In this document: positions 1-40,860 of the stretch, in pieces
Layout: each line of letters starts with the position of its first letter
How positions within the stretch are numbered: the stretch's first letter is position 1
From: Melioribacter roseus
GTDB lineage: Bacteria; Bacteroidota; Ignavibacteria; Ignavibacteriales; Melioribacteraceae
Assembly (NCBI GenBank): GCA_020722005.1
Contig: DYLP01000022.1
Span: 1 to 40,860 of the forward strand
Direction of reading: 5' to 3'
Length of the DNA stretch: 40,860 bases
Notes under the pieces: generated by a model
Seen by the model: only the letters and a program-made list of their open reading frames with translations
Told to the model about the DNA's origin: nothing
Databases searched by the model: none
Made by a program: the position numbers and the translations under genes

Positions 1-47
1 AACTTGTTCTTTTATAATTACTTATGCCATCCTGTGGTCATATGATA

Positions 48-2054
48 CTATTTAACGAGTAGCATCTTATTAACCTGAACAAAATTTCCTGCTTCGATTC
101 TGTAGAGATAGATACCAGAGGCGAGATGTGAAGCATTGAAAGAAAATGTATGCGTTCCAGCGGATAATCTGTTGTTAACGAGAGTTTGAATTTCTTTCCC
201 CAATACATCGTAAACAGTAAGTTTTACATGTGACTCTTTGGGCAGTGAAAATTTGATGTTTGTAGTTGGATTGAATGGATTAGGATAATTCTGATAGAGA
301 GCATAATTTGAAGGAACTTCCTTCGGTTCTTCAACGCTTACAACGCCGCCGAGTGCTTTTATTGTACCTTTGAGAAGTGTAATTGTAAATTTCGGATTGT
401 GAATTCCGAAGCTTCCGTCGTAGTAGATAGTTCTCATATTGTATGCGGCTTGAATTTGTTGTTTTGTCCACGTTGTATCAGGATCGGCATGAGGATCAGG
501 ATTAGGTAATAAAGAGCCTAAGTAGTCAAGTAGTCCATGAACTTCAGCTTGCAGACCTTCTGCTATTCCATCTCCATCATGGTCGCCTGTATAAACGCCG
601 TTTGCATACATGACGAAAGGCACATCTTCAAAACTGGCACCGAGTGAATTGCCGTGACATTTAGCGCAGGCTTTCATATTATCGACTCCTGAAGGAGTAC
701 TCATCGAAAACGTGTGTTTACCGACTAATTGAGTGTGACCGCTGGCGTCGGTTTCGCCTTCAGCCATGTGACAGTCAACGCATCCATTTTCGGTAGCGCC
801 GAGATGATTAGAACTTGCTAACGTGAAAAGCGTATCGCCAAAGGTAACCACATTGGTTGCATTTAGAACATCGGCGGCAGTCGAATAGTGCGGACCATAA
901 TGGCTGGATGGTTTTTCAGTATAACTGCTATTAGCAATTTTTCGACTTTGATGGCAGTTCATACAAAGTTTACCAAGTCCGCCTTTTTCGATGACAGTGC
1001 CGTCAGCAAGCGAAGCATTGACGGTTCTAACCTGATGCATATTGGTTGCATCGTGAGGATCGTGACAACCTGCGCAAGTTATCGGAACATATGAAGGATC
1101 AAAATACGGATTGTCGGTTGCAATACCTTTTACAAACTGAGCAAATCCTTTGGCTGTATGGCAGCGTACACAACTTTCGCGTCCAGGTCCACTTGGATAA
1201 CTTGTGGCTACTGCATGTTTTGATACATCCCATTGTTCAGGGTAAACATGATAATGTCCGTCATCATGGCAGTATGCGCAATTAGCTATTTCGTAACTTA
1301 CAACGATACGTGAGTCTTTCGTTGAACCGAAGTGACCGCTGGCAGGACCGTGGCAGCTTTCGCATTGAATATTTGCTCTTTTCATTGCATCGGGATATTT
1401 GTCTACCAGAGTCTGATATGTGCCTCCGGTTAAGGTTTCGGGGAAAACAAAATCGAAATCGTCAAATCCATCGTTATCTGCATTTACGTCATAACCAGTT
1501 GTATGGCAGGAAATACAATTGGCGTTATAATGGTCACTCAGTGTACCTTCGACACCGCGGAAGAGCATTGAAGCATGTTCCGTGCCTTCCCATTTTTCAA
1601 CAACTGAAGGGTGGCAGGTCTGACATGTTACATTGTTTACTTCATTATAAACGCCGATGTATTTTGCGGCGTTGATTACTATGGAAGCTGTATAGGGACC
1701 ATCAGTAACCTGAACAACATATTCCCCCGGTTTGTCGGGAGTAAATACAATAACTTGTGAAGCTGTATCAATCTCCAGAACTCCACCGAATTGGGGATTT
1801 GAACCCGGAGCGCGTTCTGTTGTACTCCATCGCGGGTCATTAAGACGACCGCCTGCGAGTGTCGCCTTAAGATACATTTTTGTGCCAACCCCGACGTTTG
1901 TTAAACCGTTATAAGCGGATGTGAAAATATCATTATCGCTCAGTCCGGCTTCGCGGGGTGATACTCCATAGGTAGTAATCCGCATGGTTTGTGCAGATAC
2001 TAATCCCGTAGCTATAAATAGGAGCAGAAATAATACGGTAACTTTTTTTTGCAT
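48..2054 (-). CDS. Nine-heme c-type cytochrome with T9SS C-terminal sorting domain
   Basis: The 668-residue product has a Sec signal peptide (residues 1-21, ending SAQ), an all-beta-looking N-domain without hemes (about 25-135), then nine CXXCH heme motifs at about 144, 180, 231, 259, 295, 327, 364, 425 and 463. Two short Asp-rich calcium-site-like stretches occur near 191-200 and 491-500. Residues 584-668 form a type A T9SS sorting domain that begins at the NYPNPFNPTT motif and ends in KMLLVK. By family knowledge, heme would be attached covalently in the periplasm and the protein then exported to the cell surface or medium. The start is fixed by AGGAGG (2060-2065 on the complementary strand), five bases upstream of ATG. 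It is transcribed divergently from cysS. A role in extracellular electron transfer or respiration is inference; no partner oxidoreductase is adjacent. It could also be a multiheme nitrite- or sulfur-compound-reducing enzyme. Confidence 0.9.
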   Translation of the reverse strand: MQKKVTVLFLLLFIATGLVSAQTMRITTYGVSPREAGLSDNDIFTSAYNGLTNVGVGTKMYLKATLAGGRLNDPRWSTTERAPGSNPQFGGVLEIDTASQVIVFTPDKPGEYVVQVTDGPYTASIVINAAKYIGVYNEVNNVTCQTCHPSVVEKWEGTEHASMLFRGVEGTLSDHYNANCISCHTTGYDVNADNDGFDDFDFVFPETLTGGTYQTLVDKYPDAMKRANIQCESCHGPASGHFGSTKDSRIVVSYEIANCAYCHDDGHYHVYPEQWDVSKHAVATSYPSGPGRESCVRCHTAKGFAQFVKGIATDNPYFDPSYVPITCAGCHDPHDATNMHQVRTVNASLADGTVIEKGGLGKLCMNCHQSRKIANSSYTEKPSSHYGPHYSTAADVLNATNVVTFGDTLFTLASSNHLGATENGCVDCHMAEGETDASGHTQLVGKHTFSMSTPSGVDNMKACAKCHGNSLGASFEDVPFVMYANGVYTGDHDGDGIAEGLQAEVHGLLDYLGSLLPNPDPHADPDTTWTKQQIQAAYNMRTIYYDGSFGIHNPKFTITLLKGTIKALGGVVSVEEPKEVPSNYALYQNYPNPFNPTTNIKFSLPKESHVKLTVYDVLGKEIQTLVNNRLSAGTHTFSFNASHLASGIYLYRIEAGNFVQVNKMLLVK

Positions 2055-2166
2055 ATGTTCCTCCTATGGTAATAAGATGGTTAATTTAAGATAATCAGAT
2101 AATAAAACTTTCTATCCCGTTTTTTATAATCGGGAAAGAAAGAGAAAAAATCAAGATGTCAAAGTT

Positions 2167-2175
2167 CAAAAAATA
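2167..2175 (-). promoter_or_regulatory. Possible -7 box for the cytochrome gene
   Basis: On the minus strand this reads TATTTTTTG, which fits the Bacteroidetes -7 consensus TAnnTTTG with one extra base in the spacer. It lies about 110 bases upstream of the cytochrome start in the 234-base divergent intergenic region. No convincing -33 TTG element was seen, so support is weak. Confidence 0.2.
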
Positions 2176-2271
2176 TTAATAGTACTTTTATTTTTTTATC
2201 TTTTATTTTAATCAATAACCGTTCCACACCTATAATTGGAAAAAAGCGAATACAATTAGTATATTTTTTCT

Positions 2272-2280
2272 TAAAATTTG
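2272..2280 (+). promoter_or_regulatory. Possible -7 box for cysS
   Basis: TAAAATTTG matches TAnnTTTG with one additional spacer base. It ends only eight bases before the cysS ATG. If the start point is the usual few bases downstream of the box, the cysS mRNA would be almost leaderless, consistent with the absence of a Shine-Dalgarno sequence. Confidence 0.3.
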
Positions 2281-2288
2281 GAATACTA

Positions 2289-3698
2289 ATGAAAATTTAT
2301 AATACTTTTTCTAAAACTAAAGAAGAATTTGTTCCCCTCAATCCACCAAATGTTTCCTTTTATGTGTGTGGTCCGACTGTTTACGACTATTTCCATATCG
2401 GAAATGCCCGCTCCTTTGTAATGGCTGATATTGCTAGGAAATATCTCGAATTCAAAGGATTTATCGTAAATTTTATAATGAATATAACGGATATCGACGA
2501 TAAGATAATCAAAAAATCGATTAACGAAAAAAAGTCGACACGTGAAATTGCAGATTTTTTTACTGCTGCTTTTAAAGAAGACTTGAAGCGGCTTTATATC
2601 AAGCCCGCAACTTTACATCCCAAAGCCACTGAACATATCGAAGACATTGTGCTGATGATTAAGCAGCTGATCGAAAAAGGCTATGCATATGAAGTGGATG
2701 GAACAATTTTTTTTGATATATCAAAATTCAAGGATTACGGTAAACTGAGCGGGAAAAATTTAGAAGAATTAGAAGCAGGCTCCAGAATTGATATCAACGA
2801 AAACAAAAGGAATCCGCTTGATTTTGTACTCTGGAAAAAAGCAAAAGAAAACGAACCTGAATGGGACAGTCCCTGGGGAAAAGGCAGACCAGGCTGGCAT
2901 ATCGAATGTTCGGCAATGAGTTGCAAACATCTCGGCGAGACTATCGATATTCATGCCGGAGGCAACGACCTGATTTTTCCGCATCATGAAAACGAAATTG
3001 CTCAGAGCGAAGCAGCCAATGGCAAAAAATTTGTAAGGTACTGGATGCATTTCGGCTTCCTGAACTTTCAGAATGAAAAGATGTCTAAATCGCTCGGCAA
3101 TTTTTTTACTACTCGTGAAATACTGTCAAAGTATTCAACCGAGGCAATCCGTCTTTTCTTTTCGCAAACTCATTACAGGGGACCGCTTAATTTCAGCGAG
3201 GAATTACTTGCCGCAGCTGAAAAAGGTGCTGACAAAATTAGAAATTTTGCCCTTCGAATTAATGAAGAATTATCAAAAGATTTGCAAGAAGATGGCTATC
3301 CCGATTTCAAAATAAAATCGTTTTATGACGAGTTTACAATTGCAATGGACGACGACCTTAATACTCCTCAGGCGGTTGCTACGATTTTTAATTTTATGCG
3401 CGAAGTAAATAAGGTGCTGGATAGCGGAACAAAAGTAAATTCAAAATTTCTTGAAGATGTAAAAAAATTTATGAAAGATACTGCACAAAACGTTTTGGGA
3501 ATAGTAAACTTCGAAAAACTCACGAGCAATAAAAAAGAAGCGCTCGACGATAAATTAATTGAAATTTTGATTGAAATTAGGCAAACTCTCAAAAAAGAAA
3601 AAAATTATCAATTAGCCGATATTATAAGGGATAGATTGAACGAACTGGGAATTGTCCTCCAGGATAAGAAAGAAGGTACGAGCTATATAAGAAAATAA
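2289..3698 (+). CDS. cysS: Cysteine--tRNA ligase
   Basis: Class I aminoacyl-tRNA synthetase charging tRNA-Cys with cysteine in the cytoplasm. At 469 residues it has the family's usual length. The zinc ligand and first signature are seen at CGPTVYD (C27), the HIGH-type motif HIGN at 36-39, further zinc ligands in IECSAM and FPHHENE, and the second signature KMSKS at 264-268. The C-terminal helical anticodon-binding region is complete. No Shine-Dalgarno sequence precedes the ATG; only a promoter-like box sits eight bases upstream. The following gene begins 61 bases later and is unrelated in function. The family assignment is very secure. Confidence 0.97.
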   Translation: MKIYNTFSKTKEEFVPLNPPNVSFYVCGPTVYDYFHIGNARSFVMADIARKYLEFKGFIVNFIMNITDIDDKIIKKSINEKKSTREIADFFTAAFKEDLKRLYIKPATLHPKATEHIEDIVLMIKQLIEKGYAYEVDGTIFFDISKFKDYGKLSGKNLEELEAGSRIDINENKRNPLDFVLWKKAKENEPEWDSPWGKGRPGWHIECSAMSCKHLGETIDIHAGGNDLIFPHHENEIAQSEAANGKKFVRYWMHFGFLNFQNEKMSKSLGNFFTTREILSKYSTEAIRLFFSQTHYRGPLNFSEELLAAAEKGADKIRNFALRINEELSKDLQEDGYPDFKIKSFYDEFTIAMDDDLNTPQAVATIFNFMREVNKVLDSGTKVNSKFLEDVKKFMKDTAQNVLGIVNFEKLTSNKKEALDDKLIEILIEIRQTLKKEKNYQLADIIRDRLNELGIVLQDKKEGTSYIRK

Positions 3699-3759
3699 AA
3701 GTTCTTATTTAATTAAATATTTCCTAACTTTAAGTAGTAAATAAACCTGCGAGAAAAAA

Positions 3760-4524
3760 ATGAAAAAAATAATTTTCACAATAATTCTACTTACTGAAAT
3801 TATTTATTCTCAAGGGACTTCCGGAACTGCAGCCAAACACGAATACAGAAATTTGATTGATTTACCGAGCGCAGGTATACTCGAAAAAGGCTTTGCTGGT
3901 ATTTCGTTCGATATTATGCCTTACGGTGTTGTTATTTCTAAACTGGAAGTGGGTGTATTCAATAATTTCAGCTTTGGAATTTCCTACGGTGGTTCGAATA
4001 TTGTCGGAGCAGGAAAGGTCGACTGGTATTCGCTTCCAGCCATTAACGTTCGACTGCGTTTGATCGAAGAAACCGAGAATATGCCAGCTATCACTATTGG
4101 TTTCGACTCGCAGGGAAAAGGTTTATACAATAAATCGCTGGAACGGTATCAACTTAAATCTCCAGGATTCTTTGCAGCCGTTTCGAAGAACTATCAGTTC
4201 ATGGGATATTTGAGTATCCACGGTATTATAAATTATTCTCTTGAAAGAGACGACAACGACAAAGATCTGAATCTTGGATTCGGAATTGAGAAAACATTAG
4301 GAGCAAATTTCTCGTTGGTCGGGGAATATGATTTTGCAGTTAATGACAACACGGGTAATTCATTGGGCGATGGAACTGGTTATCTTAATATGGGTGTCCG
4401 CTGGTCGGTCGACGGCGGTTTGACAATTGGCGTCAATTTGAGAGATTTGCTCGACAACAAAAAATTTACAAGCAGTAAAGCCGACAGAGGAATTTACGTC
4501 GAATTTATTAAATCGCTCTTTTAG
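3760..4524 (+). CDS. YjbH-like outer-membrane beta-barrel protein
   Basis: The 254-residue product has a short signal peptide (about 1-17, MKKIIFTIILL start) followed by alternating hydrophobic/polar beta-strands and a final aromatic residue (SLF), as expected of an outer-membrane barrel. The N-terminal pattern GTAAKHEYRNLIDLPSAG and the rest of the chain resemble short YjbH-like (DUF940-type) barrels found in the Bacteroidetes/Chlorobi group, but that family placement is from memory of the pattern. It sits alone between cysS and a lipoprotein gene, with 61 and 128 bases on its two sides. A degenerate box TAACTTTA at 3725-3732 may be its promoter. Function is unknown; a structural or export porin role is possible. 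Confidence 0.6.
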   Translation: MKKIIFTIILLTEIIYSQGTSGTAAKHEYRNLIDLPSAGILEKGFAGISFDIMPYGVVISKLEVGVFNNFSFGISYGGSNIVGAGKVDWYSLPAINVRLRLIEETENMPAITIGFDSQGKGLYNKSLERYQLKSPGFFAAVSKNYQFMGYLSIHGIINYSLERDDNDKDLNLGFGIEKTLGANFSLVGEYDFAVNDNTGNSLGDGTGYLNMGVRWSVDGGLTIGVNLRDLLDNKKFTSSKADRGIYVEFIKSLF

Positions 4525-4615
4525 TGTATTTATTTTAGTATAGAGAGTCTATTTAACTAAACATAAATTCCTGCCTGTGTGTAATAAATCCGGCTTTTTT
4601 AAACTTTTTGAGGCA

Positions 4616-4624
4616 TAAAATTTG
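4616..4624 (+). promoter_or_regulatory. Possible -7 box for the Tyr/Trp-rich lipoprotein gene
   Basis: TAAAATTTG, identical to the box in front of cysS, lies 28 bases before the preferred ATG at 4653 and just upstream of a good ribosome binding site (GAGGTGAGG). It is a TAnnTTTG-like box with one extra spacer base. It also argues against a start at 4608, which would lie upstream of the likely transcript start. Confidence 0.3.
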
Positions 4625-4652
4625 TCATATCGATAGAAAAAGAGGTGAGGTT

Positions 4653-5576
4653 ATGAAACGATATTTTATGATAATGATATTGGCAGTTTTTTCTACAGGC
4701 TGCTATACGCAATTGGCTCTTCGTGAAAATTACAGGGAATACGATAACGAAGAAGACTATGTTTACGAACAGCCGGATACTCTTTATGACGATTATGCTA
4801 ATGAAGAGCCCACTATTGTCAATAACTATTATATAGACGACGGCTGGTATCCCAATTATAGAAGATATTTCTGGGGATACTATCCCGGATGGAGCGTTTC
4901 GGTAGGCTTTTATTACGACCCATGGTGGGACTGGTATTATTACACGCCTTATCCATGGTGGTATTATCCGTATCCACATAATTATTGGACTTACGGAGGC
5001 TATTGGGATTATCCGTACTACTGGAATTATTACGATTACTGGTACGGAGGAGGAAATTACTATAAACATAGAAATACTTACACACATTTGCGAGATAATA
5101 CTGGCGAACGCAATCCAATAACCAAAACCAGAACGCGTGATTATTTAAGAGAAAGAACTAAGATAAGTACAAGCAATGGTAATACTGGTCAAAGAGATGT
5201 TGATCTAAGCCGTTCGAAAGTTACGAGAAGTGGTAACGGTACGTCGTTAAATAAGGAGGGAACAGGTAGAAGCGTCGATTCAGACAATTCCAGAAAAACC
5301 CGCACTGAAACTTATAGAAGACCTTCGAATGATAAAAGCAATAATAGTAGGAGTCGTACTCCTTCCAGACGAAGCGGTAGCTCCAGCGATTCGAAAAAGA
5401 ATAGCAGTCCCAGCTATACACCTCCTCCATCCTATAATCCGCCGGCAAGTTCTGGAAGTTCGTCTCGTTCGTACAGTCCTCCTTCCAGCTCAGGTAGCAG
5501 CTCCAGAGGCACTGGTTCCAGTAATAGCGGCTCTTCTTCCAGGTCAAGTGGAGGCAGCAGTAGACGAGGCAGATAA
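4653..5576 (+). CDS. Lipoprotein with Tyr/Trp-saturated domain and Ser/Arg-rich tail
   Basis: The 307-residue product begins at ATG 4653, chosen because GAGGTGAGG lies just upstream and the resulting N-terminus is a clean lipoprotein signal (MKRYF to FSTGC, lipidated Cys17). An in-frame ATG at 4608 would add 15 charged residues before the signal and is unlikely. Three zones follow: an acidic linker (22-57), an extraordinary aromatic block at 59-137 in which 40 of 79 residues are Tyr or Trp interspersed with Pro, Gly, Asn and Asp, and a basic, Ser/Arg/Pro-rich disordered tail to the end. The stop is followed 30 bases later by a FadL-type barrel gene, so the two may be cotranscribed. No enzymatic family is recognised. 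Membrane anchoring with a surface-adhesive or structural role is inference. Confidence 0.8.
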   Translation: MKRYFMIMILAVFSTGCYTQLALRENYREYDNEEDYVYEQPDTLYDDYANEEPTIVNNYYIDDGWYPNYRRYFWGYYPGWSVSVGFYYDPWWDWYYYTPYPWWYYPYPHNYWTYGGYWDYPYYWNYYDYWYGGGNYYKHRNTYTHLRDNTGERNPITKTRTRDYLRERTKISTSNGNTGQRDVDLSRSKVTRSGNGTSLNKEGTGRSVDSDNSRKTRTETYRRPSNDKSNNSRSRTPSRRSGSSSDSKKNSSPSYTPPPSYNPPASSGSSSRSYSPPSSSGSSSRGTGSSNSGSSSRSSGGSSRRGR

Positions 5577-5606
5577 AATTTATAAAGTTCTCAGTTCGGA
5601 GGAAAT

Positions 5607-7055
5607 ATGTCTAAAAAAATCTTTATGTTGATAATTGTCTCAATGTTAACTTATAGCATGAGTTGGGCTCAGAATTACAATGACGCTCTAAGGTTATCGG
5701 AGACAGATATAATAAGCGGTGCACGTTCTCTATCAATGGGCAATGCTTATACTGCATTGAGCAATGATTTTTCTGCAACTTTATTTAATCCCGCTGGTTT
5801 TGCGTTGATTAAGAAAAGCCAGTTTAACGGTTCATTGAACTATAATTTATTTGATAATAAATCTGAGTTTTTTAACAAAATCGATTCATACTCAAACGGT
5901 GCAACGAGACTAAGTCAATTCGGCGTTGTCTTTCCTTTCCCAACCTATCGTGGCAGTTTCGTCCTGGCGCTTGGCTATAATCAATTCAAGGATTATAATT
6001 ATACTGTCCGGTTCGACGGCTATAATGCCGGAAATAATTCTATGATACAGGATTTAACAAGTTATAATGACGATATTGCTTATTTGTTGGGACTCAGTTA
6101 TCCTGTGTTTGACAATAGCGATAACTATCTCTATGATGAAACACGTATTAATGGGGGATTAAATCAAAGCGGTAAAATTTTACAGGAAGGTAAACTTCAT
6201 AATTGGTCGCTTTCTGCCGCACTTGAAATCCAAAAGGATTTATTCTTTGGTATAACGTTCAATATTGTTGGTAGTGATTTCAGAAGAGATAGACAATACT
6301 GGGAAGAAGATTTGCAGGACAATTATCCGGCAGGATTTCTGCTCGATCCAGCCGAACCAGCAACGAGCGATTTCCAAACATTTTATCTTAATGATATTAT
6401 CAAATGGGATATCTCCGCGTGGAATCTAAATATCGGATTGCTTAGTAAACTCAATAAAAATCTGACAATCGGATTTGCAATTAAAACTCCGAGAAAATAT
6501 ACAATTAAGGAATCATATTTTGTTGACGCTTCCAGCGATTTTGGCAGCGGTACAAGTTTTTATCTTAATCCGCCAATTGAAAACAAGCTTGAGTACGAAA
6601 TTACTACACCTTATGAATTTTCTACCGGTGCCGCTTTTAATAGCAAAGGCTTTACTTTGTCTGCCGATGTGAAATTGATTGATTATTCACAGATGGAATT
6701 TGTATCTGGTCTCGATAGAGCTGACATAGAAAAGAACAACAGAGATATACAAGAATTTTTTGGCACTGTTTTTAATCTAAACTTCGGCCTGGAATATTAC
6801 ATTCCAAAAACAAATGTGTCCTTGCGAGGAGGATTTATTCTTATGCCTTCTCCATATAAGGACGACCCCTCTGATTACGACAAAAAATATCTAACTATGG
6901 GTATCGGTTACGAATCGAAAAATTTATCGATAGATCTGGCTTATGCCATGGGATGGTGGAAAGATATAGGTGATAATTATGGCTCGAATGTCTCCAGAAT
7001 TTATCAGGATATTTCACGAAACAATTTTGTCGTGGGATTAAAGTATAATTTCTGA
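5607..7055 (+). CDS. OmpP1/FadL-type outer-membrane transport protein
   Basis: The 482-residue protein has a signal peptide ending SWAQ (about 22) and then the GARSLSMGNAYTALSNDFSA...NPAGFA block that marks OmpP1/FadL/TodX barrels in this phylum. The remainder is a long series of amphipathic beta-strands ending in LKYNF, a typical barrel insertion signal. By family it would let hydrophobic compounds such as fatty acids or aromatic hydrocarbons cross the outer membrane; the actual substrate cannot be read from sequence. GGAGG is placed about six bases before ATG. It follows the aromatic-rich lipoprotein gene by 30 bases and is closed by an intrinsic terminator at 7083-7104. Confidence 0.85.
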   Translation: MSKKIFMLIIVSMLTYSMSWAQNYNDALRLSETDIISGARSLSMGNAYTALSNDFSATLFNPAGFALIKKSQFNGSLNYNLFDNKSEFFNKIDSYSNGATRLSQFGVVFPFPTYRGSFVLALGYNQFKDYNYTVRFDGYNAGNNSMIQDLTSYNDDIAYLLGLSYPVFDNSDNYLYDETRINGGLNQSGKILQEGKLHNWSLSAALEIQKDLFFGITFNIVGSDFRRDRQYWEEDLQDNYPAGFLLDPAEPATSDFQTFYLNDIIKWDISAWNLNIGLLSKLNKNLTIGFAIKTPRKYTIKESYFVDASSDFGSGTSFYLNPPIENKLEYEITTPYEFSTGAAFNSKGFTLSADVKLIDYSQMEFVSGLDRADIEKNNRDIQEFFGTVFNLNFGLEYYIPKTNVSLRGGFILMPSPYKDDPSDYDKKYLTMGIGYESKNLSIDLAYAMGWWKDIGDNYGSNVSRIYQDISRNNFVVGLKYNF

Positions 7056-7082
7056 AAGAGAATTTATCTTATCCCAAGTAGC

Positions 7083-7104
7083 GCCCGCCTGTGCGGGCTT
7101 TTTT
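7083..7104 (+). terminator. Intrinsic terminator after the FadL-type gene
   Basis: A perfect six-base-pair GC stem (GCCCGC / GCGGGC) with a four-base CTGT loop is followed directly by six T residues. It sits 28 bases after the stop of the FadL-type gene and separates it from rsgA. Confidence 0.9.
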
Positions 7105-7125
7105 ATTTTAAAACGGTATTTTTTG

Positions 7126-7133
7126 TAAGTTTG
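7126..7133 (+). promoter_or_regulatory. Possible -7 box for rsgA
   Basis: TAAGTTTG is an exact TAnnTTTG match, placed just behind the upstream terminator. A second near-match, TATTTTTTG, abuts it at 7117-7125. The start point would fall near 7139, ahead of the GGGAGG ribosome binding site at 7155-7160. Confidence 0.4.
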
Positions 7134-7164
7134 TAACACTGTTTAATAAATACAGGGAGGCTTT

Positions 7165-8118
7165 ATTCGAGGAATAATTTGTAGAATAGAGAGTAAAGAT
7201 TATTATCTATTGGACAATTATGGCAACGAAATCCGTTGCTTTATAAGGGGGAAAATAGTTAACGAGTATAAATTAAAAAAAGATAAACTCATAACTCTTG
7301 ATATTGTAGCTGTAGGGGATATTGTTGAATTCATTTTAAACGATGACGGCACAGGTGTTATTGAAGAAATTCTCGAAAGGAAAAATCATATATCCAGGAA
7401 AGCTCCAAAAATGAAAGGAGCTTCATACCGGGGCGAAAGACTCGAACAAATTATTGCCGCGAATATAGACAAAATGATAATTGTTAACAGCTGGGACTTA
7501 CCAAAGTTTAATAACCGTCTTGTCGATAGAATGCTCGTTGTGGCGGAGAGTTCCGGTGTTATTCCTGCTATTGTTATTAATAAAATCGATCTGGATGAAT
7601 CGAACGAGCGTACAAAATTTGTTGAGCTCTATCAATCTATCGGATACAAAGTTTTTGAAACGAGTACAATTAACAATTCCAGTATAAAGGAGTTGAAGGA
7701 ATTTATCAGCAATTCGGTTACTCTTTTCTGGGGGCATTCGGGCGTAGGTAAGTCGAGTATATTAAATAACCTTTACTCTGAATTAAATTTTAAAGTAGGG
7801 AAAGTGAGTCATTACAATAAACGCGGCAGGCATACAACAGTTACTACAGTAATGAAAAAAGTGGAAGGGAATACATTTGTGATAGATACTCCTGGCATTC
7901 GGGAAATCGACCCTTACGGCATAAAAAAAGAGGACCTGGGACATTTCTTTGTTGAATTTAGAGAGTTCATACAGGTATGTCGTTTTAATACCTGTACTCA
8001 TTATCACGAACCTGGCTGCGGAGTAATCGAAGCCTACCGTGACGGGAAAATATCGAAAGAAAGATACGAGAGTTATCTCGCATTGCTCGAAACAATCGAA
8101 GAAGATTTATTTTTTTGA
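7165..8118 (+). CDS. rsgA: Ribosome small-subunit-dependent GTPase RsgA, probable AUU start
   Basis: Circularly permuted GTPase that acts in late 30S subunit maturation. Counting from codon 7165, it has an N-terminal OB fold (1-85), G4 NKID at 139-142, G1 GHSGVGKSS at 190-198, G3 DTPG at 241-244, and the zinc-binding C-x4-C-x-H-x5-C at C272, C277, H279 and C285. The start is odd. The first conventional in-frame start is TTG 7210, but the frame upstream, back to TAA 7147, encodes IRGIICRIESKDYYLL, the expected first OB strands, and there is no ATG, GTG or TTG there. ATT 7165 lies four bases after GGGAGG and is the best candidate. Length from ATT is 317 residues, normal for the family. The 3' end overlaps the convergent ATP-grasp gene by 12 bases. 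Confidence 0.93.
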   Translation: MRGIICRIESKDYYLLDNYGNEIRCFIRGKIVNEYKLKKDKLITLDIVAVGDIVEFILNDDGTGVIEEILERKNHISRKAPKMKGASYRGERLEQIIAANIDKMIIVNSWDLPKFNNRLVDRMLVVAESSGVIPAIVINKIDLDESNERTKFVELYQSIGYKVFETSTINNSSIKELKEFISNSVTLFWGHSGVGKSSILNNLYSELNFKVGKVSHYNKRGRHTTVTTVMKKVEGNTFVIDTPGIREIDPYGIKKEDLGHFFVEFREFIQVCRFNTCTHYHEPGCGVIEAYRDGKISKERYESYLALLETIEEDLFF

Positions 8119-9012
8119 GGCATCTATTTTTTTCTTCATCTCATTGATAAACTTAATTACAATCTCGTCCGGAACTCCGTCGGGATGATTCGATTTCAAT
8201 CTAAAGTCGCACTGGTCGTTGACATAATCGATTATGTAAAATTTATGATTTTTATCGACGGCAATTTCAGTCGAGAAATAGTCGATGTGCGTATATTTTG
8301 CTAACTTTCGTGCTATCTTAAAAAGATGTTCCAGTTTGTACTTTTTTATCTGTTCTTTTGTAACGATGTCGTATATATGAGTTAAATCATTCCACCATAC
8401 GGGAATTACTTTATTAAAAGCCCAATAAACGCGAAACCATGCCCTATGTTTACCGAAATTAAGCGGAGTTATTTTTTCCTGCACTATATATTCCTCTTTG
8501 GGATTCTCTTCTCTTATTTTTTGAATCTCTTTTAATGTACGTACGTCGATAATAACTCCCTGCCCGCCGCCTGTTTCAATTGCCGGCTTAATTACAAAAG
8601 GTTTTCCAATCTCTTCGAGGTCGTCTTCTGTGATTTTTAGTGAATGGTCGAAATAATAGGCGGGCAAAATGTAGGATTTTGGAATATATAGATTTTTCTT
8701 GCTCAATAAACGGTGCATATATGATTTATTTGTAAATTTGTGTACTCTTTTATGAGGATTTATTAAATAAGCATGGCGCTTTATGAGGATTTGTGCTATG
8801 GGTTCAAAGTCAGAATCGACATCAGAAGCCCTGTCAAGATATGACCTGAAATTAAGTTCTTTGCTTTTTAGTTTTTCTATTACTTCTTCGACGTTATGGT
8901 ATGATATTAAAAATGTTGTTAATTTATTTTCCTGAAATATTTTTTCTATCAATTGAACGAACTCAATATCGTATTCCCATACATATGAGATAGCTAAATC
9001 GTATTTTGACAT
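8107..9012 (-). CDS. ATP-grasp family ligase, substrate unknown
   Basis: The 301-residue product shows the ATP-grasp layout: a Rossmann-like N-domain (1-100), the nucleotide-binding loop KPFVIKPAIETGGGQG (about 137-152) with its Lys and Gly-rich segment, EYIVQEKI near 173-180, and a C-terminal metal/ATP part with EIAVD and IIDYVNDQCDF (about 253-275). Family members form amide or peptide bonds through acyl phosphates; the substrate cannot be told here. It lacks a signal peptide, so it is cytoplasmic. It has no Shine-Dalgarno sequence before ATG and stands alone on this strand, overlapping the end of rsgA by 12 bases and diverging from the TPR lipoprotein gene across 98 bases. Similarity to RimK/glutathione-synthetase-type enzymes is only general. 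Confidence 0.75.
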   Translation of the reverse strand: MSKYDLAISYVWEYDIEFVQLIEKIFQENKLTTFLISYHNVEEVIEKLKSKELNFRSYLDRASDVDSDFEPIAQILIKRHAYLINPHKRVHKFTNKSYMHRLLSKKNLYIPKSYILPAYYFDHSLKITEDDLEEIGKPFVIKPAIETGGGQGVIIDVRTLKEIQKIREENPKEEYIVQEKITPLNFGKHRAWFRVYWAFNKVIPVWWNDLTHIYDIVTKEQIKKYKLEHLFKIARKLAKYTHIDYFSTEIAVDKNHKFYIIDYVNDQCDFRLKSNHPDGVPDEIVIKFINEMKKKIDASKK

Positions 9013-9110
9013 AACGTTTTTGACACTAAAATATGAAAAGAAATTTGACTATACAAAAAATTTGGTCGTCAATAAATTAAACACTTTTTGAATAATATAG
9101 ATTGAATATA

Positions 9111-10895
9111 ATGAAGAAAATAATCTTTCTTTTGTTGGTTGCGCTGGTATTCTCCTGTACGAACAAAGTAGTAAAAGAAAGAGGTAACGAAATACGTCTG
9201 GATAGTTCCTCTGTGGCTCTGAGCAAATTTATCGAAGGCAACATTTACGAAATGAAAGGAAATTTCGGAGATGCTATAGTTAAATATGAAGAAGCATTAC
9301 AGTATGATAAATCTGCAGGCATTTATTATGCCATTGCAAAAAATTGTTATAGAATAAATCGTCTGGCACCTGCACTTACGAACGCCAAAAATGCTGTAGA
9401 ACTGGACTCCAGCAATACCGAATATCTCTATCTACTTGCGGCAATTTACGACGTTTCTCATATGGATGACTCGTCTGTCACAGTATACAAAAAAATTATA
9501 GAAATTGAACCGAACAATATTAACGCATATTATAATCTGGCACAGCTCTATGAGGCAAAAAAACCTCTTGAAGCCATTAAGATTTATAAAAAACTCATTT
9601 CCTCTATCGGACCAGAGTGGAATATTCTGGTAAGACTTACTGAATTAAATGAAAAAATAGGAAATCAAAAAGAAACGGTTGAAACGCTCGAAGAGCTTGC
9701 GCGTTTAAATCCATCGAACCTCGATTTACAAAAATTATTAATTGATGCATATACAAAATCCGGGCAGTATGATAAAGCATCTAGATTGTGCGACGAGTTG
9801 CTACTCAGCTATCCGTTTGATGTTGGATTACTCCAGCAAAAAGGAAACATCTACATTAAACTAAATAACTGGAAAGAGGCGGCAAGCATTTATCAAAAAA
9901 TTTTTGGAATAAATGGTCTCCAATTATCAGAAAAGCTGCAGCTTGCTTCTTTATTCTATGCCGCAGCCGATAAGGATTCGAACAATATTTTTATTGCTCG
10001 TGACTTTCTCAAAAAGATTGACAGCGACACTTCCGACTGGCAGGTAAATGCATATCTGGGAGAAATAGAATTAAAGCTGGGTAACGATTCTACTGCAATT
10101 GAGTATTTTCGTAAGGCGGCTAAGCTGGCGGAGTGGAATGCTCAAGTCTGGATTCGCGCGGGCGGACTTCTTTTTGATTCGCGAAAATATGATGAGACGA
10201 TCGAATTCATGTCGGAGGCAGCCGAAAAATTTCCCAATGACTTTGTCATTAATTTAATTTACGGACTCGCTCTATCCCAGAGCAACAGACACAAAGAAGC
10301 AAAAGTCTATCTGAAAAGAGCCATCAATTTAAATTCGGATGATATAACTGCTCTCTCCGCTTACGGCTATACTTTAAACCAGCTCAAAGAAAACGATGAA
10401 GCACTCCTATATTTGAACAAAGCACTTTTGCTTCAGCCCGACAACGTCGACCTGATTGGAACTGTGGCGATGATTTATGAATCCGAAGGGAATTATAAAA
10501 TGTCCGATTCACTTTACCAGCACGCGCTCGAGCTCGATTCCTCCAATGCTATCGTTTTAAATAATTATGCTTATTCACTTGCCGAAAGAAATATACGATT
10601 GAATGAGGCATTGAAAATGGTCTCCAAAGCAATTGAAAATGATCCAAAAAACTCTTCCTTTCTAGATACAATCGGATGGATTTATTTTCGGCTTAGAGAT
10701 TATCAAAAAGCAAAAGTTTACATTGAAAAATCGTTGAGTCTGGAGCCGAACAACGAAACTGTTGTAGATCATCTTGGTGACGTTTATTTTATGCTCGGTA
10801 ATAAAACAAAAGCAATGGAATGCTGGAAAAGAGCGTATGACATCAGTGGCAACAACAAAAAAATAAAAGAAAAAATTGAGAAAGGTGAAATTTGA
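9111..10895 (+). CDS. TPR-repeat lipoprotein
   Basis: The 594-residue product starts at ATG 9111, giving the lipoprotein signal MKKIIFLLLVALVFSC with lipidated Cys16; a TTG nine bases upstream is less likely. The rest is about a dozen tetratricopeptide repeats, visible as recurring A-x3-Y-x-K/A-A-x2-L-x-P-x-N units such as EIEPNNINAYYNLAQLYE and LQPDNVDLIGTVAMIYESEG. Such repeats form a curved helical scaffold for protein partners, so an envelope-anchored adaptor is likely. Its stop overlaps the next gene's start by four bases (TTGA). In Bacteroidetes a TPR protein, a DUF4292 lipoprotein and an EnvC/M23 protein often sit together, and this order is reproduced here, pointing to envelope biogenesis. 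Confidence 0.88.
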   Translation: MKKIIFLLLVALVFSCTNKVVKERGNEIRLDSSSVALSKFIEGNIYEMKGNFGDAIVKYEEALQYDKSAGIYYAIAKNCYRINRLAPALTNAKNAVELDSSNTEYLYLLAAIYDVSHMDDSSVTVYKKIIEIEPNNINAYYNLAQLYEAKKPLEAIKIYKKLISSIGPEWNILVRLTELNEKIGNQKETVETLEELARLNPSNLDLQKLLIDAYTKSGQYDKASRLCDELLLSYPFDVGLLQQKGNIYIKLNNWKEAASIYQKIFGINGLQLSEKLQLASLFYAAADKDSNNIFIARDFLKKIDSDTSDWQVNAYLGEIELKLGNDSTAIEYFRKAAKLAEWNAQVWIRAGGLLFDSRKYDETIEFMSEAAEKFPNDFVINLIYGLALSQSNRHKEAKVYLKRAINLNSDDITALSAYGYTLNQLKENDEALLYLNKALLLQPDNVDLIGTVAMIYESEGNYKMSDSLYQHALELDSSNAIVLNNYAYSLAERNIRLNEALKMVSKAIENDPKNSSFLDTIGWIYFRLRDYQKAKVYIEKSLSLEPNNETVVDHLGDVYFMLGNKTKAMECWKRAYDISGNNKKIKEKIEKGEI

Positions 10896-11671
10896 AAGCA
10901 ATGAAATTTATCACGGCACTTTTGCTGGTTACTATTATAGCCAGCTGTAGTACGTCAAAAGAAATTTCCAGTGAAAGAATTCTTTCCCCCGAAAGATTAA
11001 TTACAAAACTCGAAGCTAATCGACGTAAAGTTAGGACGTTTTCAGCAAACGGTACAATCAATATTAAAAACGGAAGTACAACGATAGAGAGCATTTTTGA
11101 AGTTAATGTCAAAAAGCCCGATTCGATTAAGGTGGATGTATTTGGACCTTTCGGTATTGAACTGGCACAAATTTTAATTACACGCGATAAATTTTTATTC
11201 TACGATTCAATAAATAAAACCGCATATAAAGGATTAACGGATGACTCGACAATTAAAAAAGCATTAAAAATCGGTCTACCGTTTGATATGCTAATCGACG
11301 CATTTACTGGCAGTATCGATTTATCCGACAAATTGAGAAGAAAACCGGATGAATACACCTATGATGAAAATTATTCATATATAAAATATGTCGATTCAAC
11401 TGCAGGCTCGATAAATGAGTACGAGATTAATACAAAAAACTTTACCGTCAAGAAAATTAAAGCAGGAAATCTGGTTAAAGGAAATCTTGTAGAAGCAAAA
11501 TATGATAATTATAAACAATTTGGCGATGTCCTTGTACCGCTCGTAATATCGATGAACTTTCCCGAAAATAAACAATCGTTGATAATCAACTATAAAAATG
11601 TGTCGATAAATAATAATTCGCTCAATATTTTATTTGAATTGCCGTCTGATACAAAGTATGTTGAATTGTGA
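10892..11671 (+). CDS. DUF4292 family lipoprotein (LolA/LolB-like fold)
   Basis: The 259-residue product has a lipobox IIASC. The body alternates short beta-strands (FSANGTINIKNGS, IKVDVFGPFGIELAQILI, DKFLFYDSINKTAYKG) in the pattern of DUF4292, which is thought to share the half-barrel fold of lipoprotein carriers LolA/LolB. TTG at 10892 overlaps the upstream TGA and lies four to five bases after AAAGGTGA, so it is the preferred start; ATG 10901 would shorten the signal by three residues without changing the lipobox. The end overlaps the next gene by four bases (GTGA), so the three envelope genes are translationally coupled. A role in lipid or lipoprotein handling is inference from the fold. 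Confidence 0.8.
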   Translation: MKAMKFITALLLVTIIASCSTSKEISSERILSPERLITKLEANRRKVRTFSANGTINIKNGSTTIESIFEVNVKKPDSIKVDVFGPFGIELAQILITRDKFLFYDSINKTAYKGLTDDSTIKKALKIGLPFDMLIDAFTGSIDLSDKLRRKPDEYTYDENYSYIKYVDSTAGSINEYEINTKNFTVKKIKAGNLVKGNLVEAKYDNYKQFGDVLVPLVISMNFPENKQSLIINYKNVSINNNSLNILFELPSDTKYVEL

Positions 11672-12876
11672 ATCGTTATATTAAAATATGTTTGTTGATA
11701 ACTGTTGCATTTTCTAATCCGATTTTTTGTCAGGTATCCGACAGTATAAAATTTCGCAATGAGCAATTGGAGAATCTAAAAAGTGATATCATAAAACTGG
11801 AAAGGGAATTAAATCAAAAATCGGGAAAAGAAAAAGCATCGCTTCAGGCATTAGAAAATCTTACACGACAGAACACACTGCTCCAAAAAATTATCAACAA
11901 TATAGTTAAAGAAGAAAAAAACAAAGAAAGACAAATTGCTCAATTCGAGGAAGAGATAGCTTACACAGAAAATAAAATCCAGTTATTGAAGGAAAAATAT
12001 TCGAAGTATATCGTCTGGATTTATAAATACAGAGGCAAGTCCTATCTTAAATCTCTATTTAACACATCGTCTCCACTACGAGTATTGAAGCGTTATCGCT
12101 ATTTTAAAAGCATAACCGAACAAAACAAAAAGGACTTGAAATTATTAAAGGACAGCAAGGATTATCTGGTTAAATTAAGAAACAAAATATCGGAAGAGAA
12201 AAGGTCACTGGCTTTACTAAGAACCGATAAAAGCGCCGAACAAAAAAATCTCGTAAAAAAGGAAAGCGAACGGAAAAAACTTATAGCCGAACTGAGAAAA
12301 GATAAGAAACATCTAAATGAAGAAATTGAATCGAAAAGGAAAGCAGAAATCGTAATTAAAAATATTATTGCCCGATTGATCGAAGAGGAGCGGCTGAGGA
12401 CTGAAATGATGTTAAAAGATGATGAAAAAAAGCTGGACTTAAGCAGAATTTATAACTATAATAATATGGAAAAATTTTCCCTTCTCAAGGGAAAACTTTC
12501 ATGGCCTATTCGGAAGGGCAGAATTATCAGAAAGTTCGGGGAAAATCTTAACAGAAAATTAAATACCGTTACATTGAATTATGGCGTTGATATATTGACT
12601 TCGGAAAATGCAGATGTTTATTCAGTAGCTGAAGGAGTTGTTTCTGCTATCGAATGGATACCAGGATACGGTAGCGTAGTTATTGTAACTCATCGAGACG
12701 AATTTAGGACCGTTTACGGTCACATTAAAGAAATAGATGTTGAAGAGGGACAATTGATAAGTAGAGGAAGCCCGCTAGGAAAAGTCAACGAAAGTTTGGA
12801 AGGGCATATACTTCATTTTGAAATATGGAATTCCCGTAATTATCAAAATCCAGAGACCTGGTTGTCTAAAAAATAA
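11668..12876 (+). CDS. EnvC-like murein hydrolase activator with degenerate LytM/M23 domain
   Basis: The 402-residue product has a signal peptide (1-21), a long Lys/Glu-rich coiled coil in two blocks (about 25-135 and 145-255), and a C-terminal LytM/M23 domain (about 285-400). The fold signatures are present (NYGVD, VYGHIKEI, ILHFEIW) but key residues are changed: Asn304 replaces the first zinc-ligand His while Asp308 remains, and Ile381 replaces the first His of the terminal HxH while His383 remains. Loss of these is the hallmark of EnvC/NlpD-type proteins that activate amidases rather than cut peptidoglycan themselves. The GTG start overlaps the upstream stop. A partner amidase is not in this window. 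Control of septal or wall remodelling is the expected role. Confidence 0.87.
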   Translation: MNRYIKICLLITVAFSNPIFCQVSDSIKFRNEQLENLKSDIIKLERELNQKSGKEKASLQALENLTRQNTLLQKIINNIVKEEKNKERQIAQFEEEIAYTENKIQLLKEKYSKYIVWIYKYRGKSYLKSLFNTSSPLRVLKRYRYFKSITEQNKKDLKLLKDSKDYLVKLRNKISEEKRSLALLRTDKSAEQKNLVKKESERKKLIAELRKDKKHLNEEIESKRKAEIVIKNIIARLIEEERLRTEMMLKDDEKKLDLSRIYNYNNMEKFSLLKGKLSWPIRKGRIIRKFGENLNRKLNTVTLNYGVDILTSENADVYSVAEGVVSAIEWIPGYGSVVIVTHRDEFRTVYGHIKEIDVEEGQLISRGSPLGKVNESLEGHILHFEIWNSRNYQNPETWLSKK

Positions 12877-12922
12877 ATTTTCGTTCATCGTATAATTATC
12901 CGTTCACTAAAGCATCGATAAA

Positions 12923-13993
12923 ATGAGGGCATGCTTTATTGGCAGATATAATCACGAGTTTGTTACTGCACCAATTAAATATTCGAAAGCTCTCTACAAG
13001 CAGATTCGTGCCGACTATAGAGAGAGTATCTTTATTACATATTTCTTTGATTCAAGTAACAAATTCAAGAGGCTCTTGGGCAGCGAAACGATTGCTCCTG
13101 GTGTTTATAAATGCGGTATTATAATTATTATCTTAAAGTTGCTTAGATACAAACCAGCAGTAGTTCACTTCACTACTTTAGAAAGATTCGAAATTCCTCT
13201 TTTTATTATTTGCAAAATCTTAGGTATAAAAGTAATCTCTACATTGCACGGTTTGTTCTATAAAGAAACAGAAAATTTTAATAAAATAAACAGAGTTAAA
13301 GATTTGTTGCTTGAACGTACTGCAATAAAATTTTCTGACTTCCTGTTAATTTATTCCCAGTATCAAGCTTCAATGCTGATTAAAAAATATTTTCTGAAAC
13401 ACTCTAAAATTAAATATACTTACAACGGGGTCGACTCTTTTGAAAGAAAGTATTCTAAACCAGAATTCAAAAATGCACTCATGATTGTATTCTATAAAGG
13501 TTTTGGAAAAGATGACAGAGGATTAAATAAATTGATAGAAGTTCTTAAGTGCATAAAAGGAACACAATTAAATTTAACTGTACTTGGCAATTCGGATGGA
13601 TGCATTAATCATAGATTTGGTAATCTTACAATATATTATGCGGGATTTCTTAATGGCAATGAATTATCTGAATTATTAAACCAATCCCACCTTATAATTA
13701 AAATGCCCTTTTGGGAAACATTCTCGACCGTAGTTTTTGAAGCGATGTCCTATGGAGTTGTACCTGTGATACCGGATTCTATCGGTGTATCAAGATTTAT
13801 AACAAACGGGAAAGACGGGTTGAAATATCATACAACAAAACCTGAGGAACTGCAGGAGATAATTCAAAAAATAGTCGATGGTAGCTATGATTTGGCTAAA
13901 TTATCAGGGAATGCATTTAATAAGGCTAAAGAATTTATATGGGGAAAAATGGCAGAACATACAAAAGATATTTACGAAGAGTTACTAAGATGA
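12923..13993 (+). CDS. GT4-family glycosyltransferase
   Basis: The 356-residue product has the two-domain GT-B layout: an N-terminal acceptor half with the strands VISTLHGLF and FLLIYSQYQ, and a C-terminal nucleotide-sugar half with the retaining GT4 signature E-x7-E in PFWETFSTVVFEAMSYG followed by VVPVIPDSIG. The initial ATG follows 46 bases of non-coding sequence after the EnvC-like gene; no strong ribosome binding site is seen. Its stop overlaps the next glycosyltransferase start by four bases (ATGA). Together with its two neighbours it probably builds a surface polysaccharide or lipid-linked glycan at the inner membrane. Donor and acceptor sugars cannot be predicted. Confidence 0.85.
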   Translation: MRACFIGRYNHEFVTAPIKYSKALYKQIRADYRESIFITYFFDSSNKFKRLLGSETIAPGVYKCGIIIIILKLLRYKPAVVHFTTLERFEIPLFIICKILGIKVISTLHGLFYKETENFNKINRVKDLLLERTAIKFSDFLLIYSQYQASMLIKKYFLKHSKIKYTYNGVDSFERKYSKPEFKNALMIVFYKGFGKDDRGLNKLIEVLKCIKGTQLNLTVLGNSDGCINHRFGNLTIYYAGFLNGNELSELLNQSHLIIKMPFWETFSTVVFEAMSYGVVPVIPDSIGVSRFITNGKDGLKYHTTKPEELQEIIQKIVDGSYDLAKLSGNAFNKAKEFIWGKMAEHTKDIYEELLR

Positions 13994-15051
13994 GAATACT
14001 TCATTTTACACCATTTTTTACTTATGCAAGTGGTACAAATACCTATTTGCGGAATCTACTCATCGCATTAGAAAAATACGGTGCAGATGTAACTTTGCTG
14101 ACAAACAACCGTTTAGTATTAAGTGATATTACTTTGCAAAATATTGATACTGAAATTATTCAGTTCAAAACAGGTATAAGAAACATTTTTTATCTACCTA
14201 AAAATTTGATAGAGCTCTATTACAAGTTAACAAGCATGGATGTTGATGTCGTCCATACACATCACAGGTATCCCGAGCTGATTTCCACTATACTGAAAAA
14301 ACGATGTGAAAAAACTGTTACTACCATTCACAGTAAGGTTGATGGATTTAAGAAAATATCATTTCGATCGGATAGAATTCTAGTGCCATGCAAATTCCTG
14401 GCAGATTACCTAATAAGAAACTTCAACATTAATTCAAAGAAAATTCACGTCCTTTATAATTGCATTGAGCCGGAGTTGTATAACAAATCTAAATCTACCC
14501 ATCAAATTGAAAGGTCTATGCTGAATATTAAACCTGATGATATTGTATTTCTTTATTCCGGTCGAATTTGTAAAGAAAAAGGGATTGACTACTTATGTAA
14601 AGCCTTCAACGAGTTCAGTGAAAAAAAGAAAAATGTAAAATTAATTTTAATGGGAGATATTAAAGATAGGTCTTTGCTGAAGTATAGTTCCAGATTTGTG
14701 CTTTTTATCGGTTATACAAAAGACCCTGATGCATTTTATAAATTGGCAGACGTACTGATACATCCTTCTTATTATGACATACTGCCATATGCAGTGCTAG
14801 AAGCAGGATATTGGGGGAAGATTGTTTTAGCCTCCGATACCGGCGGTATACCGGAGATTATTAAAAACAATGAGAACGGTTTCATATTTAAAGCAGGCGA
14901 TAGCTCAGCATTGGGTAAATTATTGATGTACATTACAGACAATTTTGAAGATTGCCGTAGTATGGGTATTAAGCTTCAAAATGATATCAAGAAAATTACT
15001 TCGCCCGGTAAATATGTAAATGAACTGATGAAAATATATGAATCAATCTGA
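13990..15051 (+). CDS. GT4-family glycosyltransferase
   Basis: The 353-residue product starts at ATG 13990, which overlaps the previous TGA and gives a normal GT-B start (MRILHFTPFFTYASGTNTY, with the Gly-containing acceptor loop). An in-frame ATG at 13939 would add 17 basic residues from the upstream gene and is rejected. The C-terminal half shows FLYSGRICKEKG, VKLILMGD, HPSYYDILPYAVLEAG (first Glu of the E-x7-E replaced by Asp) and SDTGGIPEII, all typical of GT4 enzymes. It is translationally coupled to the preceding GT4 gene and 18 bases ahead of the GT26 gene. Successive sugar transfers in one glycan pathway is the natural reading. Confidence 0.87.
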   Translation: MRILHFTPFFTYASGTNTYLRNLLIALEKYGADVTLLTNNRLVLSDITLQNIDTEIIQFKTGIRNIFYLPKNLIELYYKLTSMDVDVVHTHHRYPELISTILKKRCEKTVTTIHSKVDGFKKISFRSDRILVPCKFLADYLIRNFNINSKKIHVLYNCIEPELYNKSKSTHQIERSMLNIKPDDIVFLYSGRICKEKGIDYLCKAFNEFSEKKKNVKLILMGDIKDRSLLKYSSRFVLFIGYTKDPDAFYKLADVLIHPSYYDILPYAVLEAGYWGKIVLASDTGGIPEIIKNNENGFIFKAGDSSALGKLLMYITDNFEDCRSMGIKLQNDIKKITSPGKYVNELMKIYESI

Positions 15052-15069
15052 AGGAAGAAGGTAGGCAAG

Positions 15070-15777
15070 ATGAAATTAATAATTAGCAACGAATCGATTA
15101 ATCTGATAACAAAAGAGAATGATTTCATGGCGATATTCACAGAAGAAATGAACAACCGAAAAGATAAAATCATTACGTACATAAATATGAATACGATTAA
15201 CTTGCTTTATAAAGACTATGAATTCCTTCGCTTAATATCGAAAGAATGTATCTGTATGGCTGAGGGAACTGGTATGTGGCTCTCCTTATATAAAAATTTA
15301 CGTACTAAAAGAATATTGTTTACAGATGTGCTGTTAAACGTCTTCAAAATATTAGGTAAAAAGGAAATGAAATTATATTATATCGGAGGAAACTATAATG
15401 TTGAACAGCTGCGTAAAAAAATTTACCCGCTGAAATTATCTGGATACGTAAATGGATATTGTGATAAATACGAATGGTCATCAATGGTAGAGGAATTAAA
15501 CAAAGCTGATTTAATATTGATCGGCATGGGACAGCCTCGCCAGGAAATTGTGGCAATTGAATTGAAGCGACTCTTAAAAGAAAAACATATAATCTGTTGT
15601 GGTGCATTTATGGATTATTATACAGGATTAACAAGAAGAGCTCCTTTATTGATGCGTAATTATGGATTGGAATGGCTCTATAGAATTTATAACAATCCAC
15701 GATTGTACTGGAAAAGATATTTAATTGGAATTCCAAAATTTATTTTCAGAACTAAAGACCTAATTTTTGAAAAGTAA
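15070..15777 (+). CDS. WecG/TagA/CpsF-type glycosyltransferase (GT26)
   Basis: The 235-residue product matches GT26: NMNTINL near 39-45 (Thr42), LILIGMGQPRQE (about 150-161), and the C-terminal GAFMDYYTGLTRRAP...GLEWLYR...RYLIG segment used for membrane association. Family members transfer N-acetylmannosamine-type sugars onto undecaprenyl-linked acceptors in O-antigen, enterobacterial common antigen or teichoic acid linkage synthesis. The residue aligned with the proposed catalytic Asp of TagA (usual ADG-x-G) is Glu65 here (AEGTG). It lies between two GT4 genes and the PorU-like peptidase gene, 18 bases from each. It probably finishes or commits a polyprenol-linked glycan. Confidence 0.88.
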   Translation: MKLIISNESINLITKENDFMAIFTEEMNNRKDKIITYINMNTINLLYKDYEFLRLISKECICMAEGTGMWLSLYKNLRTKRILFTDVLLNVFKILGKKEMKLYYIGGNYNVEQLRKKIYPLKLSGYVNGYCDKYEWSSMVEELNKADLILIGMGQPRQEIVAIELKRLLKEKHIICCGAFMDYYTGLTRRAPLLMRNYGLEWLYRIYNNPRLYWKRYLIGIPKFIFRTKDLIFEK

Positions 15778-15794
15778 ATAGAGGCAGGACATAG

Positions 15795-18700
15795 ATGAAG
15801 CGACATTCGTTTATCTTTATCTTACTGCTACCATTCAGTATATTTTCACAAACAGATTATAATTATTACGATACAACAATTACATATTCAGATGAAGATT
15901 TATTGACATCTTTAGACGAATCGAAACCGGGCGCACCTTCATTAAAAAATATTACAGTTTTTATTGCATTAAAGAGTCCCGGTGAATCGGTGTCGGAAGT
16001 TAAAACGCAAATTTTAGAATTTAGTAGAACAAATCTTTTTAATATTAATCCTGCAATCAAACGTCTCAACGATAGCGTAATTACTTATCATAATTTGAAG
16101 CGTGTGTATGACGAATATATTACCGGCTCGGATTTTTATCCATCAACAATAACAAAATATGTGGGTAATGTGTACCTGTCAGGAAAATATTATGCAGCCC
16201 TTGAGGTTTCTCTCCAGCAGTATGAATGGAAAAGCAATACGATCAAAACATTTAATAAGGTTAAAATTACAGTGAAAACTAAAATACAAGGGATAACGGA
16301 AGACACTATCACTTCAAATAGAAGTAGATGGTATAATTACGGTGTAAATTATCTGAAATTCAAAGTTGGACAGGAAGGGATATACAGAATATACTACAAT
16401 GATTTGCTCAACATGGGAGTTAATATGACTTCGATTCAGTCCAATAAAATACAAATTTATAATTACGGTTTGCCTATCCCTATTTATGTTAACGACAATA
16501 ACGACGGTAAATTTGATGAAGGGGATTATATCGAATTTTATTCGGATATTAATAGGAATCACGACGACTATAAAAAGATAGTAGCAGAAGGCGAAGACTA
16601 CATCGATTATATGAACAGATATACGGATACTACTATTATCTGGCTGGCCTTCGAATCAGAGGAGGTTATGAGAATTAAACCAGTATATATCAGAAATAGT
16701 GAGATTACCGATACAGTCGATTATTCATTGAGAAAAATACATTACGAAGAAGATAATTTACTCTGGTACTACGATGCGGTTGAACCCCGTACTCAGCTTC
16801 CTTTCTGGCAGGAGCATAAGGTTTGGACGTGGAGAGCACTCGGTAGCAATAGTAAATTCAGTTTGAATCTGAATTTGAATAATTTAATTCAAGAAAAAGG
16901 GATTAAGGCTGAAGTACGCTTGATAAGTAATTCTTCAGATGTGAAAACCGAATCGCATAAAGCATATATTTCGCTGAATGATTCAGAGCACAGTGACACT
17001 CTCTCGTTCAACTACAGGCAAACCGTAAACTTAAAAGCGAATTTTAAGCGAGTAAATCCTTCTGACAATAAACTCACTATTGCCACACTGCCGACGAAGG
17101 CTTCGTTTCATCAGTCATTGATTGACTGGATCGACATCGAATATTATTCCCGAAATTATATCGAAAAACAGGAAAAGATTATAATAGATGAAAATATCAG
17201 TCAAGGTATTAAAGCAATAAAGATTAATTCAACATCAATAAATGAAAATCTTATAGCATATAAAATAGAACCGGAATTTTCAAAAATGGAATTAATAAAG
17301 AGTGGGAATGACAGTTATTATTTCGTAGATTCAATTTCTCCCGGGAATATCTATTTAATTACGTCGGAATCAAATATACAAAAACCAATTTTCTGCGGTG
17401 AAAGAAAATTCAGAAATTTATCTGAAGAATCGGTAGCTGATTACATCATTCTTACGCAAAAAGATTTACTCGAATCCGCAGAAGAATACAATTTCTTTTT
17501 AGAGAAAAACTATGGAATAAGTGTAAAAGTGGTTCTATCAGACGAAATTTATGATAACTATTCGTTCGGCTATCCTTTCCCTGAAGCCATAAAAGAATTT
17601 CTGAAAGAAACCTGTTCAAACAATATTAATAGTCCTCCTGAATATTTATTGATAATTGGGGATGCAAATTACGACTACAAAAATAAATTAAAATCTTCCA
17701 TATCTATCAAAAAGAAAAATATATTTCCCACCTACGGTTTCCCTGTGAGCGATAACTGGTTCGTAATCTGGAACGATTCTATCCCGATACCACAAATTGC
17801 AGTTGGCAGAATTCCAGCTGTAAATAATGAACAAGTACGATTCTATCTCGAAAAACACCGTCGATATTTGTTAAAGCCGTATGACAGCTGGAATAAAAGT
17901 TTTATGTTTTTTAGTGGAGGCGACCCATCCAAACCCGAGCAACTTTTGGCATTGAAAAATGCAAACGACAATGTATTTCGTATGTTTATTAACAACCCTC
18001 CGATTGAAGGGAAAGGAGCCCACTTTTATAAAACAATTAATCCATTCTCCAATTTCAGCAATATGACACCCGATTCGGTTCGCATTATAATCGAAGAAGG
18101 TGCTGTTTTAATTTCTTACATTGGTCACAGCGGTACACTGACATGGGACAACGGAATTCTGAGTGTGAACGACTTGATGAATAAATACGAAAACCGGTAT
18201 CCTCTTATTACGGATTTCGGATGCTCTACAGGTAAATTTGCCGAACCCGATATCATTTCGTTTGCTGAAGAATTCATTAATAATAATTTAGATGGACAGG
18301 CGATTGCGTATTTCGCTAATTCGAGCTGGGGATATCTTTCAACTTCTCTAAATTTCCCACCACTTTTCTACAATTATTTTCTCGACGATTCACTGATTTC
18401 CATTGGCAAGATTTTCAACGATGCTAAGAAAAAGTTAATTGAAAATAGCGGATTGAACGATGTAGTGAAAGTATTTTGTTACTGCAGTCATTTATTCGGC
18501 GACCCGATTATTAAAATAAGATTGCCTCAAAAACCTGATTTCGTTATTGGGTCGGAATCATTCTTGTTTCCTGAAAAAATTATTAAAGATAATCAAAAAA
18601 ATATAACTGTTAATTTGGTGTATTATAATTTTGGAAAAAGTATAGAAGATTCATATTCTGTAAAAGTCGAACATATATACAATAATGTATCGGAAACTAA

Positions 18701-20942
18701 AATTATAAAATGCTCAAAATACAAATACAAAAATGATATTAGTCTTGATGTCGATATTCAAAATCGGCCGGGCGAACATACATTAATTTGTACTATCGAC
18801 TGTTATAATGAAATAGATGAATATGACGAATCAAGTAATGAAACGATAATAAAGTTTAACGTTATTCCCTCCGATATACGTTTGCTTTCAGGAAGCAACT
18901 TATATTCAGGCTGGCGGGATACAATTGTATTTTTAACTCCACCTTACATTGAAAACGGCAAATTGGAAATCCAGCTATCAGACAATAAAACGTTTCAGGG
19001 GGCGGAAAAATTTATTATTCCTTTTAGCAAGGTTACTACCAAATTTTCTATCCCAAAAAGTTTTATGAATAATAGAATATGGCTCAGATATAAAAATGAG
19101 AAAGATACGATCTGGTCAGAAATTTATTCAATAGCACCACAACGGTACGACTGGATATTTTCAGAACCTCTCGACACAACGGTAACGAAAATTCATGGAT
19201 TGACCTATGATGCCGGAACGAAGAGCTGGTCATTTATTAAAAAAGAAAAAACATTAAAACTAGTTTCGGCAGGGCAAACTGCGGGTAGCATTGCATCTTT
19301 GCAAATTGATAACGTTGAATGTTTCCCGACAACATATTTCTGGGGTATAGCAGCAGCTGTAATTGACACTGCAGAGCTGGACGTAATAGATACAAAATAT
19401 TTTCTTTATCCATCGTCGAGCTCTGCGGAAGAACTAATAAGATTCGTCGATACTCTGAGCGATAAATATTATGTTGCAATGGCAGTTTGCGACGATGGTT
19501 ATCAATCGGTTATCGGCTATAAAGGTGGAAAGCCCGTAAGGGACGCAATAAAAAAATTGGGCAGTAAATTGATCGACAGCGTCGGCTATCGTGATTCCTG
19601 GTGCCTGTTAGGAAAAAAGGGCGAAGGTCAAAGACAAATTTATGAAGCATATAAAAGCCAGTATAATGATCTGGCCTCAGTAGTAATAAATAAAAAAGTA
19701 CTTGCTAAGTCAGGATATATTATAACTCCTGATATCGGCAAGTATTCATGCATAAGAAAAATTTATTACAGTTCGAATTACAGTAATGATTTGTATGCGC
19801 TTTGCGAAAATTATAATTATTCAATAGATACTCTGACTGTAGATACGTCCTCTGACTATCGAAATCGTTTAACCAATAAATACTACCAAAGCATCAATTT
19901 CTTTATAAAAGCTAATGCTGGAGATAAAGATATTCCGATGTTTCAATATGTTGCCGCAGATGTAGTTCTACCGCCAGAATTGGTAACTAATTATGAGACT
20001 ATTTCTAAAAGTGAAGATACTGTCTATGTCGGAGAAAATATAATTCTCTCTTTTGAATTATTAAATGCAGGAGAAGAAACCGCACGTGATTTTGATATTA
20101 AGATTGTAGTCAACGGCAATGATGAATATATAATAAATATCGATAGCATTAATTCGTATGAAGCAAAAAAAATTACAGCCACAATTGACACCGACAATTA
20201 TTACGGAGCAGTTGAATATGAAATTATTATTGACCCCGAAAATAAAATTAAAGAATTCTATAAAGATAATAACATGGCGAAGGGTAAATTTTTTGTCAAG
20301 CAGGAGAATGCAAAACAGGATGTATATATTCGTATAGACGGCTATGAAATTTACGACGGCGATTATATATCGCAAACGCCACTGATAGATATCGAGTTAT
20401 TTGACTATTCACACCGAAAACTAAGCGATACTTCATATATGAAAATATTCTTAAACGGGCAACGTGTAAATTATACGGGGAAAAACGTTCAATATAATTT
20501 CAGTGACAATAACCCTAAAATCAAAGTGACTTTTAATCCCACTTTGTTTGATGGTGAATACATTCTCGAAGTATTTGTTTATGATTTTTATAGCGATACA
20601 ACGAAACTTATAAAATCTTTGCGTTTCAAAATCGATAAAAAACCGCGAGTGCTGGATGTTTATAATTATCCAAATCCATTCGAGAGCGAGACTTACTTTA
20701 CATTTCGTTTAACACAAATTCCAGACGAGTTAAAGATCAAAATATTTACAGTTGCAGGACGTTTGATCAAAGAGATTGTTATCGATAGAAGTTCATTGAA
20801 ATACGACTTGAATAGAATCCTGTGGGATGGATATGACAATGACGGCAATATGCCTGCCAATGGCATTTATCTCTATAAAGTTATTTTGAATTATGGTGGC
20901 AAAATAGTTTCTGCATTAAATAAACTAGCAATATTAAGATAA
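15795..20942 (+). CDS. PorU-like C25 cysteine peptidase with CARDB, ILEI-like and sorting domains
   Basis: Very large secreted protein (1715 residues). It has a signal peptide (1-19) and an N-terminal beta-rich pro-region to about 540. A gingipain-type C25 domain (about 545-915) follows, with catalytic His778 in YIGHSGT and Cys810 in DFGCSTGKF, 32 residues apart as in gingipains. Next come a CARDB-like domain (about 925-1030), an ILEI/FAM3-like domain (about 1157-1278, with CDDG at 1232-1235 and LGSK...YRDSWCLLGKKG), a second CARDB-like domain (about 1395-1500), and a FlgD-like/T9SS sorting domain from NYPNPF (about 1624) to the end. In T9SS, PorU removes sorting domains and transfers cargo to anionic LPS; other C25 peptidases are cargo. 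The chain is much longer than Porphyromonas PorU (about 1150), so a separate surface peptidase is possible. GAGGCAGG lies before the ATG. Confidence 0.85.
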   Translation: MKRHSFIFILLLPFSIFSQTDYNYYDTTITYSDEDLLTSLDESKPGAPSLKNITVFIALKSPGESVSEVKTQILEFSRTNLFNINPAIKRLNDSVITYHNLKRVYDEYITGSDFYPSTITKYVGNVYLSGKYYAALEVSLQQYEWKSNTIKTFNKVKITVKTKIQGITEDTITSNRSRWYNYGVNYLKFKVGQEGIYRIYYNDLLNMGVNMTSIQSNKIQIYNYGLPIPIYVNDNNDGKFDEGDYIEFYSDINRNHDDYKKIVAEGEDYIDYMNRYTDTTIIWLAFESEEVMRIKPVYIRNSEITDTVDYSLRKIHYEEDNLLWYYDAVEPRTQLPFWQEHKVWTWRALGSNSKFSLNLNLNNLIQEKGIKAEVRLISNSSDVKTESHKAYISLNDSEHSDTLSFNYRQTVNLKANFKRVNPSDNKLTIATLPTKASFHQSLIDWIDIEYYSRNYIEKQEKIIIDENISQGIKAIKINSTSINENLIAYKIEPEFSKMELIKSGNDSYYFVDSISPGNIYLITSESNIQKPIFCGERKFRNLSEESVADYIILTQKDLLESAEEYNFFLEKNYGISVKVVLSDEIYDNYSFGYPFPEAIKEFLKETCSNNINSPPEYLLIIGDANYDYKNKLKSSISIKKKNIFPTYGFPVSDNWFVIWNDSIPIPQIAVGRIPAVNNEQVRFYLEKHRRYLLKPYDSWNKSFMFFSGGDPSKPEQLLALKNANDNVFRMFINNPPIEGKGAHFYKTINPFSNFSNMTPDSVRIIIEEGAVLISYIGHSGTLTWDNGILSVNDLMNKYENRYPLITDFGCSTGKFAEPDIISFAEEFINNNLDGQAIAYFANSSWGYLSTSLNFPPLFYNYFLDDSLISIGKIFNDAKKKLIENSGLNDVVKVFCYCSHLFGDPIIKIRLPQKPDFVIGSESFLFPEKIIKDNQKNITVNLVYYNFGKSIEDSYSVKVEHIYNNVSETKIIKCSKYKYKNDISLDVDIQNRPGEHTLICTIDCYNEIDEYDESSNETIIKFNVIPSDIRLLSGSNLYSGWRDTIVFLTPPYIENGKLEIQLSDNKTFQGAEKFIIPFSKVTTKFSIPKSFMNNRIWLRYKNEKDTIWSEIYSIAPQRYDWIFSEPLDTTVTKIHGLTYDAGTKSWSFIKKEKTLKLVSAGQTAGSIASLQIDNVECFPTTYFWGIAAAVIDTAELDVIDTKYFLYPSSSSAEELIRFVDTLSDKYYVAMAVCDDGYQSVIGYKGGKPVRDAIKKLGSKLIDSVGYRDSWCLLGKKGEGQRQIYEAYKSQYNDLASVVINKKVLAKSGYIITPDIGKYSCIRKIYYSSNYSNDLYALCENYNYSIDTLTVDTSSDYRNRLTNKYYQSINFFIKANAGDKDIPMFQYVAADVVLPPELVTNYETISKSEDTVYVGENIILSFELLNAGEETARDFDIKIVVNGNDEYIINIDSINSYEAKKITATIDTDNYYGAVEYEIIIDPENKIKEFYKDNNMAKGKFFVKQENAKQDVYIRIDGYEIYDGDYISQTPLIDIELFDYSHRKLSDTSYMKIFLNGQRVNYTGKNVQYNFSDNNPKIKVTFNPTLFDGEYILEVFVYDFYSDTTKLIKSLRFKIDKKPRVLDVYNYPNPFESETYFTFRLTQIPDELKIKIFTVAGRLIKEIVIDRSSLKYDLNRILWDGYDNDGNMPANGIYLYKVILNYGGKIVSALNKLAILR

Positions 20943-20982
20943 TTTAACATCTCAAATCTTCTCCAATAACTCCATTTATTCT

Positions 20983-20990
20983 TATCTTTG
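20983..20990 (+). promoter_or_regulatory. Probable -7 box for the CMD-rdgB pair
   Basis: TATCTTTG is an exact match to the Bacteroidetes -7 consensus TAnnTTTG. It lies 41 bases behind the end of the PorU-like gene and 22 bases before the ATG of the CMD-like gene. Its position argues that this ATG (21012), not a TTG inside the box at 20988, is the true start. Confidence 0.5.
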
Positions 20991-21011
20991 CAGCAAAAAA
21001 GTGGAGAAACT

Positions 21012-21377
21012 ATGAATTCTTCTGTAGAAGATTTTAAGAAATATCGAAGCAAGATGAACGAAAGAATTCTGAACTCGGGATTCAGAGACTTTAATAAATT
21101 TTTCGCGCTCGACAACAAGGCATATTACAAAGGAGCACTCGACGCGAAAACAAAGGAATTGATGGGACTTGTTGCTTCAATGGTGCTGAGATGTAACGAT
21201 TGCATTCTGTACCATATCGACAGGTCGATCGAAGAAGGTGCTACAGAACAGGAACTTTACGAAACATTTAATATCGCTTTGATTGTAGGTGGTTCGATCG
21301 TAATACCACATCTCCGTTATGCCGTCGAAAAAATGGATGAAATTTTTGAAGCTAACAAAAAAGAGGAACCAAAGTAA
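21012..21377 (+). CDS. Carboxymuconolactone decarboxylase/AhpD-like protein
   Basis: The 121-residue all-helical protein has the AhpD/CMD signature: E49, then CNDC (C61, C64) and His68 in CNDCILYH, followed by GATEQELYETFNIALIVGGS. The CxxC-x3-H arrangement is that of the redox-active AhpD-like branch, in which the cysteine pair acts in peroxide or disulfide chemistry, rather than true muconolactone decarboxylases. ATG 21012 is chosen because GTGGAG lies six bases upstream and the -7-like box immediately precedes it. rdgB begins one base after the stop, so they form an operon. Substrate is unknown; a cytoplasmic antioxidant role is plausible. Confidence 0.85.
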   Translation: MNSSVEDFKKYRSKMNERILNSGFRDFNKFFALDNKAYYKGALDAKTKELMGLVASMVLRCNDCILYHIDRSIEEGATEQELYETFNIALIVGGSIVIPHLRYAVEKMDEIFEANKKEEPK

Positions 21378-21378
21378 T

Positions 21379-21966
21379 ATGAAGATTATCTTCGCTACTC
21401 AGAATCAAGGTAAAAGTAAAGAAGTGAAAAATATTTTAAATGGCAATAAGCTGGAAATATATTCGTTATATGATCTGGGAAACAACATTGATATTGAAGA
21501 AACAGGAACGACATTTAAAGAAAATGCTCTTATTAAGGCAAAGACAGTATACGATATTTATAAAGTACCTGTAATAGCCGACGATTCAGGAATTGAAATA
21601 GAACAACTCGAGGGGCGCCCGGGAGTTTATTCTGCCAGATATGCCGGTGACAATTGCACCTATGACGACAATAATAAAAAAGTATTGAAGGAACTGGAAG
21701 ATAAACCCGAACCTCACATTGCCCGGTTTATCTGCCATGCTATTTATTACGACGGTAAAAATATACTCGAAGCAATAGGTGAACTGAAAGGCATTATAAC
21801 AAAAACTGCCGCAGGTGAACACGGATTCGGTTATGACCCTATCTTTATACCCGATGGATACAATAAGACATTGGCTGAATTCGAATTAGATGAGAAAAAC
21901 AAAATAAGCCATCGCTCTATGGCATTCAGAATTTTGAAAGAGAAAATCCTGAAACTAAAGGATTAA
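21379..21966 (+). CDS. rdgB: XTP/dITP diphosphatase (RdgB/HAM1)
   Basis: Hydrolyses non-canonical purine triphosphates (dITP, XTP) to monophosphates and so keeps them out of DNA. The 195-residue product has every family block: ATQNQGKSKEV at the N-terminus, IADDSGIEIEQLEGRPG with the catalytic Asp, YSARYAG, GFGYDPIF and SHRSMAF. ATG 21379 is preferred over an in-frame ATG at 21319, which lies inside the upstream gene and would add 20 basic residues before the conserved start. The upstream stop is one base away. The stop codon abuts the stop of the convergent menG gene with no intervening base. Confidence 0.95.
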   Translation: MKIIFATQNQGKSKEVKNILNGNKLEIYSLYDLGNNIDIEETGTTFKENALIKAKTVYDIYKVPVIADDSGIEIEQLEGRPGVYSARYAGDNCTYDDNNKKVLKELEDKPEPHIARFICHAIYYDGKNILEAIGELKGIITKTAAGEHGFGYDPIFIPDGYNKTLAEFELDEKNKISHRSMAFRILKEKILKLKD

Positions 21967-22659
21967 TTATTTCTCGGCTATTACTACCTGTACCAATCCG
22001 AAGGAGAGTGAATATTTTGATATTTTATCGAATCCGGAATTCTTTAAAAGTTTGACAAGGTCGATATTTCTATCGAATTCACCTACTGATTCAGGTAAAT
22101 AATGATAAGCTTCCGAATCGCGCGAAATTATTCTGCCAATAGCCGGCAGTATTTTGTTAAAGTAGAATAGATAGATGCCCCGTATAAGTTTGTTTGCCGG
22201 TAGGCGGAATTCGAGTATTGTTACTTTTCCACCTTCTTTTAATACTCGTCTGAAGGAGTCGAATCCTTTTCGGATATCGTAAAAATTTCGTACACCGAAA
22301 GCGACGGTTATGTTTGTAAAAGTATTGTCTTTGAATGGCAGTTCTTCGGCAATGCATTGAACTATACGACCTTTAATCCATTCCGACTTTTCTTCGAAAT
22401 GTGAAAGCATATTTAGAGATAAATCGCCACCAAAAATATTGCGCACGCCTTTTTTATAAGCTGTTATTGCAAAATCACCTGTACCGCAAGCCATATCCAG
22501 CAAAATACTTTCACTATTCAGCGAACTAAGTTCTATTGCTTTTCGTCTCCAATAGTAATCCACACCCGCACTCAAAAAGTGATTGAGGAAATCATACTTG
22601 GGCGAAATTGTGTCAAATATTCTTTTGACCTTTTCTTTCTTATTTATATCGGCTTTCAT
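21967..22659 (-). CDS. menG: Demethylmenaquinone methyltransferase (UbiE/MenG)
   Basis: SAM-dependent C-methylase completing menaquinone synthesis. The 230-residue product (from ATG 22659) shows IFDTISPKYDFLNHFLSAG at the N-terminus, SAM motif I LDMACGTGDF at about 54-63, GGDLS for motif II, VAFGVRNF and LKEGGKVTILEF, and the C-terminal YLPESVGEF block that separates UbiE/MenG from other methylases. A longer frame to ATG 22728 would run into the divergent neighbour and adds a non-conserved segment, so it is rejected. No ubiquinone genes are seen, so the menaquinone role is preferred. The quinone would feed the respiratory chain that multiheme cytochromes use. Promoter sequences would have to lie inside the neighbouring gene. 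Confidence 0.93.
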   Translation of the reverse strand: MKADINKKEKVKRIFDTISPKYDFLNHFLSAGVDYYWRRKAIELSSLNSESILLDMACGTGDFAITAYKKGVRNIFGGDLSLNMLSHFEEKSEWIKGRIVQCIAEELPFKDNTFTNITVAFGVRNFYDIRKGFDSFRRVLKEGGKVTILEFRLPANKLIRGIYLFYFNKILPAIGRIISRDSEAYHYLPESVGEFDRNIDLVKLLKNSGFDKISKYSLSFGLVQVVIAEK

Positions 22660-22706
22660 TTCTACGTTGTTCTCGTTAAATTGACTTATAAAAATAGGAA
22701 TAAAAG

Positions 22707-23036
22707 ATGGATAAATATATAAACGCAATTAAGAAACGAGTCTGTTCAATTTGTGCAGATTCGGACGAGGATGGTTTTTGTACTTTAACGGATTACGAAA
22801 AATGCGCCGTCGAAATATTTCTACCAAAAATTGTTAACATCATTCATGAATCAAACTATAAAGAAAATATTAATTTGCTATATCAGGAACTGAAAGAAAA
22901 AGTGTGTGCAGAATGTAAAGCCAGAACACAAAACGGTAACTGTTATTTAAGAAGAGATTCTAACTGTTCATTGGATAGATATTTCAGTCTGATTGTGGAT
23001 ACCATTCAACGTGTCGATGCAGGTTTTATGTTTTGA
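22707..23036 (+). CDS. Small protein with two identical-spacing four-cysteine motifs
   Basis: The 109-residue product is not assigned to a named family here. It is an internal duplication: VCSIC...C...C at C13, C16, C25 and C33, and VCAEC...C...C at C67, C70, C79 and C87, both with the spacing C-x2-C-x8-C-x7-C. Each is followed by a helix (EIFLPKIVNII and DRYFSLIVDTI) of similar pattern. Four cysteines per unit suggest zinc or an iron-sulfur cluster. No signal peptide is present. It is squeezed between menG and ksgA on the opposite strand, with its last 31 bases overlapping ksgA, and starts 48 bases from the menG start. ATG 22707 has a purine-rich AATAAAAG stretch but no strong ribosome binding site. 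The strict duplication makes a chance frame very unlikely. Confidence 0.8.
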   Translation: MDKYINAIKKRVCSICADSDEDGFCTLTDYEKCAVEIFLPKIVNIIHESNYKENINLLYQELKEKVCAECKARTQNGNCYLRRDSNCSLDRYFSLIVDTIQRVDAGFMF

Positions 23037-23803
23037 ATAAAATTATACAATTTCAAAAACCCCTCCGTCGATAGCTCTTCGGCTCTTTTAGACAAAAGAT
23101 CCCCGAGGTTGTTAAAATCAATATCTTTGAACATACTGTTGCCAAGCGAATTTTTCAGTGTTTTTCTTCTTTTCCCAAAAGCAGCTTTAACAATATCGAT
23201 AAATAATCGATCATCAAAATTTTCAGGTATTTTTTTATTGAAAGTAATTTTGATTATTGCGGAAAATACTTTCGGTTTTGGATAGAATACATTCGGGGAT
23301 ATTTTGAAACATAATTTTACTTCTGAAAAAAAATTTATAATAACGCTTAAAATACCATAGTCTTTTGTACCAGGAGAAGAGAGAATGCGTTTTGCAACTT
23401 CGTATTGAACCATTAGCAGTGCATCTGCGATCGATTCTCTTTCTTCTATTAATTTGAATAAGATTGGGGATGTAATATTGTAAGGAATATTTCCTATTAT
23501 TCTCAGTTTGCCATCCGTTGCTTTTAGTTCGTGCAAAGACAAAGTAAGAAAATTCTGGTTGATTATTTTTGCCAGCGAGAATTTTTCACTAAGCGCGTCA
23601 ATTACTCTTCTATCAATTTCTACTATAGTTAGACTATTTGTTTTGTTGTATAATTTTTCTGTCAGAGCTCCTCTTCCTGGACCAATTTCTAAGATATTAT
23701 CGCCTTCCTTTATATCGAACTCGTCGATTATTTTATCTATAATATTTTCGTCCCTCAGGTAGTTCTGTCCAAACCTTTTTAAAGGACGCGGATTTTGTTC
23801 CAT
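23006..23803 (-). CDS. rsmA: 16S rRNA (adenine(1518)-N6/adenine(1519)-N6)-dimethyltransferase
   Basis: KsgA/RsmA dimethylates two adjacent adenines near the 3' end of 16S rRNA during 30S maturation. The 265-residue product has the family start RFGQNYLRD, the SAM motif EIGPGRGALTEKL at 39-51, VEIDRR, the catalytic loop NIPYN at 105-109, and the C-terminal VKAAFGKRRKTLKNSL helix. It is full length. The last 31 bases overlap the convergent small Cys-motif gene. The start is ATG 23803, divergent from the GT2 gene across 76 bases. It shares its ribosome-assembly role with rsgA elsewhere in this window but is not linked to it. Confidence 0.96.
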   Translation of the reverse strand: MEQNPRPLKRFGQNYLRDENIIDKIIDEFDIKEGDNILEIGPGRGALTEKLYNKTNSLTIVEIDRRVIDALSEKFSLAKIINQNFLTLSLHELKATDGKLRIIGNIPYNITSPILFKLIEERESIADALLMVQYEVAKRILSSPGTKDYGILSVIINFFSEVKLCFKISPNVFYPKPKVFSAIIKITFNKKIPENFDDRLFIDIVKAAFGKRRKTLKNSLGNSMFKDIDFNNLGDLLSKRAEELSTEGFLKLYNFIQNIKPASTR

Positions 23804-23851
23804 GCTTGCTTCCGATTTATTTAATAATTTTCAATAGACAAATATTCAGAT

Positions 23852-23859
23852 TATATTTG
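23852..23859 (+). promoter_or_regulatory. Possible -7 box for the GT2 gene
   Basis: TATATTTG is an exact TAnnTTTG match 21 bases before the GT2 start codon, in the 76-base region divergent from rsmA. The implied leader is very short, which fits the absence of a Shine-Dalgarno sequence before that ATG. Confidence 0.4.
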
Positions 23860-23879
23860 ATATCAAAACTTAACAAAAT

Positions 23880-24968
23880 ATGTTCGAAATAATATTCTTG
23901 GTATCGTTGTCGTTTTATTTTGCCGAGCTGGTAATCTTTACAATTGGAGTACGAAAGGAGTGCCCTAAAAATTATGACGAACTACCTCCGATTACCGTAA
24001 TTGTAGCGGCAAGAAATGAAGAAGATAACATTATACCGTGTCTGCAAGCGCTCGATAAGTTGATATATCCTGACGATAAAATTGAAATTATAATAGTTAA
24101 CGATCATTCGACGGACAATACTGGAAATCTTATTGCAAATTTTATTGAAGGTAAAAATAAGTTCAAGTCAATAATTCCGAAGGAACAGATTGGGCATCTC
24201 AAGGGCAAAACGAATGCTCTTGCTAATGGCGTAAAAATTGCACGAGGGGAAATAATTCTAACAACCGATGCCGATTGCATAGTTTCGCCTACATGGGCAG
24301 AAACAATGGCTCGATATTACGACAGGGAGACGGGATTTGTCGGAGGTATTACCACACAAAAGGATGATACGATCTTTCAAGGTATGCAGGCAATCGATTT
24401 TGTATATCTTCTCACAATAGCCTCAGGAGCACAAAATCTGGGCAAACCTTTGAGTTGTATCGGTAATAATATGTCGTATCGTAAGCAGGCATATCTCGAT
24501 GCCGGAGGTTATGAAGGAATTCCTTTTTCCATTACTGAAGATTTTAATTTATTACGAGCTATTGACCGGTTGAATAAGTACAAAATTAAATATCCGCTTG
24601 ACCCTGGGGCGCTCGTAGTTTCGAAACCTTTGCCCGACTGGAAATCGATCTACTGGCAGAAAAAAAGATGGGGCGTCGGCGGCATGGAGAGCGATTTAAT
24701 TGGTTATCTCGTTTTTGTATGGGGATATTTGACCCATGCTTCAATTTTGCTTTCGCCTTTTTTCTTCTCGGCTAATGTTTTGTATTTGATTATCTTTAAG
24801 CTCGCTGCCGACTACTTTTTTATTTACCCTGTATACAAAAAACTGAAACTCAAGCTAAATATTATTCACTTTCTGGCTTTTGAAGTCTATCTTTCTTTTT
24901 ATGTTGTATTACTTCCCTTTATTGTACTACCCAATAGAAAAATCAAATGGAAAGGCAGAACATATTGA
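23880..24968 (+). CDS. GT2-family membrane glycosyltransferase
   Basis: The 362-residue product has an N-terminal membrane helix (about 3-23), a GT-A domain with VIVAARNEEDNI, VNDHSTD (74-79 region) and DAD at 130-132, then TED (219-221) as the likely catalytic base region and QKKRW at 260-264, the Q/RxxRW-type motif of processive GT2 enzymes. Two or three C-terminal membrane helices follow (about 272-350). The arrangement is like the hyaluronan/poly-N-acetylglucosamine synthase group and many membrane GT2 enzymes, so extrusion or lipid glycosylation at the inner membrane is likely. No ribosome binding site precedes ATG. The TGA overlaps the next gene's ATG. The exact product is unknown. Confidence 0.85.
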   Translation: MFEIIFLVSLSFYFAELVIFTIGVRKECPKNYDELPPITVIVAARNEEDNIIPCLQALDKLIYPDDKIEIIIVNDHSTDNTGNLIANFIEGKNKFKSIIPKEQIGHLKGKTNALANGVKIARGEIILTTDADCIVSPTWAETMARYYDRETGFVGGITTQKDDTIFQGMQAIDFVYLLTIASGAQNLGKPLSCIGNNMSYRKQAYLDAGGYEGIPFSITEDFNLLRAIDRLNKYKIKYPLDPGALVVSKPLPDWKSIYWQKKRWGVGGMESDLIGYLVFVWGYLTHASILLSPFFFSANVLYLIIFKLAADYFFIYPVYKKLKLKLNIIHFLAFEVYLSFYVVLLPFIVLPNRKIKWKGRTY

Positions 24969-25816
24969 TGATTAATCGTGAAAATATTATGAAGGAAATT
25001 ATTCCCGTAGTTCTATTAATTTTTGTAAATCTTTCATTAAAAGCTCAAGAAAATTTTCTGTTGTTTCCGTCTGAACTGAACGTTCAACCTTTTACTGCAA
25101 ATATACTGGAACCAAAACTCGGATTTCTCTTTCACACAACAAACAACGAACTACGTCTTGATATTGGTAATTCAGTTGATTTAGTAAGATGGGGTAGCGG
25201 TATGGAAAATTTTTCCGTAGGTGCCGACCTCTTTACTTTTACTCTTTTAAGAAGTGAATCCGATTTTCATTTTCCGGTTGACGCTATCGATTATCTCTTC
25301 GGAATAAACGCTTCATGGAAAGCTCGTCGTGGATTCAACAGCTACGGACTCCGTTTCCGTCTCAGTCACATCAGTGCCCATTTCGTGGACGGTCATTATG
25401 ATTGGCAAACTAATGACTGGCGCGAAGGTAGAAAACCTCGTGTATACAGCAGGGAGTTTATTGAGTTAATGCCGTTCTATAACATTAATTCACTGAGACT
25501 ATACGCAGGTTTTAGTTATCTTTTTCACGTCGACCCCAGTTATATTGGGAAAGATAATTATCAATTCGGTTTCGATTATTTTTACGACGGTTTTTTTAAG
25601 ACGAATTTATATCCCTTTATTGCGTATGATTTCAAATTGCAACATATCAATAAATATTCATCTACACATAATTTTATGGCAGGATTAAAATTTGGAAAAA
25701 GTAACGGTAAGGGCATAAGTTTGTATCTAAATTATTTTTCGGGTAATAATTTCCACGGAGAATACTTTGACAGTAGAGAAAATTATTTTTCTTTAGGATT
25801 TAATCTGGATTTATAA
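24968..25816 (+). CDS. DUF1207-like outer-membrane protein
   Basis: The product is 282 residues from ATG 24968, which overlaps the upstream TGA (TGATG). An in-frame ATG at 24989 gives a shorter, cleaner signal peptide (MKEIIPVVLL to SLKAQ) and is nearly as likely; ATG 24947 lies deeper in the GT2 gene. After the signal, LFPSELNVQPFTANILEPKLG, the GLRFRLSHISAHFVDG segment and strands ending in FNLDL resemble DUF1207 outer-membrane proteins, by memory of the pattern. The final Leu and strand periodicity suggest a barrel. It sits in a three-gene set with GT2 upstream and an M50 protease one base downstream. Function is unknown. Confidence 0.65.
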   Translation: MINRENIMKEIIPVVLLIFVNLSLKAQENFLLFPSELNVQPFTANILEPKLGFLFHTTNNELRLDIGNSVDLVRWGSGMENFSVGADLFTFTLLRSESDFHFPVDAIDYLFGINASWKARRGFNSYGLRFRLSHISAHFVDGHYDWQTNDWREGRKPRVYSREFIELMPFYNINSLRLYAGFSYLFHVDPSYIGKDNYQFGFDYFYDGFFKTNLYPFIAYDFKLQHINKYSSTHNFMAGLKFGKSNGKGISLYLNYFSGNNFHGEYFDSRENYFSLGFNLDL

Positions 25817-25817
25817 A

Positions 25818-26810
25818 ATGGAAGACGAAATTTACGACGTTTACGAACCAAGCTATACAAAAAAAGAAAAAAATAATTATCTGGTTTATATCGGCTTATT
25901 TGTAATCACTTTTATTACCACTCTTATAGCTGGTATGGAATGGACTACGGGTTCGATGGGACCTTACGAAATGACGGAATTATGGAAAGGTTTGCCGTAT
26001 GCCGTGTCAATACTTTTCATTTTGGCAACTCACGAGTTCGGTCACTATTTTGCTTCTGTTTATCACAGGGTAAAAGCGACACTGCCTTATTTTATTCCGT
26101 TTCCACCTATACCCGGATTTTTCAACTTCGGTACAATGGGCGCTGTAATCAAAACAAAGTCGCCAATTCCAGATAACAAAGCAATGTTTGATATAGGCGT
26201 GGCAGGACCCCTTGCTGGTTTTGTTGCGTGTCTCATTGTGTTAATTTACGGATATACGCATTTGCCGCCGGTTGATTATATTTTATCGATACACCCAGAT
26301 TATTTTTCACCAGATTACGGCAAAGGAGCAGTAAATCTGGAGTTCGGATCGACTCTGCTTTTTAATTTACTTCAAACGGTCTTTACAAAGCCGGGCGACT
26401 TTGTCCCACCGATGAGCGAAATTTATCATTACCCTTATCTGTGTGTCGGATGGTTCGGATTGTTTGTAACGGCAATGAATCTGATCCCTGTAGGACAACT
26501 GGACGGCGGTCATGTCATTTTTTCAATGTTCGGTTCGAAAATTCACGAAGCTGTTGCCAGCATTTCAATGTCCTCGCTGGTTATACTTGGCGTATTAGGA
26601 GTTGTCGATTCGGCGCTTTCGCTTAATCTCCATATTGGATGGTCTGGCTGGCTATTCTGGGCTATGATTCTTTATTTTATAATAAAAGTTAAACATCCAC
26701 CAGTTCCTTATTTTACTAAACTCGGTAAAGGCAGAATGATACTCGGTTATATTGCTATTTTGATTTTTATATTGTCTTTTTCTCCCACTCCGTTTATTAT
26801 TAGTTTTTAA
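25818..26810 (+). CDS. Site-2 protease (M50) family membrane metalloprotease
   Basis: The 330-residue polytopic membrane protein has the zinc motif HEFGH at 72-76 in a membrane helix (with Glu73 as catalytic base) and the third ligand in NLIPVGQLDGGH (LDG at 228-230). About seven hydrophobic segments are seen. It lacks the PDZ domain of RseP, and the order of motifs and FNFGTMGAVIKTK segment resemble the group that includes plant/cyanobacterial EGY-type proteases. Site-2 proteases cut membrane-embedded regulators such as anti-sigma factors or clear signal peptides; no such partner is adjacent. The ATG is one base after the DUF1207-like stop, so they are likely coupled. Confidence 0.9.
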   Translation: MEDEIYDVYEPSYTKKEKNNYLVYIGLFVITFITTLIAGMEWTTGSMGPYEMTELWKGLPYAVSILFILATHEFGHYFASVYHRVKATLPYFIPFPPIPGFFNFGTMGAVIKTKSPIPDNKAMFDIGVAGPLAGFVACLIVLIYGYTHLPPVDYILSIHPDYFSPDYGKGAVNLEFGSTLLFNLLQTVFTKPGDFVPPMSEIYHYPYLCVGWFGLFVTAMNLIPVGQLDGGHVIFSMFGSKIHEAVASISMSSLVILGVLGVVDSALSLNLHIGWSGWLFWAMILYFIIKVKHPPVPYFTKLGKGRMILGYIAILIFILSFSPTPFIISF

Positions 26811-26888
26811 GTCTACTTGACTATTAGAGAGAAGTATTCTATTTTTGGTTCAAAAAAGAGAGAAAAGGTTATAGAAAAACTGTTACTC

Positions 26889-26897
26889 TAAATTTTG
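26889..26897 (+). promoter_or_regulatory. Possible -7 box for the lipoprotein/propeller/PorV-type operon
   Basis: TAAATTTTG is a TAnnTTTG-like box with one extra spacer base, 28 bases before the ATG of the first gene. A ribosome binding site (AAGAGGT, 26910-26916) lies between them. The intergenic stretch of 114 bases separates this operon from the M50 gene. Confidence 0.3.
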
Positions 26898-26924
26898 TAA
26901 ATAGATACTTAAGAGGTAATTTCT

Positions 26925-27767
26925 ATGACCTTTTCTTTTTTTCACATAAAATTGTATCCTCTATTGATAATTCTTGTACTTTCATTATTTACCGCATGTA
27001 AAGATGAAATTCTTACCGGAATAATTGAATCGTCCCGAAATAGTTTGGTCATAAAAAAAATTATAGCACCCGAGTGGTTTGCTTACTCGCCAGGCGATTC
27101 GCTTTACAAATTTCAGGTTGAAATTAACAATTCAGATATAATAAAAGAATTTTGGGTACGATTACGACTGCACGACGGCTCAGAAACATTAATTGAGTAT
27201 TTGCCACTAAAAGACGATGGCAACCTTAAAAGCTCGGGAGACACTATTGCGGGCGACAATGTTTATTCAGGGTTATTGCCAATGAGTAAACAGTTTCCAG
27301 CAGGAAAGTATGTTATTGAAGGATTTGTTTTAGAGAAAAACGAGGCGTCTGTCGATGCAAAAAAGGTTTTTGCCTTCTACCTCGATTATACCAGCGAAAG
27401 CGAAAATTATTCTCCTGAGATTACCGAAGTTATTGTCCCTTCATCAGGAAGCGTAAATCAACGTATCACTTTATCTGTAAAGGTTTCCGATCCGAATGGA
27501 TTGAATGATATTATTGAGGTTTATTACGAATTGTATCGTCCGGACGGAACTCAAGTAAAAAACAGTCAGGGTATTACAAAATTTCCGATGTTCGACGATG
27601 GAAACAGCAATATAAACGGGGATGCAAACGCAGGGGATGGAGTCTATACGGTTTCCCTTACTTTCCCGGATGGGCAACCTTCAGGTAAGTGGCGGTTTGT
27701 ATTTGGAGCGCGCGATAGAGCCGGAGCAATTAGTCAACCTGTTGAATCCTATTTTATTCTTAATTAA
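26925..27767 (+). CDS. Lipoprotein with two Ig-like domains bearing DDGN...AGD motifs
   Basis: The 280-residue product has a lipoprotein signal with lipobox LFTAC (Cys25). Two similar beta-sandwich domains follow. Each ends in the same signature: DDGN...SGD..AGD-x-VY at 97-114 and DDGN...NGD..AGDGVY at 224-241, followed by a strand with a P-x-GKY/W...F pattern. The Asp/Asn-rich loop probably binds calcium. The pattern resembles the Ig-like domains of Bacteroidetes and Chlorobi surface proteins. It opens an operon whose next member, a sorting-domain propeller, starts 14 bases later. A role as outer-membrane anchor or partner for the neighbouring secreted protein is inference. AAGAGGT precedes ATG at a normal distance. 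Confidence 0.75.
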   Translation: MTFSFFHIKLYPLLIILVLSLFTACKDEILTGIIESSRNSLVIKKIIAPEWFAYSPGDSLYKFQVEINNSDIIKEFWVRLRLHDGSETLIEYLPLKDDGNLKSSGDTIAGDNVYSGLLPMSKQFPAGKYVIEGFVLEKNEASVDAKKVFAFYLDYTSESENYSPEITEVIVPSSGSVNQRITLSVKVSDPNGLNDIIEVYYELYRPDGTQVKNSQGITKFPMFDDGNSNINGDANAGDGVYTVSLTFPDGQPSGKWRFVFGARDRAGAISQPVESYFILN

Positions 27768-27781
27768 GCGATGGGTGCAAA

Positions 27782-29365
27782 ATGTTTTTTAATCGAAGAG
27801 GTAATAAATATCGTGTGGTTATAATTATTCTGGCATTCATGAGTGGGATAATAGATGCTCAACAGTTTTCGTATACATATAAACTTGAGAATGTTATATC
27901 ACAATCGCAGGGCAGCAATGAAGTGGAAAAGATATTGATTGTTAACGATACAATCTGGCTTGCCACTTCAAAAGGACTTAGTAAATCGGAAGATTACGGT
28001 AAAACATGGATAAATTACTATCGTCACGAAGCTTTCGGTGAAGAAGGAATATCCGCCATTGCTTATCATAACGGAACAATTTGGGCGGCTACATGGCATC
28101 TGGAAGACGCCGCTGGTTCGTCTGTACCATTTGGAACAGGACTTAGATATTCGCAAGACGGAGGCAAATCGTGGATTACCGTTGAACAACCTGTTGATGA
28201 CCCGGGCGATTCGTCCATTGTGTATGGAATTAATACCTTGCGAGCGCTGCCGATAACTGTGGCACACAATAATTTTGTGTATGATATTGCTTTTACTGGG
28301 GATGTTATCTGGATAGCATCTTTTGCAGGAGGTTTGCGTAAATCCGAAGATATGGGAAAAACCTGGAGCCGAGTCGTCCTTCCACCGGATTATCTCGACT
28401 CAATTAAACCAACAGACCGGCTCAATTTTTCGCTGCAACCAGTGGCAGGTAAATTCGGCAGCGAGTCGTATCTGAATCATCGAATTTTTTCGTTACTTGC
28501 AATCGACGATTCCACTCTATTTGTCGGCACTGCTGGTGGAATAAATAAAACCACAGACGGTGGTGCAAGCTGGAGAAAATTTAACCATACTAACCAGGAC
28601 AATCCAATTAGCGGAAATTTCATTCTGGAATTGTCGCACAATACTGCCGATAATTCCATATGGGCTGCCACCTGGCGTGCCGAAGGCAGTTCGGAATATT
28701 ATGGACTGAGCGTCTCCTTCGACGGGCAAAAGAATTGGGAGACTTATCTCGTAGATCAGAAAATTCTTGGAATCGACTTTAAATATTATGGCAACGGCAA
28801 CTACGACGTATTCGCAGCTACTGAGGACGGACTATTCAGATCGGATTACAGGCTCAATGATTGGATTGCTGCTCCGCAGATCTACGACAGCCATAGCGGA
28901 GTAGGTACGAATTATGTTAACCGCCGTTTCCGCTGTGTAAAAGTTTATCAAAAGAATAATAATACTGATATATGGATCGGTTCTCTCGATGGATTAATCA
29001 GGTTTAACGACGTCAATAACAATTGGGATGGAAACTGGAAGGTTTTTCTTGCCTCAGAAAAACTTGAATCAAATAACTCGTCCTACGCTTTTCCGAATCC
29101 TTTTTCGCCGGATAATGAAATCGTCCGAATCAAATATAACTTGACCGAACCTGCCGAAGTAACAATTCGGATATTTGATTTCGGGATGAATTTAGTTAAA
29201 ACGGTAATTCAGAACGCTCCCAGAAATTTGCAGGGCGATCAATTTGAAGTCTGGAACGGAAAAGATGAATCTGGAAATTTTGTACCAAATGGAGTCTACT
29301 TTTACAGAATTGACAAAGGGAATGACGGCGAGCCTCTCTTTGGTAAAATAATGGTGCTCAGATAA
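27782..29365 (+). CDS. Secreted Asp-box (BNR) propeller protein with T9SS sorting domain
   Basis: The 527-residue product has a signal peptide (1-27, IDAQ). Five Asp-box (S/T-x-D-x-G-x-T/S-W) units appear at about 69-76, 124-131, 188-195, 257-264 and 312-319, of the kind found in sialidases and VPS10-type propellers. This implies a beta-propeller over residues 30-430. No sialidase catalytic Arg triad or RIP motif is evident, so it is probably not a hydrolase. Residues about 437-527 (AFPNPFSP start, KIMVLR end) form a FlgD-like/T9SS sorting domain. It is flanked by a lipoprotein and two PorV/PorQ-type barrels in one operon. A surface-displayed scaffold or binding protein is the likely role. 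Confidence 0.85.
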   Translation: MFFNRRGNKYRVVIIILAFMSGIIDAQQFSYTYKLENVISQSQGSNEVEKILIVNDTIWLATSKGLSKSEDYGKTWINYYRHEAFGEEGISAIAYHNGTIWAATWHLEDAAGSSVPFGTGLRYSQDGGKSWITVEQPVDDPGDSSIVYGINTLRALPITVAHNNFVYDIAFTGDVIWIASFAGGLRKSEDMGKTWSRVVLPPDYLDSIKPTDRLNFSLQPVAGKFGSESYLNHRIFSLLAIDDSTLFVGTAGGINKTTDGGASWRKFNHTNQDNPISGNFILELSHNTADNSIWAATWRAEGSSEYYGLSVSFDGQKNWETYLVDQKILGIDFKYYGNGNYDVFAATEDGLFRSDYRLNDWIAAPQIYDSHSGVGTNYVNRRFRCVKVYQKNNNTDIWIGSLDGLIRFNDVNNNWDGNWKVFLASEKLESNNSSYAFPNPFSPDNEIVRIKYNLTEPAEVTIRIFDFGMNLVKTVIQNAPRNLQGDQFEVWNGKDESGNFVPNGVYFYRIDKGNDGEPLFGKIMVLR

Positions 29366-29381
29366 AAGTTAAGAGAGATAA

Positions 29382-30380
29382 ATGAAAAAAAATAAATTAA
29401 TCTTAATTACAGTACTTTTTATATATACCAGTCTATCGGCTCAATACACGGGACTTAACAGCAAAGCAGGTAGCTTTAGCCGTCTTGGATTTGGTGCAAG
29501 AGGTATGGGCATGGGAAATGCGATGTCTTCTGTAACGATTGGTAATCTAACTGCTTATTATAATCCTGCTGTTTCGGTTTTTCAGGAAAGCAGTTTATTT
29601 CAGGCTTCATACTCATTCCTTTCGTTAGACCGCTCGTTAAATTTTATTGGATTTACTAAAAAATTCGGTTTGGGAAAAATTGTATCACCCGAAGGGAAAG
29701 GAAAATTCAGGTCTTATGCCGGACTTAGTGTCGGACTTATAAATGCAGGCGTTTCAGATATTGATGTGAGGGACGATGCCGGTGAAAGAATTAAGAGTAT
29801 TTCTACATCCGAAAATCAATTCTTTGTCGCCGTCGCTAATAAGTTCTCAGAAAAATTGGCTTTAGGTGTTACGTTCAAATTTTATTACTATAGTTTGTAT
29901 GAAAACATGACGGCAACTTCGGTTGGAATTGATTTAGGAGCTATTTATTCTTTAACAAAAGAAATGAATCTATCGCTTGTTATTTCCGATTTGAACACTT
30001 CATACAAATGGGACTCGTCAAATATATATGGAGAGAGTGGTAGAAATACTACAGATAAATTTCCGCTCATTAAAAAAATAGGATTATCCTATAAACTTGA
30101 CGAACCCAATTTGCTATTTGCAGTTGAATGGCAGGGCAGTAATGCAAATTCGAATATTTTGCGGGGCGGAATTGAATATCAACCTATCGATAATTTATTC
30201 TTGCGGGGAGGACTCGACAGGTTTGAACTTTCCGAAAACGATATTCCTGTGCGTCCTTCGTTAGGTTTTTCATATCTTTACGGCATAAAAAATTTAAATC
30301 TGGGTATCAACTATGCATTTGTAGTTGAACCTTACTCGAATTCAGACCAACACATTATAGGAATTAATATACTTTTTTGA
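29382..30380 (+). CDS. PorV/PorQ-type outer-membrane barrel
   Basis: The 332-residue product has a signal peptide (1-20, LSAQ) and then KAGSFSRLGFGARGMGMGNAMSSV...AYYNPAV, the N-terminal signature of PorV and related UPF0164 barrels, which begins inside the barrel wall of FadL-like proteins. The rest is amphipathic beta-strands, ending in INILF. In T9SS, PorV carries cargo from the SprA translocon to the sortase. Here the gene directly follows a sorting-domain cargo gene (16 bases) and precedes a second family member (one base), which suggests a dedicated shuttle, by inference. Whether it is the housekeeping PorV of this organism cannot be told. Confidence 0.82.
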   Translation: MKKNKLILITVLFIYTSLSAQYTGLNSKAGSFSRLGFGARGMGMGNAMSSVTIGNLTAYYNPAVSVFQESSLFQASYSFLSLDRSLNFIGFTKKFGLGKIVSPEGKGKFRSYAGLSVGLINAGVSDIDVRDDAGERIKSISTSENQFFVAVANKFSEKLALGVTFKFYYYSLYENMTATSVGIDLGAIYSLTKEMNLSLVISDLNTSYKWDSSNIYGESGRNTTDKFPLIKKIGLSYKLDEPNLLFAVEWQGSNANSNILRGGIEYQPIDNLFLRGGLDRFELSENDIPVRPSLGFSYLYGIKNLNLGINYAFVVEPYSNSDQHIIGINILF

Positions 30381-30381
30381 C

Positions 30382-31272
30382 ATGAAAAAAATAATTTTAA
30401 TTTTATTCGTAACATGGGGAATTATCGAAGGGCAATCCTCTCAGTCGACAGGACTATCGATTCTTAAAAACGGTACAGGTTCGAGAATCATAGGTATGGG
30501 AGAACTTGGTGTCGCACAAGTCGATATTTATGATTTTGTCTATAATCCTTCTTTGTTAAGTCTCAACAGTTCCACCGTTTTTTCGTTTACGCACAATACT
30601 AGATTTACTGATATCGGCACTCGCAACTTTTTAGCGAGATTGGAATTGTGGGGCATCCCTCTGGGACTTACATTTGCATCGACTACAATCGATAATATTG
30701 AAATAAGAACCAAGCCGGGCGAGCCGGATGCTACATTCAACGCAAATTATTTTTACGGTGGTATTTCGTTGTCAGGAAAATTTTATGACTCGTTCTTTGC
30801 CGGCGCTACTGTAAAGTTTGTTTATGAAAATCTTTATACAGACGACGCCTCGGGCTTTGCTTACGATTTTGGCTTTTCTTATTCCGGTTTCGCAGATAAT
30901 TTATTGATTGGTCTTTCGGTCAGGAATCTTGGTAAAATGAATAATCTCAGGTACGAAGCCTCCGATTTGCCTTCCGAGATTAGAACTGGCGCTTCGTATA
31001 AATTGATTTTTAACAAAGTTAATCTGCTTATGACTGCGGGCATCCAGAAATATTTTTACGGAGATAGATTACACCTACACAGCGGTTTTGAAATCGATTA
31101 TTCGAGTACACTCTTTCTGAGAGTTGGTTATATGTCCGGATATTATTCAAAAAAAATTACCGCAGGTTTTGGTATAAATTGGAACAATCTTAGTCTCGAC
31201 TACGCATTTCAGCCTTACGAGTACAGTTTGGGTGATTCGCATTCTATTAGTATATCATATTCATTCAAATAA
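30382..31272 (+). CDS. PorV/PorQ-type outer-membrane barrel (PorQ-like)
   Basis: The 296-residue product has a signal peptide (1-18) and then LSILKNGTGSRIIGMGELGVAQVDIYDFVYNPSL, the PorV/PorQ-type start, with strands to the C-terminal SISYSFK. It differs from the preceding gene enough not to be a recent duplication, yet it shares fold and length. It starts one base after the upstream stop, so translation is coupled. The downstream transferase gene begins 17 bases later. PorQ-type proteins belong to the T9SS attachment complex. The distinction from PorV is made only on length and the shorter first strand, so it is tentative. Confidence 0.75.
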   Translation: MKKIILILFVTWGIIEGQSSQSTGLSILKNGTGSRIIGMGELGVAQVDIYDFVYNPSLLSLNSSTVFSFTHNTRFTDIGTRNFLARLELWGIPLGLTFASTTIDNIEIRTKPGEPDATFNANYFYGGISLSGKFYDSFFAGATVKFVYENLYTDDASGFAYDFGFSYSGFADNLLIGLSVRNLGKMNNLRYEASDLPSEIRTGASYKLIFNKVNLLMTAGIQKYFYGDRLHLHSGFEIDYSSTLFLRVGYMSGYYSKKITAGFGINWNNLSLDYAFQPYEYSLGDSHSISISYSFK

Positions 31273-31289
31273 AAAAAACACGGTCGCTT

Positions 31290-32249
31290 ATGGAAATTAT
31301 CCGTTATACGGAAGATTGGAAAGAGGAATGGGACAATTTCGTACTGGAGTCGAATAACGGTACAATGTTCCACATGCAAAAATTCCTGGACTACCATGAA
31401 CCTGGCAAATTCAATTTTGATCATCTTATTTTTTTAGAAAAAGGCAATATTGTTGCTCTGCTCCCGGGTTCGATTATCGGTGGCTTGTTCGAGTCGCCTA
31501 TTGGTGCGAGCTACGGTTCAATTGTAACTAAAGATATTACTTTTGCTAAGGCGATGGAAATTGTAGAAACTTTGATCAACTATGGAAGAAAAAATGGTAT
31601 TAAAGAGTTTATGCTTACCGCTGCTCCTATGATTTATGAAGAATATCCAAATCAAAGCCTCGATTATGCTATGCTATGGCAGGGTTTTTCGTATAAACTT
31701 CATTACATTTCGAGCGCTATTAAACTCGACCCTAACAGGGATATAATCGAAAGATTTTCGCCCACGATCAGAAGGAACATCAGAAAAACTTTTCGCGATT
31801 TCAAATTACGCGTGGAAGTTAACGACAATTACGATGAATTTTATCCTATACTATTGGAAAATAAAGCCCGGCACGGGGTTAAACCGACGCATTCGCTCAG
31901 AGATTTGTATCGGCTAAAAGAATTATTGCCTGATTATTTGAAATTGTTTATGGTCTACGACGGAGATAATCCTATCGGCGGCTCTTTGATGTTTTATCCA
32001 AACAAAAATGTGGCTCTCTGTTTTTACAATATGCTGAAATATGAATTCGCACATTTAAAACCAATACAGAGAGTTATGTATGAAGTGGTTAAAGATGCTA
32101 CCGAAAGAGGATTTAAATATGTCGACATCGGTGTTTCGCAGGACACAAAAGCGGACAATCCGATGACGCCAAGTATGAGCTTGATTGATTTCAAAGAAAA
32201 ATTCGATGCTAAAGCCATTATGCGTAACACTCTCTACATTAAGCTGTAA
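31290..32249 (+). CDS. FemAB/GNAT-like acyl- or aminoacyltransferase
   Basis: The 319-residue cytoplasmic protein has the double GNAT fold of FemAB-type enzymes. The first half contains NNGTMFHMQKFLDYHEPG and LLPGSIIGGLFESP; the second contains RRNIRKTFRDFK, ENKARHGVKPTHSL, GGSLMFYP and GFKYVDIGVSQDTKADN. This is typical of the group often called GNAT or BioF2-like acetyltransferases and of peptidoglycan bridge transferases. The acceptor is likely a sugar nucleotide or surface-glycan intermediate, judging from the next two genes, which are glycosyltransferases only five bases and then an overlap away. That is inference; FemX-like peptide transfer is the alternative. Confidence 0.75.
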   Translation: MEIIRYTEDWKEEWDNFVLESNNGTMFHMQKFLDYHEPGKFNFDHLIFLEKGNIVALLPGSIIGGLFESPIGASYGSIVTKDITFAKAMEIVETLINYGRKNGIKEFMLTAAPMIYEEYPNQSLDYAMLWQGFSYKLHYISSAIKLDPNRDIIERFSPTIRRNIRKTFRDFKLRVEVNDNYDEFYPILLENKARHGVKPTHSLRDLYRLKELLPDYLKLFMVYDGDNPIGGSLMFYPNKNVALCFYNMLKYEFAHLKPIQRVMYEVVKDATERGFKYVDIGVSQDTKADNPMTPSMSLIDFKEKFDAKAIMRNTLYIKL

Positions 32250-32254
32250 ACGAC

Positions 32255-33373
32255 ATGAAAATATGTTTTGCATTTCTGGGCAATTACAAACACGATTCGA
32301 GAATAACAAACCTTGCCAATTCCCTTAAAGATGAAGGTCATCATGTAGAGGTTATTTCTTTTGACTGGTTCGGAATTAAAAATGATATAATCGAAGAAGA
32401 TGCAACCGTATATAAATTACACAGAGGTGAGAATCGACTTCTATTTTATTTCGATTTTGCAATTAAATTATTGAACAAACTTTTTTCAATAAAAGCGAAT
32501 GTCTATTTTGCCGAAGATATTTATACGTTGCCTTTTGTCTATTGGGCTGCACGTTTGAGAAACGCAAGGGTCTATTATAACAGTAGGGAACTCTATCCTT
32601 TCATTGGAGGATTGACAAAACGCCCCCTCCTTCAATGGACGATAAGACAAATTGAAAAATTTTTCATCAAAAGAGTTGACTTTGTGTTGACTACAGGTGA
32701 ACTCGATTCGGAATTCCTTCATAATTATTATGGAATTACCAATACGCTCGTAATCAGAAATATTCCTTTGTATAGAAGACCGGCAAAGAAAATTGACATA
32801 AGAAAACTGTACAACATCCCTGAGGAAAATTTAATTGTGTTATATCAGGGTATGCTGTTAAACGGCAGGGGACTCGGTTATTTTATTAAAGAATTAACAC
32901 ACCTCGAACGGGTTACCTTATTGATTCTGGGCGAAGGAGAAAAGAAAGAATATTTTAAGAAACTTGCCGAAGAATATTCCGTGAGCAATAATATCATTTG
33001 GGGCGGCATTATTGAACAGTCAGAATTGATTAACTATACAGCTGCGGCAGACGCTGGATTATGTTTGATTGAAAACATAAGCATTAGCTATTATCATGCA
33101 TTACCAAATAAGTTGTTCGAATATATTATGGCTGGATTACCGGTCATTTCAAGCAATCTGCCTCAAATGAAAAAAATTGTAACTCAATATCGCGTCGGAG
33201 AAATTGTCGATATTGAGAATGGAGAATCTGTGGCAGATATTATTAATAAATGGCTCAATAATCGGTCGCTCCTCAATGATTACAGAAAAAATTGCCTCAA
33301 GGCAGCCGAAGAATTAAATTGGCAAAAAGAGTACGAACAAGTTCGCGGAAAGCTATTCGGTGAAGAAAAATAA
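32255..33373 (+). CDS. GT4-family glycosyltransferase
   Basis: The 372-residue GT-B enzyme shows the N-terminal CFAFLGNYKHDSRITNLANSL with DEGHHVEVI, a middle strand VLTTGELDSEFL, and the nucleotide-sugar half with LYQGMLLNGRGL, LLILGEGEKK, and AADAGLCLIENIS...PNKLFEYIMAGLPVISS. The latter is the GT4 signature for retaining transferases. It starts five bases after the GNAT-like gene and overlaps the GT9 gene by 14 bases, so all three are translationally coupled. It is likely a step in lipopolysaccharide core or other surface-glycan assembly. Donor sugar unknown. Confidence 0.87.
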   Translation: MKICFAFLGNYKHDSRITNLANSLKDEGHHVEVISFDWFGIKNDIIEEDATVYKLHRGENRLLFYFDFAIKLLNKLFSIKANVYFAEDIYTLPFVYWAARLRNARVYYNSRELYPFIGGLTKRPLLQWTIRQIEKFFIKRVDFVLTTGELDSEFLHNYYGITNTLVIRNIPLYRRPAKKIDIRKLYNIPEENLIVLYQGMLLNGRGLGYFIKELTHLERVTLLILGEGEKKEYFKKLAEEYSVSNNIIWGGIIEQSELINYTAAADAGLCLIENISISYYHALPNKLFEYIMAGLPVISSNLPQMKKIVTQYRVGEIVDIENGESVADIINKWLNNRSLLNDYRKNCLKAAEELNWQKEYEQVRGKLFGEEK

Positions 33374-34373
33374 AAATAAGAGGATTCTTATTGTTCGTCC
33401 CGACAGGATTGGAGATGTTGTATTATCCACACCGTTACCTCGTGAAATAAAAAAATTTTTCCCCGAAAGCTATGTCGCTATTATGGTGCGGGAATATGCA
33501 CAGGACGTTTATTTGAACAACCCATTCGTCGATGATATAATTACTTATGCTCCAGATAATCCTTCCTTAAAAACTGTTAAAGAAATTCGAAAATACCGAT
33601 TTACTCACGCTTTAATGCTTTTGCCCGATGAACGTATCAATTATTTATTGTTTTTTGCGGGAATTTCGTACAGAGTTGGGGTTGGGCATAAATTATATCA
33701 GTTTCTTACGTTTACAAGATATGTCGACAGGAATAAGTATAATCCTCTAAGGCACGAAGCAGATTATTCTCTCGATTTAGCCCGTAAAATCGGCGTTGAG
33801 AGTAATGATTATACGCCGGAAATTTATTTGAGCGAAGAAGAAAAAAAAATATCTGCGCTCCGGCGTAAAGAATTATTGAATCAAAAAAAATTTTTGGTTG
33901 GTATCAACTCGACAAGTGGAGGCTCTGCACCAAATTGGAATACTGAGCAATACCGTAAATTAATTGAATTATTAAAGAGCAATGGTAATATAAGAGTAGT
34001 TGTAACCGATTTGACTCCGCCTGAATCATTATCCGGGATTAATGATGTAGTTTATACAAATATTAATAGCAGTCTTCGTAATTCGATAATCAACTTCAGC
34101 ACGCTCGATTTACTTGTTTCGGCGAGCACAGGTCCGATGCACCTCTGTGCAGCATTAAAAGTAAAAACGTTATCGCTGTTTTGTCCGATGACAGCTTGCT
34201 CGCCTCAACTTTGGGGACCTCTGGGAAATATTCATAAAATTATTTTGCCAGAAGAAAGTTACTGCCAACAACAATGTCCTGGCGACCCGAAGAAATGTGA
34301 CTATAAGAATTCTGAATTTATGACGCCGGAGAGAATTTATAAAGAGATAATGGAAATGCTAAATAAAGAATAA
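33360..34373 (+). CDS. GT9-family heptosyltransferase-like glycosyltransferase
   Basis: The 337-residue product begins at GTG 33360 inside the end of the previous gene. ILIVRPDRIGDVVLSTPLPREIKK is the classic N-terminus of ADP-heptose:LPS heptosyltransferases, and GINSTSGGSAPNWNTEQYRKLI, LLVSASTGPMHLCAALKVKTLSLF and the conserved CxxxC-type end with CPGDPKKC complete the GT9 pattern. By family it adds heptose or a related sugar to LPS core on the cytoplasmic face. It is the last protein gene of a probable operon running from 26925. The signal recognition particle RNA begins 25 bases after the stop. Substrate may not be heptose in this phylum. Confidence 0.9.
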   Translation: MKKNKNKRILIVRPDRIGDVVLSTPLPREIKKFFPESYVAIMVREYAQDVYLNNPFVDDIITYAPDNPSLKTVKEIRKYRFTHALMLLPDERINYLLFFAGISYRVGVGHKLYQFLTFTRYVDRNKYNPLRHEADYSLDLARKIGVESNDYTPEIYLSEEEKKISALRRKELLNQKKFLVGINSTSGGSAPNWNTEQYRKLIELLKSNGNIRVVVTDLTPPESLSGINDVVYTNINSSLRNSIINFSTLDLLVSASTGPMHLCAALKVKTLSLFCPMTACSPQLWGPLGNIHKIILPEESYCQQQCPGDPKKCDYKNSEFMTPERIYKEIMEMLNKE

Positions 34374-34378
34374 TTTTA

Positions 34379-34386
34379 TATATTTG
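34379..34386 (+). promoter_or_regulatory. Probable -7 box for the SRP RNA gene
   Basis: TATATTTG is an exact TAnnTTTG match five bases after the GT9 stop codon and 12 bases before the 5' base of the SRP RNA helix. The spacing fits a start point right at the RNA's 5' end. Confidence 0.55.
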
Positions 34387-34398
34387 TAACCAAATTTA

Positions 34399-34490
34399 GC
34401 CAGACCCTGATTGGCAGGTTAATACCCAATCCCGCCAGGTCCGGAAGGAAGCAACGGTAAGTATCTAACCTGGGTGATCAGCGGCCTGGC
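34399..34490 (+). ncRNA. ffs: Signal recognition particle RNA (4.5S, small bacterial type)
   Basis: The RNA partner of Ffh that targets nascent membrane proteins to FtsY and SecYEG. The conserved domain IV loop is visible (CAGGTCCGGAAGGAAGCA at 34436-34453, with the GGAA tetraloop and the AAGCA asymmetric loop). The ends pair: GCCAG at 34399-34403 with CTGGC at 34486-34490, followed inward by further complementary stretches (CC/GG, TGAT/ATCA). The span of about 92 bases is the compact hairpin form without an Alu domain. A run of six T residues follows directly. The exact 5' end is estimated from base pairing. Confidence 0.96.
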
Positions 34491-34496
34491 TTTTTT
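34486..34496 (+). terminator. T-run ending the SRP RNA
   Basis: The closing strand of the SRP RNA hairpin (CTGGC) runs straight into TTTTTT, so the RNA's own helix acts as an intrinsic terminator. It would also stop transcripts reading in from the upstream glycan operon. Confidence 0.75.
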
Positions 34497-34702
34497 ATTT
34501 TAAATTTTTTTGCCGAATTTCATTTTCTTTTTTGTTGCTAATTAAAATAATTCTTCGTAATATTGAAACGGTTTAATTATGTTTGAAATGATTATGCTTT
34601 CTGCTAAATAGGGTTATTTGTCTACGAAATAATTTTTGAGTAATAGTGTTTCGTTGAGTAATCAGGTTCTATAACACTTAATACTAATACAGGAAGTTAG
34701 GA
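34497..34702 (+). promoter_or_regulatory. Leader region of the GH3 locus, with weak operator-like palindrome
   Basis: These 206 bases hold no convincing gene. At 34563-34577, TTGAAAC-G-GTTTAAT is an imperfect palindrome (five of seven arm positions) resembling LacI-family operators, which would suit a sugar locus, but no LacI-type regulator gene is in the window. A TAnnTTTG-like box with one extra spacer base, TAATTTTTG, lies at 34630-34638, about 65 bases before the GH3 start. Both are weak. Confidence 0.25.
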
Positions 34703-37012
34703 ATGGAAAAATCAACTCGCTATGCCAGACCAGAATCTGAAGTCTTATACGACTACAAAAATCCTGAATTACCCCCCGATGAAAGGGCAAAAGATTTATT
34801 AAAGAGAATGACGCTTGAAGAAAAGGTGGCGCAGATGTTATGCATCTGGGAAGATAAAAAGACGGCCTTTTTTGACGAGGAGGGAAATTTCAGTTTAGAT
34901 AAGTTAAGAGAGAATCTAAAAAACGGCATCGGTCAAATTGCACGTTTGAGCGATACAAACGGCGGGCTGAACCCGTATCAAATGGTCGAATATGCAAATG
35001 CTATTCAGAAATTTTTTGTCGAAGAGACGCGTCTCGGCATACCTGTAATATTTCACGAAGAATGTTTGCACGGACTTGCAGCAAAAGATGCCACCAGCTA
35101 TCCAGTTCCGATTGGTCTTGCTGCAACTTTCAATATCGAACTAATTGAAAAAATATTTTCAGCAATAGCTGAAGATGCTCGCACACGTGGAGCTCACCAG
35201 GCATTAACTCCAGTTGTTGACGTTGCAAGGGATCCTCGGTGGGGAAGAGTTGAAGAAACATTTGGTGAGGATACTTACCTTGTTTCACAAATGGGAATTG
35301 CTTCGGTTAAAGGTTTACAGGGCGATGGTTCATTAAAAAATAATAATAAAGTTATTGCCACTCTCAAACACTTTGCAGCACATGGTCAACCGGAATCTGG
35401 TACAAACTGTGCACCTGCAAACTTTTCAGAACGTTTTCTAAGGGATACTTTTCTTAAGCCTTTCAAAGAAGCAATCGATAAAGCCGGCGTAATCAGTGTT
35501 ATGGCTTCGTATAATGAAATTGACGGTATCCCGTCGCATGCTAATAAGTGGTTGCTGAGGAAAGTATTACGTGACGAATGGGGTTTCAAAGGCTTTGTTG
35601 TATCGGATTATTATGCAATAACCGAATTATATCAGAAAGAAGAAACCGTTAGCCATGGCGTGGCTGCCAATAAAGTTGAAGCTGCAAAATTAGCAGTCGA
35701 AGCTGGAGTAAATATCGAGTTTCCTAATCCCGATTGCTATCCAAATTTAACGGAGATGGTTAACAACGGATTGGTGGATGAATCGGACCTCGATGCTCTG
35801 GTTTTACCAATGCTCAAATATAAATTCCAGCTTGGTCTGTTTGATAATCCATATATTGAAGTTGAACCCGGTCAATTTGAAAAAAAACTGGAAGCAGACA
35901 GGGAACTTGCTCTGCAAGCTGCAAGAGAAACAATTACTCTTCTGAAAAATGATGGTACTCTTCTGCCTTTGAAAAATGTCAAGAAAATAGCCGTTATTGG
36001 TCCTAATGCCGATAGAATGCTCCTTGGGGGATATCATGGTACTCCGAAATATTATACTTCGGTTTATCAGGGTATAAAGGATAAAGTCGGCAACAACGGT
36101 GAAGTATTCTATAGCGAAGGCTGCAAGATTACGGTGGGAGGTTCTTGGAATGAGGACGAAGTAGTCTTGCCTGATCCTGCAGAAGACGAAAAATTAATTA
36201 ACGAGGCGGTCGCCGTTGCTCAAAAATCCGATGTCGCTGTGCTGGTTCTGGGGGGAAATGAACAGACATCACGCGAAGCATGGAATAAAAATCATCTTGG
36301 CGACCGCCCTTCTCTTGAACTGGTTGGCAGTCAAAATAAATTAGTTGAAGAAATTTTGAAAACGGGTAAACCGGTGGTTGTTCTCCTCTTTAATGGCAGA
36401 CCGAATTCGATCGGTTATATTAAAGATAATGTTCCTGCAATTTTGGAATGCTGGTATCTCGGGCAGGAATCAGGCAGGGTAGTTGCTGACGTACTGTTTG
36501 GTGATTATAATCCCAGTGGAAAATTACCTATTTCAATTCCGCGGTCTGCAGGGCACATCCCTGCTTATTACAGCCACAAACCCTCGGCTAGAAGAGGTTA
36601 TCTATTTGACGATGTCTCTCCGTTGTTCGCTTTCGGTTACGGCTTGAGTTATACGAAGTTTAGTTTCGATAAACTGAAATTGAGCAAAGAAGTGATATCA
36701 AGAGATGAAAAAGTAATCGTGTCAATTGATGTTAAGAACGAAGGACAAACGCCTGGAGAAGAAGTAGTTCAACTTTATGTAAGAGATAAAGTAAGCACGG
36801 TTACCAGACCCGTCAAAGAATTGAAAGGATTCAAAAAAGTTAAACTGGAGCCAGGAGAAAGTACTACCGTGATATTTGAATTATTACCTGAAAATCTTGC
36901 GTTCACAAATGTTGATATGAAATTCGTAGTAGAGCCCGGAGAATTCGAAATAATGGTGGGCAACTCTTCGCGCGACGAAGATTTAATAAAAACAATATTA
37001 ACAGTCAAATGA
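34703..37012 (+). CDS. Glycoside hydrolase family 3 (beta-glucosidase/xylosidase type), cytoplasmic
   Basis: The 769-residue product has the GH3 N-terminal barrel with RDPRWGRVEETFGED, KHFAAHG (K222-H223), and the nucleophile Asp302 in FVVSDYYAI. The C-terminal sandwich with LLKNDGTLLPL, VLGGNEQTSRE and FGYGLSYTKF, and a fibronectin-III-like end (EVVQLYVRD) follow. It releases glucose or another sugar from the non-reducing end of beta-linked oligosaccharides with retention. There is no signal peptide, so it works in the cytoplasm, consistent with uptake by the symporter encoded 230 bases downstream. Length is normal for three-domain GH3 enzymes. AGGAAGTTAGGA precedes ATG. Substrate among beta-glucosides, xylosides or related sugars is not determined. 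Confidence 0.93.
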   Translation: MEKSTRYARPESEVLYDYKNPELPPDERAKDLLKRMTLEEKVAQMLCIWEDKKTAFFDEEGNFSLDKLRENLKNGIGQIARLSDTNGGLNPYQMVEYANAIQKFFVEETRLGIPVIFHEECLHGLAAKDATSYPVPIGLAATFNIELIEKIFSAIAEDARTRGAHQALTPVVDVARDPRWGRVEETFGEDTYLVSQMGIASVKGLQGDGSLKNNNKVIATLKHFAAHGQPESGTNCAPANFSERFLRDTFLKPFKEAIDKAGVISVMASYNEIDGIPSHANKWLLRKVLRDEWGFKGFVVSDYYAITELYQKEETVSHGVAANKVEAAKLAVEAGVNIEFPNPDCYPNLTEMVNNGLVDESDLDALVLPMLKYKFQLGLFDNPYIEVEPGQFEKKLEADRELALQAARETITLLKNDGTLLPLKNVKKIAVIGPNADRMLLGGYHGTPKYYTSVYQGIKDKVGNNGEVFYSEGCKITVGGSWNEDEVVLPDPAEDEKLINEAVAVAQKSDVAVLVLGGNEQTSREAWNKNHLGDRPSLELVGSQNKLVEEILKTGKPVVVLLFNGRPNSIGYIKDNVPAILECWYLGQESGRVVADVLFGDYNPSGKLPISIPRSAGHIPAYYSHKPSARRGYLFDDVSPLFAFGYGLSYTKFSFDKLKLSKEVISRDEKVIVSIDVKNEGQTPGEEVVQLYVRDKVSTVTRPVKELKGFKKVKLEPGESTTVIFELLPENLAFTNVDMKFVVEPGEFEIMVGNSSRDEDLIKTILTVK

Positions 37013-37111
37013 TATTGAGAAAATAATATAGAATTTGTCTTTTGCTCTATACGGATTGATTCGGGGAGCGAAAAGACCTCGATTATGAAAAGTCGAATCG
37101 AATTATATAAC

Positions 37112-37167
37112 TGTTGTGGGGGGACATACAACGGGGAGGAAAATTGTCGCATGTCTCCCAAATTTTT
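37112..37167 (+). promoter_or_regulatory. Hairpin in the GH3-symporter gap, possible terminator or attenuator
   Basis: A nine-base-pair stem pairs GGGGGACAT (37119-37127) with ATGTCTCCC (37151-37159, one G-U), extended by ACAA/TTGT (37128-37131 with 37144-37147), then AAA and TTTTT at 37163-37167. An alternative stem GTTGT (37113-37117) with ACAAC (37128-37132) cannot form at the same time. The 230-base gap has no gene. It could end the GH3 transcript or control the symporter. Confidence 0.45.
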
Positions 37168-37242
37168 AAATATGACCATCTTAGAACTTAATCCAATCCA
37201 AAATAATATTCTTTCCTTCATAAAATTAGATAAGAGGTAGCT

Positions 37243-38649
37243 GTGGAAAACAACAAGAAATATTTGTCTCTAAAAGAAAAAATTGGTTATAGTCTCGGCG
37301 ATACCGCTTCGAACCTCTACTTCCAGACTTTTATGCTTTTTTTGATGTATTTCTATACGGATGTTTTCGGATTGCCAGCGGCCACTGTGGGTACTATATT
37401 CTTAATTACCCGAATCTGGGACACAGTTAATGACCCCATCATGGGTACAATAGCCGATCGCACCAATACAAGATGGGGCAAATTCAGGCCTTATTTAATT
37501 TGGGCTTCAATTCCTTTTGGAATTTTAGGCGTACTAACATTTACAACTCCGAATTTTGATCCTACTGGCAAACTGATTTATGCTTTTATCACCTATAACC
37601 TCTTAATGATGGCATATACGGCGGTCAATGTTCCTTATTCGGCTTTAATGGCTGTTATAACTCCAAATTCGATGGAAAGAACAGAGCTATCATCTTTCCG
37701 ATTTGTTGCTGCTTTCGTGGGAGGATTGATTGTACAGGCTTCTGTACTTGCGCTGGTTAAATATTTCGGCGGTAACAACGACGCTTTAGGCTGGCAATGG
37801 ACTATGGGTGTACTTTCTATTCTTGCTATTCTGTTATTCTTCACTACTTTCTTTACTACAAAAGAACGAGTATATCCCCCTAAAGAACAAAAGAGTGATT
37901 TAAAACAGGATTTGAAAGACCTGATTTCTAACAAGCCATGGTTATTGATTGCAGGTGCCACAGTTTTCCAATTGATTTTTATTGTAGTCAGAAATTCTAC
38001 CATTATATACTACTTCAAATATTATATACTTAACCAGAAGGTGAATTTGTTCGGCAGTACTTATGAACTTTCATATGAGGTATTATCGTCATCATTTATG
38101 TTGTCGGGCACAATAGTAACGATTATTGGCGCAATATTGACAAAATGGTTCGCCAAAAAATTCGACAAGAAAAATACATATACATTTTTCCTTTTAGGCA
38201 GTGCAATATTTAGCGCCGCAATCTTTCTTGTACCACCCGATGCAATAATATTGCTCTTCCTGTTTAACTTGATCTTATCGTTTTTCTTCGGTCCAGTGTC
38301 GGTACTTCAATGGGCGCTTTATACAGACACCGCTGATTATTCGGAATGGAAAAACAAACGAAGAGCAACTGGATTAATAATGGCAGCTTCTCTTTTTTCG
38401 TTAAAGCTTGGCTTAACTCTTGGAGGAGCAATTGTAGGATGGCTACTGGCATATTATGGATTCATAGCAAATCAGGTACAAACAGCCGAGACAATTACAG
38501 GAATTAAACTTTTAATGACAGTTTACCCTGCAATTGCTGGCGTAATTGGAAGTCTACTGATGATTAAATATCCTCTGAATAATAAAATGATGTCTGAAAT
38601 AGAAGTGGAATTAGAAGGCAGACGTTATAATGAATTGGCAACTAATTAA
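37243..38649 (+). CDS. GPH-family sugar:cation symporter (MFS)
   Basis: The 468-residue inner-membrane protein has about 12 hydrophobic segments and the glycoside-pentoside-hexuronide family signature KEKIGYSLGDTASNLYFQTF at the N-terminus, RIWDTVNDPIMGTIADRTNTRWGKFRPYL between helices 2 and 3, and YTDTADYSEWKNKRRATGL in the second half. These porters import oligosaccharides or glycosides with protons or sodium. The start is GTG 37243, preceded by AAGAGG at the right distance. It lies between the GH3 enzyme and the TonB-dependent receptor, so the three genes form an import-and-cleave pathway. The substrate would match the GH3 enzyme, but it is not readable from sequence. Confidence 0.92.
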   Translation: MENNKKYLSLKEKIGYSLGDTASNLYFQTFMLFLMYFYTDVFGLPAATVGTIFLITRIWDTVNDPIMGTIADRTNTRWGKFRPYLIWASIPFGILGVLTFTTPNFDPTGKLIYAFITYNLLMMAYTAVNVPYSALMAVITPNSMERTELSSFRFVAAFVGGLIVQASVLALVKYFGGNNDALGWQWTMGVLSILAILLFFTTFFTTKERVYPPKEQKSDLKQDLKDLISNKPWLLIAGATVFQLIFIVVRNSTIIYYFKYYILNQKVNLFGSTYELSYEVLSSSFMLSGTIVTIIGAILTKWFAKKFDKKNTYTFFLLGSAIFSAAIFLVPPDAIILLFLFNLILSFFFGPVSVLQWALYTDTADYSEWKNKRRATGLIMAASLFSLKLGLTLGGAIVGWLLAYYGFIANQVQTAETITGIKLLMTVYPAIAGVIGSLLMIKYPLNNKMMSEIEVELEGRRYNELATN

Positions 38650-38677
38650 AATTATTAAATAAATATTGGAGGCGAGT

Positions 38678-40860
38678 ATGACTCTTGATATGCCAATTAA
38701 AAAGATTTTTATAACCCTGGCTCTACTGGTCTTTACAATTAGTATTCCTCTCAATGCCCAGGGAAAAGGTAATCTGAGAGGGAAGGTCTACGACAAAGAA
38801 ACAAATGAGACTCTTCCGGGAGCAAATGTGCTCGTTAAAGGAACAACTTTGGGTGCGGCTTGTAATCTCGACGGAGAATACATTATTCGTAATATTCCCG
38901 CAGGTCGTCAAACTATTATTGTCTCTTACATCGGGTATGAACCCGACAGCGCCGTTGTGGATATCCCTGTCGGCAAAACTCTTGCTCAAGATTTTCGTCT
39001 CGAAATAACTGCTATTGAAGGGCAGGATATAGTTATCACTGCTCAGGCACAGGGACAATTAGAAGCTATCAACCAGCAATTAACTTCTGACAAAATTGCA
39101 AATATTGTTTCTGAGTCGAGGATTCAGGAATTGCCCGACTTTAATGCCGCTGCAGCATTGAGCCGTTTGCCCGGTATTTCAACTCAAAAAAGTTCAGGTG
39201 AGGATAGCAAAATAGTTATTCGTGGACTTTCCCCAAAGTACAACTCAGTAGAAGTAGAAGGTGTGAAGTTATCTGCAACAGGCAGTTCGTCAATTGGTAT
39301 TACGTCAGATCCTTATGTTGCAACCGGGGGATTGAATAATGATCGTAGTGTCGACCTGACAATGATATCTCCTTACATGATAAGAATGATTGCTGTTTAT
39401 AAATCTTTGACACCCGATATGAATGCTAATTCAATTGGTGGAACCGTAAATATGGAATTGAGGGAAGCCCCAGCCGGTTTGCATTGGGATTTACTTTATC
39501 AACAAGGCTATACAGCTAAGAGTAATACATACGGTAATTTCCGCGCTGTTGCATCAGCCAGCAATCGATTTTTTAATAACAAGCTTGGAATTTATGCACT
39601 GGTTAATGCAGAATCCTATGATCGAAATGCTGACAATATGGATGCTGGCTACGCACTTGCAGCCGAAGAAGTGCAAATCGACCCAACTACCGGCTATCGT
39701 CCTGTAAAAGTTACATCAGTTACGTTTAATCGGCATATTGAAACAAGAAAGCGTTTCGGAGCAAATTTAATAATGGATTACAATTTGCCCGGTGGCTCAA
39801 TAAAATTTGTTAATATGTTTGCCCGCTTAAATTCAGATTACACCGACAACAGACAAACAATTAATTACGATAATGGTAGGATGGAATGGCAGTTAAGATT
39901 AGGTGACAATACTGTAGACCAGAGAATGCACTCTATCAAACTCGATTACGATTTCGGCTTCATGACCGCCGATCTATCAGCCAATTATACTTCAGCAAAC
40001 AATGTTTTAGATAAATCTCCTGTGATTAATTTTAATCAAACGGATGCGCTTCAAGGAGGCATTCGGAGGGATAATGTAAAACCGGAAGATTTGACATATT
40101 TACTTACAGCCTACAAAGGTTCAGATGAAGTTGTACTGAGAAGTGCAAATCTTTTCAGCAATAATTATCTCGAAGAAAAATTCTCATATAAAGCTGATTT
40201 TGAAATTCCCTTTAGTTTTGGAAATTCACTCAGCGGTTTCTTTAAGTTTGGCGGGCAGTTACATAATCAGTACAACCGTACCGATCAGGAAGCTCCCTAC
40301 CTTGGATTCAATGGTAGTGCAAATTCTACTGATAATGATATCCAGTCAAACCTGATGCGAACCATTAAAGAGCAATTCGGCATTTCAACTAACGACAGAG
40401 GTGAACTTGTCGGTACTTCTTTTATTAATAACGACAGTGATCTTTATGATCCTTTCCTGGATAATAAATACGGTTCAATTTATTATGTGGCAAATTCAGG
40501 CACACTAACCGACATTTTGAATTATATAATAGGCAATCCTCAGTTCGATGCTTCAAATATAGAGTTTAGCACGGGTGCCCAAGGCGGATGGTACGATGGA
40601 CCATTCCAGCAGCTTACGAACGATTACAGATATAATGAAGATTATTATGCAACCTATGGTATGTTCAAGGTTAATTTCTGGAAATTTATGGTTATCGCAG
40701 GTGCACGTTATGAAAAAGTTAACACCGAATATTTTGCTTACAATGCAAGGGACATGCGTAACGCTCAGGCTCAAATTATGTACGATACAACAGACCATAA
40801 ATCGAATGAGTTTCTACTGCCGATGGGACAAATTAAATTTTCGCCCTCAAAATGGCTCGA
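38678..40860 (+). CDS. TonB-dependent receptor with carboxypeptidase-like N-domain (3' end cut off)
   Basis: The frame runs open through the end of the window (at least 727 codons). ATG 38678 is five bases after GGAGG (38668-38672) and gives a signal peptide ending LNAQ (about 28). A carboxypeptidase-regulatory-like domain (about 31-108: GKVYDKETNETLPGANVLVKGT...YIGYEP) is followed by the plug, with LPDFNAAAALSRLPGIST, IRGLSPKYNSVEVEGVKL and SIGGTVNMELREA, then barrel strands. The plug pattern resembles the large TonB receptors of the Caulobacter/Xanthomonas type more than SusC, and no SusD-like gene is seen before the window ends. It would bring the oligosaccharide across the outer membrane for the symporter and GH3 enzyme. 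It follows the symporter gene by 28 bases. Confidence 0.93.
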   Translation, partial: MTLDMPIKKIFITLALLVFTISIPLNAQGKGNLRGKVYDKETNETLPGANVLVKGTTLGAACNLDGEYIIRNIPAGRQTIIVSYIGYEPDSAVVDIPVGKTLAQDFRLEITAIEGQDIVITAQAQGQLEAINQQLTSDKIANIVSESRIQELPDFNAAAALSRLPGISTQKSSGEDSKIVIRGLSPKYNSVEVEGVKLSATGSSSIGITSDPYVATGGLNNDRSVDLTMISPYMIRMIAVYKSLTPDMNANSIGGTVNMELREAPAGLHWDLLYQQGYTAKSNTYGNFRAVASASNRFFNNKLGIYALVNAESYDRNADNMDAGYALAAEEVQIDPTTGYRPVKVTSVTFNRHIETRKRFGANLIMDYNLPGGSIKFVNMFARLNSDYTDNRQTINYDNGRMEWQLRLGDNTVDQRMHSIKLDYDFGFMTADLSANYTSANNVLDKSPVINFNQTDALQGGIRRDNVKPEDLTYLLTAYKGSDEVVLRSANLFSNNYLEEKFSYKADFEIPFSFGNSLSGFFKFGGQLHNQYNRTDQEAPYLGFNGSANSTDNDIQSNLMRTIKEQFGISTNDRGELVGTSFINNDSDLYDPFLDNKYGSIYYVANSGTLTDILNYIIGNPQFDASNIEFSTGAQGGWYDGPFQQLTNDYRYNEDYYATYGMFKVNFWKFMVIAGARYEKVNTEYFAYNARDMRNAQAQIMYDTTDHKSNEFLLPMGQIKFSPSKWL

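Follow-up and report, generated by a model that had tools for sequence, protein, structure and literature searches.

The window, by which we mean the whole stretch of 40,860 nucleotides that was analysed, carries a gene for a PorU2-like peptidase of family C25 behind three glycosyltransferase genes on the same strand (Table 1). The reading frame has the coordinates and the length given in the initial annotation. In the Pfam scan, Peptidase_C25 (PF01364) matched the window protein with 189 bits against a cut-off of 23, in agreement with the gingipain-type catalytic domain that the annotation had proposed. His778 and Cys810 showed no variation in 27 of 27 aligned relatives (the window protein counted among them) and, going by the C25 family match, they likely form the catalytic pair. 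The protein is also about 500 residues longer than PorU, as had been stated: the solved PorU chain has 1156 residues and the PorU of the same genome 1299.

Two CARDB domains had been described as flanking an ILEI domain in the C-terminal half of the chain. Both domains are real (the first, scanned alone, reached 27 bits, with a cut-off of 22.7), but neither touches the ILEI domain, from which they are separated by a beta-sandwich (residues about 1026–1117) on one side and a beta-rich stretch (about 1303–1400) on the other. Residues 1296–1400 did not match any Pfam family above its cut-off. The sorting domain proposed for the C-terminus scored above the cut-off of the type A family, which has 48 other over-cut-off matches elsewhere in the genome; FlgD_ig weakly matched residues 1629–1696 in the Pfam scan of the window protein. 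Scans for promoters and terminators gave a signal no better than that of shuffled sequence.

Table 1. Positions in the window of the peptidase gene, its domains and the genes preceding it
Feature	Position	Strand	Basis or remark
GT4-type glycosyltransferase	12923..13993	+	ORF overlaps the following GT4-type gene
GT4-type glycosyltransferase	13939..15051	+	18 nt upstream of the WecG-type gene
WecG/TagA/CpsF-family glycosyltransferase	15070..15777	+	PF03808; 17 nt upstream of the peptidase gene
PorU2-like C25 peptidase with FAM3/ILEI module, 1715 aa	15795..20942	+	ORF list; Pfam and NCBIfam matches
N-terminal region, weak Propeptide_C25 match	15795..16331	+	17.3 bits against a cut-off of 22
Peptidase_C25 catalytic domain, residues 550-907, with His778 and Cys810	17442..18515	+	Pfam match
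First CARDB domain segment, residues 913-1020	18531..18854	+	Pfam (match about 913-1017)
Fibronectin-III-like beta-sandwich, residues about 1026-1117	18870..19145	+	Predicted; structure matches only Z 7-8
FAM3/ILEI domain, residues 1150-1302 by predicted fold	19242..19700	+	Fold and profile; PF15711 at 1184-1276
Conserved beta-rich stretch following the FAM3 domain, residues 1303-1400	19701..19994	+	Structure prediction
Second CARDB domain, residues 1402-1495	19998..20279	+	Pfam
T9SS type A C-terminal sorting domain	20667..20903	+	TIGR04183, 26.9 bits, cut-off 23

The genome contains two C25 genes. The second one lies on contig 31 and encodes a PorU of 1299 aa (NF033707, 971 bits, cut-off 420); it is adjoined by a gene for PorV (274 bits, cut-off 250), and PorZ is encoded on contig 31 as well (343 bits, cut-off 260). 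Since the genome keeps its own PorU, PorV and PorZ elsewhere, the window protein comes in addition to them and does not replace them. Three proteins in the window resemble the PorV/PorQ family (5607–7055, 29382–30380 and 30382–31272); one of them scores above the family cut-off and none reaches the cut-off for PorV, PorV2 or PorQ. Any of the three could be a partner of the PorU2-like protein. The protein encoded at 48–2054 on the reverse strand resembles multihaem cytochromes and has a type A sorting domain of the T9SS; it is a possible surface electron-transfer cargo. A second envelope-glycan stretch extends from 23880 to 34373, with a GT2-like enzyme at 23880; here the PorV-family pair is followed by genes for a FemAB-like protein, a GT4-like enzyme and a heptosyltransferase-like enzyme.

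The FAM3/ILEI module

The initial annotation had recognised the ILEI/FAM3-like domain by eye and had proposed a PF15711 profile search and a fold comparison as checks. PF15711 matched residues 1184–1276 with 61.3 bits when the whole chain was scanned (cut-off 27, E = 1.3e-16). The E-value was 1.1e-17 when the segment alone was scanned, and the score in the genome search was 65.2 bits. The motifs AMAVCDDG, AIKKLGSK, GYRDSW and KKGEG start at residues 1228, 1251, 1264 and 1274, which is the order that had been read from the sequence. Among PDB sequences, the window chain matched FAM3C (8.7e-7, residues 1183–1286). A profile of the modules of 24 relatives, the window protein among them (profile A3), matched FAM3C (5.7e-25), FAM3B (4.8e-24), the POMGnT1 stem (1.8e-21), FAM3A (3.5e-21) and TMEM2 (9.4e-19), with the next-best match at only 0.043.

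An AlphaFold model of residues 1020–1400, made from 46 sequences, had a mean pLDDT of 89.2. When it was compared with the PDB by Foldseek, the top 20 rows consisted exclusively of FAM3C, FAM3B, FAM3A, POMGnT1 or TMEM2. VIA-align gave a Z of 19.9 for the POMGnT1 stem (rmsd 2.1 over 142 residues, matched range 1150–1302) and of 18.6 for FAM3C, the top unrelated chain being at 8.5. According to this model, residues 1150–1302 share the FAM3 beta-beta-alpha fold, and the domain called by eye is borne out by profile and predicted fold alike. The profile scores, the PDB matches and the predicted fold together rule out a chance resemblance as well as an absent PF15711 match.

According to PMC9802357, the POMGnT1 stem binds beta-linked GlcNAc via R129, D179 and R207, and FAM3A, FAM3C and a nematode FAM3-like domain also bind sugars. 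We placed this triad on the alignment of A3 with the PDB sequences by its spacing (intervals of 50 and 28 residues by our own count), and the three positions map to conserved RG, D-D/E and F/Y-R-D motifs. R129 corresponds to W1183 in the window protein, D179 to D1233 and R207 to R1266, and two of the three residues are kept. A complete POMGnT1-like GlcNAc triad is ruled out for the window protein, where W1183 replaces R129.

The same positions were compared among 94 unique modules, in which the aspartate is kept in 61 of 90 rows, the second arginine in 58 of 92 and the first arginine in 35 of 82. The full triad is present in 27 of the 82 complete rows and at least two of its residues in 60. 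In the sample of named genomes (best 80 of 272 stretches), the corresponding counts out of 81 rows were 52 for the aspartate, 64 for the second arginine and 13 for the first, with 10 full triads and 47 rows that keep at least two residues. The alignments suggest that the POMGnT1-like pocket is partly kept. As the window protein and most rows lack part of the triad, the ligand or its site may differ from that of POMGnT1.

Distribution and phylogeny of the architecture

The survey of C25 proteins that the initial annotation had also proposed found the same combination of domains across the class, and beyond it in the phylum. ILEI was matched at E ≤ 0.001 in 188 of 294 class genomes, 53 of them with more than one match and 135 with a single copy (our own count); the genome of the window has one. 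Among the 150 ILEI matches listed, most lie in frames of more than 1400 residues, the rest being shorter, down to 232. In the phylum set of 395 genomes, which overlaps the class set, ILEI was found in 101, a number inflated at its weak end by matches of the kind seen at locus L093 (7374–8234). The protein there is a CvfB-like S1 RNA-binding protein, and its weak ILEI match (22 bits, under the cut-off) is probably spurious.

From 52 extracted ILEI frames we picked 26, which together with the window protein gave a set of 27 full-length proteins. C25 was present in all 27, ILEI in 26 and CARDB in 20; the PorU2 and PorU models matched 27 of 27 at E ≤ 0.001, not necessarily above their cut-offs. 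The sample of named genomes (79 loci from the best 80 of 272 confirmed stretches) includes Ignavibacteria, Melioribacteraceae, Stygiobacter electus and others. The ILEI core was found in 63 of its 63 near-full loci, a count that shows persistence and not frequency, since ILEI-bearing proteins supplied the query and only the best matches were retained. A one-off fusion is ruled out by the class and phylum surveys and by the clade on the tree described below. An assembly chimera was rejected because independent genomes show the same architecture.

A frame of about 2400 aa at locus L095 (169–7365) has two ILEI matches, and tandem pairs of PorU2-like genes occur in several genomes (L048, L049, L082, L096). 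At L034 (4289–9440; genome G153, of the same genus), the ortholog is broken into three frames near window residues 1152 and 1370, which suggests an assembly error or decay of the gene. At L074 (7494–9251; G297), a 585-aa frame combines ILEI (79 bits) with a phosphatidylserine decarboxylase domain and may represent another pairing of the FAM3 fold with an envelope-building enzyme.

The label "PorU-like" of the initial annotation has to be narrowed: the protein falls in the separate clade that holds NCBI's PorU2. Against the PorU2 model NF052324, named "putative type IX secretion system sortase PorU2" by NCBI itself, the window protein scored 400.3 bits over residues 175–1015 (cut-off 450). Against the PorU model NF033707 it scored 293.3 bits over residues 185–913 (cut-off 420). 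As both scores are below the cut-offs, we call the protein PorU2-like and file it as neither equivalog. In a tree built by a quick method from the catalytic domain alone (58 rows, 361 columns), all 46 ILEI-bearing rows, over-cut-off PorU2 included, form one clade with an SH-aLRT support of 97. The window protein lies inside this clade and away from PorU, whose 4 rows are separated from it with a support of 99. Seven module-free C25 rows lie outside the clade; an eighth, L116, lies inside it and was flagged as a long branch. Since most ILEI rows had been chosen for carrying ILEI, the tree informs about clustering and not about frequency. It fits a single gain of the module near the base of the clade, with possible loss.

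Among 118 phylum genomes, the PorU2 cut-off was passed at 13 places in 12 genomes. We fetched nine of these frames (L103–L110, with two at L106), all of which lay outside the module profile A2. Eight came from genomes without a Pfam ILEI match, and the genome of L110 has one (5.2e-6). A2 matched 9 of 9 over nearly the full length, with E-values from 5.4e-72 to 1.5e-44 (calculated for a database size of one million); L109 scored weakly with the core profile A3 on its own (0.055). As for the remaining places, G319, G348 and G307 have direct Pfam ILEI matches and the frame of G381 has stops. A model of a distant PorU2, L103 (pLDDT 84.9), aligned with FAM3C at a Z of 15.2 and with POMGnT1 at 15.1, the top unrelated chain reaching 10.2. 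Its Foldseek list, when ordered by E-value, has complement chains above and among the FAM3 rows (TM about 0.16); when ranked by Z, the FAM3 rows come first. By the profiles and the L103 model, the module is present in strong PorU2 members, though often below Pfam's detection.

Neither A2 nor A3 found the module in four of four over-cut-off PorU proteins (L094, L120, L121 and L122, with 971–1331 bits against the PorU model), of which L094 comes from the genome of the window. That classical PorU also carries a FAM3 module is ruled out for these four.

Linkage to glycan genes

The WecG-type gene next to the peptidase gene is the sole PF03808 match of its genome, and PF03808 was found in 151 of 294 class genomes. 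We determined the distance between WecG-type and ILEI genes in the 80 class genomes that have both families among the matches listed (about 150 per family). Among these listed matches, the two genes lie within 12 kb of each other in 58 genomes and within 5 kb in 51. The WecG-type gene of the 58 linked genomes is upstream on the same strand in 47, upstream on the opposite strand in 8 and downstream in 3; in the 22 unlinked ones the two genes are further apart on one contig (2) or on separate contigs (20). As a control, again among the matches listed, a WecG-type gene within 13.5 kb was found at 12 of 12 places with PorU2-like genes (11 genomes) and at 0 of 12 PorU-length C25 genes, the latter being labelled by length, with two confirmed as PorU by profile.

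In the named loci with at least 2 kb of upstream sequence (n = 53; best 80 of 272 stretches), a WecG-type gene is located directly upstream in 35 of the 53, another glycosyltransferase gene in 7 and neither in 11; anywhere in the upstream 2–3 kb, WecG was found in 45.

Outside the class, BLAST gave no WecG match in 27 fetched loci. Nine flanking genes from nine outside-class loci were scanned for families. The gene directly upstream encodes PorV2 at L103 and L107, a GT4 enzyme at L084 and L089 and an acyltransferase at L108, while the downstream genes of L075 and L110 encode a TPR protein and a HAEPLYID protein. The upstream genes of L077 and L079 had no family in this initial scan; in the Pfam scan, the one at L079 matched an O-antigen ligase domain (54 bits, cut-off 31.7) and the one at L077 gave an O-antigen polymerase match below the threshold (23.6, cut-off 26.6). 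The upstream genes of L082, L083, L090, L091, L105 and L106 share a BLAST cluster with the PorV2 genes of L103 and L107.

Proposed role and relation to known systems

In Porphyromonas gingivalis, PorU joins cargo to A-LPS, which is delivered to it by PorZ, a carbohydrate-binding protein with two beta-propellers (PMC8545088). The linker in this organism is an unusual saccharide, according to PMC13086638. For the window protein we propose, with a probability of roughly 0.5, that it acts as a further sortase of the T9SS type, with a FAM3 module for recognising the acceptor glycan, and that the upstream glycosyltransferases help to build that glycan. This estimate is a joint one and includes the FAM3-fold module as an ancestral part of the PorU2-type sortase lineage. 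The C25 domain would cut the C-terminal sorting domain off a set of cargo proteins and transfer the cargo to a surface glycolipid, in a putative division of labour with PorU. The FAM3-fold module would hold a sugar of the acceptor glycan, whose nature may differ from that of the POMGnT1 ligand, and present it to the active site. It would thereby play in cis the part that PorZ plays in trans for classical PorU, while the enzymes encoded just upstream would contribute to building the acceptor glycan. We favour putative glycan binding because of the glycosyltransferase linkage and the partly conserved sugar-contact residues. Against this best reading, the upstream glycosyltransferases could serve LPS in general. 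Further points against it are the incomplete triad, the score below the PorU2 cut-off, the 22 of 80 class genomes and 11 of 53 named loci that lack the close linkage, and the lack of a WecG match in the 27 loci fetched outside the class. It is also conceivable, at somewhat less than even odds, that PorU2 is a phylum-wide second sortase with its own FAM3-fold lectin, with PorV2 or a dedicated WecG-type pathway, with a separate cargo set and with a glycan distinct from classical A-LPS.

The module might instead bind no sugar and serve as a structural spacer or for dimerisation within a PorU2-type sortase, the acceptor being recognised elsewhere. R129 is lost in the window and kept in 13 of 81 rows from named genomes (best 80 of 272), and an ILEI dimer structure of FAM3C has been solved according to its PDB title (domain-swapped according to the title of the reference). 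In addition, L111, a C25 relative outside the ILEI clade, has other sequence in the slot of the module with both flanks kept. We nevertheless consider a mere spacer unlikely: by conservation, the equivalents of D179 and R207 rank 23rd and 29th among 233 columns (R129 only 71st), the fold is kept by the clade as far as tested, and there is the linkage to glycan genes. At L111 (1427–7138; G079), the flanks are kept at profile positions 10–142 and 289–395, with about 250 other residues between them. This slot sequence has no Pfam or PDB sequence match; by eye it resembles beta-propeller repeats, and PorZ is likewise a propeller protein.

C25 proteases can be T9SS cargo, and the type A sorting domain of the window protein is of the kind seen in the 48 other over-cut-off matches of the genome. 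The protein could also be a gingipain-like cargo of the T9SS, a surface protease of the ordinary secreted kind, with the FAM3 module as an adhesin for an environmental polysaccharide. However, its matches to the PorU2 and PorU models run well past the peptidase domain (residues 175–1015 for NF052324), ILEI is single-copy here and in 135 of 188 class genomes with an ILEI match (our own count), and many loci are linked to glycan genes or PorV2, unlike variable cargo. We regard this explanation as rather improbable. That the module binds a peptide or domain of particular cargo proteins and not a glycan seems very doubtful to us: it sits in one chain with the catalytic domain and has the full triad in only a third of the rows, but the same-fold proteins with a ligand reported in PMC9802357 and PMC9437275 bind sugars, and the glycan-gene linkage speaks against it as well.

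If PorU2 is indeed a phylum-wide second sortase with its own lectin, FAM3/POMGnT1-type sugar-binding modules would be an old glycan-handling fold common to bacteria and animals. How T9SS sortases choose and hold their acceptor is known mainly from one organism, with PorZ acting in trans. Where the FAM3-fold module is part of the sortase chain itself, and its gene often adjoins others that may build the glycan, single domains suffice to test how the acceptor is recognised. The animal FAM3/POMGnT1 fold also gains a large set of bacterial relatives with a link to glycans. Catalogue entries already exist for C25 peptidases, for PF15711 and for PorU2 as a putative sortase, and database entries that label such proteins as ILEI-domain proteins presumably exist. 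In a literature search whose scope excluded preprints and most subscription journals, we found no paper on the combination of C25 and FAM3, on how it arose or on its proximity to glycan genes. An apparent mention of PorV2 in PMC10994853 is "PorV" followed by a citation number. Neither a second PorU nor a bacterial FAM3 domain is named in the available portions of PMC8564354 and PMC8478517.

Among the known systems, PorU2 (NF052324) is like the window protein in its N-terminal and catalytic architecture, its clade and the module, which was found in 9 of 9 strong members. The PorU2 model ends at the equivalent of window residue 1015, before the FAM3 module; the window protein is below its cut-off of 450, and in the class the neighbours are usually glycosyltransferases rather than PorV2. 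PorU of P. gingivalis (PDB 6za2; NF033707) aligns with the window protein in the C25 domain and the C-terminal region, but with its 1156 residues it is 559 residues shorter and belongs to a separate clade. The POMGnT1 stem and FAM3A/B/C (PF15711) have the fold predicted for the window module (Z 18–20), with detectable sequence homology. In contrast to them, the window module is embedded in a bacterial sortase-like protease and has two of the three sugar-contact residues. CBM_1 of the streptococcal phage Tal protein has the POMGnT1-stem fold and is interpreted by its authors as a carbohydrate-binding module (PMC9437275). It belongs to an adhesin, not a peptidase, and keeps the equivalents of R129 and D179, whereas the window module keeps those of D179 and R207. 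PorZ, finally, is like the proposed module in being a glycan-binding partner of a C25 sortase (PMC8545088); unlike the built-in FAM3 module, it is a separate beta-propeller protein that acts in trans.
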